A stretch of 64,000 bases of DNA from a virus, in the IMG/VR virus record IMGVR_UViG_3300011113_000649, positions 1-64,000 of that record; one strand, written 5' to 3'. Position 1 is the stretch's first letter. Every line of letters begins with the position of its first letter. Position numbers and translations under genes: made by a program. A model generated the notes under the pieces. It worked only from the letters and a program-made list of their open reading frames with translations, was not told the origin of the DNA and made no database searches. Below, one piece after another: positions 1 through 64,000 of the stretch.

Positions 1-1208
1 CAGGGTACTCAATGGTGGGTGGGGGGAACACTAATAGTGCTGGTGTAGGGCGCTCAATGGTGGGTGGGGGGGCCGCTAATAGTGCTGGTGGATTCAGCTC
101 AACAGTGGGTGGAGGATTCCTTAATAGTGCTGGTGGAGAGTACTCAATGGTGGGTGGGGGGAGCACTAATAGTGCTGGTGGAGATTACTCAGCGGTGGGT
201 GGAGGATTAAACAATATCGCAGCTTCTGATCTTTCAACTATTCCGGGAGGCAAAGACGCCGTTACAAACTATACCAACGGAATAACTCATGCTGCTGGTG
301 AAATAGAAAATCCTGGAGATGCTCAAACCACAACACTAGTATTACGCAGAAGAATTCCATCGACCAATATTTTAGGTCAATATGCGCTTGCTCAATCATT
401 AGCGGATAATAGCGAGACATACGGAATAACAGTTCCTGCTAATTATATGGTTGGTGTGGATGCTACTCTGGTACTTCATACCAATACAACAACATTATCG
501 TGGAAAATTAATTTCTCTTTTATCTCCAAGTCTAATCCTATAAATTCCTATTTTATTGTTCCAAATGTAAGCGGATCTGTTGATAGCATTCTTGCTGGTT
601 CTTCTGCTATTGTTCCTATTGGTACCACCAGCACAACGCTATCGCCTGAAATTACCAGAACAAACAATACCTTAAATTTTCTTGTAAAAAATGTTATTAA
701 TAAAACCACTCAATATGTGGCCAGAATAGAATTGACAGAATCACTGTTATTTGAAGAGGATGATGAAGGATACTACTATTACTACTATGGTTCTTCGTCT
801 AATGATTCTCTATCTAGTAGTTCTCCATTCCTACTTACATTATCCCAGTCGGGCACTGGCGCGGGTAGTTGGTCAGGAGTCTGGTATTTTACCCACGGCA
901 CACTCTCGTCAAAGTTTACGCGCACGGTGGTCGGAAATGTATCTGCTCCAGGCTGGGTGTTGGATCCAATATTTACGGCCACGGCGGCTGGCACAGTTTA
1001 CATCACATTCACGTCGCAATCCCAAAGTGGAGATTGGAATCCAGATCTTGAAATCAAGAAAAACAATGTCGTGGTGCAAAATGTTTCTATTTTCAGCAAC
1101 AGCGTCACGCCAATAGCCGTAGTCGCAGGAGACACCATTCGGTTGTCGCCGCAGTTTGGTTCGGGTGATGGTCATCAACTGAATAATGTGTCGGTGTGGG
1201 CAGAATAA
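1..1208 (+). CDS. Tail fibre / adhesin with YadA-like head repeats (5' end outside window)
   Basis: The frame is open from base 1 and reads GYS directly before the first visible Met, which continues the repeat. The gene therefore starts upstream of the window. The visible part has about five 15-residue repeats of the form S-x-VGGG-xx-NSAGG-xx, as in the left-handed beta-roll heads of trimeric adhesins and phage fibres. A beta-rich middle domain follows. Then comes an acidic, tyrosine-run and serine-rich linker (about nt 757-828) and a C-terminal domain of about 125 residues rich in Gly, Ser, Thr and Val. That last domain has clearly higher GC than the middle, which suggests a swapped receptor-binding tip. 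Inferred role: host recognition at the tail or a head fibre. The family is inferred from repeat pattern only. Confidence 0.75.
   Translation, partial: GYSMVGGGNTNSAGVGRSMVGGGAANSAGGFSSTVGGGFLNSAGGEYSMVGGGSTNSAGGDYSAVGGGLNNIAASDLSTIPGGKDAVTNYTNGITHAAGEIENPGDAQTTTLVLRRRIPSTNILGQYALAQSLADNSETYGITVPANYMVGVDATLVLHTNTTTLSWKINFSFISKSNPINSYFIVPNVSGSVDSILAGSSAIVPIGTTSTTLSPEITRTNNTLNFLVKNVINKTTQYVARIELTESLLFEEDDEGYYYYYYGSSSNDSLSSSSPFLLTLSQSGTGAGSWSGVWYFTHGTLSSKFTRTVVGNVSAPGWVLDPIFTATAAGTVYITFTSQSQSGDWNPDLEIKKNNVVVQNVSIFSNSVTPIAVVAGDTIRLSPQFGSGDGHQLNNVSVWAE
9..221 (+). repeat. 45-nt tandem repeats of the adhesin head
   Basis: Five in-frame 45-nt units begin at about 9, 54, 99, 144 and 189. Each encodes S-x-VGGG followed by NSAGG or a variant; the last copy decays to GLNNIA. 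Units 1, 2 and 4 contain runs of six or seven G, unusual in this AT-rich sequence. Confidence 0.85.
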
Positions 1209-1230
1209 TTATTTTTAGGATATAAAAAAG

Positions 1231-2115
1231 ATGAACAATAAACCAAAAAACATATATGGCTTTTGGCATATCTCTGTTATGGGCAACAAATGGCAGGAGA
1301 TCGTCCAAGACCAGTACCAGACACTCTGTGACAGTGGACTCTTGACCGCCAGCAAAAAAGTCTATGTCTGTGTTGTTGGAGGCAACGGTACTGAGGATTT
1401 TTCGCATCTCAAGAATGTTACAATTCTAAGCAGGAATCCCAACTTAAAAGTAAGCGAGCTGTTTACTTTACGTTTTCTTAAGAAGTTCTGCAAGCATGCT
1501 AATTTAAGAACCATTATGGGTGCGTCAAGTTTGTTTTTTCATCCTGAACTACTGTCGTTCGCAGACTCTGACGATGATTCTTATGTGTGGTATATACATA
1601 CAAAAGGGGCGAGTCATGCTGGAAGTTCAAAATACCCCAATGTCTGGGATTGGAGGAAGTACATGGAATATTTTATTGTCGAGAGATGGAAAGACTGTGT
1701 AAAAGCGCTTGACGAAGGTTTCGACGTTTGTGGTGTGGAGTGGTCGTGGCACGATCTTGAGGGGAATGTCGTGAACGAGAACCCCAGTCCTCACCGCATG
1801 GGAACTGTGCCCAATGCTCATTTCTGTGGCAACTTCTGGTGGAGCACCAGCCATCACATCAATCGTTTGGACGATGATCTTGTGGCGCACGGAAACCGAT
1901 ATAACGCCGAGACATTCATAGGTGGAGGCTCAATCAGACACGGCCCGTATGGACACCTGCACATTGGCCACTACCAGCCGCCTGTCCAAAACAAACTCCC
2001 TGAATCCGGGATCAGAGTTAAAAACTTTCATTATTTTTTTAACGAAACCCCTTACCAACTCTACACAAAACCTCATCCTCGTAGTTACTACACCAGCGAC
2101 CCACCTTTAAAATGA
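1231..2115 (+). CDS. Glycosyltransferase-like protein
   Basis: A protein of 294 residues with a start preceded by an AGGA ribosome site. It carries motifs seen in capsule and rhamnan-synthesis glycosyltransferases: WYIHTKGAS near residue 115, an SWHDLEGN segment near 175 and HFCGNFWWS near 200. The family normally transfers sugars to surface glycans. Base composition is richer in GC than the tail genes downstream, and the stop overlaps the methyltransferase start (ATGA). The pair was probably gained together and could decorate the fibre or another virion protein. The acceptor is unknown and the exact family is inferred from motifs. Confidence 0.6.
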   Translation: MNNKPKNIYGFWHISVMGNKWQEIVQDQYQTLCDSGLLTASKKVYVCVVGGNGTEDFSHLKNVTILSRNPNLKVSELFTLRFLKKFCKHANLRTIMGASSLFFHPELLSFADSDDDSYVWYIHTKGASHAGSSKYPNVWDWRKYMEYFIVERWKDCVKALDEGFDVCGVEWSWHDLEGNVVNENPSPHRMGTVPNAHFCGNFWWSTSHHINRLDDDLVAHGNRYNAETFIGGGSIRHGPYGHLHIGHYQPPVQNKLPESGIRVKNFHYFFNETPYQLYTKPHPRSYYTSDPPLK

Positions 2116-2672
2116 GTTTATATATGGACACCCCAAGCCTATCGAGCCTATGCCTTCTACACAATACGGACAAAGTATCCTTGCACTCATACGTGGACAT
2201 TGTTTACACGCCTTTGTTTGAGCCCCGCCGTCATACACTCAAAAAACTGCTTGAAATAGGAATATGGCATGGCGCGAGTTTACGCGCGTGGCACGACTAC
2301 TTCCCTTCCGCGACCATCGTCGGTATAGACCGAGGGACTAGTCCTTTGTTTCAGAATGAGAGTCGCGTAGTAACATGTTGTGGAAACGCTTACTCTGCCG
2401 AGATGCTGGCGGCACTGCCAAATGATTTTGATATCATTATCGAGGATGGCTCGCACGAGCTGAAAGACTTGCTGTTTGTGGCAAAACACTATGTATCAAA
2501 ACTTGCTCCGGGAGGGCTGCTGATTCTGGAGGACATTGCGGAAGCCGCATGGGCAACCACGCTGCGAGAGAGCCTTGATCCGCAGTACACGGCAGAGGTG
2601 TACGATCTCCGCGAACAAAAGGGGAGATATGATGATATTTTAATGATTATTCGACAACATGGTGTCGCTTGA
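2112..2672 (+). CDS. SAM-dependent methyltransferase, class I
   Basis: A protein of 186 residues with a Rossmann methyltransferase core. LLEIGIWHGASLRAW (about residues 43-57) is motif I, with its acidic residue and Gly-rich turn. IVGIDRG is the acidic end of beta-2. FDIIIEDGSHE is motif IV-like, and LAPGGLLILEDI is a typical post-core strand. The closest known style is the small methyltransferases found next to macrolide and polysaccharide genes. The start overlaps the glycosyltransferase stop by ATGA, implying coupled translation. Both genes have above-average GC. Likely a sugar or glycan methylase; the substrate is unknown. Confidence 0.7.
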   Translation: MSLYMDTPSLSSLCLLHNTDKVSLHSYVDIVYTPLFEPRRHTLKKLLEIGIWHGASLRAWHDYFPSATIVGIDRGTSPLFQNESRVVTCCGNAYSAEMLAALPNDFDIIIEDGSHELKDLLFVAKHYVSKLAPGGLLILEDIAEAAWATTLRESLDPQYTAEVYDLREQKGRYDDILMIIRQHGVA

Positions 2673-2720
2673 CAGCGAAAGATTGATATAGTTCTATCAG
2701 AAATTCTAATATTTAAATAT

Positions 2721-2733
2721 GGTGTATTTATAC
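2721..2733 (+). promoter_or_regulatory. Candidate late promoter element (GGTGTATTTATAC)
   Basis: The element lies 35 nt upstream of the ATG at 2756 and has no recognisable -35 box. Closely similar elements occur before the genes at 3205, 6184 and (minus strand) 56674. Inferred to be a -10-like late promoter; not proven. Confidence 0.4.
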
Positions 2734-2755
2734 TTAAAATAAAGGAGAAATTGTT

Positions 2756-3133
2756 ATGAGCATATTAGACAATAATAGTCCTATTGAACAAATTTCACAA
2801 GCTCAATTAGCAGCAGATATGCTAATTGACCAAGCTAAAATTATATATCAACAAATTACTCGTGGTTTTAATAGTGGATCTAAAATATTTTGGAATAATG
2901 ATCATGGTATTAGTCCACAAGATATTGCTGATAAATTAGGAAATAATGCTAAAGAAGTATTTGAACTTCATTATAAATTAGGTCAATTTATTGGAAGTAT
3001 TAATCCAGAAGCTATAGCCGAAGGAGTTGCTGTTGTTGGTAATTTTACTATGAATGAAGATGGTACGGTAACCATTACAACACCAGAGCCAATTCAAGAA
3101 GAAGAAATAAACAATACGTCCGAAATTGAATAG
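2756..3133 (+). CDS. Hypothetical protein, virion-associated by position
   Basis: A protein of 125 residues with a strong AAGGAG ribosome site 8 nt before the ATG. The N-terminal two thirds is predicted helical (AQLAADMLIDQAKIIYQQI and a later FELHYKLGQFIG). The C-terminal tail is acidic and ends in glutamates. I do not recognise the family. It has its own candidate promoter and sits at the head of the connector and tail block, so a structural or assembly role is a positional guess. Confidence 0.7.
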   Translation: MSILDNNSPIEQISQAQLAADMLIDQAKIIYQQITRGFNSGSKIFWNNDHGISPQDIADKLGNNAKEVFELHYKLGQFIGSINPEAIAEGVAVVGNFTMNEDGTVTITTPEPIQEEEINNTSEIE

Positions 3134-3156
3134 TTTGGTTGGCCTTAATTATTTTG

Positions 3157-3169
3157 GGTGTATTATAAC
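3157..3169 (+). promoter_or_regulatory. Candidate late promoter element (GGTGTATTATAAC)
   Basis: Lies 48 nt upstream of the ATG at 3205 in a 71-nt gap. It shares the core GGTGTAT with the element at 2721 and has no clear -35 box. Confidence 0.4.
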
Positions 3170-3204
3170 TAATATCTAGTCTTTTGCTATAGAAATAAAA
3201 TATT

Positions 3205-3450
3205 ATGAGCTATATTAAAATTAGCCAATTACCCACAGCCACAGGAATCACTAATGATGATTATCTAGTTATTGTTGATGACCCCAGTGGTAGTCCTATA
3301 ACTAGAAAGGTGTTATTTGGAGATCTGGCAGATACAGTATTGGACGATTTAAGTACTACTCTTATAGGCGGGTCTGGCATTTTTATAACTCATAACGTAG
3401 CATCTGATACTTTTACTATTGATGCCTACATAGATGGTGGTAATATATAA
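3205..3450 (+). CDS. Small fibre-like structural protein
   Basis: A protein of 81 residues. It opens with YIKISQLPTATGITNDDYLV, a segment that commonly begins phage fibre and appendage proteins (ISQLP followed by a D-D-x-hydrophobic-V strand). A short beta-rich body follows and ends in DAYIDGGNI. It could be a free-standing base of a fibre or a small head or tail decoration protein. The ribosome site is weak. Located between two structural-type genes; the function is inferred from the N-terminal motif. Confidence 0.6.
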   Translation: MSYIKISQLPTATGITNDDYLVIVDDPSGSPITRKVLFGDLADTVLDDLSTTLIGGSGIFITHNVASDTFTIDAYIDGGNI

Positions 3451-3477
3451 TTAATTTTATTATTTAGAAAGTTTATA

Positions 3478-4011
3478 ATGAGCTACTGGCAAATAGAAGT
3501 TCCAATTATAGTGCGTAATCTTATTAATGACTTAGACGCTACTCCAACATATAGCGATGATCGAATTATACAACTAGCTACAGTAGCAGCAAGATATGTA
3601 ATTGGTGAGGCTAATTTTACTACAGAATATACAATAGATATTATTAATCAAACTATTAGTCCTGACCCTAGCGACCCAGCAAGCAGAGATGTTGATTTTG
3701 TTGGATTATTAGCATTAAAATCTGCATGCATACTAGATCAAAGTACTTTTAGAACTAAAGCAGCGCTTGAAGGCATTAGAACAGCATTAGGGTCGGCTAA
3801 TTTAGCTGTACAAGGTAATCTTGCTGGATATAAAACCATTCTAGATCAAGGGCCATGCGCGCTATACGAACAATTAACATTAGATCATAACATTGGTAAT
3901 GCCACAGCTGTTAGTGCTGTTCTTAGTCCGTTTGTTGGTAATAATTTTGATCCACGATATTTATTACGAGGTTCTTTTAGAAGCACAAACAGTAATGACT
4001 TTTACTCTTAA
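3478..4011 (+). CDS. Probable head-tail connector (adaptor) protein
   Basis: A protein of 177 residues. The N-terminal half (IIVRNLINDLDATPTYSDDR and a following helix) resembles the helical adaptor proteins that dock on the portal: helical, with a conserved short Y-S-D-D-R loop. The C-terminal half is less ordered and rich in Asn and Ser. Gene order supports the call. It is followed by a zinc-knuckle protein, a tail-completion candidate and the tail tube gene, the usual neck-gene order in siphoviruses. The exact fold assignment is an inference. Confidence 0.5.
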   Translation: MSYWQIEVPIIVRNLINDLDATPTYSDDRIIQLATVAARYVIGEANFTTEYTIDIINQTISPDPSDPASRDVDFVGLLALKSACILDQSTFRTKAALEGIRTALGSANLAVQGNLAGYKTILDQGPCALYEQLTLDHNIGNATAVSAVLSPFVGNNFDPRYLLRGSFRSTNSNDFYS

Positions 4012-4019
4012 GGATTTTT

Positions 4020-4529
4020 ATGGTAAATTTTACTGGATTAAAAACTATATATAATAATCAAATGGATATGTTGCTTGCCAACACTGGGTTGAGCACAGAA
4101 GTGACATTCACATTCGGAGTTAGTAAAAAACAACTTTGTCCAAATTGTATTTTTGATCCTAATCTAAAAAAATCATCTAATAAATATAAAGCTGGTGGTC
4201 CCACAGCTTTTGATCTTGGCAAAATATGTCCATATTGCAATGGTATTGGTTACTATGGAGAAACCAACACAGAGACAGGATATCTTGCTATAATCTGGGA
4301 CTATAAAAAATGGATAAATCCTCCAACAAATATTGCGATATCAGATGGTATGATACAAACTATTTGTGATAAAACATACCTCCCATCTATAAGACAATGT
4401 AAAGATATTATAGTTTTATATCCTAGTAGTAGTAATAAAAAACATAAATTTCAGCTATATGGGGAGCCAACTCCTGCTGGTCTTGGGGATAACAACTATC
4501 TAATAACTATATGGAAAAAGGTTAATTAA
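4020..4529 (+). CDS. Head-closure-type protein with a zinc knuckle
   Basis: A protein of 169 residues; AAGGA ribosome site just upstream. Two CxxC pairs are visible: CPNC near residue 40 and CPYCNGIGYYG near 72. Together they form a likely zinc site inside an otherwise beta-rich protein. The C-terminal half (HKFQLYGEPTPAGLGD) looks like the small beta-barrel of head-closure or neck proteins. The gene lies between the connector candidate and the tail-completion candidate. Function inferred from order; the cysteine pattern is seen directly. Confidence 0.5.
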   Translation: MVNFTGLKTIYNNQMDMLLANTGLSTEVTFTFGVSKKQLCPNCIFDPNLKKSSNKYKAGGPTAFDLGKICPYCNGIGYYGETNTETGYLAIIWDYKKWINPPTNIAISDGMIQTICDKTYLPSIRQCKDIIVLYPSSSNKKHKFQLYGEPTPAGLGDNNYLITIWKKVN

Positions 4530-4530
4530 G

Positions 4531-5166
4531 ATGAGATTTAGTATTAAATTATTAGACAGCACTAAAGATATTGAACAAAAAATATTGAGAGCTATGCTGC
4601 CAGAAGTTGTGGCGACTATGAATTCTGGTATGTCTAAACTTAAAAATAATCTACCAAATATTATTAGACAAGCCATTATTAACACACCAGAATACGAATC
4701 TTTAGCATTAGGAAAATTAAGATATGAATTTGGTATAGATAATATTGATAATAAACTAGCTAGTTTAGTTAGTGTATGGAGCACAAACATCAAGTATATC
4801 TATAGCTCTCCAACGATTGTAGCAAATAGAATAAAAGGATCTTTTTCTGCTAATATGATTAGAGCAGATTTCTCAGATGTTTTATACACAGATTTTGCTG
4901 CTGTGGTAGATACTGTTAGGGGATATACTTTGCCTTGGTTAGAGTGGTTATTGTTAGAGGGTAATAAAACTATCATTAAAAATTATGAAGTTATTTTAGG
5001 TCCAAATAGGGCGTCTAGAACTGGTTATGCTCTTATGAAACAATCTAGTAGATCGTGGAAAGTGCCATCAGAATTCTCAGGTACTGCTAATGATAATTGG
5101 ATAACCAGAGCAATAGACAGAGCAGAGCCTAATATACAACAATTGCTAGACGAGGCATTCTCATGA
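4531..5166 (+). CDS. Tail-completion / minor tail protein candidate
   Basis: A protein of 211 residues, starting one base after the preceding stop. The N-terminus (KDIEQKILRAMLPEVVATMN) is a long helix followed by an extended region, which resembles the gp10-type neck proteins that lie just before the tail terminator and tail tube genes. No catalytic motif is visible. Its stop overlaps the next start by ATGA. The call is mainly positional. Confidence 0.45.
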   Translation: MRFSIKLLDSTKDIEQKILRAMLPEVVATMNSGMSKLKNNLPNIIRQAIINTPEYESLALGKLRYEFGIDNIDNKLASLVSVWSTNIKYIYSSPTIVANRIKGSFSANMIRADFSDVLYTDFAAVVDTVRGYTLPWLEWLLLEGNKTIIKNYEVILGPNRASRTGYALMKQSSRSWKVPSEFSGTANDNWITRAIDRAEPNIQQLLDEAFS

Positions 5167-6119
5167 GCATATGTAATATCAATACAACATTTAAAAATAT
5201 AAATAATATTGGCGAAGATTTATTACTTAATATACTAGAGTCTAATTTTAAAACATATTTAGACTGGGCCTTTCTAGATATAGGCGGCTGGTTTGATGTT
5301 GCTGTAAGTGGTAGCGGAATATATGGCACCAACCAACACGCTAAATTATTACTTGTGGATGACCCAGCGTATAATGAAGGAGAGGTTTGGCAAGGCATAC
5401 GCAAAGACTGGGTTTGGGAAACTGGCGTGGCTTTTGGCAGTGGTTCTCCGATAAATGTTAGTGGTGTTTATATAGATAATGTATTTAATCCATATGCTAG
5501 TGGTGATTTTACAATTGATTATCCACTAGGGCGTATAATTTTTGATACGGCTGTTGATATCGATAGCAAAGTTGAACTAAACTATAGCTATAGATTTGTT
5601 CAAACATATAGAGCTAGTGATAGTCCGTGGTTCAATGTTCTACAATTTGCTAGCTATGAAACGAATAACCCCGATATAGTACGCACAGAAGATGGAGATT
5701 GGAGCATTGGTGGACAACACAGAATACAAATGCCAGCTATCGTTATAGAATCTTTAGCGAAAGCCAGATCAAGACCATATGAAATTGGCAACAATAATCT
5801 CATTATTGAACAAGATATTGCGTTCCATATTTTGGCCGAAAATAAAAATGATAGAAATAAATTATTAGATATTTTAAGATTACAACAAGATAGCGTTATT
5901 GTATTATATGATACTAATACCATAGCTCAAAATGACCTATATCCACTCGATTATAATGGTAATCGTAAAAATAATGCAATCATGTATCCTAATATGGTCA
6001 GCCAGTATGGATGGCGAAAGTGTTGGATAAAAAATGTCAATATTTTTGAAATAGAGTCAATTCATCCACTATTACATATGGCTATGGTAAGAGCAACCGT
6101 CGAGGTAATTTCAGAATAA
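5163..6119 (+). CDS. Neck / tail-terminator region protein
   Basis: A protein of 318 residues; its ATG overlaps the stop of the preceding gene. It is beta-rich with many aromatic residues, for example WQGIRKDWVWETG near residue 80 and DGDWSIGGQHRIQMPAIVIES near 180. No known enzyme motif is visible. Last gene before the tail tube candidate, where siphoviruses encode the tail terminator or stopper proteins, though it is longer than the usual terminator (about 130-200 residues). A specific name cannot be supported. Confidence 0.45.
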   Translation: MSICNINTTFKNINNIGEDLLLNILESNFKTYLDWAFLDIGGWFDVAVSGSGIYGTNQHAKLLLVDDPAYNEGEVWQGIRKDWVWETGVAFGSGSPINVSGVYIDNVFNPYASGDFTIDYPLGRIIFDTAVDIDSKVELNYSYRFVQTYRASDSPWFNVLQFASYETNNPDIVRTEDGDWSIGGQHRIQMPAIVIESLAKARSRPYEIGNNNLIIEQDIAFHILAENKNDRNKLLDILRLQQDSVIVLYDTNTIAQNDLYPLDYNGNRKNNAIMYPNMVSQYGWRKCWIKNVNIFEIESIHPLLHMAMVRATVEVISE

Positions 6120-6131
6120 TTTCAAAAGTTA

Positions 6132-6144
6132 TGTGTATAATTAA
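6132..6144 (+). promoter_or_regulatory. Candidate late promoter element (TGTGTATAATTAA)
   Basis: Lies 52 nt upstream of the tail tube start in the 64-nt gap after 6119. It matches the GTGTAT core of the elements at 2721 and 3157. A second promoter inside the structural block is reasonable for a highly expressed tube gene. Confidence 0.4.
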
Positions 6145-6183
6145 TATAGTCATTGCCTATCGTTTTATAAATGGAGATTTATT

Positions 6184-7314
6184 ATGCCCAATAATCGTAT
6201 TTATTACGCAATTCAACAAGTCACACTAGGAACTGGCAACGTTCCCGTACACGGTCTACAAAGTGTTGGCTTAACAACAAATTTCAATTTAGAACAAGTT
6301 TTCGAACTAGGTCAACTATCTATTTATCAGAATGTGGAAAACATTCCAGAAATTGAAGTTACTTTAAATAAAGTACTAGATGGTTATCCACTAGTTTATG
6401 TTTTAGCCACAGAAGCTGGAACTGCTATTAATACTTCTCTTAAAGCAACCAGTCCAGATCTTGCTGGTCGCCAAAACGCTCGCGCCGATATGAATCTATC
6501 AATATTTCCTGACACCTTAACCAGTGCAACTGGTACAAGTTTTGCAAGAGTTAGTTGCCCAGGTATGTATGTTAGTAGTGTAAGTTATACATTCCCAGTA
6601 GATGGTAATTTTACTGAAGATGTAACGCTGGTGGGCAATGACAAAATTTGGAGTACCAATGTTACTGGCCAATTTGGTAATGACGATGAGCCAGTTGCTA
6701 ATGAAGGTGTGAATCGTAGACAGCATCTACAAATGTCTGCTTGCAGATTTCCCTCACAAATTCCTGGTATTAACGCTAGTGGATTTAATACACAAATTGG
6801 TGGTGGTAGTGGTCATAATGTTCACTTTCAAAATATTACTGTTAGTACCGATCTTGGTCGTGAAAGCATTTTTGAACTAGGTACAATGGTTCCATATCAT
6901 CGCTATGTCACCTTCCCAGTAGAAGTAACAAGTGAATTTGAAGTTATTGCTACTAGTGGTGATGGTATCAATGCTACAGAAAGCGGATACTATACTGGAG
7001 ACTATAGTTTTGGTGGCACAGCAACTGTGGCTGGCACAGGCACCACTAACTGCGATGCTAGATTTAATCTATTAGACCAAAAGATTTATCTAGAAACTTG
7101 CGAAGGCACTAAGATTTATCTTGGCACCAAGAATAAACTATCCTCAGTAAATTATACTGGTGGTGATACTGGTGGCGGTAATGTAACAATCAGCTATAGT
7201 TATAGCAATTTTAACGACTTTGTTGTTGCTCACTCTGGCGGATTACTACCAGCCCCAACGCCCACAGGTAATTTCTGGGCCGGTCTATCCAACAGCGGAT
7301 ACATTGCTCCATAA
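6184..7314 (+). CDS. Probable major tail tube protein
   Basis: A protein of 376 residues with a GGAG ribosome site. It has the composition and layout of tail tube proteins. The N-terminus (VTLGTGNVPVHGLQSVGLTT) is followed by acidic strands with FELGQLSIYQNVENIPEIEVT, then Gly-, Thr- and Ser-rich beta segments. It is longer than the common 200-residue tube protein, leaving room for extra surface domains. The genes that follow are chaperone candidates and the tape measure gene, the canonical order. The upstream candidate promoter and the 5' gap fit strong expression. No sheath gene is present. Confidence 0.65.
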   Translation: MPNNRIYYAIQQVTLGTGNVPVHGLQSVGLTTNFNLEQVFELGQLSIYQNVENIPEIEVTLNKVLDGYPLVYVLATEAGTAINTSLKATSPDLAGRQNARADMNLSIFPDTLTSATGTSFARVSCPGMYVSSVSYTFPVDGNFTEDVTLVGNDKIWSTNVTGQFGNDDEPVANEGVNRRQHLQMSACRFPSQIPGINASGFNTQIGGGSGHNVHFQNITVSTDLGRESIFELGTMVPYHRYVTFPVEVTSEFEVIATSGDGINATESGYYTGDYSFGGTATVAGTGTTNCDARFNLLDQKIYLETCEGTKIYLGTKNKLSSVNYTGGDTGGGNVTISYSYSNFNDFVVAHSGGLLPAPTPTGNFWAGLSNSGYIAP

Positions 7315-7358
7315 GCTAATAGTTAAATAAGTTAAGATACTGGATAATTGCAAGGACT

Positions 7359-8408
7359 ATGGATAATAGATTACTATCTTTATATCTTTCCAGAATTTTA
7401 TCTGGTGAGTTTATATTTGTGTTTGATAATATTAAATATAAATTAATATATCCCAATACTAATTTAAAATATCAAGCAGAAATTTATGCTCAAGAGCTAT
7501 ATGATAATAATAAATATTATGAGTGGTTAGATGATAACGATATTCTTTATTGGTTAGTAGATGTGGGATTATGGCCATCTAATGGAGACAATATTTTATC
7601 TCAATTAGAAAAACAAATAGAAGACTCTAAGGTCGATCTATATAATAATTATTTAAATCCAAATAAATTAAAGAATATACGTAAATCATTAAACGTTGCT
7701 AAGAATCGATACAATAAGCTATATAGCATTAGACACTCTTTGGACCATGTATCTTTACAAGGATATTGTAATATTTTAAAAAATGAATTTATAATTTTAA
7801 ATAGTCTATATAAATATGACTATCCTTTATATGATGATATTGAAAATTTAGATTATAATTTTATTTCCAATATATCTAATTTTATCAACGATAATATTAT
7901 AGATATTTCTACGTTTAGAATTTTAGCGAAAAATGAATTGTGGAGAAGTTACTGGAGCGCCAATAAAGATTTAGTATTTGATAAGGCCACAACCAATTGG
8001 ACAGACGAACAAAAAACTTTGGTGGTTATTAGTAAAATGTATGATAGCGCCTATGAGCATCCAGAATGTCCGCCAGATAATGTAATTGAGGACGATGATA
8101 TGTTTGATGGTTGGATGATAATACAAAAAAGAGAAAATGAAAAAAATAGAAAAAATAATCGCAATAATAAAATGTTAGAAGATAAAAAAATAGGTAATGC
8201 TAAAGAGGTATTTTTAGTTGCAAATAGTAAAGAAGAAGCACAAAATATTTATGATTTGAATGATGTTCAATCTAGACATATTATTAAAGAAAGGAATCAA
8301 GCAATATTTAGTTCTGATAAATCTGTTTCTGATACTCAATTACCAGATGTTCAGAGAGACCTAATAATGCAGAACAATCAAAAATTTATACAGAGTAGGA
8401 AAAAATAA
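7359..8408 (+). CDS. Hypothetical protein between tail tube and tape measure
   Basis: A protein of 349 residues rich in Asn, Lys, Ile and Tyr, with an AAGGA ribosome site. No family recognised. A trypsin-like charge pattern is seen in the last 120 residues, with several KNRKNN-type basic stretches and an acidic EDDDMFDGW segment near residue 245. Its position between tube and tape measure is where tail assembly chaperones lie. The size is larger than usual for them. The stop overlaps the next start (TAATG). Confidence 0.45.
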   Translation: MDNRLLSLYLSRILSGEFIFVFDNIKYKLIYPNTNLKYQAEIYAQELYDNNKYYEWLDDNDILYWLVDVGLWPSNGDNILSQLEKQIEDSKVDLYNNYLNPNKLKNIRKSLNVAKNRYNKLYSIRHSLDHVSLQGYCNILKNEFIILNSLYKYDYPLYDDIENLDYNFISNISNFINDNIIDISTFRILAKNELWRSYWSANKDLVFDKATTNWTDEQKTLVVISKMYDSAYEHPECPPDNVIEDDDMFDGWMIIQKRENEKNRKNNRNNKMLEDKKIGNAKEVFLVANSKEEAQNIYDLNDVQSRHIIKERNQAIFSSDKSVSDTQLPDVQRDLIMQNNQKFIQSRKK

Positions 8409-8689
8409 TGGATCATATTCAAAAAAATATCTTAACAAAAAGATTTCAAACCACAATGATTGGTTCTCTATTTGAATTTGAACAGAGTTTTGGCTATTTG
8501 TGGGGATTAGACAAGGATGACTCAGAACTTACAGAACAACAACGAAAATTTAGAGAATTATGGGAGGATACAAGGAATGAAATTTTAAATAATGGAAATA
8601 ATCAACTTAGAAAATGTTTATCTGATCTAGAAAAAACACAAACGAATAATATAAAATATAGTTATAATTTTAAGAAAGGAAATAGATAG
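8408..8689 (+). CDS. Small protein, possible tail assembly chaperone subunit
   Basis: A protein of 93 residues, mostly helical and charged (EFEQSFGYLWGLDKDD, then a Gln- and Arg-rich helix). It begins inside the stop of the previous gene and ends one base before the next ATG. Chaperone genes in this position are often expressed with a programmed frameshift. I see no convincing slippery heptamer at the 3' end, so ordinary coupling is more likely. Function is positional. Confidence 0.4.
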   Translation: MDHIQKNILTKRFQTTMIGSLFEFEQSFGYLWGLDKDDSELTEQQRKFRELWEDTRNEILNNGNNQLRKCLSDLEKTQTNNIKYSYNFKKGNR

Positions 8690-8690
8690 T

Positions 8691-9566
8691 ATGAAAACAA
8701 GAACTTTTACCCTAAAAATAGATAATCAAGATGTAGAATTTTTAGTGAGGTCACCATCTTTACAAGATCAAAGAGAAGCAACGAAGGTTTACAACCAAGC
8801 ATTTACAGAAGCCTTAAAATCTAAAGCTATTGTAAGAGCTAAATTAGACGATCTATTGGTTGATCAAGGTTTATGGGATAGTACAAAACAGACCAAATTT
8901 ACAGAACTTCAATCAAAAATTTTAGAAGGCGAAAAAAAATTGGCTAAGGGTGGTATAACACTATTCAAAGCTAAAGAAGAAGCCCTTAAAATGAGAAGCA
9001 GTCGCGAAGAGCTTAGAGAGCTAATTTCTGTCAAAACCAATTTGGATACTCATACAGCAGAAGGTCAAGCCGACAATGCTAGATTTAATTACTTAGTTTC
9101 TGTATGCACGGTGTATAAGCATAATACACAGCCCTATTTTAATAGTTATGAAGACTACAATAATAGGTCAACAGACAGCGTAGCAGTTCTTGGTGCTCAA
9201 AATTTAGCCGGTATGTTATATGGATTAGATAATGATTATGAAGAAAAACTACCTGAAAATAAATTTTTAAGACAATATAAATTTGTTGATGATAAACTTA
9301 GACTAATTAATAAAGATAGTAAATTAATAGACTCCGATGGTAGACTAATAGACGAAAATGGAAGATTTATTAATGAAAATGGTGAATTTGTTGACAAAAA
9401 TGGAAACTTAGTTGATAAAGAAGGGGATTACATTGTTGAATTTAAGCCATTTCTGGATGATGATGGGAATCCAGTAGTAATATCAACAGAAAATACGCAA
9501 AAGGATAATACTACTAATGAGCCTAAAGAAAACGAAGAAAAGTCTTCTGATCAACAATCAGAATAA
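8691..9566 (+). CDS. Tail assembly chaperone-like protein with seven-residue repeats
   Basis: A protein of 291 residues; AGGA ribosome site inside the end of the previous gene. The N-terminus (TFTLKIDNQDVEFLVRSPSL) followed by long helices resembles phage proteins that bind the tape measure before tail assembly. Residues about 207-248 form six seven-residue repeats of the type D-x-N-G-x-(L/F)-(I/V). An acidic, Asn-, Glu- and Ser-rich tail follows. Last gene before the terminator-like hairpin and the tape measure gene. The chaperone role is inferred from position and helical content. Confidence 0.45.
   Translation: MKTRTFTLKIDNQDVEFLVRSPSLQDQREATKVYNQAFTEALKSKAIVRAKLDDLLVDQGLWDSTKQTKFTELQSKILEGEKKLAKGGITLFKAKEEALKMRSSREELRELISVKTNLDTHTAEGQADNARFNYLVSVCTVYKHNTQPYFNSYEDYNNRSTDSVAVLGAQNLAGMLYGLDNDYEEKLPENKFLRQYKFVDDKLRLINKDSKLIDSDGRLIDENGRFINENGEFVDKNGNLVDKEGDYIVEFKPFLDDDGNPVVISTENTQKDNTTNEPKENEEKSSDQQSE
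9309..9434 (+). repeat. Six 21-nt in-frame repeats
   Basis: Six consecutive units encode NKDSKLI, DSDGRLI, DENGRFI, NENGEFV, DKNGNLV and DKEGDYI. The pattern is an acidic turn with Gly and two hydrophobics, which suggests a small beta-solenoid or YD-like beta arch. Unit length is exactly 21 nt throughout. Confidence 0.9.
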
Positions 9567-9587
9567 TATATTAACTCATAAAACCAC

Positions 9588-9632
9588 AGTCCCCGTATCA
9601 TATAGCTCTATGGTATGGGGATTGTTTTATTT
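9588..9632 (+). terminator. Rho-independent terminator-like hairpin before the tape measure gene
   Basis: The arms CCCCGTATCATA (9591-9602) and TATGGTATGGGG (9609-9620) pair over 12 bp with two G-U pairs and a six-base loop. Flanking bases extend the stem. A T-rich tract (TTGTTTTATTT) follows directly. It lies in the 79-nt gap before 9646, so it may attenuate transcription into the 9.7-kb tape measure gene. Confidence 0.65.
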
Positions 9633-9645
9633 ATAGGAAAAATTA

Positions 9646-12600
9646 ATGGCTAATAAATTTAATCTAACAGCAGAACTAAATCTTCGTGGCCCAGCAAATA
9701 TCAAAACTGTTGTTGCTGGAATCAGAAGAGAATTAGGCACGGTCACAGCTGATGTAAAGCTTAAAATAGACCCTGCTGCTAGTCGTAATATTAGTACTAT
9801 TACTAGCAAATTAACAGCAATGAATAATGTCTTAGCTTCCGCTAAGAATAATACAGATAGTCTAAACATTGCTCTTAAAAATCTTAGTAGTTCTATTCAG
9901 TCTGTTAATGCCGTTAATACTAAAACGATATCCAGCACCTCCAAAGTATCTTCAACTATACAAGCAACAGCTCAAGCAGCCCAAATTGCTTCCTCTAAAT
10001 TTGAGGAATTTGGGAAACAATCCGCACTAGCGATTAAGAGATTTGCTGCATTTAGTGTTGTTACCACAGGTGTTTACGCATTAATTGGCGCGATTAATGA
10101 TGGCTTAAAATCTTTTATACTATTTGATAAACAATTAGTTAGACTACAACAAATCACCGGTCAAACAAAAACACAACTAGGATCTCTGGAACAAACAATT
10201 ACTCAATTAGCTACTAATTTTGGTGTTAGTAGTGAAAGTTTAATTGGCATAGCAGATACTTTAGCTCAGGCCGGTTTAAGTGCTGAAGAAACTAGAGTAG
10301 CACTAAAAGCACTAGCTATGACGGAGCTTGCGCCATCTTTCGATGATATTACTAGAACCACAGAAGGTGCAATTGCAGCTATGAGACAGTTTGGATTAGC
10401 TGCCACGGACCTTGAAGATGTATTAGGTTCTATCAATGCTGTAGCAGCTAGATTTGCAGTAGAATCTGGAGATATTATCGCCGCCATACAAAGAACCGGT
10501 GGTGTGTTTGCTAGTGCCAGTAAAGGCGTTTCCCAAGGTAAAGATGCCTTAAATGAATTTATTGCTGTATTTACTAGTGTTCGCGCAACTACTCGAGAAA
10601 GTGCTGAAACTATTGCTACTGGCTTGAGAACTATTTTTACTCGTATTCAAAGAGCAGGTACAATTAAACAATTGAGGGAATTTGGAGTAGAATTACAAGA
10701 TCTAGAAAATAAATTTGTTGGCCCCTTTGAAGCAGTGCGTAGACTTAGCGAAGCGCTCAATCAGTTGGACCCAAGAGATGTTAGATTTTCTACAATTATA
10801 GAAGAACTTGGTGGATTTAGACAGGTAGGCAAGGTTATTCCGTTAATCCAACAGTTCGCTACTGCACAAGAAGCCCTTAAAGTTGCACAAACTGGCCAGT
10901 CGAGTTTGTCAGGTGCTCAGGTCAAGTCTCAACAAGCTTTGGGTGTACAAATAGCAAAAGTAAGAGAAGAATTTTTAGCTCTAGTTAGAGATATCGGTAA
11001 AAGCTCTAGCTTTCAAGCTTTGGCCCAAATAATTCTTGGATTAGCCAGTACATTTATTAAATTAGTTGGTGCCTTCAAACCTATATTACCAATTTTAGCG
11101 GTTATTGGGGCTATTAAAGGCGCTGGTGCTATAACAAAATTCGCTGGTGGATTTCTTGGCGCATTTGGCCAAGGTGGTGGAGCAAAATCTGTCGGCTCTA
11201 ATGTTGGAGAAAAACTTACTGGAGCAGCAGAAAAAGAAAAAGCTCAAGTTACCGCTAGAGCCGCAGATGCAACCAGATCCAATACAGATGCTTTACATGG
11301 TCTTACATCAGCAATTAAGAGTTTAGAATCTGCCGTACGCAGTAAATCAACGACAGGACTCAGATCTGGTGGCAAGGTATTGGGATTTAATAAAGGAGGC
11401 ATTGTTCCTGGAAATGGTGGCGGAGACAAGGTGCCCGCATTTTTAGAGGGTGGAGAAGTAGTTATCAATAGAAAAGCCGCACAAAGATATGGAGCAGACA
11501 GATTATTAAAGCTAAATAATTATAAGGGTGGTTCATCCAGAGGTGTCAAAAACAAAACTGGAAGACGTAGTAGATTTAAACCTTTATCGGAGAAAGAAAT
11601 ATCTCGGCTCTCAACAAGAGAACTAATGGATTATGTTAATAGTAGAGAGCTAGAAGACTATATCTACAGTAGTGGCGCAGGAATGTCTATAGGCATGGAA
11701 TTTGTGACAGTTCCTAAAGATAAAATAATACCAGAAATTGAAAAAGATTTAGTGGTTGGGCCGAATGGAGATAAAGGTTTTTGGAGAGAAAAAATAGCTA
11801 CCTTCGGTAGGGAAACACAGGCATCTACAAAAAAAACAGAATCACAAAAACGACGAGAAGCTTTTTTTGATAAGTCTAGAGAATTGCTTATGGCAACTTC
11901 TCAGGGACTTTTAGATCCTCGTAGTGCATTATCTAAAGAAAGAAAAGAAGCATTTAAATCAATTGGCCCAAGCGTTGTGGGAGATTACGAAAAATCTCTA
12001 TTTGCTACGCCAAGAATTAAATCCGAAAATTTTTCATCAGCAGATGCTAGTAGTGTTAAGTCTAAATTCATAGCTTGGGGAAAAAATCCAGCTTCTGGAA
12101 TTTTTTCTAGTGTGATTGCCGGTTTTGAAGAACAAATTCGAAATCAACTTGATGAGCCAAACAAGAGTCGTTTCGATACTTTAATATCTTCTGGATCTCT
12201 GGATGCATACAAAGCTGCTGGTGGTAAAGATGGTCATATTCCACCACTTAAAAAAGCTATTTATGGAATAGTAGGACTTACCGAAAAAAAAATAGGCGGT
12301 TTGATTAGACAATACGGAAATGGGTCAGAGGGTGGTGTTGAAGCAATGGCCACTCAAAAAATATTAGATAAATTATTTTCTGGTTTTGTAGTATCTGGCG
12401 GCAGAGGTATAAGATCAATAACAACCACGTCAACTGAGAGTGGACCTAAACATAGTGAAATTAGCGTTAGACAGTTACTTAGTAAAAAAACTAATTTAGC
12501 TAAATTAGCAACAAGTTCTGGACATTCTCTAAAAAGTTTAGAAGACGCTAGACAAGAACTGACAAAACAAAAAACGTCAGAATCTGAACAAGCTCAATTA

Positions 12601-15600
12601 TCTAAACTTGAATCAGACGCTGAAAAGGAAACAGCTTTGAAAGCTGGAAAGGTTCTCAAATTTGGATTAGCTGGTTTGCGTTTCGGCACAACTGCTGGAA
12701 TAGGTAGCGATCCAATAGCTTTATCTGAAACTGTTATGCAGAAGGGCGCGGAGGTAAAAAGAAAATTTTCTGGAGATATGCCTGGTTCTTTTACTGGATA
12801 CGAAGCTATAAGACCAATTAAACAGGGTCCTCTAGTACAAATAATACCTGGGGCATTAAGTAAACAATTTAATAAAATTTGGGCTAAAAAAATAGAGGAC
12901 ACTTTATATTCTGATTTTAGTAAATCTGTTGTAAAAACAGCTCAAGAATTCGGTAATCAAATTGATGCGACAATAACCAATGATCAATCTGAAATTAGAC
13001 AAAGAATAGATAATGCCGGATTTTCTAATGTAATAGGTGCCGCTCTTGAAAGTTCTATAGGACTCCTTGGAGCCCCTTATATACAGAAAGAGGAAAAAAC
13101 CAAATCTATTGACTTCCCAACAGGCTTAGGTTCGTCTGCTAAATTATTTGGTATACCATCTAATATACCAACAGATATTACTAGAACTATTGGCGACCCT
13201 GGAAAAAGCGTGCCAGACTATATTGATCAAATACAGAGATTTTTAGAAAAAACTCCAAATGGACAAAAATATCTTAGCGAATTCTTACAAAGAAAAGCAA
13301 AAGGTGGTAGTGTCGCGATTAAAAAATTTGCTTTTGGAGGTCGTTCAGATGGTCCAGATTTTGACGAGATACGTCAACAAATAATAGATAAGTATCCAGA
13401 TATACAATTTAGAATCAGCAAACGAAAGAGTGGATTTGGATATAATTTAATGGGTGCCCTTAAATCAAAGGGAGGTTTATTTGGCAATAGTGAGTTAAGT
13501 TTTCAACAGCCCGGAAATCTCAAACAATTACAAGAGTATTCAGATAAATTAGCTGCTAAATTAATATCTTCGGAACAATTGGCGGCTGGTGGATTTGCTT
13601 CTGGCGGAAGTGTTCCCGCTATGGTTAGTAACGGAGAAGCTTTTGTTCCTCCAAAATTAGCTAAAAAAATTGGATATGCAAAATTAGATAAGATGAATCA
13701 GGCTGATCGTAATGGAATGAAAGGTTTTGCTGGTGGTGGGGTTAGCGTATTTAATGGGCCGGGTAGTGGAACTAGTGATAGTATTGGTCCGATTGGATTA
13801 CCACAAGGTAGTTATGTTATACGAGAAAAAGCCACCAAGGCTTTGGGACTAAACAAGGGTGGTAGTGTTGGTGTACAGCGTTTTGAAAACGGTGGTAGAT
13901 TAAACAAAGCAGAACGCAAAAGAATTAAAGAACAATATTTAGCAGAGCAACGAGGCGGCATAACTAGAGAAGAAGCACGAACAGTTGGTATGCCACGCCC
14001 AGATTATGGGGCTGGTGCTAGTCGTAGAAAGGACGTTACTGCTACTCCTCAGGGATTACAAAATATTAAAAATATTGAAGGTGAAGTTTTAAATAATTAT
14101 GGTAAATTATATGCCGAAGAGAAAAAAAGGATAGATCAATTATATGATAATTTAGAAAACAAAGCACGAGAGGAATTTTTTGAAGGTACCATAGACGCAG
14201 ACGAGCTGACAGACAGGATGATGACTTTATATGAAGCTAAAATATTATCCAAAAGCCAGACTAAGGCTAAATTAACAGCACAAGTTAAACCAGCACAATT
14301 AAAAGCTGTAGAAGATTATACCGCTGGCAAACAAACGAAACAAATAACTACTAGAAAAACGCAAGATAATAAAATATTCGAGCAGGGAATTGAGTCTAAA
14401 ATGGCCTCCGTGGCCGAAGAGGTAAAATCTAAATATCAAGACTTACTAAATCAAGAAGTTCAATCATTAAAAGCTTTCTATAAAGAGAGGGCTGCGAAAG
14501 TAAAAGCAGAGGGTGGTGATGTTGCTGCTGTAGTAGCAGAATATAAATCAGCCTTAAACGACGCTAAACAGTCTATGGAAAGTGGGATGAGAGCTGAGAC
14601 AAAGCAACAACAAGCAGCCGTTCCAGATAAAATTGTTGAATCTAAAAAACAAGAAGTACAAGCTTTACGAAGTGCGGCCGATCCGTTTTATGAAGCTAAA
14701 AAAGCTGCTGATGAATATGCGGTTACGGTAGGCGATGCCGCAGAAACCTCTAAACAAATGGCAGAAGAACAAAAAGCCTATATAGAATTTTTAGCTAGAC
14801 AAAAGGGTCTTAGTTCTAAAGGTTTAAAACTACAACTCGCTAAAGATTTAGGTAAAGAATCTTATGAAATTAAACAAAAATCAAGATTTGGACAAGAAGA
14901 AATTAAAGCGATGGCTGCTGGGAGTTCTAGAACCTTACAAGGAAAAGACGTTAAAGCACTATTAGAGCCTGGTGTAGACACTCAAGAATCTCGTCAAGTT
15001 CAAGATATAGTCAATAGTTTTGAAGCTAAAATTAAAGAGATCAATCCTACAATAGGAGGAGACAAAGCTAGAGACGCTGCTATTGCATTGGCCACAGGGT
15101 TAGCGGCTGGCGATCAGTCAGTTAAACAAATTATTCAATCACACGAAGGACTTCACAAAGCAATTGGCACCCAAATAAGCGATACCGATGCGGCTAACGA
15201 AGCTCTACGTAGAACTGCTGCTGCTGCCGGTATGAGTGAAGAAGCCTTGAGATCACTGGTTTCTAAAACTGATATTGATCGTCAAGAATTTGCACAATCT
15301 CCAGAAGGTAAGAGATATGGAGTTATTGCAGAAATGATGCCCGATTTTACTAAACAATTCTCTGAGAGCGGTTTGGGTAAAGGTCTTGGTAAAGTAGATG
15401 ATTTTTTTAGTGGTAAGGGAGGCAGATTAAGTAAACTTGCTGGTAAAGCTGGTGGTTTTACCGGATTGGCCACAGCAGCCACAGCAGCTATTCCATTTGC
15501 AGCAGAAAGCTTACTAACAAAAGAACAAAAGAAAGACCCAAATATAGCAGGAGGTATTTCTGCGGCAACTGGAGCCCTTTCTATGGGTGCGGCTGCATAT

Positions 15601-18600
15601 GAAATGACCGGGGGTGGAGTTACCGGCTTAATAGCTGCGGCTGGAGCAGCTTTGCTCGGAGGCATTAAGGGTTGGTTTGAGGGCAAAAATCAAGCAGTAT
15701 TTCAAAATGCTATAGATAGTTTAGCAAAAACAACAAATGGCTTAGAGCATGCCTTCCAAGAATTAGAAAAAGAAGCTACTCCTAAAAATATTAAACAATT
15801 TAATAAAGCTGCTGGCGACGCCTTTATGGCTCAGCAAGAAATAGGAAACATAGCTTTTTCTGAACAGAGAAATATGGTTGGTTCGGCTACTAGCGGAGAA
15901 TCATTAGGAGGAGCTGCCATAGGCGCGGCAATTGGCACAGCAATAGCACCAGGAATTGGAACGGCCATAGGAGCTGGTTTGGGTTATCTAGCTGGCGCTT
16001 TTAAAGACTATTATAGTAAATTTGATCCCACACAAATTGCAGAAGCAGGAGCAGCATATACTAATGCAAATGTTTCTTTTTATGAGGCGCAAGGACGTGC
16101 TGCTGAGATTAAAACAGAAAAACTTCCGATAGAACAAGTTGATTCTATGATGGAAGCACTCAATAACGGAGTTAGAACAGCTAATCCAATAATACAATCT
16201 TATGCTGCTAGTTTAAGAAGCACAGGGGAATTTACCGAAGATCAGATAGCTACAATGTCTGATGAACAGTCTGCAATTGCAGCTTTCTTACAACTTAAAA
16301 AGGCGCAGCTTGGTAGTGAAGAAGCAGCTGTTGAAGAATTAAAGAAAAATAAAAATAAAGCAATTGAAGTTGGTAGAGAATTGGTAGACGCACAAGGAAA
16401 AAGAATAGTTAAGGAAGATCAATTAAAAAACGCTATAAAAGAGGTGACAGTAGCCACAGCAAGTACGCTAGATATCTATCGTAGACTTGGAGCAAATATT
16501 CGTAGATACGAAGCTGAAATGGGAGATATAACGAATAACATTAAAGGATATATTGGTGATCTTACCGGCAGTAGTAGCGCTGTACAAGATGTAGATAGGG
16601 GTGATACAGAAAGGGTACTCGGGAATATCTCAGCATATAGTGCAGAACAGGTTAAGGCGGCCGCTGCTGGCGTATCTGGTATGTTGGGAAATACTCCAGA
16701 ATCCAAAGAATTAGCCGACACGGCATCAGCCTCTAAAATACTTCAAGATCAATTACCTGCGCTTCTTAGGTCCAACGAAGGAAACAGAGGTGCTGCTGTT
16801 GATCAACTAGAAAATCTATTAAAAGCTCAAGGTCTAGACAGTGGCGCAATTGATGCCGTGCTTAATGATATAAGAAAAACGGTTGCAGAAGGTGAAGAAA
16901 AAGGTACAGGAACTTTAATAGACGAAATAGATAGCGGTATTCTGTCCAAATTTTCTCAGACTGCCGAAGAAGGATCCAAAAAACTTCAAGAATTAACAGC
17001 TACCTATAATAATACTATTCAGGAATTTATTAATTTACAAAATCAACAAAGTCAAGCTATTTCAAAAGCTAACGAGTATTATAGACAAGCGGCTCAAATA
17101 AGACTAAACGCAGAGCTAGATCTTGCAAAAGCTCTTGGTAGAAATCTAAGTCTTGACGAACTCAACAAGCCCTTTGAAACTGAAATTAGTAGTTTAACAC
17201 AAGGTCTTTCAAATATAGGCGTTCTTGATGCTGGTCAAGCTATGGATCCAGCCGCCATTGCTGCTGGAATACAAGCTGCTGGTGCTAGAAATGTAGAGCT
17301 AGAGGCATCTAATAAACAACTTAAAGGAGAGTTTGGAGCAGCTACTGATGATAGTCAAAGACAAGCTTTAAATAATGCTCAACTAGATAATATAGAAGCA
17401 TTAGGACAAAATAAAAGAGCTATTGAGGAAGGTCAGGCAGCATTGCAGAAGTTAGCTACTGATGGGTCTCGTGCCGCTAATGCTTTGGCTAAAATACAAG
17501 AGGAACAAAAACGACTAGAAGCCTTTGGATCTTCTTTAGATAATGCATTAACAGCTAGTCCAGGAGAACTAGCAAAAATGAATTATAATACCGATGCTAT
17601 GAATCGCGTATTAGCTGGAGATACTAAAGGTCTTAAAACTAGTCAAGGTCGCAAAGCAGCTTTTGCCGGTTTACAACAAGACAAAGAACTTATAGGAGAA
17701 GCAGAATATAATAAACGACTAGCCGTTTTACGTAGGCAATCATTAATGGAAACACAAGGACAAGTAACACCAGAACAAGAAAAGATGATTCAAAGACTTG
17801 AAAAAGGTTTACCAGACGAGGAAGATCCTAATGTTAAAGCATACAGAGAAGCATCAGCAGCACATCAAGAGGCTAATATTAAGCTGGGTGATATGCAGAT
17901 GGCTGCTGCTGATAAGATTGGTGAGAAAATGGATGAATTGAGAACGTTTTTAGCTGATAAATTTCCCGGCTTGCTTACTCAGGCTGTGTTGGATGCTAAA
18001 ACGGCTTCAGCTACTGCTGGTGCTGCTGGTCAGACCACCCAGACAGCGCCAGACGTTAAAGCAGAACAAACAAGGCGTGAGGAGGCAGATAAAGAGGCCG
18101 CGGCCAGAAAAGATGAAATTCAACGAGCCGAACAAGCAGCTCAGACTAAGTCTGATAAAGCTGCCAGACTCGATAAAGAAATGACAGAAGAAGAAAAGTG
18201 GAGATCTAATCCTATAGGACGTGGTATAGCCAATAGAGCCGCAGAAGAAGCTGATGCAGCGAAAGCTAAAGTCGAAAGATTGAAAGCCGCAGATGTAGCG
18301 GCACAACAATCTGAAGATCAAAAACGCGAATCTTTTGATACTACTAGAAAACAACAGGAACAACAAGCCAAAGACGCCGCGGCTGCAGCAGATGCTAAAA
18401 AAGCAGCTGAAGATAGGGCCAGAACTCAACAAACAATTGATCAATCCAGAGGGGGGCCCAAACAGCCGGTGCTGTCAAACTGGCAGCGTGCCTGGCCGGC
18501 CAACCTGGCCTTGCCCATCCCTGCTCCACCAGCTCCTGGTACAACACAAGCATCATATTCTGGAACTAGAGCGGTTACAGCTCTAGCCCCATTAGGCCAA

Positions 18601-19380
18601 GCTAAAGCTAGTCAACAAGAAATAGCCTCACGACAACAAAGCCTAGATCGTTTATCTGGATCAAAAACTGCCAAAGAAGAGGAAATCGCGAAAAAAGAAA
18701 AGGCTCTTAAAGGAGCTCGAATAGCTGCTATTGGAGCCGGAACTTTAGAGACTAGTCCACACGTAGCTAAGGCACAAGAAGCTGTAGATATGGCTAAACA
18801 AGACTTAATCAGCATTAATGAGCAAATAGCAGCTGAGAAAAAAAGACTCGCAGCACTAGCAGCACTAGCTCAAATAGAAGCACAAAACCAACCAGGAGCA
18901 ACGCCAACACCCGCGCAGGCTCCATATACTGCAACAGCAAGGCCACAGTCTGGTGTGGTTAGCACCCCACTACCAACCCCTGTTCCAGTCTCTCAACAAT
19001 CTGCCACAGCCGTTAACACAAACGACGCAAGACAACGAACAGATAGACCACAAACCGGTGGTCCGTCTGGTGGTGTTGGCTATTCTTTAACGGTTGATGA
19101 TAAATCAATGGAATTTTTATCTAATTTAACAAAAGTATTTAATACTTTTGGTACATATGTTGATAAATTGGCTGGATTAGACCTTAAACTCGAGTTAACC
19201 GGAAATTATACAATAGATGTCAATATCACCGGTGCTGCTGGATTAGCTGCGATAGATAAAAGCATGAGAGAATTAGCTACAGGATTGGTAGAAGCAAAAA
19301 TTAGCGAACTTAGAGATGAGATTTCTACTGTTACAAGAGGTGCTGTAAAACCCAGCGCCTCTAAAGGAACTACAAAATGA
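9646..19380 (+). CDS. Phage tail tape measure protein, TP901 type
   Basis: A protein of 3244 residues; AGGAAA ribosome site. It sets tail length and is ejected with the DNA. Residues about 120-410 form the TP901-type core, with LVRLQQITGQTKTQLGSLE, IADTLAQAGLSAEETRVALK and IATGLRTIFTRIQRAG. Hydrophobic segments lie near 460-500 and again near 1930-2010 and 2090-2120 (Gly- and Ala-rich). Glycine modules of the form GG-x-VPG...GE-x-VI occur at residues 583, 1320 and 1364. The C-terminal third is Ala-, Gln- and Glu-rich coiled coil. A GC-rich Pro-rich insert covers about residues 2936-2965. The stop overlaps the next start (ATGA). By the known scale of about 0.15 nm per residue the tail would be close to 0.49 micrometre. 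Confidence 0.92.
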   Translation: MANKFNLTAELNLRGPANIKTVVAGIRRELGTVTADVKLKIDPAASRNISTITSKLTAMNNVLASAKNNTDSLNIALKNLSSSIQSVNAVNTKTISSTSKVSSTIQATAQAAQIASSKFEEFGKQSALAIKRFAAFSVVTTGVYALIGAINDGLKSFILFDKQLVRLQQITGQTKTQLGSLEQTITQLATNFGVSSESLIGIADTLAQAGLSAEETRVALKALAMTELAPSFDDITRTTEGAIAAMRQFGLAATDLEDVLGSINAVAARFAVESGDIIAAIQRTGGVFASASKGVSQGKDALNEFIAVFTSVRATTRESAETIATGLRTIFTRIQRAGTIKQLREFGVELQDLENKFVGPFEAVRRLSEALNQLDPRDVRFSTIIEELGGFRQVGKVIPLIQQFATAQEALKVAQTGQSSLSGAQVKSQQALGVQIAKVREEFLALVRDIGKSSSFQALAQIILGLASTFIKLVGAFKPILPILAVIGAIKGAGAITKFAGGFLGAFGQGGGAKSVGSNVGEKLTGAAEKEKAQVTARAADATRSNTDALHGLTSAIKSLESAVRSKSTTGLRSGGKVLGFNKGGIVPGNGGGDKVPAFLEGGEVVINRKAAQRYGADRLLKLNNYKGGSSRGVKNKTGRRSRFKPLSEKEISRLSTRELMDYVNSRELEDYIYSSGAGMSIGMEFVTVPKDKIIPEIEKDLVVGPNGDKGFWREKIATFGRETQASTKKTESQKRREAFFDKSRELLMATSQGLLDPRSALSKERKEAFKSIGPSVVGDYEKSLFATPRIKSENFSSADASSVKSKFIAWGKNPASGIFSSVIAGFEEQIRNQLDEPNKSRFDTLISSGSLDAYKAAGGKDGHIPPLKKAIYGIVGLTEKKIGGLIRQYGNGSEGGVEAMATQKILDKLFSGFVVSGGRGIRSITTTSTESGPKHSEISVRQLLSKKTNLAKLATSSGHSLKSLEDARQELTKQKTSESEQAQLSKLESDAEKETALKAGKVLKFGLAGLRFGTTAGIGSDPIALSETVMQKGAEVKRKFSGDMPGSFTGYEAIRPIKQGPLVQIIPGALSKQFNKIWAKKIEDTLYSDFSKSVVKTAQEFGNQIDATITNDQSEIRQRIDNAGFSNVIGAALESSIGLLGAPYIQKEEKTKSIDFPTGLGSSAKLFGIPSNIPTDITRTIGDPGKSVPDYIDQIQRFLEKTPNGQKYLSEFLQRKAKGGSVAIKKFAFGGRSDGPDFDEIRQQIIDKYPDIQFRISKRKSGFGYNLMGALKSKGGLFGNSELSFQQPGNLKQLQEYSDKLAAKLISSEQLAAGGFASGGSVPAMVSNGEAFVPPKLAKKIGYAKLDKMNQADRNGMKGFAGGGVSVFNGPGSGTSDSIGPIGLPQGSYVIREKATKALGLNKGGSVGVQRFENGGRLNKAERKRIKEQYLAEQRGGITREEARTVGMPRPDYGAGASRRKDVTATPQGLQNIKNIEGEVLNNYGKLYAEEKKRIDQLYDNLENKAREEFFEGTIDADELTDRMMTLYEAKILSKSQTKAKLTAQVKPAQLKAVEDYTAGKQTKQITTRKTQDNKIFEQGIESKMASVAEEVKSKYQDLLNQEVQSLKAFYKERAAKVKAEGGDVAAVVAEYKSALNDAKQSMESGMRAETKQQQAAVPDKIVESKKQEVQALRSAADPFYEAKKAADEYAVTVGDAAETSKQMAEEQKAYIEFLARQKGLSSKGLKLQLAKDLGKESYEIKQKSRFGQEEIKAMAAGSSRTLQGKDVKALLEPGVDTQESRQVQDIVNSFEAKIKEINPTIGGDKARDAAIALATGLAAGDQSVKQIIQSHEGLHKAIGTQISDTDAANEALRRTAAAAGMSEEALRSLVSKTDIDRQEFAQSPEGKRYGVIAEMMPDFTKQFSESGLGKGLGKVDDFFSGKGGRLSKLAGKAGGFTGLATAATAAIPFAAESLLTKEQKKDPNIAGGISAATGALSMGAAAYEMTGGGVTGLIAAAGAALLGGIKGWFEGKNQAVFQNAIDSLAKTTNGLEHAFQELEKEATPKNIKQFNKAAGDAFMAQQEIGNIAFSEQRNMVGSATSGESLGGAAIGAAIGTAIAPGIGTAIGAGLGYLAGAFKDYYSKFDPTQIAEAGAAYTNANVSFYEAQGRAAEIKTEKLPIEQVDSMMEALNNGVRTANPIIQSYAASLRSTGEFTEDQIATMSDEQSAIAAFLQLKKAQLGSEEAAVEELKKNKNKAIEVGRELVDAQGKRIVKEDQLKNAIKEVTVATASTLDIYRRLGANIRRYEAEMGDITNNIKGYIGDLTGSSSAVQDVDRGDTERVLGNISAYSAEQVKAAAAGVSGMLGNTPESKELADTASASKILQDQLPALLRSNEGNRGAAVDQLENLLKAQGLDSGAIDAVLNDIRKTVAEGEEKGTGTLIDEIDSGILSKFSQTAEEGSKKLQELTATYNNTIQEFINLQNQQSQAISKANEYYRQAAQIRLNAELDLAKALGRNLSLDELNKPFETEISSLTQGLSNIGVLDAGQAMDPAAIAAGIQAAGARNVELEASNKQLKGEFGAATDDSQRQALNNAQLDNIEALGQNKRAIEEGQAALQKLATDGSRAANALAKIQEEQKRLEAFGSSLDNALTASPGELAKMNYNTDAMNRVLAGDTKGLKTSQGRKAAFAGLQQDKELIGEAEYNKRLAVLRRQSLMETQGQVTPEQEKMIQRLEKGLPDEEDPNVKAYREASAAHQEANIKLGDMQMAAADKIGEKMDELRTFLADKFPGLLTQAVLDAKTASATAGAAGQTTQTAPDVKAEQTRREEADKEAAARKDEIQRAEQAAQTKSDKAARLDKEMTEEEKWRSNPIGRGIANRAAEEADAAKAKVERLKAADVAAQQSEDQKRESFDTTRKQQEQQAKDAAAAADAKKAAEDRARTQQTIDQSRGGPKQPVLSNWQRAWPANLALPIPAPPAPGTTQASYSGTRAVTALAPLGQAKASQQEIASRQQSLDRLSGSKTAKEEEIAKKEKALKGARIAAIGAGTLETSPHVAKAQEAVDMAKQDLISINEQIAAEKKRLAALAALAQIEAQNQPGATPTPAQAPYTATARPQSGVVSTPLPTPVPVSQQSATAVNTNDARQRTDRPQTGGPSGGVGYSLTVDDKSMEFLSNLTKVFNTFGTYVDKLAGLDLKLELTGNYTIDVNITGAAGLAAIDKSMRELATGLVEAKISELRDEISTVTRGAVKPSASKGTTK
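18451..18540 (+). other. GC-rich, proline-rich insert inside the tape measure gene
   Basis: About 90 in-frame nucleotides of markedly higher GC, opening with six G. They encode GGPKQPVLSNWQRAWPANLA and a following Pro- and Ala-rich stretch. They sit between Ala- and Gln-rich AT-biased segments. The composition break is visible on both sides. Likely a transferred linker; the reading frame is kept. Confidence 0.6.
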
Positions 19381-21071
19381 CATATAATCCATCTACTAAA
19401 ATGTATTACTATCAAGTTGGTACTAGTCCTAGCGAAGCTAATAGGGTTGTTCCAGTTCCTCAAATAAGCATAACTCCAGAATACTATTATGCTAATGATA
19501 TTATTATTGGTTACACATATAATATTCAATTAGCTGGTTATGCTACATCTTTAGATTTAAGAGAAAATCAAGCAGAAGTATTAGGAATAGCAGATACTTT
19601 AGAGTCTATACAAACGCTTAAAAATATTTTTAATCGCAACAACGGTACTTTAGAAGTTACTGATTCAGATGGAACTATATTAAAAGCTTTTGGAGGCACT
19701 ATTCGTGGAATTCAATTTAATGAATCTGCAAATTCATGGATTAATTATTCTGAATATACTATTGATATAGAATTCAACGAAATACAACTTTCAGATTGTT
19801 CTGGATTAAAAGATGTAATAGCTAGTGGAGATATAGCTGCTGGTATTACAGATTCACCATTATTAATAGATATGAAACAATATAAGGTAAAATCTTTTAG
19901 TGATGGTTGGTCTTTTAGTATAGACGATAATGCTTATAATACTTACAGTCCTTTTTTAAATGAATATATTAATATTGGATATAATATTACTGCAAACGGT
20001 AGACATTATTTTGTTAATGACAAACTTATGCCAGCTTGGGAACAGGCTAAAAACTTTTGTCAATACCGACTTAAGGAACAAGTTGATAGATTAATAGATA
20101 ATGCTCTCCAGAGGACTGGATCAGATGACGGGTGTGAAACACTCGGTAATTTAGCATCAATATTTGGCAACGGACCCCCGGGTTTAATAGATGGATTATC
20201 TGACGCTAATTATGGTATATATAATGAAAAAATTACCTGCAATACTTCAGAGGCGGAAGGTTCTTTTGAAGCAAATTATTCTGCTATCTTAAAAAGAACT
20301 GAGTCAAGTCAATATTCTCATCCTCATAGCATACATACTTTTAGTGTAACCACGAACATTTCTGATGATGGTAAACAGAAAAATACTGAGGTATCTATTC
20401 AGGGCAATATACAAGGCTTAGTCCCAGGAGGATTAATTAAATCAGCTAATGTTATTTCGTTTCCCTCTAATGGATCAATCTTCGTTTCTGATACACCCAC
20501 TTCTAATAAATATGATAACGCATTAACTGCTTATAATATTATTGGTAATAATCAAAAACTCAATAATAATTTTTTAACATTAGTTGGAGTTACTAATAGT
20601 GCCGTTGGCGTTAGTGGCGAATGTGTTGATGAAAGCGGCGTTCCCCCAACTAATACTCTTAATATTGTGCATAATTATATTGAAGGTACTATTAATTATT
20701 CATCTAGTTTTGATACAGCAAATGCTTGTAAGGAGTCTGGTTCTAGCTATCAAAGCATCAGTGTTGACGTAGAAGAATCTACACCGGTAATTGCAGAATT
20801 TGTTGTGCCGGGACGTTCCGGCGGACCTATTATTCAAAGATTAAACGTAGACAAACCAAAAAGAATAACTATTAATATACAAGGATCCAAACCGCCAGAT
20901 GAGTGTTGTGCCACAACTGAAGAATTAGTAGATATTAATTGTACGATACCTGCTACTTTTAGTGGTGTTCCAGTTATTAATATCCCCAATTCTATTTTAA
21001 CACAAAGTCAATATACCAAAAGTACAGATGGGTCTTTTAGTATTATCAAATCGTATGTTTATTGCAACTAG
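19377..21071 (+). CDS. Tail-tip protein, paralogue 1
   Basis: A protein of 564 residues; its ATG overlaps the tape measure stop. It shares a common plan with the next gene: a start with VPQISITPEYYYANDIIIGY, then FSDGWSFSIDDNAYN near 180, then an ITAxGxxYF and AWEQAKNF-type segment near 215. Pairs of cysteines occur late in the protein (DECC near 510). Its place after the tape measure gene is that of the distal tail protein. No enzyme motif seen. Inferred to be part of the tail tip ring or a tail-tip decoration. Confidence 0.6.
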   Translation: MTYNPSTKMYYYQVGTSPSEANRVVPVPQISITPEYYYANDIIIGYTYNIQLAGYATSLDLRENQAEVLGIADTLESIQTLKNIFNRNNGTLEVTDSDGTILKAFGGTIRGIQFNESANSWINYSEYTIDIEFNEIQLSDCSGLKDVIASGDIAAGITDSPLLIDMKQYKVKSFSDGWSFSIDDNAYNTYSPFLNEYINIGYNITANGRHYFVNDKLMPAWEQAKNFCQYRLKEQVDRLIDNALQRTGSDDGCETLGNLASIFGNGPPGLIDGLSDANYGIYNEKITCNTSEAEGSFEANYSAILKRTESSQYSHPHSIHTFSVTTNISDDGKQKNTEVSIQGNIQGLVPGGLIKSANVISFPSNGSIFVSDTPTSNKYDNALTAYNIIGNNQKLNNNFLTLVGVTNSAVGVSGECVDESGVPPTNTLNIVHNYIEGTINYSSSFDTANACKESGSSYQSISVDVEESTPVIAEFVVPGRSGGPIIQRLNVDKPKRITINIQGSKPPDECCATTEELVDINCTIPATFSGVPVINIPNSILTQSQYTKSTDGSFSIIKSYVYCN

Positions 21072-21079
21072 GATTTAAA

Positions 21080-22900
21080 ATGATTAAATTTTATTATGGA
21101 CCAGAGGCCCAGGTACTTGAAATTTACAGAGTATCCCCTGCTCCCCAAATTAGTATTAGTACTGAATTTAATTATGCTAATGATACAATCATTGGTTATT
21201 CTTATGTAATCTCGATCAACGGCGTCGTGGCTACATTAAATGAAACATACATTGAAAGTTTAGAAAATGATGAAGTATACCAAGAAGAGTCGCCTGCTGA
21301 TGGTCTATTAATTACAGAAAATGAATTAATATTAATAGCTGAAAGTGAGACAATTTTATATGGAGATGATCCAAACTCAATAGACAGATTAAGAAGCATA
21401 CGAACCATACTTTCTGGTATAGAAAATATTCGTAAATTATTTAGTAGAAATGGTAGCGCTTTAACTATAAGGGATGATCAAAACAACAACTTATTAAGGG
21501 CAAAAGGCGGAATATTACAAAGCATAAGCTTCAATAATAGTCAAAATCAGTGGACATCAACATGCCCATATTCTATACAACTACAATTTAATGAACTAGA
21601 AATTTTAGATGAATCTATTTTATGTGCTGATAGTTTGATTCATCCTAGTTCTATAACATCAAATTTAGTTGATATTACTAAATACAAAATTAAAAACTTT
21701 AGTGATAGCTGGAGTTTTGCTGTTGATGAGCCAATTTATAACCATATAGGCGGAAATGCATTAGATGTAATTAATTCAGAAATTGCTATTTCTTATTCAC
21801 TATCTGCTACTGGCAAAAACTATTTTATAGAAGATCAGCTGTCTCCTGGTTGGATACAAGCTAAAAATTTTGTGCAAAAACGACTATATGATCAAGTGCG
21901 TAATTTGGCTACTGCATTGACTATGTCTAGCGATCATACCTTAGCCACATTACATGCGAACGATGGTGACGGATTAATTTCTGGTATTACCTCATCATAT
22001 GGAATATATAATGAAACACTTTCTTGTGATACTTCTGAGTCTGAAGGAACTTTTCAGATACAATACAACGCTATTTTAAAACGAAATTATGAAAGCAACT
22101 ATTGCGCCAGTAATGTTAAACACACTTTTAATAAAAATATAACAACATCTACAGATGGTGCTAAAAATAATATATCTATTAATATAGATGGAGAAGTTGA
22201 AGGTCTTTGTGAGGGTGGTTTATTACAAAGCTTTGGAGCTTTTTCTTTTCCTCAATATGGTACAATATTACAAGCTGGCTCTACATCGACCAAATATAAT
22301 AATGCAAACTCTTTTTTAAGTAAAATTATTAACACTAACTTGGACGATCTAGAAAGTTCTTATAAAACAGACCTAAATATTACTACTGCTTCTTTAGAAT
22401 TAGGTAGTGCTATTAGTCCTTGCGAAGAAGCTGATCTAGAAATTAAGCCGTCCAGTTTTAGTATTACAAGAAATTTTATGACTGGTTCTATATCATATAG
22501 CGCACAGTACTCCTCGGATAGGTCTTGTACAAAAACACAACCTGATGGGGAAACAATTTTTAAAACCAGCATTACTGTTGATGAACCAGTGCCGATTATT
22601 TCAGAATTTACTATCCCAAACGGTCAGTATATTATACAAGACATAGGAACTTTTACGGCTAAAAAAATAACAGTTACTTCTGAAGGTAAAAAAAATAGGG
22701 GTTGTTGTGATATACAAGAAGGTATGAATGCTTTTTTAGAAGATTTATTAAGCAGTGATATGGAAACATTATTTCCAGCTTTAGAATTTCCAGATGAGTC
22801 GTTATTTGTGTTGACAAATAAGAGCTTCTCATATAATATATTAGAAGGATCATATACTGTTAATTTAGCCTATATTTGTACATCAGGATGCTATATATGA
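21080..22900 (+). CDS. Tail-tip protein, paralogue 2
   Basis: I choose the ATG at 21080, which has an AGGA site and avoids an in-frame extension into the previous gene; the product is 606 residues. It aligns by eye with the preceding protein: APQISISTEFNYANDTIIGY at the start, KNFSDSWSFAVDEPIYN in the middle, SPGWIQAKNFVQKRL after it, and a shared RGCC-type cysteine pair near the end. Tandem duplication of a tail-tip gene with strong divergence is the simplest reading. The stop overlaps the next start (ATGA). Confidence 0.6.
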   Translation: MIKFYYGPEAQVLEIYRVSPAPQISISTEFNYANDTIIGYSYVISINGVVATLNETYIESLENDEVYQEESPADGLLITENELILIAESETILYGDDPNSIDRLRSIRTILSGIENIRKLFSRNGSALTIRDDQNNNLLRAKGGILQSISFNNSQNQWTSTCPYSIQLQFNELEILDESILCADSLIHPSSITSNLVDITKYKIKNFSDSWSFAVDEPIYNHIGGNALDVINSEIAISYSLSATGKNYFIEDQLSPGWIQAKNFVQKRLYDQVRNLATALTMSSDHTLATLHANDGDGLISGITSSYGIYNETLSCDTSESEGTFQIQYNAILKRNYESNYCASNVKHTFNKNITTSTDGAKNNISINIDGEVEGLCEGGLLQSFGAFSFPQYGTILQAGSTSTKYNNANSFLSKIINTNLDDLESSYKTDLNITTASLELGSAISPCEEADLEIKPSSFSITRNFMTGSISYSAQYSSDRSCTKTQPDGETIFKTSITVDEPVPIISEFTIPNGQYIIQDIGTFTAKKITVTSEGKKNRGCCDIQEGMNAFLEDLLSSDMETLFPALEFPDESLFVLTNKSFSYNILEGSYTVNLAYICTSGCYI

Positions 22901-24495
22901 CAATTTGCACAGGACCAATTTTATCTGAACCTATAAAGTTTTTAGGAGCTAGTGTTATATCTTTTAATAGTAACCTTGGTATAGGTTCCGCCAGCGAAAG
23001 TACTCTTACGGTTGATTTGATTGAAGATTGCGAAAATGAAGATATGTTTTTACCCGCAAATAATGCAATAGAAGTTGGTGCACCAGTATATTTTGATACA
23101 ACTCTTTATGGGGGAGGTTTTTCTTTTGGTGGCGTATTAACTAGCTGGAACCAAACTCAAGGCTCTTCTGGTAAAACATTTAATGTTACAGTTGCAGATC
23201 CTAGACAATTATTACAAAATGTTGGTGTTGTTGTAGACTCTTATGTTGGACCACCATCTTATGGCATTAATTATTTTAATGTTTATGCTCACTATGAAAA
23301 AGAAGTCTTAGATGGTAATTGTAGTGTTTTTGGAGATTCATTAAGTAATGAAAGAGGTATGCCATATCAGATGGTTATTAATGCTTTACAAGCTATGAAT
23401 CCAACTATATATTCTCCAACTGGCTATTCATATACTATTGATTGGGGATCCTTTCCTACAGGATTACCAGAACACTATAGGGTAACAGGCCCGCAGACTA
23501 TATTACAACTATTACAGGACGTGTGCGATGTTTTGGGTTTCGCTTTTTATACAAAATTAATTGTTGGAAATATTATTAGCGTTGGTTTGATTGACTTAAA
23601 ACAAATTCCTGGCAGTTTTAGTACCATAGTGGATTCGTTTGATGGTATTGCCACAGAATTAAGTTTTGGCGAAGAACTTAGAAACGAAATTACCAAAGCT
23701 ATATTATTTGGTGAACAACAACACTATCTTTCTTATGTTGATGAATTTAAATTTTATTTTGGAGAAGATGTGCAAGATGATATCTTAGTGCCAATTACAC
23801 CCACAAAATTTGATAATCAAAATCATACATTTTGGATATCTAAAAAAATTGATCATTTGAATGCTTCCTTATTAAATCCTTTCCCATCTAACGGCCCTTT
23901 TGAAATTAGTGAACTAGATATTCGTGCAGCAATGAGCTCGTATGAATTATGGTCCTTTAGAGTCTTTGATCCAGAAACCAAAGGAAGTTTCAACCAAGCT
24001 GTTAGAACGCTATACCCCGAAATAGTAGACGAATTAAGACAAAGACTTAATAAGATTGAACCTAAAAGAGCTATGGGCGATGTTATTTTAAATCCTAGAG
24101 CAGCTGTTGTTTTAAAATCAGAAGAAGATAGGTCAAATGAATTACAAAAAATACATGCCTTTATTAGTGATCTTGGTAATACATATTATGGTAAACAGTT
24201 TTTAGTGCCTCTTAATGAAACTATTTGTTATTATCAGGGCGAAAATTTTCAAGAAAAAATATTTTCTAGTATACCAACTAATGCTGGTGGATGGGTTGAT
24301 GGTAGCGTTACTCTTTTAGGCTTATCTGATCCTGAGCTTGGATTATTTAGATCTGATGACAACAGAATTACATCATTTGGCTTATTTACAACTGATGGCA
24401 CATCACCAGACGATGGTGGACCCGACAGTCCGTATGAACCAAGCAAACCGCCAGATTCTTTTGATTCTAGTGAACAGAGCCAAGCTGAAGGATGA
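22897..24495 (+). CDS. Tail hub-like protein
   Basis: The start at 22897 overlaps the previous stop (ATGA) and gives 532 residues. The N-terminal half reads as beta-barrel domains. VTVADPRQLLQNVGVVVDSY (about residues 96-115) is the D-P-R-x-L-L segment found in hub proteins of contractile and siphovirus tails. ITGPQTILQLLQDVCDVLGF-like sequence near 205 matches the helix-strand module of the same proteins. The C-terminal 40 residues are Pro-, Asp- and Ser-rich and disordered. Inferred to close the tail tube at the tip and hold the fibre or peptidoglycan hydrolase. Confidence 0.55.
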   Translation: MTICTGPILSEPIKFLGASVISFNSNLGIGSASESTLTVDLIEDCENEDMFLPANNAIEVGAPVYFDTTLYGGGFSFGGVLTSWNQTQGSSGKTFNVTVADPRQLLQNVGVVVDSYVGPPSYGINYFNVYAHYEKEVLDGNCSVFGDSLSNERGMPYQMVINALQAMNPTIYSPTGYSYTIDWGSFPTGLPEHYRVTGPQTILQLLQDVCDVLGFAFYTKLIVGNIISVGLIDLKQIPGSFSTIVDSFDGIATELSFGEELRNEITKAILFGEQQHYLSYVDEFKFYFGEDVQDDILVPITPTKFDNQNHTFWISKKIDHLNASLLNPFPSNGPFEISELDIRAAMSSYELWSFRVFDPETKGSFNQAVRTLYPEIVDELRQRLNKIEPKRAMGDVILNPRAAVVLKSEEDRSNELQKIHAFISDLGNTYYGKQFLVPLNETICYYQGENFQEKIFSSIPTNAGGWVDGSVTLLGLSDPELGLFRSDDNRITSFGLFTTDGTSPDDGGPDSPYEPSKPPDSFDSSEQSQAEG

Positions 24496-24522
24496 TCACA
24501 AATTTAATAGGAGAACAACTAT

Positions 24523-27500
24523 ATGGCTGGTGTAGACTGCGGTAAATTTGACTTAGCAAATCTACCTCAAGACGAAATGGTAGCATTAGAACAAACTATT
24601 TGGCTTAAAGCTCAAGTAGAAGAACGAATTCTTATAGTCGATGACAAACCACATGTAATTATTATATTTCCAAATAAAGTGAACGCAGGAGTTTGTGAAG
24701 ATAATAAACAGCTAAATAAACAAGTTGCACATGCTACTAATTGTCTCACAAATAATAGCAACCCTTCCCCTTCTAGTAGTTCTGGATCTGAATCCACCCA
24801 CAAAGCACGATCCATATCTGATAAAGAAGAAGTTGTTTCAACAAGCACAAGCGCACAAACCAGTTTAGGAGCTTCAGATTTAAACGCTCTGGGTTATGAA
24901 CCAGCTCCGGTTATACCAACAGCAGCAATAGTTCCTATGAAAAGTAATGTAAAAACATATGGACCTTATACTTCTTCTAATTTTAATAGTAGTTTTGGTG
25001 GTACTAGCATAGAGACTAATCCAGAGTTGTGTCCTTGGGTATTTGGTTCTGTTAGTTTAATGAATTCTGCTGGATCTTCTTTGGTTGAATCTAAAGCTCT
25101 TGGCCTAGTTAAAGCAGAAACTGGATCTGTAACTATTCCAGGATTGCCTGTTTCTGGTTTGTCTACTCTTGGTGCTCAAGTGGCTGGTGCTGGACCAAAC
25201 TTAAGTGGTATGACTTTTACATTTGGTTCTAATGGCATTAGTACAGCTTATCAATTTAGTACTTATACTCCTAAATTTGGTAATTTAACAAGTAGTCAAA
25301 TAGATAAAATAAAAAGTATTGCTAGAAATAGACAAGAACAACTTAAGTTTTTACGCAGTCAAGCTATATTACAAAATAAGATAGGCAGACAGATTCAAAA
25401 AATAAATAATGGAGTTAGAGGTAACGATAAAGGCAATCTTAAATTACCTAAAGGAGATAAAAATAGCGTACAAAGATTATTAATGGGAGAGATTTATGGA
25501 GTAACGTCTACCAAAGAAGAGACAACTACAACCCAAAAGAAAACCGTTGTCGCACTTGGAACTCTGGAAAAAGGCTCTGTTGAAATGCTAAAAGAATATG
25601 AGAAAAAAGCATACATGAGCTTGGACGGCATCTTCGGTCCTGTATCCTTAAAAGGAGATGGCTCATTACCTAGATTTACCAAATATACACCGGAGTGTCA
25701 TAAAGCGTCCACCATACAACCACAGCCTCCTTTTTCGCTAAATGAAGAGCCAGAGTCTCTTGATGAATATAATCTCAAGATTGATCAAGACCATTCTAAT
25801 CCTTTAACGAATGATTTTGCTGCTGAAGGTCATCATCATTCCGGTGCTGGCAAAGGACACGTTATAGATATTGTTGGCAGAGAATCAACTGTTCCAAACG
25901 ATGGTTTAATGACAACCTTATATACAACAGAAGAACAGGCTAGATATAGTAGTGATTATAGATTTTTGGGGTTGCGTGGCCCCTTGGTTTTGCATGGTTG
26001 GGGTTACGATACTGATGGTAAACCAATACCAAACGCAGCTGATACATTATCTGGTACTCTTAGCGGGGTTTTTAAAGAAGAATATTTACAAGATAAGTTT
26101 TTGACCAATTGGTTGCAGCATCCAACGTCTTGGCCAGTTGGCCCTATTGATTTAAGATTCGATAGAAAGCGTGGTATGTGGGTAACTCCACAGGGATATA
26201 AAATAGTAATAGCAAAACTCAAAGAAAAGCTTGAAGCTTTTAAATCCGCTAATGCGAAACTTATCAACGAAAATACTGATAAGGATCAAAAATACGGCCC
26301 TGATCTATGGGATAAAGACGGCAATAAGGTAAAAGCAACAGACGATGATGATTCTGAGGCTTTTATTAAGATTGTTGATAGAATAGGTGTAGAGATTGAA
26401 GAAGATCAATTGGTTTATGCTTATTATGACGCTTATAAGTGCGAATATGTAGCCATCCCTAACGGTAAAAGTCAGTCTGTTGTGAAATTTGCTTTGGTGC
26501 AAGATAAGAATATGGCTGATCGCACAGTAGCTGCTATATTAGTAGATGAATATGGATATCCAACTAAAAAAGATGGAATAACTCCAGTTGCAGATCAAAA
26601 CGAATTTGATGCCAATATTATTTCTGTACGAGATCCGTATCTAAGTAATTTTGATTTACCACCACCCAGAGGCCCTGGCACAATTCCTGGAGAACTAAGC
26701 GCGTTTGGTCCTGCTCTTGGTTCTCCAAGTTTATTTGAACATAAAAATGGTATAGTATTAACTGATGGATATAATAATAATTATAAAACAGTAGGACCAT
26801 TTATTGGTTATGCTCTTAAAAAAGAAGGACAAACTACTACTTATACTCCGGGTATTGGCGAGATTGTAGGATCATCAGGAACAACCTACGATATTATAAC
26901 TTTAGAAAGTTTTGCTAAATATATTACTGGTAAAATTGGTACTAAAAGTGGTGTATTTAATGGTTCTTTTCTTGGCGCTAGAGTTGGACATAGACAGGGT
27001 GTAATTCCTGTTGGTAGAGGCCATGGAAATTTACCAAATAATCTTAATGCTATTGTTCGTAATAATATGTTTGGCTTTATTGGGGCTCATGGTTTTGTTC
27101 TTGGAGATATTGTTGACAATCCAGTTGGTAATGGCAATATCGTTAATGATGTTGATGGATGCAAATTCATAGCCGCATTAGATAATGAACTTTCTACTAC
27201 CACTCACTTAATATATGATATTATTGAGTGTGAAAGATCAGCTCTTATTTGTAGTTGGCATGTTAAGAATCAAAACTATGCCAATAGTTTAAACCTATCC
27301 AGTGTACAGTTTGATGATCCACAATATATAGAAGGTCAATTTGCTCAAGGGTTTATGTGGAATCCAGCAGTAAGCTTAACTAATTATCAACAGACATATT
27401 TACAAAATAACGGAACTCTAAAGAATAATCTTAAAACTGGAGAAATTATAAAAGGATCTAGAGGCGCAGCATTATTGACAGGAATTACAGGACAGGGTGA

Positions 27501-28134
27501 ACTAATTTATACGATCACACTTGTAACCGAAATAGCAAACGTTGCCCAAAGGTATATTACTAGTAATAATCCTGGTTTATTTGGTAGTTCTGATTTTAGT
27601 GGAAATCGTAAAATCGATCAGGATAGCGATTATTTTTGGGATGGCTTATCTCCAGACCAGATAGAAGATGATAAAAAACCAAAAATAGATATGATTAACG
27701 GTCAACAATGGATGACCTATCATTCTGGTATAGTTGTAGCTAGTTGGGACGAATATGGTACAAGATTGCCCGCATTTAATGGGCAAGTTGAAGATTGTAA
27801 ATATAAAATTATATATGCTCAAGAAGTTCCGGTTATTATGACGTGTATAGCACAAAGTAAATTCACCCCCGAAGATGACAAAGGGGTGGCTCTAGAGCAA
27901 GCCCTAGCTAATATTTTACCATCTTGTCAAGGTGCTGATCGTCAACCCATACCATCCATTTTAGCGGGTAATGTTTTTAATCCAATGGGTTGTGGAGCAG
28001 AGGTTGGGGATTTAGTAACTATACAAAGAGTATATGTTGGATCTGATATGGCTCAACAAGAGGCTGGTCATCCAGCGTGTAATTATAAGTATATTGTTAT
28101 ACAAACAGGAAAATTAGTTGCGGCAGCGTTATGA
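24523..28134 (+). CDS. Large tail structural protein
   Basis: A protein of 1203 residues with an AGGAG ribosome site. It opens with VDCGKFDLANLPQDEMVALE, then a helical stretch with IIIFPNK near residue 50 and a low-complexity Ser and Thr linker (about 85-115). The rest is mixed beta structure with many Gly, Asn and Tyr, including HHHSGAGKGHVIDIVGRES near 435. No recognised catalytic motif. The place directly after the hub gene suggests a tail-tip or central fibre protein. The family was not recognised. Confidence 0.55.
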   Translation: MAGVDCGKFDLANLPQDEMVALEQTIWLKAQVEERILIVDDKPHVIIIFPNKVNAGVCEDNKQLNKQVAHATNCLTNNSNPSPSSSSGSESTHKARSISDKEEVVSTSTSAQTSLGASDLNALGYEPAPVIPTAAIVPMKSNVKTYGPYTSSNFNSSFGGTSIETNPELCPWVFGSVSLMNSAGSSLVESKALGLVKAETGSVTIPGLPVSGLSTLGAQVAGAGPNLSGMTFTFGSNGISTAYQFSTYTPKFGNLTSSQIDKIKSIARNRQEQLKFLRSQAILQNKIGRQIQKINNGVRGNDKGNLKLPKGDKNSVQRLLMGEIYGVTSTKEETTTTQKKTVVALGTLEKGSVEMLKEYEKKAYMSLDGIFGPVSLKGDGSLPRFTKYTPECHKASTIQPQPPFSLNEEPESLDEYNLKIDQDHSNPLTNDFAAEGHHHSGAGKGHVIDIVGRESTVPNDGLMTTLYTTEEQARYSSDYRFLGLRGPLVLHGWGYDTDGKPIPNAADTLSGTLSGVFKEEYLQDKFLTNWLQHPTSWPVGPIDLRFDRKRGMWVTPQGYKIVIAKLKEKLEAFKSANAKLINENTDKDQKYGPDLWDKDGNKVKATDDDDSEAFIKIVDRIGVEIEEDQLVYAYYDAYKCEYVAIPNGKSQSVVKFALVQDKNMADRTVAAILVDEYGYPTKKDGITPVADQNEFDANIISVRDPYLSNFDLPPPRGPGTIPGELSAFGPALGSPSLFEHKNGIVLTDGYNNNYKTVGPFIGYALKKEGQTTTYTPGIGEIVGSSGTTYDIITLESFAKYITGKIGTKSGVFNGSFLGARVGHRQGVIPVGRGHGNLPNNLNAIVRNNMFGFIGAHGFVLGDIVDNPVGNGNIVNDVDGCKFIAALDNELSTTTHLIYDIIECERSALICSWHVKNQNYANSLNLSSVQFDDPQYIEGQFAQGFMWNPAVSLTNYQQTYLQNNGTLKNNLKTGEIIKGSRGAALLTGITGQGELIYTITLVTEIANVAQRYITSNNPGLFGSSDFSGNRKIDQDSDYFWDGLSPDQIEDDKKPKIDMINGQQWMTYHSGIVVASWDEYGTRLPAFNGQVEDCKYKIIYAQEVPVIMTCIAQSKFTPEDDKGVALEQALANILPSCQGADRQPIPSILAGNVFNPMGCGAEVGDLVTIQRVYVGSDMAQQEAGHPACNYKYIVIQTGKLVAAAL

Positions 28135-28164
28135 AAGCACTATAATAGTACATAGGAATCAAAT

Positions 28165-28494
28165 ATGTCATCACATTCAGGTTGTAATTATTCTCAGCTA
28201 ATACCCGATCCAACAGGGGCTATATATCGTTTTTTTAATCAGCCAATAGAACAGATACCAAAATGGGACGCTAACAAATTACAAATATTAGCCCATCCTT
28301 CAGGCGGCGGGCTTCATTGGTTAACAGCAGAAGCTTGTACCGGCGTTATTACATGCATTAGATTAGAAGAAAGCGGATTGGTATTTGATGTTGCCACTAT
28401 TTTTGCGTTAAAGATTATTGAATCTGACAGTGGTTGTCCTCCGATTCCAACAGTCAAATGTTCTGGTGATGACGAATATTATTATGGCCCTTAG
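28165..28494 (+). CDS. Small hypothetical protein, last gene of the plus-strand tail block
   Basis: A protein of 109 residues; AGGAA ribosome site. It has four or five cysteines, an aromatic-rich core (GGGLHWLTAEACTGVITCIR) and ends in the acidic and tyrosine tail GDDEYYYGP. A comparable acidic and tyrosine stretch precedes the C-terminal domain of the adhesin at nt 757-792. The family is unknown. A perfect TATAAT lies at about 28141 upstream but its -35 is poor. The gene ends 8 nt from the end of the convergent minus-strand gene. Confidence 0.6.
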   Translation: MSSHSGCNYSQLIPDPTGAIYRFFNQPIEQIPKWDANKLQILAHPSGGGLHWLTAEACTGVITCIRLEESGLVFDVATIFALKIIESDSGCPPIPTVKCSGDDEYYYGP

Positions 28495-28502
28495 AAGATG
28501 GG

Positions 28503-29261
28503 TCAGCCTATGCCGAACTTGCGGCCCAGCTGATTGAGCTTGGCTGCTCTCTCTTTACAACCACATGGGCGACCAAGCGCTTTGCTGGCCCGCTCCTCGG
28601 TGATACCCACGGCCGATAGGCCAGCGGTCACCATATCTCCGAGACCCAGCCGTGGCTTTAATAACTCTGCCCCCATATGTGGTAGGCCGAGTCGGTCCAT
28701 ACACTCATTCCAGCACTTCTTTCTTCGCGGGCTGAGCCCCTCTACACTGCGATACCCAGCGCCACGCTGGTAGTGAAGGATGCCGTTCGACAACATGCGG
28801 AAGTGGCAGTCTGCGGCGCATGGTGGCCACGCCGGATCGTCAGTCGCTATCCAGTCCTGCTGAACCGTGTCGTACTGGCCCGTGAACGGGACGCCGAGGT
28901 CGCGTTTCAGGTAGTCGGCGGAGATGTCGATCCGCGACAACCACGAAATAAACGACGGATAGAGAACGTAGTTCCAACTCGCAGGCTCGCGATTGACCGA
29001 GTTGCCCGGCACGAGCGGACGGGTGAGCACCATATCCCACTCTAGTACCACCGAGGGCTCGTCAGGCAGTTCGTGAATGATGGATCCCAGGATCATTGGC
29101 GACAGGCCCGCCCCGGTCGTAATCGTCGTAAACTCGTGGAAGTGGTCAATCGTTCCCATGGGTCGCAGGATCACAATGCGGTCGGCTGGGTGGTGCCTCC
29201 GTATCGACGCTACCTGCGCTGCCAGAAACTCACGACTATGTACCATTAGATAGATATTCAT
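28503..29261 (-). CDS. Glycosyltransferase-like protein with C-terminal CGC-R-LN module
   Basis: I place the start at 29261, where ATG overlaps the stop of the upstream gene (ATGA), giving 252 residues. A longer open frame to 29627 runs in antiframe to that gene and is not used. The N-terminus (MNIYLMVHSREFLAAQVASI, then DRIVILRP) and VVLEWDMVLTRPL fit a GT-A-type sugar transferase fold, although no clear DxD is seen. The last 50 residues (GLGDMVTAGLSAVGITEER, then CGCKERAAKLNQL) match a module common at the ends of phage proteins. Strongly GC-rich compared with its neighbours, so probably transferred. Acceptor unknown. Confidence 0.55.
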   Translation of the reverse strand: MNIYLMVHSREFLAAQVASIRRHHPADRIVILRPMGTIDHFHEFTTITTGAGLSPMILGSIIHELPDEPSVVLEWDMVLTRPLVPGNSVNREPASWNYVLYPSFISWLSRIDISADYLKRDLGVPFTGQYDTVQQDWIATDDPAWPPCAADCHFRMLSNGILHYQRGAGYRSVEGLSPRRKKCWNECMDRLGLPHMGAELLKPRLGLGDMVTAGLSAVGITEERASKALGRPCGCKERAAKLNQLGRKFGIG

Positions 29262-29779
29262 GGGCGGTCTATAAATAGTTGCGGCATCCGGTTGCAGCCT
29301 TGGCCGATACAGTTTGGCATCTGATACAGGGCTACTGGCCCGGCGACCGGATAGCAGTCCTCCGCAGTTGTCGCGACTCCACGCCAGTAGCCAGCTCCGT
29401 CGCCGCCTACCATCGGGCCGCATACGGTCACTATTAACATCCACTTGCCAGAGCAGGAGTCGTACTGACCACTGGCTGTCCACAAAGACGGAAACGGAGC
29501 AGGTAGTGGTTCTATGGGCTCGGGCACACCCTCCAGCCGCAGCGACACCGGCTGCTCGACAGGTGCGAGGCCAGGTCGATAGATGTTGGCGGATGAAGGA
29601 GAGCAGACTTGCGTGATCTTCATGCACCGGGTATCTTGGTCAGCCGCCACCACCCCGCAACAACAGCCCGGCCGACACGGGCACGGGCCATCGCACGAGT
29701 CACAACAACAATTCTTACTAGCTGCTAATTTACCATCAACAACTAAAATTTTCCCATCAGATGTAAAAAGAGGACTCAT
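29258..29779 (-). CDS. Cysteine-rich hypothetical protein with a composition switch
   Basis: A protein of 173 residues. AAGGATAAATA precedes the ATG, which overlaps the upstream stop (TAATG). The first 20 codons (SPLFTSDGKILVVDGKLA) are AT-rich and phage-like. A cluster of eleven cysteines follows within about 22 residues (KNCCCDSCDGPCPC and following). The remainder is GC-rich, with Pro-rich and aromatic segments. The C-terminal half has a beta-rich SGKWMLIVTVCGPMVGGDG stretch. No family recognised. Likely a virion or surface protein whose body came from a GC-rich source behind a conserved N-terminal anchor. Confidence 0.6.
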   Translation of the reverse strand: MSPLFTSDGKILVVDGKLAASKNCCCDSCDGPCPCRPGCCCGVVAADQDTRCMKITQVCSPSSANIYRPGLAPVEQPVSLRLEGVPEPIEPLPAPFPSLWTASGQYDSCSGKWMLIVTVCGPMVGGDGAGYWRGVATTAEDCYPVAGPVALYQMPNCIGQGCNRMPQLFIDRP

Positions 29780-30099
29780 TATTTATCCTTAGTCCACTTG
29801 TGCCATCCTTTATTTGGTAAATAATTGCCTTCGTCATCTTTGCGTTTTGGAAATAGAGTTCCACCTTTTTTATGTTGACCAAATGCTAATATAGCACCAC
29901 AATCAGCACAACGAAGCTCATAGTAATCATTACCTTCTACGCTACGAACCACAAATCTAAGATTAGTGCTACCGCACAGACCACATTTTTCTTCACCAAA
30001 AATTTCTTGAATGATAGCAAGTTCTTTAAAAACTTCTTTTTGTCCAGAACCTTCTAATTCAAACTCTAGTTTATCACTAACTTTATATTTGAGCTTCAT
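29779..30099 (-). CDS. Zinc ribbon protein
   Basis: A protein of 106 residues. A CxxC pair (CGLC near residue 39) and a second pair (CADC near 64) bracket a short beta hairpin and form a zinc ribbon. The N-terminal 30 residues are beta and helix (SDKLEFELEGSGQKEVF). Proteins of this size and pattern lie next to phage single-strand annealing proteins, and here the next gene upstream is such a candidate. DNA binding is therefore a reasonable guess but not shown. Confidence 0.65.
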   Translation of the reverse strand: MKLKYKVSDKLEFELEGSGQKEVFKELAIIQEIFGEEKCGLCGSTNLRFVVRSVEGNDYYELRCADCGAILAFGQHKKGGTLFPKRKDDEGNYLPNKGWHKWTKDK

Positions 30100-30108
30100 A
30101 ATTCACAC

Positions 30109-30831
30109 CTATTTCCAGTTTGATTCATACCCCAATATATCTTCGGATACATTGTTCTGCTGCTGATATTCGGTCAAATGTTTAATTATATTAACAGCAT
30201 TTTCATGTGATATATTATAGATATTGTCGCTAGATATTGCAAGATTGCTCAATAATTTATTAATATTTATATTCATTCGTTTAGCTAAAACATCCATAAA
30301 ATTTAACTGATTATTAGTAATTTTGGTTACAGTATCATGGTCTGGATGATCTTCAATATCTTTAGCCAATTCCTCAGCCGCCACAACTTTTCGTAGCTTA
30401 AGACCACGCCTTAAAGCCCGTCCCTCTGCTCTGGTTTCGGCCACGGCCACAGGATGATTACGATAAATTTTGTCACAATTACCCCAGTAAACGTCTGCTG
30501 CGCCACTTACTGACCTAACATTTAAATGATTGTATACATTACCTTCAGTTTTTAAAACAAAGGTCAGAGAATGAACCACAGTAGCTCTTTTTTCGTTCTC
30601 TGGACTAGGGCTTTGTACCACATTAGAAGAAGAATTTGTGATCACACAATCTAAAGCTATTTCAAATATTCTTCTTAAACCATCTGTTGTAGGATTACCA
30701 GCTATTTTCTCATCGTCTGTAAGTAGGCTTAATACATGGTCCGTCCACTCCACATCGTTGGGTGTAGGAATGTTCTTCACGACTTGAACATTATCAACGG
30801 ATTCTGTTTCGCTTTTCTTGGGACGTCCCAT
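30109..30831 (-). CDS. Possible single-strand annealing / DNA repair protein
   Basis: A protein of 240 residues with an AGGAG site. The central segment (VYNHLNVRSVSGAADVYWGN, then PVAVAETRAEGRALRRGLKL) recalls the A-E-T-R-A-x-x-R-A-L-R helix of Rad52- or ERF-type annealing proteins that act with SSB in phage recombination. The N-terminus is low complexity (RPKKSET), and the C-terminal 80 residues are Asn- and Ile-rich and helical. Located with a zinc ribbon protein. The Rad52 link rests on one motif, so the call is tentative. Confidence 0.4.
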   Translation of the reverse strand: MGRPKKSETESVDNVQVVKNIPTPNDVEWTDHVLSLLTDDEKIAGNPTTDGLRRIFEIALDCVITNSSSNVVQSPSPENEKRATVVHSLTFVLKTEGNVYNHLNVRSVSGAADVYWGNCDKIYRNHPVAVAETRAEGRALRRGLKLRKVVAAEELAKDIEDHPDHDTVTKITNNQLNFMDVLAKRMNININKLLSNLAISSDNIYNISHENAVNIIKHLTEYQQQNNVSEDILGYESNWK

Positions 30832-30835
30832 ATAA

Positions 30836-31624
30836 TCAGTCTCCTATATAAATTACTTTGGTGTTTATTAAATTATGTTCTTCAATTTGTTTTAATTTTT
30901 CTACTAGTTTATTAAATATTAATAATGCTCTAGCCTGTGAGAAGTCTTTTGTTTGTTTGATTCTAATCAAAAATAAACCCTTACCAATAATCAGTCCCGT
31001 TTTTTTATCATCATACTTTTGATTACGACTAAGTACGTCATCACCCCACACAGGAGAGAAGTGTGATGGGCCATCAACCTCTATGGCTGTATTTAATTTA
31101 GATACAAATAGGTCGATTTGCAACTTTGTATTTAGTATACTCTGTTCTTTATGGAACTCTACCGCATATCCACAAGTTAATAATTCTTTAAACAAATATT
31201 TCTCTAGTTTTGATCCCGTTTTTCCCGCTTCTCTAACAGCGATATTAGCTTGTTTAAGTATGTATTGTTTCTCATCATCTGTTTTATTGTTCCAATTGAT
31301 TTTGGCTTTTTGTTTTCTTTCCTCTAGTTGTTTGGTGTCTAAATTTGTCCACGATTCTAAAACAGATAATCCTATTTTTTCTTTAACCTTGGATGATCTT
31401 TTTTTACCCTTGGTTGGATGTTGTGTTTTTCCATTATTAAGAGCATTTTTTTGTGCTTCGCTTTTATCTCTTATTGTTATATTTAGCTTGATCGCGTCTC
31501 TACGAATTTTATTAGCATATGTACCAGTTTCTTTAGCTATATCCGCAAAACTTTTTTGGCCTATCTCATAATGTTGTTTTAGAAATTGTTTTTTTTGTTT
31601 ATCGTTAAGATTTTTATAATTCAT
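30836..31624 (-). CDS. Homing-type endonuclease, Vsr-like PD-(D/E)XK with NUMOD-like motif
   Basis: A protein of 262 residues whose ATG overlaps the stop of the upstream gene (ATGA). Layout: an N-terminal helix-turn-helix (YEIGQKSFADIAKETGTYAN), a NUMOD3-like basic motif (HPTKGKKRSSKVKEKIG, about residues 68-84), then a helical linker. A C-terminal nuclease fold follows, with LQIDLFVSKLNTAIEVDGPS near 168-187, where the D and the E-V-D-G-P-S-H group fit an EDxHD or Vsr-like active site. This architecture is that of free-standing phage homing endonucleases. No intron or intein is seen at this locus. Confidence 0.75.
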   Translation of the reverse strand: MNYKNLNDKQKKQFLKQHYEIGQKSFADIAKETGTYANKIRRDAIKLNITIRDKSEAQKNALNNGKTQHPTKGKKRSSKVKEKIGLSVLESWTNLDTKQLEERKQKAKINWNNKTDDEKQYILKQANIAVREAGKTGSKLEKYLFKELLTCGYAVEFHKEQSILNTKLQIDLFVSKLNTAIEVDGPSHFSPVWGDDVLSRNQKYDDKKTGLIIGKGLFLIRIKQTKDFSQARALLIFNKLVEKLKQIEEHNLINTKVIYIGD

Positions 31625-31947
31625 AGTTCAACAACCTTAATATCTTTAAAAAAAGTTCTATCTAATTTGGAAGTAACGATATCAGAAGGATCACAGAATA
31701 GAGAAATGTTTTTGGATCTAATGTGGTTTTTATTAGCTACTAAATCTTGTAAATTTAAAAATGCTATTTCTATATTTTGAAAAGTAATATAATAAGATGG
31801 AATAACGGCATATTTTGACTGCAGCGACGGAATATCTGAAATTAAAAATATATCATCCAGATTATTATATTCTGAAAGAATATTGTCTATGTAAGATATT
31901 TGATCTTGCTTAGAAACCCATATTCCTAATCTAGTGTATGTATGCAT
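31621..31947 (-). CDS. Hypothetical protein in glycan cluster
   Basis: A protein of 108 residues. It overlaps the upstream gene by 17 nt and the downstream endonuclease by 4 nt. Alternating strands and helices (LGIWVSKQDQISYIDNILSE, then DDIFLISDIP, SLFCDPSDIV) suggest a small alpha/beta fold like half of a GT-B or Rossmann domain. Not recognised. Its tight linkage to a nucleotidyltransferase-like gene and a glycosyltransferase suggests a role in the same pathway. Confidence 0.55.
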   Translation of the reverse strand: MHTYTRLGIWVSKQDQISYIDNILSEYNNLDDIFLISDIPSLQSKYAVIPSYYITFQNIEIAFLNLQDLVANKNHIRSKNISLFCDPSDIVTSKLDRTFFKDIKVVEL

Positions 31948-32572
31948 AATATTCTTTTTGGTTAGGTGTTTTACAAAAAATCGGTTTTACTATACATCCG
32001 GCATCAATTAATTTATTTATTAACTCAAATAAAAAATAATTTCTATATTGTGAATCAGATATTATATTTTGTAATATTTTTGCATCAGCGGTTGATAGAT
32101 AATAAATATCATCAATATAATTAGGCAAATCAAAACTAATATTATCAATCTGGTTACGATTTATAATACATCCTATATGTTTTTTATTATTTGGGGTTAT
32201 TACAATTTGAGTACCTAGACTAGTATCAAATCTATTAAATAATTTTTGATCAAATATAGTATAGCCAAAAACTATTAAGGTATCAGTTGTTAAATAATTT
32301 TTAGTCAAGTATATACTGTGTCCGTCGCTAGTAGATTCATAGTCTGTATTATTTATATACGATACATCTTTGTAATTTTTCTTTATAAATGTCTCAATTT
32401 TTTTAGATTCAAACCCGCCAACATAAACAACCTCAGCGTTTGGATAATATCTTTTAATAGTATCGTATTGATGTTGAAATATAGTATAATTTTTTTTTAA
32501 CTTGATTAATCCGGCACATCCTTTAGACTTCATGCCTTTGTGATATTTATCGCCTAAAATAAGAAAATTCAT
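31931..32572 (-). CDS. Nucleotidyltransferase-like (GT-A fold) protein
   Basis: A protein of 213 residues. FLILGDKYHKGMKSKGCAGL at the N-terminus holds the place of the G-x-G-x-R...K loop of sugar-phosphate nucleotidyltransferases, though the usual Arg is not clear. AEVVYVGGFESKKIETFI and INNTDYESTSDGHSIYLTKN are close to the second strand and the N-x-x-(Y/F)...S-L segment of that family. LIVFGYTIFD takes the place of the metal-binding D. The fold is supported but activity is uncertain. ATGA overlap with the upstream gene. Confidence 0.5.
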   Translation of the reverse strand: MNFLILGDKYHKGMKSKGCAGLIKLKKNYTIFQHQYDTIKRYYPNAEVVYVGGFESKKIETFIKKNYKDVSYINNTDYESTSDGHSIYLTKNYLTTDTLIVFGYTIFDQKLFNRFDTSLGTQIVITPNNKKHIGCIINRNQIDNISFDLPNYIDDIYYLSTADAKILQNIISDSQYRNYFLFELINKLIDAGCIVKPIFCKTPNQKEYYAYIH

Positions 32573-33321
32573 ATAATTATATGTGTAGAATTGTCTTGTA
32601 AAATATCTGTTTTTTCTATAAGCAGGGAGTGCCTATAGTTTGGAGCACTAAATAGTATCGCTGATTTGTCGGAGTTTCTTATCGCTATAAATCTATCCAT
32701 TTCTTCGTACACAATTGAATTAGCATGATTAACAATATTATTTATATCATTATTAATGGAGGTTGTAGACAAAATAAATCTATATTTTTTGTTCAGATTC
32801 ACGACCTCGTGTAAAATATCTTCATATTTTTTGTCGAACAACATAGTTTGGACACGCCATTTACATTTAAGACCAGCGTTTTCTATTATTTCTTTAATCA
32901 GATTATATGGTAATTTTTTATCGTCTTGCTGATATCTGATAAAAATAATTTTACTAGGTTTTATGGTTAGGTTATGTAATATTGTAGTTAATTCTTTTAC
33001 ATCGTTGTCTGTAATTTTTTTGAGATCAATCACAAGCAAGTAATGCAAATAGTTGCTTTCTTTGTATTTATTAATTTTTTCTTCTATTGATAGATGATTT
33101 AATTGTTTTTTTTCAAACCAACTATTTTCCCTGTATCCTATACATTTCTTATTATTTATAATATAGAATTCTTTATCATCATCATATGCTTCAAGTATTT
33201 CTATATTTTTTGTCTTATATAAAGAAATGTAATCTAAATGACAATCTATTTGAGTAATATCCTCATATTTTGCAAAAACACAATTTTTACATGTTGTGTG
33301 AATTGGATTTATTGTTGACAT
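32569..33321 (-). CDS. Cysteine-motif glycosyltransferase-like protein
   Basis: A protein of 250 residues; its start overlaps the end of the upstream glycosyltransferase gene by 13 nt. The N-terminus has CKNCVFAKYEDITQIDC (about residues 11-27) and KKCIGYREN (58-66), four cysteines suited to binding zinc or an Fe-S cluster. A GT-A-like region follows: YLLVIDLKKITDNDVKELTT, then IIFIRYQ, then KYRFILSTTS. The N-terminal cysteine motif is of a kind I associate with phage glycan clusters, from memory only. Function within the cluster is inferred. Confidence 0.5.
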   Translation of the reverse strand: MSTINPIHTTCKNCVFAKYEDITQIDCHLDYISLYKTKNIEILEAYDDDKEFYIINNKKCIGYRENSWFEKKQLNHLSIEEKINKYKESNYLHYLLVIDLKKITDNDVKELTTILHNLTIKPSKIIFIRYQQDDKKLPYNLIKEIIENAGLKCKWRVQTMLFDKKYEDILHEVVNLNKKYRFILSTTSINNDINNIVNHANSIVYEEMDRFIAIRNSDKSAILFSAPNYRHSLLIEKTDILQDNSTHIII

Positions 33322-34955
33322 CTTAGAAAGTCCTCTATTTCTAGTTTTTCTTCATTAAATCTCATGCTTTCGGCAGCCACTTTATTATTTAGATATTGCT
33401 CTAGCGCCTGTACGGCATCTTTAAACAAAAAGGTTTTTATAGTGCCATTTCTAGCAATCAGTTTAGTAGATAGATCTCTGATAATCTGTTGAACATGGGA
33501 AGTATTTATTAAATATGGTTCATTAATAATATTATTGCAAATATATTCCACAAACTCTCTAGGGTTTAAATTTCCAGGAACCGTCATATTTTCGTGTTTG
33601 GTAGTAAATTTTTCTCTTGCATTCCAGGGTACTTTATTTGTAATACTTAATTGATCAAAACATTCATCCCAGGTGTTATATACATTGTCCCATGTGTATA
33701 TGGATAAGCATTTTTCTCTGATCTTTTTAGAATTAGATATTTTTATATCATCAGACATTTCGTTAAAATATTTATATAAAAGATCTGTAGTGAAATCGTT
33801 ATCAGGATACACTCTATCAGCATTGGTTTCTAGTTCTCTAAACATTCTTTTTACCGGAATTTTTATTCCATTTAAATTTTCTACAATTTCTGTCATAGCA
33901 CTATAATCAACCGAAGCTATTTGTATGCCACACGCAGCGGCTTCTACTTGAGGCATACCAAACCCCTCGCATATAGCATATTGAATGAAGATATCAAACA
34001 AATTATATATTTCATTCAGTTCTGTGGTTGATACACTATTTGCAACACTGGCAAAACACGCAGTATTATCTACATTACAATGCTTGCATCTTATTAAGGC
34101 ATTATTAAATTTTGAAGGAAAACATTTGTGACAATTTCTGCATGTGTATGTGAAATATGTTTTATCTAATAACCCAAACTCTAATAATAGACTAGGTAAA
34201 TCCCATCCATTTTCTTCGGGATATGATGTATGTAAATATAGATATGTCTTATTGTATTTATCGGTATTTTTAATTTTATGCAAATAGTTCTTAAAAGTTA
34301 AAAGAATGTCAGGTATTAGTTTGCGCTTTTGATTCCTCATTACCAATCCAACTATATCATAGTCATCTTCAAAATATTTTCTTTTGTGAGCTTTTTTATT
34401 CTCAATCGGATAAAACTCATTAGGATTAATACCAGCATTGGCTATCTTGGGAAATATATTCAGTTTATTTCCACCACCAATTCTTAGTGTTGTTTTTGCC
34501 CACTCAGTATATGGAACAACTACATCCGCGTTTGCAAAAGTATAATACCAGTCAGTTTTTTGGGGGGCAGAATCTACTGTTGGCATTAAGACCCAGTGAA
34601 AGTGTCTACGAAATGGACTGGTTTCTTGATAAGCACTCATCCAGTAGTCTCTTACATCGAAAACTATATCCGGCTTAAAATCGAAGATGGCCCGATTAAA
34701 TCTCCACGACCCAAACTGATGTGCAGGATTACTTCTATATGAGTCAAACCTTTTATCGTCAGGGCCGACAGCATTAGGATAAAATTTCCAAGGAATTGTT
34801 CTGATCTCTGGTCTGCTACAGTCGGCATAACACCCAAGCTCTGCTACTTCATATTTGCCAGAGTTGTGAAGTCTAGTAAGAAGTTCTTTACCATATACCC
34901 CATAACCACTAGCAATAAAACTAGAATCATTAGCAATAAATACTCTTTTTTTCAT
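33309..34955 (-). CDS. Glycosyltransferase family 4-like protein with inserted zinc ribbon
   Basis: A protein of 548 residues; AGGAAA site before the ATG. It has a GT-B architecture. The N-terminal domain opens with FIANDSSFIASGYGVYGKEL, a G-x-G-containing loop. The C-terminal domain carries CEGFGMPQVEAAACGIQIAS near 337-356, the E-G-x-G-x-P...E-A...G family 4 signature. Between the domains, CRNCHKCFPSKFNNALIRC with a following KHC holds two or three CxxC groups, a zinc ribbon that is not part of the standard fold. First gene after SSB and its hairpin. Likely builds a glycan on virion, DNA or host surface; target unknown. Confidence 0.7.
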   Translation of the reverse strand: MKKRVFIANDSSFIASGYGVYGKELLTRLHNSGKYEVAELGCYADCSRPEIRTIPWKFYPNAVGPDDKRFDSYRSNPAHQFGSWRFNRAIFDFKPDIVFDVRDYWMSAYQETSPFRRHFHWVLMPTVDSAPQKTDWYYTFANADVVVPYTEWAKTTLRIGGGNKLNIFPKIANAGINPNEFYPIENKKAHKRKYFEDDYDIVGLVMRNQKRKLIPDILLTFKNYLHKIKNTDKYNKTYLYLHTSYPEENGWDLPSLLLEFGLLDKTYFTYTCRNCHKCFPSKFNNALIRCKHCNVDNTACFASVANSVSTTELNEIYNLFDIFIQYAICEGFGMPQVEAAACGIQIASVDYSAMTEIVENLNGIKIPVKRMFRELETNADRVYPDNDFTTDLLYKYFNEMSDDIKISNSKKIREKCLSIYTWDNVYNTWDECFDQLSITNKVPWNAREKFTTKHENMTVPGNLNPREFVEYICNNIINEPYLINTSHVQQIIRDLSTKLIARNGTIKTFLFKDAVQALEQYLNNKVAAESMRFNEEKLEIEDFLRCQQ

Positions 34956-34975
34956 ATTATAGTTTCCTAGATGAT

Positions 34976-35000
34976 GAGAACCCCTATTTCTAGGGGTCTC
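34976..35000 (-). terminator. Hairpin downstream of SSB (weak terminator or RNA end)
   Basis: GAGACCCCTA and TAGGGGTTCTC pair over about 10 bp with a single bulged base and a four-base loop, 20 nt after the SSB stop. No U-run follows on the minus strand, so strong termination is not expected; partial termination or RNA protection is possible. Confidence 0.45.
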
Positions 35001-35020
35001 ACCACCATTAGTTATTTGAA

Positions 35021-35392
35021 TCAGAAAGCCACCGGTTCAGCTTCTTGAGCGGTTTTAGTCCTCTTGGTCTTAACAATCTGACCAAAATTATTAACTCTAA
35101 CCTTGATGGTACTATGCTTTACGCCATCTTTTTCCCAGCTATCATTCCTAAGACTGCCCTCAACCATTACTAAATCACCCTTCTTAAAAGACGACGCAAT
35201 GGCTTCGGCACCACTATCCCATGCTTCGCATTGAATAAAAGATGTTACCTTGTCTTGTGAGCCATTAGCCTTAGTAAACTCACGAGAAGTGGCGACCGTA
35301 AAGTTGACAACAGACGTTTGCTTGTCGCCAATATTGACGGTTCTTAGTTCAGGATCTCGTGCAAGATTACCACGTATCATAACAATATTCAT
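35021..35392 (-). CDS. ssb: Single-stranded DNA-binding protein
   Basis: The start is set at 35392, where AAGGAG precedes the ATG; the longer open frame would start upstream at a TTG and lacks support. The product is 123 residues, slightly shorter than bacterial SSB (about 160-180). One OB-fold of bacterial type: MIRGNLARDPELRTV, VVNFTVATSREF, TSFIQCEAWDSGAEAIASSF and GDLVMVEGSLRNDSWEKDG. The tail lacks the usual acidic DDIPF-type tip and ends in EAEPVAF. Works in phage replication with the neighbouring polymerase, primase and helicase. It has its own sigma70-like promoter. Confidence 0.92.
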   Translation of the reverse strand: MNIVMIRGNLARDPELRTVNIGDKQTSVVNFTVATSREFTKANGSQDKVTSFIQCEAWDSGAEAIASSFKKGDLVMVEGSLRNDSWEKDGVKHSTIKVRVNNFGQIVKTKRTKTAQEAEPVAF

Positions 35393-35433
35393 ATATAAGC
35401 TCCTTAAAAAATAAAAAGTAACCAACTGACAAT

Positions 35434-35462
35434 ATTATAACGTTCCCGTGGTGTGGCGTCAA
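35434..35462 (-). promoter_or_regulatory. Sigma70-type promoter for SSB
   Basis: On the minus strand, TTGACG, a 17-nt spacer and a perfect TATAAT. Predicted RNA start near 35427, leaving a 35-nt leader with AAGGAG. The -35 box contains the TGA stop codon of the polymerase gene upstream. Host RNA polymerase would use it, probably early in infection. Confidence 0.75.
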
Positions 35463-37078
35463 GTTCGTGCGACGTATGCTTTTTCTACCACAAAACTATC
35501 TTTGGTCCTCGACCTAGTTCCACACACAATAATAACATTTCCTGAGAACAATATAGATTTATATTTTTTATAAACCTCTGGAAAGAATATGACAGAATCC
35601 ACGGACCCTGTACCATCAGACATTGTGACAAAGCTCATTTCCTCGCCAGGAGTTTTTCCATTTTTTGTTTTAATTGCATTTATAAAGTCTATTTCACCAC
35701 CCATTATTAAGTTATTTGTATTAATACCATTCTTAAAATCTCTACAAGTAGTATTGGTCATGCTAATATCATACATATCAACTTTAGAACAAGTGATTGA
35801 ACATCCTAAATTAGAGTCCTCTACATCCGCAATCCACTCTGGATTATCATCCAAAGAATATGGAGGATTTTGTAACATAGTTATTGCATCGCTAATAATT
35901 TTTTTTCTGTTTTTATTACTTTTACCATTTATAAATAAATCATCTAAAGCTGTCTTAAGTGATGTATAGTTTTGAATATTCTCTATAATATATGCTGATT
36001 CTTTTTTTGTCAACATTGATATTATTTCATATTCAAATAACATACAAGTTCTGGTTTTATGTACAAAAGATACCGCACCACTTTCTATTAATGCTTTAGC
36101 TGCAGTTGAATTAATATTAATTAAAATCTTAAATAATATTTCTAACCACGATAATTCTAAAAGAGATTGATTTAATTCTAAAACAATTTTTTGCAGTTTA
36201 GTAAAAACAGAAGAGCCTACTCCCTTAATGTCTGTTAATCCGAAATAAATATCGTTATTTTTTAAAATAAAAAATTCATTCATTATTCTCAGATCTGGAG
36301 TTTTGATATTAACATCCATTTCGTTGGCGTTTTGCACCAAGGCTTTAATCTCTTCATGAGGATCAATTTTATCTTTTGCAAATCTTAGATATGAAGCAAA
36401 AAATACTTTGGGGAAGTGAGCCTTAGCATATGCCGATAAGTAAGCATTAATAGCATAGCTTACACTATGAGACTTATTAAATGAATATCTTTGGCTCTTC
36501 TCAATCCAGCCGAAAATTTGTTCGGCCTCGGACTGATTAACAATTTGTGTTTTTGTTACGCCTTCTAAAAATTTAGTCCTGATTTTTGCCATTTCTTCTG
36601 GTTTTTTCTTACCAATAGCCTTACGCAACATATCGGCTTCTTGTAAATTGAACCCAGCTATGTTCTTAGCAATTTCCATTGCTTGTTCTTGATATATCAT
36701 TTCACCATATGTGGTTTTTAGAATAGGTTCTAAGGCTGGATGAAAATAGTCTAAAGATTCTTCCCCATTCTTTTTATCTATATAATGATTTGTAACGCTT
36801 TTTCCATTACGAATCGCCTCTAGCGTACCCGGCCTTAGAATAGCAATCAGAGCGGACAACTGCTCTATATTTTCTGGTTTAAGTTTTTTAGCTATTGATC
36901 TACCTAGTCTAGATTCTAGCTGAAATATTCCTTTAGTATTACCATCACCAATAAGATTCCAGGTTCTAGAACAATCTAGATTTATTTTTTCTATAGATGG
37001 ATCAAAGCTAATACTCTTACCGTGATCGTCTACCAAATCAAAACAACAACCACAACTATAACTAAATTTTTTACTCAT
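35459..37078 (-). CDS. dnaE: DNA polymerase III alpha subunit, C-terminal half (split gene)
   Basis: The start is set at the ATG at 37078, which overlaps the exonuclease stop (ATGAGTAA), giving 539 residues. A CGC-C region near residue 8 and FDPSIEKINLDCSRTWNLIG open the chain, followed by KGIFQLESRLG (about 45), the YGEMIYQEQAM helix near 95 and the fingers motif YSFNKSHSVSYAINAYLSAY near 200. A helix-hairpin-helix (GLTDIKGVG) and a C-terminal OB fold come later. The three catalytic aspartates are in the other half at 37937-39805. Together the halves total about 1161 residues, the size of one complete DnaE. Confidence 0.85.
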   Translation of the reverse strand: MSKKFSYSCGCCFDLVDDHGKSISFDPSIEKINLDCSRTWNLIGDGNTKGIFQLESRLGRSIAKKLKPENIEQLSALIAILRPGTLEAIRNGKSVTNHYIDKKNGEESLDYFHPALEPILKTTYGEMIYQEQAMEIAKNIAGFNLQEADMLRKAIGKKKPEEMAKIRTKFLEGVTKTQIVNQSEAEQIFGWIEKSQRYSFNKSHSVSYAINAYLSAYAKAHFPKVFFASYLRFAKDKIDPHEEIKALVQNANEMDVNIKTPDLRIMNEFFILKNNDIYFGLTDIKGVGSSVFTKLQKIVLELNQSLLELSWLEILFKILININSTAAKALIESGAVSFVHKTRTCMLFEYEIISMLTKKESAYIIENIQNYTSLKTALDDLFINGKSNKNRKKIISDAITMLQNPPYSLDDNPEWIADVEDSNLGCSITCSKVDMYDISMTNTTCRDFKNGINTNNLIMGGEIDFINAIKTKNGKTPGEEMSFVTMSDGTGSVDSVIFFPEVYKKYKSILFSGNVIIVCGTRSRTKDSFVVEKAYVART

Positions 37079-37760
37079 TAAACGAATTCTTAAACTTAAC
37101 CTTTGAAGCAATATTTCTATGTAGTTTCATAAACCTGATCATAATTTCTGCGGTATCTTTGACGTCTTTAATAGCGTCATGAGCACCCTTTTTATCTATG
37201 CCAAAATATTCTCGTAAAGAATCCAGAGTATAACTTTTCAAGTCGGGATTGTGCTCAAACCAATAAAAAATTATATTCATTACGTCTATAACATCTCTAG
37301 GATAAAAAATATCAGATGTATTTTCTTTATTAGTATTACCATATTTTTGACTTAATCTATCTATAATTTTAAGATCAAATCTATTAATATTATATCCAGC
37401 AGCTATTGGTGCGCTAAATTGACTCTTCTTGGAAGATCTTGAATGATATTTATCTAGATAATTAATAAACATATTCCAAGACTGTTGCTGCTTGGGGTAG
37501 TTTTTCCATTCATTCAAAACATCGTCTTTAGAACAGCCTTTGACCTTTGAATGAAAATCTAAAATATCTGTAGTATATACATAATCATTATTTTGTTCCA
37601 AAACTTCTGGCTTAAAATTAATATTAAACTCTGAATTCGGTATAATTTCTAGTTTAATTGGATCAATAATTACGGCCGCAATTTGTACAGGACTACAGGC
37701 TTTAGGATCCGAGCCATCGGTTTCAAAATCAAAAACACAAATTTTGTTATAATTAATCAT
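37071..37760 (-). CDS. dnaQ: DnaQ-like 3'-5' proofreading exonuclease
   Basis: A protein of 229 residues of the DEDDh exonuclease family. Exo I is VFDFETDGSDP near residue 9. Exo II is NINRFDLKIIDRL near 125. Exo III is GAHDAIKDVKDTAEI near 193, with the active-site His and Asp. It removes misinserted bases behind the polymerase. It is placed exactly between the two halves of the polymerase and is coupled to both flanks by overlaps of 8 nt. Insertions within the fold (about residues 60-110) are longer than in bacterial DnaQ. Confidence 0.85.
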   Translation of the reverse strand: MINYNKICVFDFETDGSDPKACSPVQIAAVIIDPIKLEIIPNSEFNINFKPEVLEQNNDYVYTTDILDFHSKVKGCSKDDVLNEWKNYPKQQQSWNMFINYLDKYHSRSSKKSQFSAPIAAGYNINRFDLKIIDRLSQKYGNTNKENTSDIFYPRDVIDVMNIIFYWFEHNPDLKSYTLDSLREYFGIDKKGAHDAIKDVKDTAEIMIRFMKLHRNIASKVKFKNSFNE

Positions 37761-37935
37761 TAACTTGTACTACCGTGAGTGGCTTTACTTGAATAGCTTC
37801 TGTAGACTGCGAAGCGTTCACCGCGTTTAAAACTTTGCAGCAACTAATTCTTTTATCTTGAATCTTAATATATTCTGTTCCATTTAAAGTAAATTTATCG
37901 TTTACCTTTAATTCTTTAAATTCAATTTCTTTCAT
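37753..37935 (-). CDS. Small hypothetical protein between polymerase halves
   Basis: A protein of 60 residues with an AAGGAG site that lies inside the last codons of the N-terminal polymerase half. FKELKVNDKFTLNGTEYIKI and a later NAVNASQST resemble a family of about 60-residue phage proteins with an SH3-like strand order. It has two cysteines in a row. The function is not known. The end overlaps the exonuclease start by 8 nt. Confidence 0.65.
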   Translation of the reverse strand: MKEIEFKELKVNDKFTLNGTEYIKIQDKRISCCKVLNAVNASQSTEAIQVKPLTVVQVND

Positions 37936-37936
37936 A

Positions 37937-39805
37937 CTAGACTCCTTGTTGTAATAAAAATCTAATGGTCATAATTTTATCTAACATCGCAACACCTAAA
38001 ATATCAAACTTAATAATTCCTATGCTTTCTAGATCTTGCATTTCCATGCCAGCAATCAGTTGTTTATTTTTGCTATCGTAAACCATAGGACAAATTTCGT
38101 TTAATGGTTCAGAACTTATAGCGATTCCAGCCGCGTGTTTTGATTGATTTGATTTAGTTCCCTCTAGCCGTATCGCTTGTTCAAATCTTTTTGCTAGTGG
38201 TCCTTGTAGTTCTCCACTTTCATCAATATAGCACCACTCTTTGAGTTTGTCAACATTGTTTTCTAGTGACCAGCGAATGATAGAAGATTCGCCAGTTTCT
38301 TCTTTCATTTCTTGAAGTTCATCGGCTATTTTAGCTTCGTCAGGTATGTTTTTAGTAATTCTATTCATTTCCTCAAAGCTAACATTACCATATACTCTTA
38401 AAACGTCTTTTAGCGCCCCGCGTCCCTTAATGGTATTAAAAGTAATCATTTGAGAAACTTTATCATACCCATACTTATTTTTAATATATTCAATGATAAC
38501 TTCTCTCTTATCTATGGGAACGTCAACATCAATATCTGGCATACTAATATGATCTTCTGAATTACGTCCAGCATTATAAAATCTATCGAACAATAAATTA
38601 TATCTTATTGGATCAATACTAGTAATCCCAATTAAGTAAGAAACCAGACAACCAGCAGCAGAGCCTCGACCGGGTCCAGGTAACCAATTATTTTTTCTTA
38701 CAAAGTTCACTATGTCTTGTACAATTAGAAAATAACTCGACAGTCCAGCACCCTGTAAAACATCTAGTTCATATTTAATTCTATCTAAATATTCTTGTTG
38801 ATTATTTTTATCTATTACTGGATTAATTTTATCTCTCCAGCCTATTCTGCATAGTTCCCTGAGATATTCATCTGGATTCATATTTTTAGGACATTGAAAC
38901 GGTGGCAATTTAGGCTTATTTAGAATATTATAGTGTTCCACCAAATCCGCCACATAATTTGTATTTTCAATTTCTTGTGATGTATGAATTTCTTTCATTT
39001 CCTCTTGAGAAGGAATATGATAATTTTCTGAAGTAAAAAAGCAAGACAACGGCGTTTCTTCGTCATTACTAATTTTTCTACTAATTTCTGGAAATGTTGT
39101 TTTTAGGTTATTGCAAAGCAAAATCCTTTGATCTATTGCGTCCTCTTTTTTACAATAGTGAGCATCTGGAGTGCAAATAACTTTTGTATTAGTTTCTTGA
39201 GCTATTTTTCTGACAGCATTTGTTAAAAGTTCTTGAACTGGTAAATTTTGTTTATCTATCAGTTGAGCCTCTAAAAATACTTTGTCTTGAAAAATTTGCT
39301 TCAAATATTCAATATGTTTTTTACCAGATTCTAACCAGTTCTCTTTTAACTGATATGATTCTAAGATTTGGTCGGATAGAGTAGAGCCTAGATGTCCAGT
39401 AATAGCAATCAAATTTCCGCTATTTATTTTGGCTATAGCTTCTAGATTAAGTCTAGGTTTATGATAATAATGCTCTGGTTTGTTAGATTCAGAAACTATC
39501 TTAATAAGATCAAGCCAACCAGCATGATTTTGTGCAAGAATGATAAAATGAGCTAACGACCTATTATCTTTATCTTGAATGGCTGGGTCTTTTTCGCAAA
39601 TATATAATTCACAACCCAGGATCGGTTTAATACCAGCCTCTTTCATAGCGCTATAGAATTTAACAGATCCGGCAATATTGCCATGATCTGTCAATGCGCA
39701 TGATGATGCCCCTATCTCTTTGCATCTGGCGGCAATTTGTTCTGGTTGACTTAATCCGTCCAATAACGAAAAATGTGAATGTACATGCAGAGGAATATAG
39801 TTCAT
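37937..39805 (-). CDS. dnaE: DNA polymerase III alpha subunit, N-terminal half (split gene)
   Basis: A protein of 622 residues. The ATG overlaps the upstream nuclease stop (ATGA). The PHP domain is at the N-terminus: LHVHSHFSLLDGLS, LTDHGNIAG and VICTPDAHYCKKEDA. The palm carries GPGRGSAAGCLVSYLIGI near 368 and MPDIDVDVPIDKRE near 420, with two of the catalytic Asp. GIIKFDILGVAMLDKI near 600 has the third. The gene stops soon after this, where the fingers-side segment should continue. The continuation is the gene at 35459-37078. No intein sequence lies at the break. Confidence 0.88.
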   Translation of the reverse strand: MNYIPLHVHSHFSLLDGLSQPEQIAARCKEIGASSCALTDHGNIAGSVKFYSAMKEAGIKPILGCELYICEKDPAIQDKDNRSLAHFIILAQNHAGWLDLIKIVSESNKPEHYYHKPRLNLEAIAKINSGNLIAITGHLGSTLSDQILESYQLKENWLESGKKHIEYLKQIFQDKVFLEAQLIDKQNLPVQELLTNAVRKIAQETNTKVICTPDAHYCKKEDAIDQRILLCNNLKTTFPEISRKISNDEETPLSCFFTSENYHIPSQEEMKEIHTSQEIENTNYVADLVEHYNILNKPKLPPFQCPKNMNPDEYLRELCRIGWRDKINPVIDKNNQQEYLDRIKYELDVLQGAGLSSYFLIVQDIVNFVRKNNWLPGPGRGSAAGCLVSYLIGITSIDPIRYNLLFDRFYNAGRNSEDHISMPDIDVDVPIDKREVIIEYIKNKYGYDKVSQMITFNTIKGRGALKDVLRVYGNVSFEEMNRITKNIPDEAKIADELQEMKEETGESSIIRWSLENNVDKLKEWCYIDESGELQGPLAKRFEQAIRLEGTKSNQSKHAAGIAISSEPLNEICPMVYDSKNKQLIAGMEMQDLESIGIIKFDILGVAMLDKIMTIRFLLQQGV

Positions 39806-40833
39806 TCTGTGCTTCCGGGTGCTTTGTATTTACCAACACTATAGCCGTTGACAGTATAGTTGTCAACAACGTTTTTTATGCCGTTTAATTCGATTTCATG
39901 TTTTAGCTGTTCACACATAGTCATACAGCTTCCTTTTGCACAAACCTGATTATCTCTATATTCTATTATAGGTAATATACTATTATGGTTCTCAAACGTA
40001 TTTTTCCCAAAATAGCACAACTTAGTACATTTCCACGTTTTACTAAGCCGAGGATTTTGGCAGCGTTTAATTTCTTCAAATTTTTTACGTATTAAATTTT
40101 CTGTCGATGTTAAATCAGATTTGTCAAAACACATACTAAATGCTCCACCATCATTAATAAAGTTAATAGACATTATAATATGATCATATTCAGGATATAA
40201 TTTACTGAGAGCATAATGATATATTTTTAATTGTGGGTCTTTATATAATTTTTCTAATGTTTTTTGTTGCCCCGTCGCCCAATCTAGTCGCTTACCGGTT
40301 TTCCAATCTATTACTTCTAGTGTAGAATCATTGGCTTTTGTTATTAAGTCAATAGTTCCCTTAATAGCCAGCTTGCCTTCAATCACACCGTCTTTAGTTT
40401 CATACTTATATTCAGCCCAAGGCTTATCTATTACTATATCAAAATGTTGCTCTGGCTGAACCACGAATCTCGACCTAGGATCAAAGATGCCGTTGTGGTC
40501 TGTGAGAGCTTTATGAACCCATAGATGGGTATCTTTTAAGTCTTTTGTTGACCACTCATGGTGTTTAAACTGAGACGTGTAGTAGTCGTATACGCGTTCT
40601 GTAATATGGTCTAAATTATACTCATCAACAAATATATCACCCAAGATATCATCTACATAAGTATTTAGCTTATTTTGCTGACTTAGTTTGATACCGGCTA
40701 AAATTTCTAGAACTTTATGGACTATAGTACCCTTATCAGCCTTTTTATTTGATGGACTTCTATAGCCTAAACTATACTCTAGAAAATATTGCATTTCACA
40801 AAAGGAGTGGGTTCCATAAGAACTACTACGCAA
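39802..40833 (-). CDS. PD-(D/E)XK nuclease, Cas4/RecB type
   Basis: A protein of 343 residues, if translation starts at TTG (no in-frame ATG before residue 14, and the first cysteine would be lost). SSYGTHSFCEMQYFLEYSLG opens it. The nuclease core has GTIVHKVLEIL (H), IKGTIDLI (D) and LEVIDWKTGKRLDWA (D-x-K), followed by QLKIYHYAL (Q...Y helix). Cysteines at the start and in WKCTKLCYFG and CAKGSCMTMC may form a Fe-S cluster as in Cas4 and AddB. Such phage nucleases process ends for recombination or help replication. The stop overlaps the polymerase start. Confidence 0.7.
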   Translation of the reverse strand: MRSSSYGTHSFCEMQYFLEYSLGYRSPSNKKADKGTIVHKVLEILAGIKLSQQNKLNTYVDDILGDIFVDEYNLDHITERVYDYYTSQFKHHEWSTKDLKDTHLWVHKALTDHNGIFDPRSRFVVQPEQHFDIVIDKPWAEYKYETKDGVIEGKLAIKGTIDLITKANDSTLEVIDWKTGKRLDWATGQQKTLEKLYKDPQLKIYHYALSKLYPEYDHIIMSINFINDGGAFSMCFDKSDLTSTENLIRKKFEEIKRCQNPRLSKTWKCTKLCYFGKNTFENHNSILPIIEYRDNQVCAKGSCMTMCEQLKHEIELNGIKNVVDNYTVNGYSVGKYKAPGSTE

Positions 40834-40844
40834 ATATGTGATTA

Positions 40845-41438
40845 TTATGACAGCACCTTTTTCTTTTTTAGAAAATTTAATACCACCTCGTTTTGTTGAG
40901 GAATACTTAGATTCTCGTTGTAAATTACTAAATCAAAATTACTATTTGAATAATGATTAGCGTCTAAAGCAATTTCGCTAGCATGATCAGAATTGTGTGG
41001 ATTTCTAGTCAGTTTTATCACCAAACCTCCAGCATCCCTGATTGCGTCAACTTCATTAGGAAATCTACAATCTGCTATAATAGCTATTTGTGGTTTGTCT
41101 TTTTTAATTTTATTGATTGTGGCACTAGACCAAACATCATTTTTCATTTTTCTAAAAAGATCTGTTCCGACAAATTGCATGACTTCTCTTGCGGTTAGTT
41201 TTGTATTTCTCCACACTATGTCTGTTAATTCATTTTTTTTATTGTCATCACCATAACATTGATCATATGTTAAACCTAAAATATTTATACAAATATCTTT
41301 TTTGAGAGGATCAGCAAAATTATAAATTTTAGCTCCATTATATGGTTCTATAGCGCCATTAAAATATTTCGCCACAAACTCAGAGCATGTGGTTTTTCCA
41401 GACTGTTTTCTACCAGCAAAAGCTATTATATTAGTCAT
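40845..41438 (-). CDS. Deoxynucleoside monophosphate kinase
   Basis: A protein of 197 residues. Walker A GRKQSGKTTCSEFVAKYF (about residues 9-26), then FADPLKKDICINI, then a RNTKLTAREVMQFVGTDLFR lid-like segment, and IIADCRFPNEVDAI with an Asp-Arg pair. This is the layout of phage dNMP kinases like T4 gp1. It converts dNMPs to dNDPs and works with the class II reductase and dCMP deaminase in this window to supply precursors. ATGA overlap with the primase gene upstream. Confidence 0.8.
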   Translation of the reverse strand: MTNIIAFAGRKQSGKTTCSEFVAKYFNGAIEPYNGAKIYNFADPLKKDICINILGLTYDQCYGDDNKKNELTDIVWRNTKLTAREVMQFVGTDLFRKMKNDVWSSATINKIKKDKPQIAIIADCRFPNEVDAIRDAGGLVIKLTRNPHNSDHASEIALDANHYSNSNFDLVIYNENLSIPQQNEVVLNFLKKKKVLS

Positions 41439-42598
41439 ATTATCCTCTGAATATACTCTTTAATTTGATCGTTAATTTCTTGTGTACTCATTTCGCCAAC
41501 GTCGTTTTTAGAAATGGTTGGTATAAAAACTCTATATGTATTCTGACACTTATTTTTAATTTGTTCGGCTGCTTTTTTACCTGCTTCATCATTATCTGTT
41601 AAAACTATTAAAGTCATCGCACCAGAAGAGTCTAATAAAATTTTTTGTCTGTCACTAAGCGATGAACCAAAAATAGCTACACTATTGTGAATACCATTTT
41701 CTTCTAGTCTCCACACATTTCCCGGACTCTCAACAATGATTGCTATTCCGGTGTCATATATATGATCTTTAGCAAACCAGAAATTGTAAAGATAGTTTTG
41801 ACTTTTAAAGTCGGCACTATGCTTCCATTTTGGATATCCCCATTTTTTATCATCAGATGGACACAAATTAGATGTGTCGTGATAAGATGAGCACTTTGTA
41901 CATTTTTCAAAAATGCTGCGACCGGTACATCCTACCATATATTCATAATTACTATCATAAATAGGAACAACCACTCTTTGATACATTGGCTTAGACGGGT
42001 TGGCACACAGTCCTACATCATATCTCTGTAGTGTACTATCTTTATAGTTTCTATCTATATAATATTGCGCTGGAATATTTATAGCTTTTATTATTTGATT
42101 TCTAGTAATTCTACTGTCAGACTTTTCTGCTTTAGCGTTTATATAGTTGATAATATTAGTAAAATTATTTTTCTCTTTTTCTGTTTTAGATATTTTGATA
42201 CTACTTAGATCTTTATTTAAAAAAGCTTGAACATACTCTAGGGCTTCATTAAAGGAACAACTAGCATCTCCTGGTTCAGACCAATGATATTTTTGATGAG
42301 ATATGATACCTCTTACAAAACCAATAATTGAAGACTTGAATTCTTGCTCACAATTATGTGTGCGACACTTCCAATTGCCCCTATACCTGTCTCCGTCTGG
42401 ATATATATTGAGCGCCGATGGATTATCTCCACCGTGTATGGGGCAACTCATTGAAATCATCTTGGAATTATTTTTAAACTCTAATCCAAATGTATCTAAT
42501 AGAGTTTCTATATTATCACACAAATCATCGCATAAAACTTTGAGTTTTGATTGATCAATTGAAGGGTATTTCTTCTTCATCATAGTCTGCTTGTTCAT
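41435..42598 (-). CDS. dnaG: DNA primase, DnaG type
   Basis: A protein of 387 residues. A CHC2 zinc finger comes first (CPIHGGDNPSALNIYPDG and CRTHNCEQ, about residues 52-85), then a linker. The TOPRIM domain near 285 has IAIIVESPGNVWRLEENG with the Glu, and near 330 TLIVLTDNDEAGKKAAEQI with DND-type acidic residues. The region between them carries a second cysteine group (CTKCSSYHDTSNLC). It synthesises RNA primers with the DnaB helicase encoded just upstream. The first ATG overlaps the helicase end by 44 nt; a later ATG pair (42583, 42580) could be the true start. Confidence 0.85.
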   Translation of the reverse strand: MNKQTMMKKKYPSIDQSKLKVLCDDLCDNIETLLDTFGLEFKNNSKMISMSCPIHGGDNPSALNIYPDGDRYRGNWKCRTHNCEQEFKSSIIGFVRGIISHQKYHWSEPGDASCSFNEALEYVQAFLNKDLSSIKISKTEKEKNNFTNIINYINAKAEKSDSRITRNQIIKAINIPAQYYIDRNYKDSTLQRYDVGLCANPSKPMYQRVVVPIYDSNYEYMVGCTGRSIFEKCTKCSSYHDTSNLCPSDDKKWGYPKWKHSADFKSQNYLYNFWFAKDHIYDTGIAIIVESPGNVWRLEENGIHNSVAIFGSSLSDRQKILLDSSGAMTLIVLTDNDEAGKKAAEQIKNKCQNTYRVFIPTISKNDVGEMSTQEINDQIKEYIQRII

Positions 42599-44021
42599 CT
42601 ACAACAAATCCTTCGTCTTCGTTTTTAGTGTTGTTTAATAATTCTAATCTTGTTTTGCCTTCTGTAATTTTGGCACACCAACCCTTCATATGACAATTAA
42701 TATAATCATTATCATCAAGTCCACCGCCGTGACGGCTCACTAATGGTAGTAGTTTTCTGTTTCCGTTTGTTGGTCCATCTTCAGCTATTTCTTCATCGCT
42801 TTTGCGTTTAAAAATACTAAAATTACTACACAGCCAAATAATTCTATCAGAACCACTAGCAGTATCTGTACTTTCTTTCGTAATACCATCCCGGTTCAAC
42901 TGTATAAATGCAACAATCGGTATTTGATATCTTACAGCAAAATTATGTAAACTGGTCATCATAAACCCTAAGACCTGATACTCTTTTAGATCTTGATTCA
43001 TTCCTTGACTATCCATAAGTTTCAAATAATCATAGAAAATCACACATTGTTTAGCTGTTCCATCGTCATTTAATCCAACTTCTTTTAAGATCCATCTACG
43101 CATAATTGCTAATTGTTCTTCAAATGGCTTGCCGGCGATACTCTTATAGAAGAGTCTAGTAGATTTAAGTTCTTCAGCTGCTTTTAATATTTTAGTTTTA
43201 GTATCAGCAGATTCTGCAAATCTTCCTGTTTCTATAGCATTAATTTCTACTTCTGTCATCATACCAAGAACTCTATTAATATGGTCTACTGTATTCATTT
43301 CTGTATCCATATTTAAAACAGGAATATTATGTTTATGTGCTATATGAAAACCTATATTATCAGACAACAAGGTTTTGCCTGTTTTTGGTCTAGCCGCAAT
43401 AACGTTTACAGTTCCTTTTCTTAATCCTCCGCCGATTGCCTGATCATAAACCGGAAAACCGGTAGGTATTCCTATTTGATCGACTTTGTTTTCTTCAAGA
43501 CTTTTAATGTACTGATCAATATCTTTACCGATACTTATCGGATTATTGTCTGTATCATTTAGCAAAGAAGAAAAATTAAAAACGGCGTCCTCCGCAACAC
43601 CTAATATAGATGCTATCGGCTCATTACCATTAACTTCTAATAGTTTATCTCCAGCCTGTTCAAGCTGTTTTCTTAACAGCCTAGCTATTTCTAACTTGCG
43701 TATTTTAGCAGCAAATTTGCGAACATTTTCTAGACTAACAGGAAAATCTATAATAGCTTTAAGGTGTTGTGCTTCTTCTTTTTTGGTAAAAATATTAGAA
43801 ACACCAATGTCTTGGGCGGCAGAGTATATAGAAGCCACATCAATTGATGGCTTTTGTTCGTTTTCGCACAGGTATTTTAAGCATTGATATATAATGCTAT
43901 TGCTGTCAATAGTAAACGATGACGCTTGAACTATATCTGCAACATCTAAATACGCATCTTCTCCATACCTGCAAATACCCGCCAATACCGCTCTTTCAGA
44001 TGCTGGATCACACAATATCAT
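42555..44021 (-). CDS. dnaB: Replicative DNA helicase, DnaB type
   Basis: A protein of 488 residues. The N-terminal helical domain (DPASERAVLAGICRYGEDAY) is followed by the RecA-like ATPase. Walker A is AARPKTGKTLLSDNIG near residue 209. Walker B is VIFYDYLKLMDSQG near 330, and TDTASGSDRIIWLCSNFS near 395 is the C-terminal motif. The last 20 residues are acidic (DEEEIP). Hexameric helicase for the phage fork, working with primase, polymerase and SSB encoded nearby. Confidence 0.9.
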   Translation of the reverse strand: MILCDPASERAVLAGICRYGEDAYLDVADIVQASSFTIDSNSIIYQCLKYLCENEQKPSIDVASIYSAAQDIGVSNIFTKKEEAQHLKAIIDFPVSLENVRKFAAKIRKLEIARLLRKQLEQAGDKLLEVNGNEPIASILGVAEDAVFNFSSLLNDTDNNPISIGKDIDQYIKSLEENKVDQIGIPTGFPVYDQAIGGGLRKGTVNVIAARPKTGKTLLSDNIGFHIAHKHNIPVLNMDTEMNTVDHINRVLGMMTEVEINAIETGRFAESADTKTKILKAAEELKSTRLFYKSIAGKPFEEQLAIMRRWILKEVGLNDDGTAKQCVIFYDYLKLMDSQGMNQDLKEYQVLGFMMTSLHNFAVRYQIPIVAFIQLNRDGITKESTDTASGSDRIIWLCSNFSIFKRKSDEEIAEDGPTNGNRKLLPLVSRHGGGLDDNDYINCHMKGWCAKITEGKTRLELLNNTKNEDEGFVVDEQADYDEEEIPFN

Positions 44022-44025
44022 TTTT

Positions 44026-44385
44026 TCACCCTGCTGAAGTTGAACACTTATTGCACTTATATCTTTCTACCGATTCTATCAAAGATGGATTAGTTTGTTC
44101 TTCTTTTCCACATACTCTGCATTTAACCTTCGCTGGTTTGTAATTTCGAGATCTTTGCGTTGGGGGTAGTTTTCTTAGTTTCTTGTCTATCTCAACATCG
44201 TCTTTATGCATACCTGATTCGGACATTGTATCAAACTTATTTTTAGTTTTTTTGGCTTTATTTTTCTTAGTATTGGTATTTTGGGCTGGTTTAGATGATT
44301 GCTCTTCTACAGAGTCGCTATCGTCCGACAACCCTCTTTGCAAAATAGCTATTAGTTGTTTAATATCGTCTTGATCAAGACCCAT
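44026..44385 (-). CDS. Zinc-finger protein
   Basis: A protein of 119 residues. The first half is helical and acidic (DDIKQLIAILQRGLSDDSDS) and followed by a Lys-rich linker. The C-terminus has two CxxC pairs (CRVCGKEE and CNKC) that bind zinc as a ribbon. Located between DnaB and an unknown gene, with a good AAGGTG ribosome site inside the upstream gene. Possibly DNA- or transcription-related, but there is no family evidence. Confidence 0.55.
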   Translation of the reverse strand: MGLDQDDIKQLIAILQRGLSDDSDSVEEQSSKPAQNTNTKKNKAKKTKNKFDTMSESGMHKDDVEIDKKLRKLPPTQRSRNYKPAKVKCRVCGKEEQTNPSLIESVERYKCNKCSTSAG

Positions 44386-44863
44386 TTTTCACCTTATTTC
44401 TTTGTATTGATAATAAAATATCTGATAAATTTTTGATACCATTGGCTAAATACGAAAGCCTATCTGATCTTTGTTTAGCAAATTTTTTAATATTATTTAA
44501 TGCTTGTGCTCTATCGTTATGTTTGATAGCCTGCCCACTTTTTTCTAGATATCCATACCCTTTATAATTATTGATTTCATCAGAAATAGTTTCCTTAATA
44601 GTCTCATCTGCCCAATTGTATCTAGCCAACTCTCTATTAATAGTGCGTTGAATATGAAATGAAAATTGGCCAAGACGATATGATATTTGAGCACAGTCTT
44701 CCGGATTAAGTTTTTCTAAAGTGTCTCTATTCATTGTCAAGTATTCGTTCAGTTCGCTTTCTTGCAACAGATCATTCTTATATGTCGGTAGACCTACAGA
44801 CTGTTCATATTCATCAAGAATATCATCCCAGTATTTTATCTCTTCCTTGGTAGATTTATGCAT
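44375..44863 (-). CDS. Hypothetical helical protein
   Basis: A protein of 162 residues, almost entirely helical: DDILDEYEQSVGLP near the start, YRLGQFSFHIQRTINRELAR in the middle and a helix ending NLSDILLSIQRNK. No cysteine or catalytic motif. Overlaps the downstream gene by 11 nt and the upstream endonuclease by 8 nt. Probably a replication or recombination accessory by location. The family is not recognised. Confidence 0.55.
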   Translation of the reverse strand: MHKSTKEEIKYWDDILDEYEQSVGLPTYKNDLLQESELNEYLTMNRDTLEKLNPEDCAQISYRLGQFSFHIQRTINRELARYNWADETIKETISDEINNYKGYGYLEKSGQAIKHNDRAQALNNIKKFAKQRSDRLSYLANGIKNLSDILLSIQRNKVKNGS

Positions 44864-45263
44864 TGTTTAATTTCTCTTCCCATTGTGATTCATTTTCATA
44901 GTGAGGTAAAACAATATATTTGATGTCGTTTATATCACACCACTCTTCTTTTTCTCTGTCTCTTTTTTGAGATTTTAAGAAGGCCAACATATTATTATGA
45001 TAGAATCCAACAAAGTTATAGTGCTGTTCTCCATGTACTTCTACACATAGCCTTTTAAGAGGTAAATAAAAATCCAAATATAATGTTTCACTGCGTCTAA
45101 GCGGAATCGGCACTTCTTCTAAAATTTGTAAAGTCGGAAAATGATTGGTAATTAATTCTCTGGCTTTTAAATGAAAACTAGAACGATTATTGATTTTACC
45201 ATGTGCCATGTTCCCTGTCAACTGCCAACTATGAGCTATGCCATCTAAATCTTTTACTTGCAT
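44856..45263 (-). CDS. PD-(D/E)XK endonuclease, Vsr/homing type
   Basis: A protein of 135 residues. ETLYLDFYLPLKRLCVEVHG (about residues 72-91), followed by EQHY, has the D...E-x-(H/D)-G-x-x-H order of Vsr-like and EDxHD nucleases. KSQKRDREKEEWCDINDIKY then supplies the R-D helix typical of that fold. Located right after RecA. It could be a homing-type nuclease or a repair nuclease. The stand-alone size and dense overlaps on both sides (8 and 10 nt) suggest a settled, functional gene. Confidence 0.6.
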   Translation of the reverse strand: MQVKDLDGIAHSWQLTGNMAHGKINNRSSFHLKARELITNHFPTLQILEEVPIPLRRSETLYLDFYLPLKRLCVEVHGEQHYNFVGFYHNNMLAFLKSQKRDREKEEWCDINDIKYIVLPHYENESQWEEKLNNA

Positions 45264-46270
45264 TTAATTCCCATTGTCTCTTTTAGAGATGACACCAAAC
45301 CTTCATATGCTTTAGCATTTTCTAACAAGAAATTTCTAACTTTTTCTGTGCCTTGAAACTTAGGTTTATCTTCAATAGTAGTCAGAGTATACCACGCTCC
45401 ACCCTTGTGTATCAAACCCATATCTGAAGCTAAGCATATAGCTTCCATATATTTATCGATACCTTGTCCGTATCTTATATAACTAGTAATTTGACCACCA
45501 GGAGGTCCAAGAGCAGAACACGCCACTTGCCACTCAATCTCTTGTCCTATTTGACTACTATCGGCACTTAATACCCAAGGCTTGAAAGTTTTTGCTCGAA
45601 TTTTAATATCTGTTTGATATGCTATCGCCTGACCGCTTTTCTCTTTAAATTCAGCACCATAACCTGTTGGATTACCCATTAAATGAGTAATACCAATTAC
45701 AATGTTTTTATTCACAGGTATAACATTCGCAACTTTACGACAAAATTTAGCTAAAAGTTTTGCACCATCTGCTCTTTGCATTTTATCCATTTCGCTAGTA
45801 ATTTCTGCTTCTGTACATAGCGCAGAATATGAGTCTATTATAACTATAGACCCAGGTATTTCATTAATAATTTTCTCTGCTATTTGGAGATATTCTTCGG
45901 CGTGTAATATCTTACCCTGTTGACTCCCTATGACATGGAATCTAGATAAGTCTAAACCCGGTATTCCTTCTAGGTCTCTTTTTTTGAGTCTGCCTTCTAT
46001 ATTTAGATAGTATACTTCCCTAGGTGTTTTTAAATCACCATTATATTCTGGTCTCTGTGCCGTAGCGGCAAAATCTAAAGAGGTTGTGGTTTTACCACAT
46101 TTGGGTTGTCCTGTAAATACAACAAAACTTCCTTCTGGTATTCCACCATTAAGAACTATATCTAAAGAAGGACTAACGGGTATAATTACTAATTTCTTAT
46201 CAACAACCGCATTGCCACTTAGAATAATATCTTCGCCAAATATTTTAGTTACGTCTTCTTTAACACTCAT
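45254..46270 (-). CDS. RecA/UvsX-like recombinase
   Basis: A protein of 338 residues. Walker A is VVFTGQPKCGKTTTSLDF (about residues 50-67), Walker B is SIVIIDSYSALC near 140, and NIVIGITHLMGNPTGYGAEF near 195 holds the L1/L2 region. GGIPEGSFVVF and a C-terminal EAICLASDMGLIHKGGAWYT module are typical of bacterial RecA. Catalyses strand exchange for recombination-dependent repair or replication. AAGGA before the ATG, overlapping the upstream gene by 11 nt. Confidence 0.88.
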   Translation of the reverse strand: MSVKEDVTKIFGEDIILSGNAVVDKKLVIIPVSPSLDIVLNGGIPEGSFVVFTGQPKCGKTTTSLDFAATAQRPEYNGDLKTPREVYYLNIEGRLKKRDLEGIPGLDLSRFHVIGSQQGKILHAEEYLQIAEKIINEIPGSIVIIDSYSALCTEAEITSEMDKMQRADGAKLLAKFCRKVANVIPVNKNIVIGITHLMGNPTGYGAEFKEKSGQAIAYQTDIKIRAKTFKPWVLSADSSQIGQEIEWQVACSALGPPGGQITSYIRYGQGIDKYMEAICLASDMGLIHKGGAWYTLTTIEDKPKFQGTEKVRNFLLENAKAYEGLVSSLKETMGIKCK

Positions 46271-46688
46271 TATCTATATCCTTTAATTTAGAAAATATGT
46301 TCTTGGTATTTTTACTATTGATAGGGCCAAACTTTACGCTTTCCACCCTATTCAAATTGAGAGTTAGATTTGTATTTTCTGCATCTAGTTTTTTCTGTTC
46401 TGTTTCTATCATAGGAACAAGATGTGGTGCTCGCAGAGAATAAATTTTTGCGGCTTTTGGATCTTTTAATGCTCTTACAATAGCAATATCGTTGTACTTT
46501 TTAACTAGTTTATACGCAGACGATATTTGATTTTTATAATAAGATGCCCATTCTTTATTAAGCCAGAACCTATAATGCAAGTCTAGCTTATCTTTTTTCG
46601 CCTTATTCTCACAAATTAGTTCGGTTATATATTGTGCCGCACTAACTTCTTTGTCGTTAGAATATTTCGATATGTATTTTTTAGCCAT
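46260..46688 (-). CDS. Hypothetical phage protein
   Basis: A protein of 142 residues. AAQYITELICENKAKKDKLD, YRFWLNKEWASYYKNQI and SLRAPHLVPMIE are strongly patterned segments that look conserved, with many Lys and aromatic residues. No known motif. Located between RecA and a helix-turn-helix protein, with overlaps on both sides, so it probably belongs to the DNA metabolism group. Confidence 0.55.
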   Translation of the reverse strand: MAKKYISKYSNDKEVSAAQYITELICENKAKKDKLDLHYRFWLNKEWASYYKNQISSAYKLVKKYNDIAIVRALKDPKAAKIYSLRAPHLVPMIETEQKKLDAENTNLTLNLNRVESVKFGPINSKNTKNIFSKLKDIDNEC

Positions 46689-47013
46689 TGGGTCTAAAGA
46701 TAGCGTTTTTGCTTGTTCTAGAAGTTGCTGATCTAAAATTTTTAACTAGTTCGTCATTAAGTTGAGAAGCGCCTTCTGTCATAACGCTAACATTATTAGT
46801 TTTTTTAGCAGCGGTGTGTCTGGTCATTAGGTTTTGACTTTTGCTAATTTTGCGAGGTTTGTCTTGTTTAGGTTCATCGAGTATACCATCCACGATAGCT
46901 TCTGCAATACCTAGTTCTAAAGCGATATCTTTGGATTTAAGCTTTAGTGTGTCATGCAAATATTTTACTGCATATTCAGTTTGTTTGTTTCTGGTTTTAT
47001 TGTTTTTAGTCAT
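46681..47013 (-). CDS. Small helix-turn-helix-like protein
   Basis: A protein of 110 residues. YLHDTLKLKSKDIALELGIA followed by EAIVDGILDE has the spacing of a helix-turn-helix near residues 18-48. The rest is basic and poorly structured (RKISKSQNLMTRHTAAKK). TAATG overlap with the upstream gene. Possibly a DNA-binding regulator. The target is not indicated. Confidence 0.5.
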   Translation of the reverse strand: MTKNNKTRNKQTEYAVKYLHDTLKLKSKDIALELGIAEAIVDGILDEPKQDKPRKISKSQNLMTRHTAAKKTNNVSVMTEGASQLNDELVKNFRSATSRTSKNAIFRPNG

Positions 47014-47408
47014 TATGCCATCTCTCTTTCTGCATTATTGAGCCATGCTATGTTTTTTGTTGACAAAAAGTTTAAATATAAATCAAAAATTTTAGGGTTT
47101 ACTTCTTTGAATTCAAATTCTTTACGGCCAATTTTAGCTATAAACTTTTGACTTTTACCTTCGCTAAACAAACCCATTGGATTAAAAATTTTGCCATATG
47201 TACCAACTTTAATATATAATTTATGTATACCATTTTTGTTAATAGACTTAGCAACAACATTTTTTGATTCTTCTTTAGCTTGTGGTCTATTATTAGAGTC
47301 TATAAAATCGTGATCTCCTAAAATCGTGAAGTACTGAATATCTGACTCATTAGCTACTTTGGTTTTACTATTTTGATTGGGCGTAAAAATACAATTTTCT
47401 GTTTTCAT
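47013..47408 (-). CDS. Hypothetical protein
   Basis: A protein of 131 residues. A beta-rich centre (KLYIKVGTYGKIFNPMGLFS, then KFIAKIGRKEFEFKEV) is followed by a helix (PKIFDLYLNFLSTKNIAWL). The centre has the look of a phage protein that binds a ligand or nucleic acid with a small beta sheet. The start overlaps the stop of the zinc protein upstream (ATGA). No family assigned. Confidence 0.5.
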   Translation of the reverse strand: MKTENCIFTPNQNSKTKVANESDIQYFTILGDHDFIDSNNRPQAKEESKNVVAKSINKNGIHKLYIKVGTYGKIFNPMGLFSEGKSQKFIAKIGRKEFEFKEVNPKIFDLYLNFLSTKNIAWLNNAEREMA

Positions 47409-47788
47409 TTTTTTCGGCTCCGTTTATTTTTAATATTATTTGTTCCAGGCCACAATGTTTTTTGTGATTTCTTTAGTCTGCTCATACCAGATGGCAATGG
47501 CTTAGCTTCTTCTTTATTATCTCTATAGTCATTATGTTTTTGATAAAGCTCTATTTTTTGATCTTCGCTCATGCGTTCTGTATTTCTTAAGGCCAAATCC
47601 CCTATAGTTTTTAGTTCGCTATTAGACTTTTTAACAGATGCTGACTGGGTTAATACGTCGTTTACATAAAGTCTATTGGAGCGTTTATTACATTGAGGAC
47701 ATTTAGCGTGAGGATCATAGTCTTTGATATAAAAGAAAAGCTCAAATACTTGATCGCATTTATCGCAGTTATATGTGTAGTTAGGCAT
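47405..47788 (-). CDS. FmdB-like zinc ribbon protein
   Basis: A protein of 127 residues. It begins PNYTYNCDKCDQVFELFF, then DYDPHAKCPQCNKRSNRLY: the two CxxC pairs of the FmdB zinc ribbon family, in which the first segment binds zinc at the N-terminus. The C-terminus is basic (KKSQKTLWPGTNNIKNKRSR). Family members are putative regulators and are often found in phages next to nuclease genes, as here with HNH. Start overlaps the HNH stop by 8 nt. Confidence 0.7.
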   Translation of the reverse strand: MPNYTYNCDKCDQVFELFFYIKDYDPHAKCPQCNKRSNRLYVNDVLTQSASVKKSNSELKTIGDLALRNTERMSEDQKIELYQKHNDYRDNKEEAKPLPSGMSRLKKSQKTLWPGTNNIKNKRSRKK

Positions 47789-48365
47789 AGTATGCTTCTG
47801 GCAAATAAGTTTTCCATTCCTTGGGGATATCTGTTTTTATTTTATGAAGATGGTGGCTAATAGGCAAGTATTTTTGGCTTTTAGTGGGTTTTATAGGAAT
47901 ATTTATTAGCGGCATATTTGCTTGTTTGGGTGTTTTGTTTCCTTTTTTCCTATTACATGGAACACAAGCTGTTACTATATTTGTCCAACAAGTTGGAGAA
48001 GCTTGACTATGTGACCAAACAGATTTTGGAATAACATGATCATACGTCAAATAACCAGCTTCATACTGATTTCCACAATATTGACAGGTATAATTATCTC
48101 TTAAAAAGATATTTTTACGAGAAAATATTAGCGTTTGATTAGTTTGTCTGAAAAATCTTTTAGTCCTAGCCACCGCGGGTATAGGGTATTTTTTATTATT
48201 GACCCCATTAATATGGTCGTTTTTAAAAAAATCAATAATATCAATACCGTATCGAGGATTATCCTCATACTTCATGTGCCAGACAACCGCTTTTTTCCAA
48301 TGAATTATAGATAACGGAGTAAAATCTGCATTAAGCAATAAGCACTTACTATTTTGTTGTCTCAT
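47781..48365 (-). CDS. HNH endonuclease
   Basis: A protein of 194 residues. NYTCQYCGNQYEAGYLTYDH (about residues 91-110) has the zinc Cys pair and the D-H of the HNH fold. NIVTACVPCNRKKGNKTP (about 128-145) has the second pair and the Asn-containing helix. LNADFTPLSIIHWKKAVVWH opens the protein, a signature of the HNH family found as stand-alone phage and bacterial proteins. It overlaps PhoH by 17 nt. Could be a homing or a packaging/replication nuclease; not determined. Confidence 0.85.
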   Translation of the reverse strand: MRQQNSKCLLLNADFTPLSIIHWKKAVVWHMKYEDNPRYGIDIIDFFKNDHINGVNNKKYPIPAVARTKRFFRQTNQTLIFSRKNIFLRDNYTCQYCGNQYEAGYLTYDHVIPKSVWSHSQASPTCWTNIVTACVPCNRKKGNKTPKQANMPLINIPIKPTKSQKYLPISHHLHKIKTDIPKEWKTYLPEAYYA

Positions 48366-49071
48366 TTTCTACAGTTTCTAGTCTAGCTAAAATTTTGCCA
48401 ATAATAGGATTACGAATAATATCAGCATTATTCAATTGAGACACACCGATACCTTCTATGTCTTGTAAGTTAGATATTAATTGTAAAAATCCACCCCTGA
48501 GATATCTTTGCAAATCCGATTGGCTTATATCTCCAGTTAATACCATTTTACTCTCATTGCCAATACGAGTCAATAACATTTTTAATTGATCGTACGAAGC
48601 ATTTTGACACTCATCAGCGACAATAAAACAATTATGAAAGTTACGACCTCTCATCAATCCAAGAGGTACAATTTCTATTTTGTTTTGTGTTTTTAAACTA
48701 ACATATTGACTTATTGGTATAAAGTGTACAATTTCATCTAAAATAGGTAAAAGATATGGGTGAAGTTTTTCTTCTGCTGTTCCAGGCAAAAATCCTAATT
48801 TTTCACCAGATTCTACAACGGGTCTTGTGATAACTATTTTATTAACTTTATTTTCTAGTAAATACTCAATTGCCATACCAACAGCAATATGTGTTTTACC
48901 ACTACCAGCAACACCCTGGCAAAAGGTTATAGTATTTTCTGCAATTGTTCTTACAAATTCATGCTGATTAATAGTTTTTGGTTTAAGTCTATTTTTATAA
49001 GCAAAGCCAGAACTATTTTGTACTAATGAATTTGTAGCATCTATAGTCTTTTTCTTTTTTTGTTTTCTCAA
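48349..49071 (-). CDS. phoH: PhoH-like ATPase
   Basis: Starts at a TTG at 49071 with GAAAGG seven bases before it. The product is 240 residues. Walker A is TFCQGVAGSGKTHIAVGM near residue 55. PVVESGEKLGFLPGTAEEKL is the conserved PhoH segment near 85, NCFIVADECQNASYDQLKML the Walker B near 148 and MVLTGDISQSDL near 178. PhoH proteins are common in marine and freshwater phages. The role is RNA- or phosphate-stress-related but unsettled. The core matches the family without a missing motif. Confidence 0.9.
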   Translation of the reverse strand: MRKQKKKKTIDATNSLVQNSSGFAYKNRLKPKTINQHEFVRTIAENTITFCQGVAGSGKTHIAVGMAIEYLLENKVNKIVITRPVVESGEKLGFLPGTAEEKLHPYLLPILDEIVHFIPISQYVSLKTQNKIEIVPLGLMRGRNFHNCFIVADECQNASYDQLKMLLTRIGNESKMVLTGDISQSDLQRYLRGGFLQLISNLQDIEGIGVSQLNNADIIRNPIIGKILARLETVENETTK

Positions 49072-49093
49072 GTTATACCTTTCGAAATATGGG

Positions 49094-51286
49094 TTAAATT
49101 AGACATGCGCCGCCAGCACAACTAACCTCTTCTATTCCGGCAGTATTATCCTCTGTTTCTACTAGTTGTGTATAATCAACCTTTTTAAAACTACTAAAAA
49201 GATCACAATAGAGTTTCCAGTTATAAACATCTTTCATACAATATGTCAAACGTCTTATATCTCCACCAAAATATTTACCAGCAAAGTTTTTCATTTTCGT
49301 GACAAATAAAAGTTTTTCTTTAGGGTCTTGTTCTTTAGCCTGATTCATACTGACATAATCACAAGCAGCCCATAGATTATTATTAAAGGCGTTTAAGCCT
49401 AGCTCTATTAATCCAGAGCACCATAACGCAGCGTCACCATACTCTTTGACTATTTCTCTGCTTGTGTAAACAGTAGTAAAGGGAGCCTGTGGATAGTCTT
49501 TGTCTCCACTTTGGGGGATTAAACTAATACCAGCAAAATATTTACGATTATTATAAATATATTTGGTTACCTCGCCCCACTCGTCTGGCTTAACAGTTAC
49601 AGTATTGCTAACATTATGGCTAAGATATTCTTTTGTGCATAATGACTTATTTTTACCAGAATTCACCCAATTCTTTTGTGTTTCTTTAACTACGGCCAAC
49701 ATATCTACTGCTGGTAATTGATTTTTAAGTTTAGCTCCGTCTGGAACCTCAATAGGAAATTTAATAACCTCGTCAGTATTATTGGCTGACCATGAAGATT
49801 TTTCACAGGCTTGTGGGTTATAATTCTTAAAGTGTTGGAATGGTGCTTCTAAAATATTGGCCTGTACATGCCTTATATATCGCTTAGCATGATGAGGATG
49901 AATACCAGAAGACGTACCAAGCATACTACTACTAGTGCCTTCTGGCTTTAAACAGGTTACTCTAGCGGCTTGATTTATGTCGATTTTATCCGCTATAATT
50001 TTATTTGTTTCGACCGCAATCTTAGCGCCTTGTTTTAAAACCTTTTCGGACAATACCAGATCGTGTTTTTCCATGATACCAGTTAGAGAAACACCTAATA
50101 AAGCTTCTCTTTGGAATATCTTGCAGCTTATTTCGCCTAAGTAATCTAATTTAGTAAAGCCAGCTTGTAATGTTCCAATAATTGCTGCTGCTTTACATCT
50201 TTCATAAAAGTCTTCTTCGTCTGTGACACTAGAGCAATTGATCGTAGAAAGATTACATCCCTGCCATCCACTTTCTCCAGTTGTTTCATCAACGGGCCAC
50301 ATGCCAATTTCTACACATGGATTAAAAATCATTTCTGTAGATTCGCTCCAAATAAATCCTGGTTCTCCAAACTCTTTAACGCTTTCCATCAGCGTTTCAA
50401 ATTCTTCAAGCGTGGTTTCGTTTTTAAGCAATAAGGCCGAGTTGTTACTTCTTGCTCTTTGGGGATTGTCTATATACCAATTACCAGTTTTAGCTTTTGC
50501 CATTTCTTCATCGTTTGCACTAAATAATGCTAAACTAGCAGATCTCCTTACTCCACCACTTAACACAGCGTCACTACTATGCATAACAATATCATAAGCA
50601 TCAATTGGTCTAAGCTTTTTTTGTCCATTAGCAATACAACGATCTAATAGCGTTCTGACTTTTTCTAGTCCTTTGGCCAATGGTTCAAATCCAGGCGCTT
50701 TACCAACACCAGAACTTAGGTCGGATCCTTGTGGCCTAATATTACTATAATCAAATAGTATATGACAATTTTTATATTGTTTAAATTCTTCAACAGGTTT
50801 GCTAAAATATGAACTTAGTAAAACACCCAAAGCATCAGCCCAACCCTCGATACTATCTTCTATAAGATAGACAGTGCCTTGATCTTTAGGCGGATTGTGT
50901 TCAAGTGTTGGTAGTTTAGCAACATGGTGTTTTTGTACGCTAAAACCAGTACCACTGCCACAAAGCAATAGCCAAAAACATTCCTGAAAAAATCTTAATC
51001 TATCACAATAAGAACTTGTGCAGTTGTATATCTTGGCATGTCTTTTTAGAATGGGGTCGCCACCAAACTGTAGCCCTCTTTGACTCCCCAAAATCTTTTT
51101 TTTGTACATAATGTCATATGCCCAATCAATCTCGTCTGAGATATTTTTGTCGGCATACATTGTATGCATCATGTTTTTAACTCTTTCAACGGCCTCTTTC
51201 CATGTCTCTCTTCTTTTTTTATCTTCTAGCCAACGAGCATATTTACTAACAAATGTATAATTTTGCAATTCTTGAAGAGCGGACAT
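49094..51286 (-). CDS. nrdJ: Ribonucleoside-triphosphate reductase, class II (B12-dependent)
   Basis: A protein of 730 residues. It follows the monomeric L. leichmannii type: YNCTSSYCDRL near residue 90 (first redox Cys), FWLLLCGSGTGFSVQKHHVA, then NPCVEIGMWP and GWQGCNLSTINC near 325-350 with the thiyl-radical Cys and the second disulfide partner, and a C-terminal CAGGAC pair that is reduced by a thioredoxin. It reduces NTPs to dNTPs with adenosylcobalamin, which needs no oxygen. AGGAG ribosome site. No small subunit or activase is in the window. Confidence 0.9.
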   Translation of the reverse strand: MSALQELQNYTFVSKYARWLEDKKRRETWKEAVERVKNMMHTMYADKNISDEIDWAYDIMYKKKILGSQRGLQFGGDPILKRHAKIYNCTSSYCDRLRFFQECFWLLLCGSGTGFSVQKHHVAKLPTLEHNPPKDQGTVYLIEDSIEGWADALGVLLSSYFSKPVEEFKQYKNCHILFDYSNIRPQGSDLSSGVGKAPGFEPLAKGLEKVRTLLDRCIANGQKKLRPIDAYDIVMHSSDAVLSGGVRRSASLALFSANDEEMAKAKTGNWYIDNPQRARSNNSALLLKNETTLEEFETLMESVKEFGEPGFIWSESTEMIFNPCVEIGMWPVDETTGESGWQGCNLSTINCSSVTDEEDFYERCKAAAIIGTLQAGFTKLDYLGEISCKIFQREALLGVSLTGIMEKHDLVLSEKVLKQGAKIAVETNKIIADKIDINQAARVTCLKPEGTSSSMLGTSSGIHPHHAKRYIRHVQANILEAPFQHFKNYNPQACEKSSWSANNTDEVIKFPIEVPDGAKLKNQLPAVDMLAVVKETQKNWVNSGKNKSLCTKEYLSHNVSNTVTVKPDEWGEVTKYIYNNRKYFAGISLIPQSGDKDYPQAPFTTVYTSREIVKEYGDAALWCSGLIELGLNAFNNNLWAACDYVSMNQAKEQDPKEKLLFVTKMKNFAGKYFGGDIRRLTYCMKDVYNWKLYCDLFSSFKKVDYTQLVETEDNTAGIEEVSCAGGACLI

Positions 51287-51287
51287 A

Positions 51288-51425
51288 CTATCTCCTATTA
51301 ATTAGTGTTAAAAGACCTAATATTACCAATCCTTTAAAAGATTTTTCTATCATTAGAGTATCAGAGGTAATATTGAAATATAAATAAAAAAATAACATTA
51401 TAAAAAAACAAATCTTATACATCAT
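51288..51425 (-). CDS. Small membrane protein (45 residues)
   Basis: An ATG at 51425 overlaps the dCMP deaminase stop (ATGA). The frame runs 45 residues to a TAG at 51288, one base before the ATG of the reductase gene. ICFFIMLFFYLYFNI and GLVILGLLTLI are two hydrophobic segments, so a membrane hairpin is likely. The reductase ribosome site (AGGAG) lies in its last codons. It fills the 135-nt gap and fits the overlap style of the cluster, but it is short and unrecognised. Confidence 0.5.
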   Translation of the reverse strand: MMYKICFFIMLFFYLYFNITSDTLMIEKSFKGLVILGLLTLINRR

Positions 51426-51892
51426 ATTACACCACACAAATGTTTCAGCCACGAAAGATTTGGTTCTATATATATAATATTAATGCCACTCATTTGTACA
51501 AAAGTTGTAAATCTTTTTTCAGCATCAGCATCAAATAAATGTGTACCATGATCTTTTGTCATGACTATAGTACGAATACCTTCTTGCCACAAAGCCATAA
51601 CACAATCATTACAACATTGTCCTGTAACATACGCGATACCATTTTCTGGTCGTATAATACAATTAGATAATGCATTACGTTCAGCATGAATCATCCAAGA
51701 ATATTTTTCCGGTCGTGTTTTGGGCAATAGACCATCGTCTAAGCCTCGAGCAAATCCATTATATCCTATTCCTAGTATACGGTGATTATTGTCAGTAATC
51801 ACGCACCCATGCTGAGTTTGTAGGTCATGACTACGTTGAGAAACAACTTTAGCCAAGCCTAAAAAATAATCTATCCAGTTTGGTCGTTCCAT
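51422..51892 (-). CDS. dCMP / cytidylate deaminase
   Basis: A protein of 156 residues. IHAERNALSNC (about residues 67-77) holds the zinc-binding His and catalytic Glu, and VTGQCCNDCVMAL (89-101) holds the two zinc Cys of the deaminase fold. The N-terminus (WIDYFLGLAKVVSQRSHDL) is typical of phage dCMP deaminases. It makes dUMP from dCMP for thymidylate synthesis. No Shine-Dalgarno lies before the ATG, and a perfect -10 box sits just upstream, so translation may be leaderless. Confidence 0.88.
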   Translation of the reverse strand: MERPNWIDYFLGLAKVVSQRSHDLQTQHGCVITDNNHRILGIGYNGFARGLDDGLLPKTRPEKYSWMIHAERNALSNCIIRPENGIAYVTGQCCNDCVMALWQEGIRTIVMTKDHGTHLFDADAEKRFTTFVQMSGINIIYIEPNLSWLKHLCGVI

Positions 51893-51899
51893 AATAAAT

Positions 51900-51927
51900 A
51901 TTATAGCACGACGAGTCGTTTGGTCAA
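51900..51927 (-). promoter_or_regulatory. Sigma70-type promoter directly before dCMP deaminase
   Basis: On the minus strand, TTGACC, a 16-nt spacer and TGCTATAAT (extended -10 plus perfect TATAAT). The predicted RNA start is near 51893-51892, at the ATG itself. The -35 box contains the TGA stop of the upstream gene, as at SSB. Confidence 0.75.
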
Positions 51928-52175
51928 GATGTCTTTGTAAGCTTATTATAGAGAATTAGTGTTAAAACGCCGCCAGCAATACCCATAAAAATACCAGATG
52001 GACTTAGGCTGTTATATGTTCCTAAAAGATATAAAACAGCACCACCCATGTATGAGCCAGCAACACCAACCGCTACGGTTTGAAAAAAACCCATACGCTC
52101 TTCACCAGGAACGAGAGATTTCGCAATACTGCCTACGAACAAACCATATACACACCAGACTAATAAATTAAACAT
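51924..52175 (-). CDS. GlsB/YeaQ/YmgE-type small membrane protein
   Basis: A protein of 83 residues with three hydrophobic segments: NLLVWCVYGLFVGSIAKSLV, VAVGVAGSYMGGAVLYLLG and SGIFMGIAGGVLTLILY. VPGEERMGFFQTVAVGVAGS carries the G-x-x-(Q/E)...G pattern of the GlsB/YeaQ/YmgE family, also called transglycosylase-associated proteins. Start overlaps the previous gene by 8 nt. Membership in a phage membrane cassette is unusual but the sequence fit is good. Function in infection unknown. Confidence 0.7.
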   Translation of the reverse strand: MFNLLVWCVYGLFVGSIAKSLVPGEERMGFFQTVAVGVAGSYMGGAVLYLLGTYNSLSPSGIFMGIAGGVLTLILYNKLTKTS

Positions 52176-52557
52176 TTGCAGCCTCCACTAGAGTAATTAC
52201 TTCATCATCCCTGAGGTTTTCTCCTACATCTAAAATAGAACTAAGCAACGAGGTTCCATATTTTTTATACTGATCATTAGACATTTGTTTACGAATAACT
52301 TTTTTAATTCTCAACTTGGTAAACCAACCTCTTTTGATAGAATATGACTTAATTTCATCCCCGTATAAGTTGTATTTGTCTTGTGCTGATGACAGACTGA
52401 GATTTTTATTTTTGTTGCATTCTTGCAGAATTCTTATAAGGGTCAATGTTATACTAATAATCATTAATATCGCCATAACACTGCCAAAGTTTTCTTCTTC
52501 TGGTATGTGTGATTCTTTTCTAATTTTCTCGGCTATGTTTTTTAAATTGTCGTTCAT
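52168..52557 (-). CDS. Single-pass membrane protein
   Basis: A protein of 129 residues. The N-terminal 25 residues are charged. The segment SVMAILMIISITLTLIRILQ (about residues 26-45) is a transmembrane helix, followed by a charged and helical cytoplasmic or periplasmic part. ATGA overlap with the upstream gene. No family recognised; part of the membrane cassette. Confidence 0.55.
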   Translation of the reverse strand: MNDNLKNIAEKIRKESHIPEEENFGSVMAILMIISITLTLIRILQECNKNKNLSLSSAQDKYNLYGDEIKSYSIKRGWFTKLRIKKVIRKQMSNDQYKKYGTSLLSSILDVGENLRDDEVITLVEAANV

Positions 52558-52865
52558 TTTTGATGTACTCTGGTTTTACATTCTGGTTTTAATATTACTG
52601 GTGGATGAATTACCTCAGAATCTTTGGTTTCTGGTTCACAATATCCACAATCAACCATTTTGATGCCGTCTCCGCTTAAATATTTACCAGCACCCTTACA
52701 AACAGGACAGTTTTTTCTAGGATATTTTTTTTCTGTATCTATGTGTTTGCTTTTTATAATAGATCCAGCTAAAGTTACTGCTGCGGTTGTTGTGCCATTA
52801 TAACCATAATCACTATGTGCAATAACAATAGAAGATATTAATATTAAACCAAGAATTTTATTCAT
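52554..52865 (-). CDS. Secreted or anchored protein with DnaJ-type zinc motif
   Basis: A protein of 103 residues. The N-terminus (MNKILGLILISSIVIAHS) is a signal peptide or anchor. CPVCKGAGKYLSGDGIKMVD and a following CGYC (about residues 57-80) show two CxxC pairs, with the first in the DnaJ-like CxxCxGxG form, a zinc knuckle. A zinc knuckle behind an export signal is uncommon. The upstream small ORF ends within its start (8-nt overlap). Unrecognised family. Confidence 0.5.
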   Translation of the reverse strand: MNKILGLILISSIVIAHSDYGYNGTTTAAVTLAGSIIKSKHIDTEKKYPRKNCPVCKGAGKYLSGDGIKMVDCGYCEPETKDSEVIHPPVILKPECKTRVHQK

Positions 52866-53019
52866 CTTGTTTTCTCCATCTTGGACGCCGTTTTTTATCT
52901 GGTTTGGGAAAATCTATTTCTTCTACGCTTTTTGGTGACAAGATTTTTATTAAACTTAATATAAAACTAGAAATAATACTTAATAGTCTATTCAGAACGA
53001 TCTTATCAATTATTTTCAT
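52858..53019 (-). CDS. Small basic protein with hydrophobic N-terminal helix
   Basis: A frame of 53 residues, ATG at 53019, TAA ending at 52858. The ATG overlaps the peptidase stop (ATGA), and the stop region overlaps the next start. VLNRLLSIISSFILSLIKIL is a membrane-type helix. KPDKKRRPRWRKQDE is a strongly basic end. It fits the coupling of the cluster and covers the 150-nt space between two genes. Its role could be in envelope disruption (small, amphipathic and cationic). Confidence 0.6.
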   Translation of the reverse strand: MKIIDKIVLNRLLSIISSFILSLIKILSPKSVEEIDFPKPDKKRRPRWRKQDE

Positions 53020-53942
53020 AAATAATCCTCAAAACCATAAGAGGGAAGTTTTTGAACAGGAAACCCATCAAAGTTGCTAAACGCATAAGCGCCATTTTGT
53101 TTAAGCATCCCTGCTGCTGTATCTGAATCAATTAAAAACGAACCATCTGGTATTTTACCCCACGCTGGATGACCACCATCATTCCATTTACCCCAACTGT
53201 TTTGAATTAGAAATGCTAGTTCGCCATTAGTATCATCACAAGCTATCCAGGCCATAGCATGGGCCCAACTTCCACTGACTTTTGCGAAACCCTTACTATC
53301 TCTTTTGTTACTAAATCCATAACTAGAACATACGGATAAGCCATATCCATTAGCTAAAGCATCTCTAGCTTCTTCTATAGTCGTAACCAAACTAACAGTT
53401 TTAATTTGATGGTCATTAGCTAAGTCTATAACCTTGTCAGGCAATCCTCTAGCACCCCAACCTGCACCAAGATTTCCATTATATTTAGTAAAGTCAGCAA
53501 CACCCCTATAGTCTTTTCTAACTAGAACCCCACCACTCTGGCTAACGAATGTAGCAGCTCTAGAGCAGCTCATGCCTTGTCCTCCGTGACCACGAGCGCC
53601 ATAAATTCCTTCGGTTGCTCCTCGCGCTACCCAACTCTCTTTGTCTCTATGTACATCAATTTCTACGGCTCTACTCACGTCTAAAGCATTTCGTGTTGCA
53701 TGAGACACACAATCTCCAGTAGTTTGTCTTTCATTATAAGGGTTTTTATCAAACTTTAAAACACTTTTATATGGGATGCTGAGTTTGCCTTTACCACTAT
53801 TTTTTATTTTTTTAGCGCCGTCAGCAAAATATGCATATTTAGAACTCTCCATAAGTTCATCAAACATGTGTTGCTCCCACAAGCAACCCTGAAATCCTTT
53901 TTTATAATTTAGATAAAGATCATTTGGAGAAAATTTAGACAT
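53016..53942 (-). CDS. Papain-like (C1 family) cysteine peptidase
   Basis: A protein of 308 residues; start by TAATG overlap. ERQTTGDCVSHATRNALDVS (about residues 72-91) is the Cys active site in the GxC-x-S form. SGSWAHAMAWIACDD (about 219-233) supplies the His, and LAFLIQNSWGKWNDGG (about 239-254) the Asn in NSWG: the Cys-His-Asn triad of papain-type enzymes. No signal peptide or pro-segment is clear. Surrounded by membrane proteins. It may cut host envelope or virion proteins, or be a lysis peptidase. Confidence 0.75.
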   Translation of the reverse strand: MSKFSPNDLYLNYKKGFQGCLWEQHMFDELMESSKYAYFADGAKKIKNSGKGKLSIPYKSVLKFDKNPYNERQTTGDCVSHATRNALDVSRAVEIDVHRDKESWVARGATEGIYGARGHGGQGMSCSRAATFVSQSGGVLVRKDYRGVADFTKYNGNLGAGWGARGLPDKVIDLANDHQIKTVSLVTTIEEARDALANGYGLSVCSSYGFSNKRDSKGFAKVSGSWAHAMAWIACDDTNGELAFLIQNSWGKWNDGGHPAWGKIPDGSFLIDSDTAAGMLKQNGAYAFSNFDGFPVQKLPSYGFEDYL

Positions 53943-54436
53943 TATTTGCTACCCTCATAAACGGCCCAGGCCAAAGCTCTAAACGCTTCAACAGCTTTTT
54001 TTCTTAATTCAGCATCTAGTGGGACTATATCATCACCAATTTGACTACCTATAATAACCTGAGAAGCATCAGATAGTCCTGGATATTTATTTTTTATATT
54101 CATTCTCAACATTAAACCACCCAAAGAATTAGCTTGTCTAATTTCTTCTGTTGTTTTCACCACTTCGTTTTCACCATCAAGTTCTATAAGAGTAGCCAAA
54201 TCCATATACAAATCAGATAGTCTTTGAGCATCTTGTGTTTTTTCTTTTAATGAGATATTTTTAAGAATATCAATTATTAATTTACATTTTGCCCTGAGAT
54301 CAGAATTTTCTGGAGGAGTTATAATAACTATATTATCTACAACAACAGGTTTATTAATTGGTAGATTAAAATTAGGTTTAGTAATTCCAATTAGTATTAA
54401 TACAGCGGCTAAAATCCATAAAAAGTTTTTATTCAT
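53942..54436 (-). CDS. Membrane-anchored hypothetical protein
   Basis: I place the start at 54436, where ATGAATAAA overlaps the upstream stop, giving 164 residues. The N-terminus (NKNFLWILAAVLILIGIT) is a membrane anchor. A helical, acidic outer domain follows (LRAKCKLIIDILKNISLKEK and NSLGGLMLRMNIKNKYPG). Overlaps the peptidase start. It may hold the peptidase at the membrane. Unrecognised family. Confidence 0.55.
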   Translation of the reverse strand: MNKNFLWILAAVLILIGITKPNFNLPINKPVVVDNIVIITPPENSDLRAKCKLIIDILKNISLKEKTQDAQRLSDLYMDLATLIELDGENEVVKTTEEIRQANSLGGLMLRMNIKNKYPGLSDASQVIIGSQIGDDIVPLDAELRKKAVEAFRALAWAVYEGSK

Positions 54437-54842
54437 TGTTTTTCTTTCCACATACATTAGGACTTAAATAAGGAAACATCTCATCAGCAACTTCCACCGC
54501 TTTATTACAGCCACACCTTAATGCTAGGTCTCTCGTTTCTTTCCATGAAACAATGAGCTTAAAAAAAGAATTGTCAGGTTCTTCTTGGCTATTTTCTGCG
54601 ATAGTTGTAGCCAAAACTAACGGAGCATTTGTTGAAACGGTAACGGCTGGGACTACGGGCTTTGTTTCTTTTTTAGTCAAAATTCCTTTCACAGATTCTG
54701 CCAATAGGTTTATAGCGCCCTGAACTGGGCTTAGCTTGTCTTTAAAAAGAACCCATATTACAATGCCTATGCCAGCATAAAGCATCAAATCAGTTGAGCT
54801 TAAGCCTTTGCTAAATTCTTCAAAACTCTGAGTAAAATTCAT
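54429..54842 (-). CDS. Membrane protein
   Basis: A protein of 137 residues. STDLMLYAGIGIVIWVLFKD (about residues 16-35) is a transmembrane helix near the start, followed by a Thr- and Val-rich linker. The C-terminal half (TRDLALRCGCNKAVEVADEM) is helical, with a CGC and a later Cys. The end overlaps the next start. Part of the same tight cassette. Confidence 0.5.
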   Translation of the reverse strand: MNFTQSFEEFSKGLSSTDLMLYAGIGIVIWVLFKDKLSPVQGAINLLAESVKGILTKKETKPVVPAVTVSTNAPLVLATTIAENSQEEPDNSFFKLIVSWKETRDLALRCGCNKAVEVADEMFPYLSPNVCGKKNNE

Positions 54843-54843
54843 A

Positions 54844-55260
54844 TCAAGCCTCTTTATTCATTTTTTTAAGAAAAACACCAGTATTTCTGAAAGTTGTCAC
54901 TAGCGCATCTATTGTTGCGCCAACAAGTATCATCAAAAATGCTTTGACATACTTATGTATAATAGGCTCTAAAACATTAGGAACAACAGGAATATCCACA
55001 ACAACAAACACGCTATCGTAGAACCTATTTAATAAATCCATAGCCAAAGCTTTTTTGTCTGAACTACTAATATCATGTCCTAATTTCTCTATTATTTGTA
55101 TAACACTAGCTGTGGCTAATTGTAAAATCTTCCAAGCTTCACTTATCGCTAATCTTTTTACTTCTGCTAGGCTGTTTTTTACGTTTAGTATTAGTTTGTC
55201 TACTTCTGCTCTTATTAGGTCTTGGCTCAATAGTGGTGTTACTGTTTTGATGTCGCTCAT
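54844..55260 (-). CDS. Helical protein with one membrane segment
   Basis: A protein of 138 residues with an AGGAAACAG site before the ATG. Amphipathic helices at 8-70 (RAEVDKLILNVKNSLAEVKR, AWKILQLATASVIQIIEKLG) are followed by VKAFLMILVGATIDALVTTF, a probable membrane helix. The end reads KKMNKEA. Its 5' third overlaps the end of the next gene upstream in another frame over 122 nt. Possibly a holin or holin-like partner; unproven. Confidence 0.5.
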   Translation of the reverse strand: MSDIKTVTPLLSQDLIRAEVDKLILNVKNSLAEVKRLAISEAWKILQLATASVIQIIEKLGHDISSSDKKALAMDLLNRFYDSVFVVVDIPVVPNVLEPIIHKYVKAFLMILVGATIDALVTTFRNTGVFLKKMNKEA

Positions 55261-55501
55261 CTTCTGTTTCCTTTTCTTTGAACTGTTGTTTGATTTTTGT
55301 TCTACCGTTCACATATTTATATAAAATAATAAGTTGTCCACCTATTAATATACACGATTCTACACCATGAGATATGGTTGTGATAAGTTCTTCTTTTTGG
55401 CCATTATCTGTAATAAGACCAGTTAAATATAGTCCGCTAAATATAAAACTTACTAAAGTAAACCAAAATTCACTAGTTCTATATCCTGGCTTAGGTTTCA
55501 T
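55139..55501 (-). CDS. Two-helix membrane protein, holin-like
   Basis: A protein of 120 residues. PGYRTSEFWFTLVSFIFSGL (residues 5-24) and the segment VESCILIGGQLIILYKYV (about residues 47-64) are two transmembrane helices. A 55-residue tail follows that is strongly basic (NKSRSRQTNTKRKKQPSRSK). Two helices with a charged tail fit a holin topology. The T-S-E-F-W start is a motif of small membrane proteins in phages and bacteria. The basic tail is encoded over the 5' end of the next gene. ATGA overlap at its start. Confidence 0.55.
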   Translation of the reverse strand: MKPKPGYRTSEFWFTLVSFIFSGLYLTGLITDNGQKEELITTISHGVESCILIGGQLIILYKYVNGRTKIKQQFKEKETEDERHQNSNTTIEPRPNKSRSRQTNTKRKKQPSRSKKISDK

Positions 55502-55695
55502 GCAGGGGAGTCTCCTGAATAGTATCTTGTGTCATCAAATCTAGCGTCATATTTATTTTGTATATCTGCGATAGTTGGTTGATTTGATACTGCTGTGTTC
55601 AAAGCGGAATATTCTCCAGTCCACGAACAAGTAACAACGGCTGTCCCGTTTTTTACTACCACACCACTAATTGCTGCCTGAATATCATTTGCCAT
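55498..55695 (-). CDS. Small hypothetical protein
   Basis: A protein of 65 residues with AGGAG before the ATG. GVVVKNGTAVVTCSWTGEYS forms a beta hairpin, and a helical and acidic end follows (ADIQNKYDARFDD). No membrane segment and no known motif. Overlap ATGA with the next gene. Not recognised. Confidence 0.5.
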   Translation of the reverse strand: MANDIQAAISGVVVKNGTAVVTCSWTGEYSALNTAVSNQPTIADIQNKYDARFDDTRYYSGDSPA

Positions 55696-55697
55696 AA

Positions 55698-56018
55698 TTA
55701 ACTCCTATCTATTCTTTCTTCTAGAGCTTCTAGTGTTTTGCCTAAAGTAGCAATTTGTATTTTTAGTTCATTCATAACCTCTATAACCTTTTGTAGAGTT
55801 ATAGATAGAGCTGTTTGGGTTTCTTTGTTTATGGCTAATCTTTCCATAATAAATTCACGATCTTTACAATATGGACTCTCGTGCTGAACCATATTACTAA
55901 TCTCTTCTTTAGTAAGAATTTTTCTACCAACTCCAACCCAAAAGCCAACCAAAGTAACAATTATGCCAATACTAGCCGAAGCCACAGACTGCCAAAAATG
56001 TAGCATTGATTCATTCAT
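55698..56018 (-). CDS. Small membrane protein with coiled coil
   Basis: A protein of 106 residues. HFWQSVASASIGIIVTLVGF (about residues 7-26) is an N-terminal membrane helix. The last 45 residues (LAINKETQTALSITLQKVIE, MNELKIQIATLGKTLEALEE) form a coiled coil. This is the plan of a spanin-like or membrane-organising protein, but no lipobox is seen. AAGGA before the ATG. First gene of the membrane cassette after the terminator at 56036-56074. Confidence 0.55.
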   Translation of the reverse strand: MNESMLHFWQSVASASIGIIVTLVGFWVGVGRKILTKEEISNMVQHESPYCKDREFIMERLAINKETQTALSITLQKVIEVMNELKIQIATLGKTLEALEERIDRS

Positions 56019-56035
56019 TTAAATTATTCCTTTAT

Positions 56036-56074
56036 AAGTAAAAAGCCAAAAGATACTAATTGCATCCTTGGCTT
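56036..56074 (-). terminator. Rho-independent terminator after 56105-56674
   Basis: On the minus strand AAGCCAAGGAT pairs with ATCTTTTGGCTT (one bulge) around a nine-base loop, followed by TTTTTACTT. It separates the gene at 56105-56674 from the membrane cassette. Confidence 0.65.
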
Positions 56075-56104
56075 AATACTAGATTAAATTATATACAAAT
56101 ATAA

Positions 56105-56674
56105 TCAGTTGGTTTTGGCCTTATAATCATCAAGTTTTGGAATTGGACTACCTTGTAGATATACCAATTCGCCAGGAACAGATTTTGTTGGAGCAGCAGC
56201 TTGGTCTGTTGAAGTGGCGGAAGTAGCACCAGTGGAAATATTCCAAAATGCGTCTACAGCACCACTTGGAAAACCAGCTTCCCATTCTCCGCTATATTCA
56301 TTCCACTTATTATTTCTAATAGCCGTTGTTGTTCTACGAGTTCTAACAACTTCTAGTTTATTAATACTTTTTGCGTTTGTGGTATCATTAGCACCACTAC
56401 GTAAAAAGTTATTAGTAACGCCAGCTAAAGATGTTGTGACCTTAGGAGCTGTTGGAGTGGCATTGTTGTAAGCAAAAGTACCGGCAGATAAAGCCTTGTC
56501 AGCATCGGCATTATCAACTACTACGTTTGCATAAACACCGACCTGAGCGGCGGCTGTGGCTTGACTTCTAACAACGTTGGAAGATACGGTGCCATTAGCG
56601 GTCATAACGCCGCCATTATTAACTGTTGATGTTGCTGTTACAGCAGACGAACCATTTTTTTGTACTGTGGCCAT
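56105..56674 (-). CDS. Ala/Thr/Ser-rich virion-type protein, separately transcribed
   Basis: A protein of 189 residues with a CGGAG site. Composition is dominated by Ala, Thr, Ser, Val and Asn (SSAVTATSTVNNGGVMTANG and many later Thr and Ala). KPNWNEY-type aromatic residues appear only in the C-terminal third (NNKWNEYSGEWEAGFPSGAV). There is no enzyme motif. It has its own candidate promoter (56712-56724) and a terminator (56036-56074), so it is a monocistronic unit in an otherwise polycistronic region. Probably an abundant virion decoration protein, by composition and expression unit. Not recognised. Confidence 0.6.
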   Translation of the reverse strand: MATVQKNGSSAVTATSTVNNGGVMTANGTVSSNVVRSQATAAAQVGVYANVVVDNADADKALSAGTFAYNNATPTAPKVTTSLAGVTNNFLRSGANDTTNAKSINKLEVVRTRRTTTAIRNNKWNEYSGEWEAGFPSGAVDAFWNISTGATSATSTDQAAAPTKSVPGELVYLQGSPIPKLDDYKAKTN

Positions 56675-56711
56675 TTGTTACTCCGTATTGAATTGCTAAA
56701 ATCATGAATAA

Positions 56712-56724
56712 CTTTTTATACACC
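56712..56724 (-). promoter_or_regulatory. Candidate late promoter element (GGTGTATAAAAAG)
   Basis: On the minus strand, about 38 nt before the ATG at 56674, near the stop of the upstream gene. Same GGTGTAT core as the plus-strand elements at 2721, 3157 and 6132. No sigma70 -35 box. Confidence 0.4.
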
Positions 56725-56725
56725 A

Positions 56726-57394
56726 CTATTCTTTTTGTTGAGTTAAATTGAATCTAAGAAAATTTTCTAATGCATGTAACGAGGTTGTTCTAAAGCCAAA
56801 TAGGCCGGATTTTATGATAGTTTCAAAATGCTTATTCTGCCAAAAATTACCAGTGCAAATTATCTTTAGGTCTTTTGAGTTAGTATACAAAAATACAGAC
56901 GCAAGTATATTATCTGCTAAATTATCTATAAAATAGCAGCTAGAAGGAAAAACATATTTTATGCCCATTTCTTCAAAAATTTCACAAGTTTTTTTTAAGC
57001 AAAAATGGTCAAATTTTCTATATTCTAGTATATATCTTACTGTAGCATTATGCGACTTAGAAATATCTACTATATTTTTGATATCATCTCTAATTTTATC
57101 GTATTTTCTATTTGCGGCCAAGACTTGAGGCATGCTAATATCTAGGGTATTAAATCCTGCTTTTAATGCTTGATCGACCGCCGAACATCTGGTTTTAGCA
57201 TCAGACACCCCCAAAGGATAATCTATCAAACAAGAAAAGTCATATCCTTCATTGATAAAAGGCTTAATAAGTTTAAAAAAATAATATGGCAGAGTGATGC
57301 TATTAACTAGATTATTCGATATAATATGTTTTAATAAGTCTCGAGCCTTAGACTCGTTAATATCCGTATCAATAATAGCAAAATCAATATACAT
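56726..57394 (-). CDS. DeoC-like (deoxyribose-phosphate aldolase fold) protein lacking the catalytic Lys
   Basis: A protein of 222 residues. CLIDYPLGVSDAKTRCSAVD (about residues 56-75) and QALKAGFNTLDISMPQVLAA align with the G-x-x-x-x-x-x-K and E-I-D-x-V core of DeoC; YILEYRKFDH and EEMGIKYVFPSSC take the place of later strands. In DeoC the Schiff-base Lys lies in I-K-T-S-T-G. Here the same place reads V-F-P-S-S-C, so the lysine is missing. Likely a non-aldolase relative or a binding protein. The start overlaps the protease stop (TAATG), a strong coupling. Confidence 0.6.
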   Translation of the reverse strand: MYIDFAIIDTDINESKARDLLKHIISNNLVNSITLPYYFFKLIKPFINEGYDFSCLIDYPLGVSDAKTRCSAVDQALKAGFNTLDISMPQVLAANRKYDKIRDDIKNIVDISKSHNATVRYILEYRKFDHFCLKKTCEIFEEMGIKYVFPSSCYFIDNLADNILASVFLYTNSKDLKIICTGNFWQNKHFETIIKSGLFGFRTTSLHALENFLRFNLTQQKE

Positions 57395-58062
57395 TATATT
57401 TTTTTGATGTAGTTTTTGATGTAGTCTATGTTCGGAAATTTTTTACTACCAAGAATACCATCCGCAAAGCCATAATCAACAGCTTCTTCTGCTGTTAAGA
57501 TCCAATCTCTTTTTGTTGCCAATTGTGTTACGATATGTTTTTTGGTCATCATTTTTTTCCAATTTTTTTCTTTACATATCCTACTAGACATACACCTTTC
57601 AGTAAATATATCTATCATCTTTTCGCTTTCTTTTTCACTCCAATGTATCATGCTCAATGCCGCTTTATGTTCATTATCTACGCTGATAGATCCATAATGG
57701 ATTAAAAAATTTGCATTAGGACTAAGAATTCTTAAATCTGCTGCTTGTAATAAAACTGTACTACTAGATTCTACTTTTGCATATGCTACTATACACACAG
57801 GACTTTTGCTATTTTTAATATTATCATATATGCCGAGACAGTCTTGCCAATCTCCTCCAGGTAAATGCATGTGTACTAGTATTGGATCTAATGAAAGAGT
57901 ATTAAGATATCTCAAATTTTTTTCAAAAGTTATAGCCGATCTGTAGTCTACACCGGCTTCATTCTCTCCATCAAAATAAGAATGTAAGTATATTTCTCTA
58001 TTATCTATGTCTATACTATGATTATGTATGTCGTAAAGAATATTGTTGTTTACAGTTTCCAC
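57394..58062 (-). CDS. ClpP-like serine protease
   Basis: A protein of 222 residues from a GTG start at 58062. The S14 core is visible: HMHLPGGDWQDCLGIYDNI (about residues 64-82), AYAKVESSSTVLLQAADLRI (about 92-111) with the catalytic Ser, and LSPNANFLIHYGSISVDNEH (about 112-131) with the His. LTAEEAVDYGFADGIL near 197 carries the Asp side. It lacks the long N-terminal loop used to dock ClpX. In phages such proteases may mature the prohead or regulate host proteins. Next to the DeoC-like gene and a sigma factor. Confidence 0.75.
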   Translation of the reverse strand: METVNNNILYDIHNHSIDIDNREIYLHSYFDGENEAGVDYRSAITFEKNLRYLNTLSLDPILVHMHLPGGDWQDCLGIYDNIKNSKSPVCIVAYAKVESSSTVLLQAADLRILSPNANFLIHYGSISVDNEHKAALSMIHWSEKESEKMIDIFTERCMSSRICKEKNWKKMMTKKHIVTQLATKRDWILTAEEAVDYGFADGILGSKKFPNIDYIKNYIKKI

Positions 58063-58066
58063 ATTA

Positions 58067-58483
58067 TCACTTTTTTGTTAAATAATAGACAACATTATCA
58101 GTAATAGATCTCATAATTTCATTATCTACAAAACACTTACCTATACCAATTCTGAATCTATATCTAGTAAACACATCCAACAGTTCAACGCCATCACATT
58201 TTTCTATTATGTTTACTATTGGTTTAGATATGTTGAAATTTGTGTGACCCACCCAAAAATTAAAAATTTTACTAGATGCAGTGTGTTCGTTATAGGGTAT
58301 TAGCCCTAGTGGAGATGATATAACTTTTATTGGCTTACTATTAGCTTTTATCATCTCTTCTTCTAAGATCTCTTGGTCTTCGTCTAGCTCTAAATCATCA
58401 TCATATTTATGCCACTTTAATTCGTCTGAATTTTCTCCAAACGGATCGTTCCATTTTTCCCAAATAATTTTATGGTTTGTCAT
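58067..58483 (-). CDS. Hypothetical phage protein
   Basis: I take the ATG at 58483 (overlapping the upstream stop by 14 nt), giving 138 residues. HKIIWEKWNDPFGENSDELK (residues 4-23) is a conserved-looking motif, followed by an acidic stretch (DLELDEDQEILEEE). A beta-rich centre follows (VISSPLGLIPYNE, FNFWVGHTNFNIS). The last helix ends VVYYLTKK. Not recognised. It is coded just upstream of the ClpP-like gene, so a role in the same process is possible. Confidence 0.5.
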   Translation of the reverse strand: MTNHKIIWEKWNDPFGENSDELKWHKYDDDLELDEDQEILEEEMIKANSKPIKVISSPLGLIPYNEHTASSKIFNFWVGHTNFNISKPIVNIIEKCDGVELLDVFTRYRFRIGIGKCFVDNEIMRSITDNVVYYLTKK

Positions 58484-58859
58484 TATGTTTGATACCATTA
58501 CTAAAGGCTGTTGGTTTAATATATGGTTCGGTTGTGTCTCCATATGATGTATTATCATCTACTAGGTCTTGCCAAGCGACCATTACCTCTTTTACATAAT
58601 GTTTGATTTTTGGATCTTGTTTGGATATGTCTATAAGAATATTTAATAAAGAAGTCATGTACTCACCAGAATTAATACCGAACAACATTTCTGCTAAACT
58701 GTCTATCGACTCGGGATCTGTATCAACAATATAAATTTTTGCATATGATTGGTTTGCTTCTACCCAAAAGGTTACTGTGTTGTGTTTGGGCAAAGATTCT
58801 TCTATATTATTTTTTTTCTTTTGATATTGACATAATTTGTTTAAAATAGATTTGATCAT
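58470..58859 (-). CDS. Hypothetical protein
   Basis: A protein of 129 residues. FWVEANQSYAKIYIVDTDPE forms a beta segment near residue 32. The central helix region reads SGEYMTSLLNILIDISKQDP. The C-terminus is Asp- and Thr-rich. ATGA overlap with the upstream gene. No motif. Not recognised. Confidence 0.45.
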   Translation of the reverse strand: MIKSILNKLCQYQKKKNNIEESLPKHNTVTFWVEANQSYAKIYIVDTDPESIDSLAEMLFGINSGEYMTSLLNILIDISKQDPKIKHYVKEVMVAWQDLVDDNTSYGDTTEPYIKPTAFSNGIKHNDKP

Positions 58860-59245
58860 TTCAATCTTTGGGTAACCTCAAATAGTATATTGCTATATGG
58901 ATTTGGTTCTTGATAAATAAATTCAAACCAACATGCCCCATTTCCTATGCTATTTGTTTTGCTAGTTATAAAACCATAGATCATATTTAATGTATCTTCA
59001 TTGTCTGAGATATATTTAGTATCTATATTAATAAGTTGAGGCAATAATTCTATATCATTAACATATATGTATTTTTTTAAATAATCAACAAGATATGTCT
59101 CAGTGTTTTTTAAAAAGTCACTATTACATACAAAGTTGGGAAACTGTATTTGATCTTGAGATAAAGACAAGACAAACTGTTTATTGTTTGGAATATCTGT
59201 AGATAAGACAACGCATTGGATATTTACTGTATATTTATTGTGCAT
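58856..59245 (-). CDS. Hypothetical protein
   Basis: A protein of 129 residues. IQCVVLSTDIPNNKQFVLSL opens a beta-rich N-terminus, and GACWFEFIYQEPNPYSNILF closes the protein with many aromatics. It overlaps the sigma gene by 11 nt and the next gene by 4 nt. No motif recognised. Its tight place after the sigma factor suggests a regulator or a partner, without direct support. Confidence 0.45.
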   Translation of the reverse strand: MHNKYTVNIQCVVLSTDIPNNKQFVLSLSQDQIQFPNFVCNSDFLKNTETYLVDYLKKYIYVNDIELLPQLINIDTKYISDNEDTLNMIYGFITSKTNSIGNGACWFEFIYQEPNPYSNILFEVTQRLK

Positions 59246-59891
59246 TTTTTAAACCTCTGATTAAATCTAGGGCTTTATTTAAGCCTTGCCTAACAGCCTC
59301 TCTAGTAATACCGTACTTTTTACCAATTTTTTCAAATGTGTAATTCTCAAAATAGTATAGTCGTATATAATCCTTTTGTCTATCTGAAAGATAGTCTATT
59401 GATAGTATATTATCAATTAATCCAGCTAATGAATCGGATTGTTCTTTTTCTATCAGTTGTTCGTCTGGAGTTTTTGTATTGTGGTCTTTAATTAGTTCAT
59501 AATTAGATAGTTCCATATCTTCGTTTTTAAAGTCTAGAGAATAAACATTTTTTATATTTTTGGGCTTTTGATAAATTTTGCTAACATAAGTTTGGATAGC
59601 CCATAAAGCACATTGATTTCTATATGAATATTTAGTTTTTTTAGTTCCTTGTTTATTTGTATAGTTTTCATCCCATCTCCAATCAGCCATCATAATAGCA
59701 TTAGCCACAGAAGATACTGCATCTTCATCTTTTAGCATCTTTTGAGATAGGCCATTAAATATTGCATTAGCAAATTTAGAAATTGCTTTTTTGGCAAGTA
59801 ACAAGTATACATCCAGGGTATCAAATTCTATTTCTGAATGATTCTTATAGGCGATTTTTTGATTTCCAATTCCGTTGATCTGTAGCAACAT
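59235..59891 (-). CDS. Phage sigma factor, sigma70 family
   Basis: A protein of 218 residues; AAGGA site upstream. The region-2-like part (about residues 53-105) is MLKDEDAVSSVANAIMMADW and YSYRNQCALWAIQTYVSKIY, containing a promoter-opening-type aromatic cluster. Region 4 (about 168-213) is YLSDRQKDYIRLYYFENYTF, then EKIGKKYGITREAVRQGLNK, a clear -35-type helix-turn-helix. Sigma regions 1 and 3 are absent or short. Very likely directs late transcription, perhaps from the GTGTAT motif. The target motif is inferred. Confidence 0.8.
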   Translation of the reverse strand: MLLQINGIGNQKIAYKNHSEIEFDTLDVYLLLAKKAISKFANAIFNGLSQKMLKDEDAVSSVANAIMMADWRWDENYTNKQGTKKTKYSYRNQCALWAIQTYVSKIYQKPKNIKNVYSLDFKNEDMELSNYELIKDHNTKTPDEQLIEKEQSDSLAGLIDNILSIDYLSDRQKDYIRLYYFENYTFEKIGKKYGITREAVRQGLNKALDLIRGLKNAQ

Positions 59892-59938
59892 TATTTAAGG
59901 TTCCTTGGGTATTTAAATTAATAACATCTTCGATTAAA

Positions 59939-60142
59939 TTACGCGTATATTCTCAGCATCGATCTGGGGTTATCATCGTAGCCTATGATAATATTACCAG
60001 AATCTATTTTATCTATTTGTTTAGATAATATAAAGTCTATAGTTTGAATAAGTCTAATAATCGCCATGTCACCTACACAATAATAATGTAGATGAAGTAA
60101 TCTCTGGACAAGCCAGTGTAAAAAATTTATATCCTCATCCAC
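59939..60142 (-). CDS. Small hypothetical protein
   Basis: A protein of 67 residues; ATAGGA near the start. FLHWLVQRLLHLHYYCVGDM and IRLIQTIDFILSKQIDKID are helices with many aromatic residues. No membrane-length segment free of charges and no motif. A stretch of 48 nt without a gene follows it before the sigma factor gene. Unrecognised. Confidence 0.4.
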   Translation of the reverse strand: MDEDINFLHWLVQRLLHLHYYCVGDMAIIRLIQTIDFILSKQIDKIDSGNIIIGYDDNPRSMLRIYA

Positions 60143-60173
60143 AAAACTATTCCTATTTATCCAAATCTTATCT

Positions 60174-60875
60174 TTATTTAGTTAATCTTTGCCACTGTTC
60201 TGTTTGTGGTCTGTCTTTATCTCCAGGTTGTGCTGGGCGATATTTTTTTCCTTCTCGTTCTCTTTTCTTGCGAATATTTTCCCATAATCCTGGTCTAGTA
60301 TTTTGTCCCATTGTTGTTGTAACGCCAGGATATTTTTTGTATTGATATTCATAATGAGGCAAGTCTGATATTTTTACTTTTTTACGTTTTTTTGTTGTGT
60401 CGTTTTCTGGATTCACAACCGATTCTGTTTCTTCATAGTCATCGTCATCTGTCTCGACGAACATGACAAAATCATGGATACTTCTCAAATGATCCTCTGC
60501 AACCGCAATCATACCTTGAAGATGTGGTGCTGTCAAATTTTCTTTTACCATAGGACTATCTAAGTAATCCAGTATATCTTTGGCATGACTCATTATTGCT
60601 CTTAATGAGCCAACACTCATATCATAATAACTTTTTTTGTATTCTGATTCTTCTTCTTTTTCTTCATCTTCTTCTGGCATATCATTAGATAGCAAGCTTA
60701 ATCTATCGTCTTCATATTCATTTTCGGGATATACATCATCTTCTTGTTCATAATCACAACCACAACTATCTGCTTTAGTGGTTTTTAATTCTGTTTTTTC
60801 TTGGGTGTCGTGTGTTTTGTGAGTAGCATTTACTGCGTCTTTAATACCGTTGAGTATATCATTAAATCTGGTCAT
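60174..60875 (-). CDS. Head-associated or scaffold-like protein
   Basis: A protein of 233 residues. The first 80 residues are acidic and disordered. VGSLRAIMSHAKDILDYLDS and PHLQGMIAVAEDHLRSIHDF (about residues 87-137) are helical segments that also occur in proteins tied to head assembly in large phages. The last 70 residues are basic (KKRKKVKISDLPHYEYQYKK). The acidic-then-basic order fits a scaffold or DNA-binding head protein. AGGG site before the ATG. Inferred from memory of such helices. Confidence 0.45.
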   Translation of the reverse strand: MTRFNDILNGIKDAVNATHKTHDTQEKTELKTTKADSCGCDYEQEDDVYPENEYEDDRLSLLSNDMPEEDEEKEEESEYKKSYYDMSVGSLRAIMSHAKDILDYLDSPMVKENLTAPHLQGMIAVAEDHLRSIHDFVMFVETDDDDYEETESVVNPENDTTKKRKKVKISDLPHYEYQYKKYPGVTTTMGQNTRPGLWENIRKKREREGKKYRPAQPGDKDRPQTEQWQRLTK

Positions 60876-60916
60876 TATAGTATTTCCCTAATATGTTTGT
60901 AGTTAATTAAATTATA

Positions 60917-61585
60917 TTACCAAGCTTTACAAGACCAATATCTTGCTTTCCATTTGGGGCCTGGATTGTCACAATTGTGTCTGGCTCTGAAACTTTTGCG
61001 ACGTTCTGGAATGTTTTTTTTAATTTTCATGTTTGGATCACCAAATCTGACTATCACAATGTTGCCACTCTCATTCTTTGTATAAACTGCAAATTTTTTA
61101 GGTCCGCTAGGAGTCCTAAAAGGTTTATTTAAGGTTACTTTACGACCCTGATATTCTGCTGCTTTTGCTTCTCCATCAAATCGAAGATATCTATTATTTT
61201 TTCTATAGTTACCCTTTTTTTCAAAATAAAACAACTCGTTAGTAACCGGATCTAAATATTGATATTTTGCAATTGATGATACGTCTAAAATTTCCGTTTC
61301 TTCACCCATATCCTCATAGTCTATATCATTTGGAACAATGAGATTATTAGCAGACAGTAATTCTGCTTCGGTTTCACAGTTATCACACTCATAGGACATT
61401 GAGAAACCCAGTATATCTAATACATAGTCCAATAATCCAGCTTTGTTCTTTTTGCGTGTCTGTCCCAAACAAATAGCTACTCGTTGTTGAGTATTAGGAT
61501 AGTCTTTTTTCATGGTTTCGTTGCTCATACAACGACCAATGAATTTTTGTCTATCTTCGTTTGGTTTTTTTTCTGGGATTGGCAT
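60917..61585 (-). CDS. Phage protein with head-protease-type N-terminus and cysteine-rich C-terminal module
   Basis: A protein of 222 residues; overlaps the upstream glycosyltransferase by 35 nt. The N-terminus (PIPEKKPNEDRQKFIGRCMS, then YPNTQQRVAICLGQ) is the motif that often begins phage head maturation polyproteins. The C-terminal module (FAVYTKNESGNIVIVRFGDP, then FRARHNCDNPGPKWKARYWS, ending CKAW) is a widespread phage and viral tail piece with Cys and aromatics. CDNCETEAELLS near 73 adds another CxxC. It is likely head-associated. The combination is reported as seen; the function is inferred. Confidence 0.55.
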   Translation of the reverse strand: MPIPEKKPNEDRQKFIGRCMSNETMKKDYPNTQQRVAICLGQTRKKNKAGLLDYVLDILGFSMSYECDNCETEAELLSANNLIVPNDIDYEDMGEETEILDVSSIAKYQYLDPVTNELFYFEKKGNYRKNNRYLRFDGEAKAAEYQGRKVTLNKPFRTPSGPKKFAVYTKNESGNIVIVRFGDPNMKIKKNIPERRKSFRARHNCDNPGPKWKARYWSCKAW

Positions 61586-62672
61586 GATAACTATTATTCC
61601 TTGTGATTGTTTGGTCTATAATTGAAGCCGTATTATTCCACGTAAAATGCTTGGCTGTTAATAGGCCATTAGGATTACTACGTACATTATTACTATACAC
61701 AAATCTCATAAGATCTACCGTTTGGTCTAATTGTGGTTGTCCTAATTTAGCCCAGCTGCCTTCTCCATGAAACCATTTTTTATCATTTGCAATTTCTGTT
61801 TCGGTAATATTTACTAAATATGCATTATCTTTAGTACAATATTCTGTATGTGCTGAATAATTAGTAGCTATTATTGGCTTATTTAAAGCCATGCTTTCTA
61901 ATATAGAATTATTCCACCCTTCTGCTCTGGACAGATAAATTCCACAATCCCCATGAAAGATATATTCTGCTAAATGATATTGTGTTGGTAGTCTGCCAAA
62001 TATTTTTATCTTATTAGCAAGTTTAGAATTTTTTGCCATACTGATCCAAAATTGTTCTTCTTCTGGTTTTAAGAACATATTATGTGGTAACAACCATAGT
62101 TCAACGTCATCATTTTCGTCGAACGCGGCATTAAATGCTTGAATTAAAAAATCGTGACCTTTTCTGTGTTCCCATTTACCTATGTGAAAAAACCTGTAAG
62201 TATTTTCTACTTTAATTTTAATTGGTAATTTAAAAATTTCTAAGTCCACAGCTAGCGGTGCAACATACACAGGCTTAGTGATATTATTTTCTTGTAAAAT
62301 TTGTTTGCCCCATTTAGAAGCAACAAAAATTCCATCGCAAGAATTTAGATGAACTTTTTCAATAGGCTTAAGTTTATCTACCTCAAAAAATGGAAATGAG
62401 TAATAGTGTCCACTGCCTATTCTAGAAGCCAAATCAAATTGATGCCAAATTTTAAGACACGGAGCTTTATAGTCAAAATTTTGAGCATTACTGACTACTT
62501 TTTGTAGAAGCCCCTTTTCTGTTTCAGAATTTATTTCTATTTGGTCCCCACCCATAGGGAATAGGCTGACATCTATATTAAGATCAACTAATTTTTTTAA
62601 TATATTCAGAGACGTAATACCATAACCAGTTTTGCCTATGGCACAACTTAGATTTAATTTTTTAGATATCAT
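61551..62672 (-). CDS. Glycosyltransferase family 4-like protein
   Basis: A protein of 373 residues. A GT-B fold: AIGKTGYGITSLNILKKLVD at the N-terminus, then FHIGKWEHRKGHDFLIQAFN near residue 167. The C-terminal signature is YLSRAEGWNNSILESMALNK (about 253-272), followed by PIIATNY, in place of the E-G-x-x-x-x-x-x-E-A-M-A...P-V family 4 motif. It would transfer a sugar from a nucleotide donor. ATGA overlap with the GMP reductase gene upstream. One of four glycosyltransferase-like genes in the window. Confidence 0.8.
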   Translation of the reverse strand: MISKKLNLSCAIGKTGYGITSLNILKKLVDLNIDVSLFPMGGDQIEINSETEKGLLQKVVSNAQNFDYKAPCLKIWHQFDLASRIGSGHYYSFPFFEVDKLKPIEKVHLNSCDGIFVASKWGKQILQENNITKPVYVAPLAVDLEIFKLPIKIKVENTYRFFHIGKWEHRKGHDFLIQAFNAAFDENDDVELWLLPHNMFLKPEEEQFWISMAKNSKLANKIKIFGRLPTQYHLAEYIFHGDCGIYLSRAEGWNNSILESMALNKPIIATNYSAHTEYCTKDNAYLVNITETEIANDKKWFHGEGSWAKLGQPQLDQTVDLMRFVYSNNVRSNPNGLLTAKHFTWNNTASIIDQTITRNNSYHANPRKKTKRR

Positions 62673-63781
62673 TTTTCGTAAACTTTATTGTGTGTGTTAT
62701 TCACTTGTATAAATGTTGTTTTTTTACCAAAATCTTTAATTTTGTTAGCTCCTATATATGTACAGGAGCTTCTTAATCCGCCATAAATATCTTGTATTAC
62801 TTCTTCTGCCATGCCTTTATATGGGACAATAACGCATTTGCCTTCGGCTGTTCTATATTTTGCAACTCCGTTGTGGTGTTTATTCATAGCATCTTTGCTA
62901 CTCATACCATAATATTTTAGTGATACTTTTCTTTTTTTATGGTCTAATCCGCCGGGATCAAACGGTTGCCATCCTCCACTACGCATTGCATATTCGTATT
63001 TCCATTCTCCTTCACATTCGTCGCATCCTGCAAACATACTGCCAAGCATTACAAAATCACTATTACCACCAAAAGCTTTACAAACATCTCCAACTACTTT
63101 GCATCCGCCATCGCTACAAATGTGACCACCAAGACCATGAGCGGCATCTGCACATTCCATTACAGCACTCAGTTGGGGGTATCCGACGCCAGTTTTTAAA
63201 CGGGTGGTACACACACTACCTGACCCTATACCAACCTTGACTATATCAACTTTGCCATGAATAATAAGTTCCTCGACCATTTCTTGAGTTACCACATTTC
63301 CGGCCATAAGAATAATTTCTGGAAATAATTTTCTTATATGTGTGGCTGTTTTTACGAACTGTTCAGTATAACCATTTGCTACATCCAAACATACGTTGGG
63401 AATATAAAATCCACTAGCTTTAATAGTATTTAGTACTATTTCTAGTTTATCTATATCTTTTTTAGACGTACCGGTAGAATAGAATATTAAATTTTTATTA
63501 CTACCATGATCGCAGTAAAAATTGATTAAATCGTCGTGATCATAATGTTTATGTAAACAAGTAATTGCGTTGTGATCGCTTAGAGATTTGGCCATATATA
63601 GAGTACCCACCGTATCCATATTTGCTACCATGATAGGAACACAAGACAATTCTCTGGGGCTATGTACGAATTTAAATGCTCTAATCAAATCCACCTCGGA
63701 CCTACTATTGAGGGTGGACCTTTTTGGTCTGATTAATACATCGTCGAAATCTAACTTTGTTTCATTAATGATTTTTTGCAT
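62669..63781 (-). CDS. guaC: GMP reductase
   Basis: A protein of 370 residues, a little longer than bacterial GuaC (about 345). LDFDDVLIRPKRSTLNSRSE at the N-terminus and VGIGSGSVCTTRLKTGVGYP (about residues 182-201), with the catalytic Cys loop of GMP reductases, distinguish it from IMP dehydrogenase. CSDGGCKVVGDVCKAFGGNS near 218 and the FVMLGSMFAGCDECEGEW segment near 238 complete the phosphate-binding site. Converts GMP to IMP with NADPH. In an AT-rich phage this could move guanine into adenine nucleotides. Confidence 0.85.
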   Translation of the reverse strand: MQKIINETKLDFDDVLIRPKRSTLNSRSEVDLIRAFKFVHSPRELSCVPIMVANMDTVGTLYMAKSLSDHNAITCLHKHYDHDDLINFYCDHGSNKNLIFYSTGTSKKDIDKLEIVLNTIKASGFYIPNVCLDVANGYTEQFVKTATHIRKLFPEIILMAGNVVTQEMVEELIIHGKVDIVKVGIGSGSVCTTRLKTGVGYPQLSAVMECADAAHGLGGHICSDGGCKVVGDVCKAFGGNSDFVMLGSMFAGCDECEGEWKYEYAMRSGGWQPFDPGGLDHKKRKVSLKYYGMSSKDAMNKHHNGVAKYRTAEGKCVIVPYKGMAEEVIQDIYGGLRSSCTYIGANKIKDFGKKTTFIQVNNTHNKVYEK

Positions 63782-63823
63782 TTGTTTTTTTGCCTAAAGA
63801 TAATCTATTAAAATCAAATAAGT

Positions 63824-64000
63824 TTATAAGGTAAAAAATCTCCACCTGTTATAATATTCTATTTCTGCGTCTGTGTGTATATGCTGTAGATAGTTTTTAA
63901 CCTCTAGCCAAGTAGAAAATATCATTTGGTGTGGGATAGTACCAAACAACCAATCTGGAGTTTGACTTTTTCCCTGCTCCATATGAACAATAATTGGTTT
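63824..64000 (-). CDS. Partial hypothetical protein (C-terminal end)
   Basis: An open frame enters from beyond base 64000 and stops at 63824. The visible 58 residues begin KPIIVHMEQGKSQTPDWLFG and end with NRWRFFTL, rich in aromatic residues, which suggests a folded domain. An internal Met near the edge (63982) means a complete short gene is not excluded. No family recognised. A 42-nt gap separates it from the GMP reductase gene. Confidence 0.5.
   Translation of the reverse strand, partial: KPIIVHMEQGKSQTPDWLFGTIPHQMIFSTWLEVKNYLQHIHTDAEIEYYNRWRFFTL

Follow-up and report, generated by a model that had tools for sequence, protein, structure and literature searches.

A family C DNA polymerase of uncultured phages encoded by two genes on either side of a DnaQ-like exonuclease gene

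Replicative polymerases encoded by two genes

Cyanobacterial DnaE is encoded by two genes; the cut is located in the fingers at the YGFNKSH/FNKSH motif, and the halves are joined by a split intein. The locus described here, from a window of 64,000 nucleotides (the whole stretch of phage DNA that was analyzed), likewise divides DnaE between two genes; however, its cut is located elsewhere and is without an intein. In the Pol III core of E. coli (alpha-epsilon-theta), a family C polymerase is likewise found with a separate DEDDh exonuclease, and epsilon binds the PHP domain of alpha. In contrast to the locus in the window, the E. coli alpha subunit is one chain with a further C-terminal domain, and dnaQ is not located between dnaE halves.

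Two-chain replicative polymerases are also found in family B, namely gene 43A/43B of Aeromonas T4-like phages and the split PolB3 of the Methanobacteriales (PMC2988022, PMC4104785). In Aeromonas phage 25, the 43A and 43B proteins co-purify and show polymerase activity (PMC2988022). These family B genes are separated by a homing endonuclease or an untranslated spacer, whereas an exonuclease gene separates the halves in the window. For jumbo phages of group 2.2, a split Pol III alpha was described, and its two proteins were proposed to reconstitute the polymerase (Iyer et al. 2021, PMC7824862). That split Pol III is a minimal module that lacks the remaining Pol III domains and is encoded by distant genes, alongside a family B polymerase (PMC7824862); in contrast, the polymerase in the window has PHP and OB domains and is encoded by neighboring genes, and no family B polymerase was found in its record.

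Split phage DnaEs are already present in GenBank with cuts at several sites, so the split is less novel than the original prediction implied. The two-gene DnaEs of Microbacterium phage Dauntless, Mycobacterium phage MontyDev, and Bacillus phage BpsS-140 are cut after PHP (E. coli ~270/~290-320), and those of Cellulophaga phage phi19:2, Bacillus phage Jayan, and Bacteroides phage BS-TP1 just before the DxD motif (~398); in BS-TP1, a Dda-like helicase is located between the halves. The same palm-fingers cut as in the window (E. coli 574/584) is present in Rossellomorea phage phiT1 (gp20/gp18, PV767480) and its IMG/VR relative L176, where N and C are also neighbors in one operon and no intein was noted. 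In phiT1, however, a 49-aa unrelated gene lies between the halves, the exonuclease and the CGC...C segment described below are absent, and the identity to the window is ~35%. An AU test for a common origin of the splits in phiT1 and in the clade of the window (p = 0.417) allows both one origin and separate origins. The N half of phiT1 as query against IMG/VR returned no relative; a phiT1-led alignment as query returned 80 loci, mostly unsplit. The new parts are the constant cassette of N, small gene, exonuclease, and C, and the CGC...C segment.

The split locus and its parts

The family C (DnaE) polymerase of the window is encoded by two genes on the minus strand, N (622 aa) and C (539 aa). 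The sequence claims of the original prediction all hold: DnaE is split around an exonuclease, and the two open reading frames, the gene of 60 aa, and the exonuclease gene lie where they had been placed. The features are the following:

42555-44021, minus strand: DnaB-like helicase, upstream (Pfam, PHROG)
41435-42598, minus strand: Toprim primase, upstream (Pfam, PHROG)
39802..40833, minus strand: PD-(D/E)XK exonuclease gene, directly upstream of N with a 4-nt overlap (ORF, Pfam)
37937..39805, minus strand: N half of DnaE, 622 aa, PHP, palm, and thumb (Pfam, phrog_405, alignment, structure model)
38534-38536, minus strand: catalytic D424 of N (invariant, 82/82)
38528-38530, minus strand: catalytic D426 of N (invariant, 82/82)
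38003-38005, minus strand: catalytic D601 of N (invariant, 82/82)
37753..37935, minus strand: gene S, 60 aa, weak phrog_1648 match, conserved SCC (ORF, PHROG, alignment)
37753..37760, minus strand: 8-nt overlap of the S stop and exonuclease start, ATGATTAA (sequence)
37071..37760, minus strand: DnaQ-like DEDDh exonuclease, 229 aa (Pfam, PHROG, alignment)
37071..37078, minus strand: 8-nt overlap of the exonuclease stop and C start, ATGAGTAA (sequence, alignment)
36971..37078, minus strand: N-terminal segment of C including the added ~22 aa, C9-G10-C11...C36 (alignment, linker comparison)
35459..37078, minus strand: C half of DnaE, 539 aa, fingers, helix-hairpin-helix, and OB fold (Pfam, phrog_405, model)
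35021..35425, minus strand: SSB gene, directly downstream of C (Pfam)

PHP, palm, and all three catalytic aspartates had been assigned to N. In agreement with this, N had Pfam matches to PHP (PF02811) and DNA_pol3_alpha (PF07733, 246 bits), and the catalytic triad is located entirely in N, with D424, D426, and D601 invariant across the alignment. The PHP metal site of N reads HHDHEHHDH, with all nine residues present; the metal-complete motif is HHDHEH[C/H]DH (PMC12926913). The site is complete in 64 of the 82 sequences as annotated, and in the remaining 18 the first two PHP histidines are encoded upstream of a candidate bypass site (see below). The fingers and OB fold, expected in C, were recovered there as well: DNA_pol3_finger (PF17657) matched with 161 bits and OB was over the cut-off, while HHH_6 was just under it (25.1 versus 25.6). 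C starts at the ATG at 37078 (MSKKF); the mechanical open reading frame from 37111 begins at an upstream TTG. C terminates with the OB fold, the match to phrog_405 reaching only position 1055 of 1190, and the tau-binding C-terminal domain of bacterial Pol III alpha is absent from C.

Folded alone, both halves were predicted to adopt the Pol III alpha fold. The model of N matches Pol III alpha in the PDB, whereas PDB chains match the model of C only at TM 0.3-0.5; the chimera structures 4gx8/4gx9 were among the matches. The mean pLDDT of the two single-half models was moderate (80.6 and 75.4).

The cut was compared with phrog_405, an unsplit phage DnaE family of 1190 positions. N spans positions 42-611 and C spans 613-1055; because together they cover phrog_405 seamlessly, the core of DnaE is complete. 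In E. coli numbering, the cut is at ~574/584, within the palm-fingers linker, and FNKSH is intact at residues 200-204 of C, within the YGFNKSH motif; the break thus differs from the cyanobacterial one, as had been proposed. From KFD to FQLES, the linker measures ~52 aa in most unsplit relatives, compared with 24-26 plus 50-55 aa in the split pair; ~24 residues were therefore gained and none were lost. The CGC...C pattern is invariant, with C9-G10-C11 in the added segment and C36 in the retained linker, and the segment had no match to a known domain. These cysteines are candidate metal ligands and might contribute to bringing the chains together.

The active site of the exonuclease (D11, E13, D129, H194, and D199) is intact and invariant in 82/82 sequences. 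The protein matched RNase_T (PF00929) and phrog_192, "DNA polymerase exonuclease subunit". Its conservation is similar to that of N and greater than that of C, and it has no close kin among characterized DnaQ proteins. Gene S was detected between N and the exonuclease in most relatives. The stop codon of N (TAG) is followed by one base and then the ATG of S, and AAGGAG is located inside the end of N; the tidy junctions of the original prediction were confirmed at N/S, S/exonuclease, and exonuclease/C.

Distribution of the split and search for another polymerase

The clade in IMG/VR comprises 436 tblastn-confirmed stretches, not deduplicated. Both halves are present in 131 distinct environmental loci, and in every one of these the cut is at the same site and the exonuclease lies between the halves; none is unsplit, and the polymerase is thus encoded by two genes rather than as the single chain of a typical DnaE-type enzyme. 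This recurrence rules out a frameshift or assembly error as the source of the split and extends the predicted gene order to other phages. Three distinct loci (L041, L043, and L126) carry an additional 1-3.6 kb of genes between the exonuclease and C, and an HNH-like gene was present between the halves only in L015/L016.

A search of the 105.5-kb record of the window, which may be a fragment, turned up neither another DnaE nor a polymerase of family A or family B (PF00136), so the alternative polymerase that would have refuted the original prediction was not found. In each of 12 further records of the clade (150-231 kb), a single fingers domain was found, which in one case contains an intein, and searches for polymerases of families A and B were negative. 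Across families A, B, and C, the split DnaE is the only polymerase found in these 13 records of 105-231 kb, which may be incomplete. The nearest "phage" matches of N (MT837297 and MT836213, ~35%) and of C (SA 1306 Kay and Pseudomonas phage Y1) were rejected as examples of unsplit phage relatives; these contigs are probably bacterial DNA, as their long unsplit dnaE adjoins genes typical of bacterial chromosomes.

Proposed assembly of the two chains

The replicative family C polymerase of this phage very probably consists of two separate chains held together non-covalently, as the original prediction held. N would supply the catalytic triad in full, along with PHP, palm, and thumb, and C the fingers, helix-hairpin-helix, and OB fold; with the cut in the palm-fingers linker, each chain can hold complete domains, and both together would rebuild the active site. 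Non-covalent assembly is the best explanation because neither an intein nor an Rfam intron was found at the break and because the exonuclease and C are 1-3.6 kb apart in a few relatives, all 131 loci being split. The co-purifying 43A/43B proteins of Aeromonas phage 25 are a precedent for such an enzyme.

A split intein that covalently joins the two halves by trans-splicing once they are translated, as for cyanobacterial DnaE and the "fractured genes", is extremely improbable, even though the clade does contain split inteins with free endonucleases at other sites (L104, L105, and L295) and a full intein (L023 and L329). The end of N (LLQQGV) and the start of C (MSKKFSY) gave no Intein/Hint match in Pfam, nor did the remainder of either gene, whereas the same kind of search detected the true inteins in L104, L295, and L023. 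N ends and C starts alike across the clade, without splicing blocks, and in place of the homing endonuclease of a fractured gene, S and the DEDDh exonuclease lie between the halves. Introns are frequent in phage polymerase genes, and some relatives have a candidate bypass site near the start of N; nevertheless, it is very improbable that splicing of an intron carrying S and the exonuclease gene, or recoding, joins N and C. No Rfam intron was found at the break, the overlaps of S, exonuclease, and C are standard start/stop junctions, and taken together, the tail of N and the start of C are ~24 aa longer than the unsplit linker and include a new segment that is conserved. Joining by recoding or a small intron is also unlikely because of the genes that separate the exonuclease from C in L041, L043, and L126. 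We consider it similarly improbable that the polymerase is decayed and the phage depends on the host replicase. No phage clamp was found by PF02768, the record of the window included, so host factors may be used; however, all catalytic residues and both frames are strongly conserved across >100 divergent loci, and the split genes, the only polymerase found in the 13 records, are located in a replication operon.

For the exonuclease, the most likely role is that of proofreading subunit in this complex, and it may be made in step with the polymerase through translational coupling at the overlapping start and stop codons. That it is only a neighbor in the replication operon and not a polymerase subunit is unlikely, but less so than the preceding alternatives. 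Genes for a primase, a helicase, a PD-(D/E)XK exonuclease, and SSB share the operon, the DnaQ-like exonuclease has no close relationship to characterized DnaQ, and a PHP domain with a complete metal site (motif from PMC12926913) could supply proofreading. Against this, the exonuclease is between the halves in every one of the 131 loci, its DEDDh residues are invariant, and it is about as conserved as N. A more specific version of two-chain assembly is doubtful: an obligate multi-chain replicase whose fingers subunit a cysteine metal clip would attach to palm, thumb, and PHP, with the exonuclease as a bridge and with activity only when the proofreader joins the assembly.

If two-chain assembly is correct, a family C replicase can function when its fingers are a distinct protein, and this arrangement has persisted while a large clade of uncultured phages diverged. 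A natural two-piece DnaE would offer a system for studying palm-fingers communication and the recruitment of the proofreader.

In sister phages, split inteins occur in the same gene, which also contains a strong candidate site for short-range ribosome bypassing, a type of decoding that is rare. The split inteins, with free endonucleases, are located in N between GPGRG and S (L104 and L105) and in C between FNKS and SH (L295); the full intein of L023 and L329 is located between RPG and C. In 33 of 112 relatives, but not in the window, a stop codon and a short insert follow the first codons of N, within a covarying hairpin. The hairpin arms were assessed by a shuffle test in Python, as the MAFFT alignment misplaced the inner arm. 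Read-through, a +1 shift, or a -1 shift was rejected as a single explanation because the inserts occur in all three frames. The stop, insert, and hairpin are a strong candidate for programmed (short-range) ribosome hopping.

The split polymerase locus

DnaE of the window is encoded on the minus strand by two genes with two others between them:

37937-39805, minus strand: ORF of the N-terminal half (N), 622 aa, with Pfam PHP and DNA_pol3_alpha
37753-37935, minus strand: ORF of the small protein S, 60 aa
37071-37760, minus strand: ORF of the DnaQ-like exonuclease, 229 aa, with Pfam RNase_T
35459-37078 (ATG at 37078), minus strand: ORF of the C-terminal half (C), 539 aa, with Pfam fingers and OB

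These four genes lie where the original prediction placed them, and the domains are divided as it described: the PHP domain and all three catalytic aspartates are encoded by N, the fingers and OB fold by C. A helix-hairpin-helix match in C was slightly under the Pfam cut-off. In the comparison with the unsplit phage DnaE family phrog_405 (1190 positions), N covers positions 42-611 and C 613-1055; the cut is at about 574/584 in E. coli numbering, some 20 residues past D555. The stop codon of N is followed by a single base and the start of S, with AAGGAG ahead of that start. The S and exonuclease genes overlap by ATGATTAA, and the exonuclease and C genes by ATGAGTAA. Pfam identified primase, helicase, dNMP kinase, and PD-(D/E)XK genes upstream of N and an SSB gene downstream of C. 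The putative S product (37753-37935) contains a conserved SCC and has similar small counterparts in other phages (phrog_1648, phrog_2183). Elsewhere, a 3244-aa ORF (9646-19380) lies amid plus strand genes.

Relatives were gathered through IMG/VR scans with either half (identity 58-87%), and tblastn confirmed 436 stretches, not deduplicated, from this clade of uncultured phages. After duplicates were removed and the distant side of the clade was added, 131 loci held both halves. The exonuclease lies between N and C in every one of them, and none is unsplit. A sequencing or assembly error or a frameshift as cause of the split is thereby ruled out, in agreement with the earlier view that the break is not a recent frameshift. 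Across 81 loci and the window, D424, D426, and D601 of N and D11, E13, D129, H194, and D199 of the exonuclease are invariant. Median identity to the window is 73% for the exonuclease, 72% for N, and 66% for C; the exonuclease and N are conserved to a similar degree, C to a lesser one. The split of DnaE around an exonuclease is real and well conserved. Two clade members, L335 (RFVO01000077.1) and L336 (NZWA01000066.1), had been assigned to MAGs of Bacteroidota (Chitinophagia, Flavobacteriales), which hints weakly at hosts in that phylum.

The 105.5-kb record, which is linear and may be a fragment, contains a single DNA_pol3_alpha domain and a single fingers domain; polymerases of family A or B were not found in it. 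Twelve further clade records of 150-231 kb, linear and possibly fragments, have one fingers domain each and revealed neither a family A or B polymerase nor a PF02768 clamp; in clade record G010 the fingers domain is in two pieces with an intein inside. An alternative complete polymerase was thus found in none of these possibly fragmentary records.

Proposed assembly and possible origin of the two chains

No intein match was found in N or C of the window (Pfam), as predicted for the break, and the window has no Rfam intron. In three related loci, other genes separate the exonuclease from C:

L041, 10731-13361: inserted genes, including ThyX (Pfam)
L043, 10734-14380: inserted genes, including a protein near-identical to that ThyX
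L126, 7008-8034: inserted genes

The separation is 2.6-3.6 kb in L041 and L043 and about 1 kb in L126, and a related 140-146-aa protein directly follows the exonuclease in all three. Because of these extra genes and the lack of an intein or intron, joining of N and C through splicing or recoding is unlikely, which leaves assembly as separate chains as the remaining explanation. The original interpretation, in which N and C would associate non-covalently, stands as a prediction. Polymerase 43A and 43B of phage 25, which co-purify and are active (PMC2988022), provide a precedent for assembly from two chains. The PHP metal site fits the pattern HHDHEH[C/H]DH, which has been called active (PMC12926913); the complex may therefore hold two nucleases, PHP and the exonuclease.

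In unsplit relatives, the linker from the palm KFD strand to the fingers FQLES is mostly about 52 residues (48-65), whereas the split pair has 24-26 residues on N and 50-55 on C. About 24 residues were therefore gained and none lost, mostly as a new segment at the N-terminus of C. In this segment C9, G10, and C11, and in the retained linker C36, are invariant in 82 of 82 sequences. The CGC...C segment (36971-37078) has no Pfam match; a putative metal site is a reasonable guess. When each half was folded alone, the models reached a mean pLDDT of 75.4 (N) and 80.6 (C) and had Pol III alpha chains as their best PDB matches. Confidence was low in segments such as N 375-429 (GPGRGSAAG to PDIDVD), C 83-111, and C 197-202, which may face the absent partner chain.

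Inteins occur in the same genes of sister phages:

L104, 4056-7132, and L105, 4077-7137: split intein breaking N between GPGRG and S, with an endonuclease-like gene between
L295, 10732-13691: split intein breaking C between FNKS and SH, with a LAGLIDADG gene
L023, 10708-13107, and L329, 10729-13095: full intein in C between RPG and C

Since split inteins are found in these genes, the palm-fingers break could possibly have arisen by loss of one, as proposed for the split of archaeal PolB3 (PMC4104785). Separately, an HNH-like gene with no Pfam match lies between N and S in L015 (2130-2813; spacing in L016 is alike), and a LAGLIDADG gene breaks N near PDIDVD in L148 (5353-6282), where a recognisable intein is absent.

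Other split phage DnaEs

Split phage DnaEs as such are already in GenBank. Rossellomorea phage phiT1 has its break in the same linker, where a 49-aa gene separates the halves, and its IMG/VR relative L176 is arranged likewise. DnaE is cut after PHP in Dauntless, MontyDev, and BpsS-140, just ahead of the DxD motif in phi19:2, Jayan, and BS-TP1 (the last with a Dda-like helicase between the halves), and at E. coli ~740 in Klebsiella phage GArcari-2022b, with another ORF between. The jumbo-phage split Pol III described by Iyer et al. (PMC7824862) is minimal and differs from the window's. The new features are the CGC...C segment and the N-S-exonuclease-C cassette with its constant order, its size, and its conservation. 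Other IMG/VR DnaE loci (about 75, roughly 35% identical to phiT1) are nearly all unsplit. In the trees, a long stem leads to the window clade, which has strong support, and phiT1 and L176 are placed separately; the phylogeny uniting them with the window group was not rejected (AU p = 0.417). Further phage DnaE breaks, which may be real splits or sequence errors, lie near the OB fold (L197, 5998-9239), in the fingers (L253, 2166-5448), and in PHP (L248, 5941-9111). Four phage-labelled GenBank records (L160, L161, L162, L163) look like bacterial chromosomal DNA in which dnaE has the ordinary, unsplit form.

Candidate ribosome bypassing in N of relatives

Of 112 distinct N genes, 33 have a stop codon (TAA or TAG) immediately after the codons for Y-x-P-L-H-V-H-S; an insert of 6-11 nt comes next, and coding then resumes at (H/M)(F/Y)SLLDG. 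The window's gene does not belong to the 33. Examples are:

L045, L067, L134, L147, L150, L151, L153, L335: stop and insert in the first codons of N

In a set of 82 N genes chosen independently of the motif, the start departs from the normal form in 18, each of which carries the motif. Searching by pattern gave 76 contigs with it, representing 45 distinct sequences with inserts of 7-12 nt. The upstream Tyr, Pro, Leu, and His, residues unfixed by the search pattern, are kept in all 45, with synonymous changes. The insert lengths cover all three frames, so no one frameshift or read-through can serve all classes, and this explanation was ruled out; in L150 the +1 frame holds its own TGA. In the 11-nt-insert loci inspected, SLLDG is not preceded by a start codon. 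All classes would be accommodated if ribosomes hopped from UCN to the triplet directly ahead of the resume codon; this landing triplet is UCN in 29 of the 45 sequences and ACU, GCU, or GCC in the others.

The site forms a hairpin in which GUCCAUUC pairs with GGAUGGAC and encloses an inner stem, whose start lies within the stop codon or beside it; L153/L352 is an exception among the stop/insert loci and lacks the hairpin. The inner arms covary, with 18 distinct combinations and a mean stem of 5.6 versus 4.2 in shuffled arms (0 of 20,000 shuffles reached the observed mean). The Val codon, part of a hairpin arm, is GTC in 18 of 18 hop genes and never GTC among those listed for non-hop genes. These features make programmed ribosome bypassing in N a probable, still candidate, interpretation. 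A 2016 review knew of no natural in-frame stop hopping (PMC5009743). The layout is similar to that of T4 gene 60, which has a take-off codon, a stop, and a take-off stem-loop, and spans 50 nt (PMC11194080). The stop/insert trait underwent at least eight changes on the tree.
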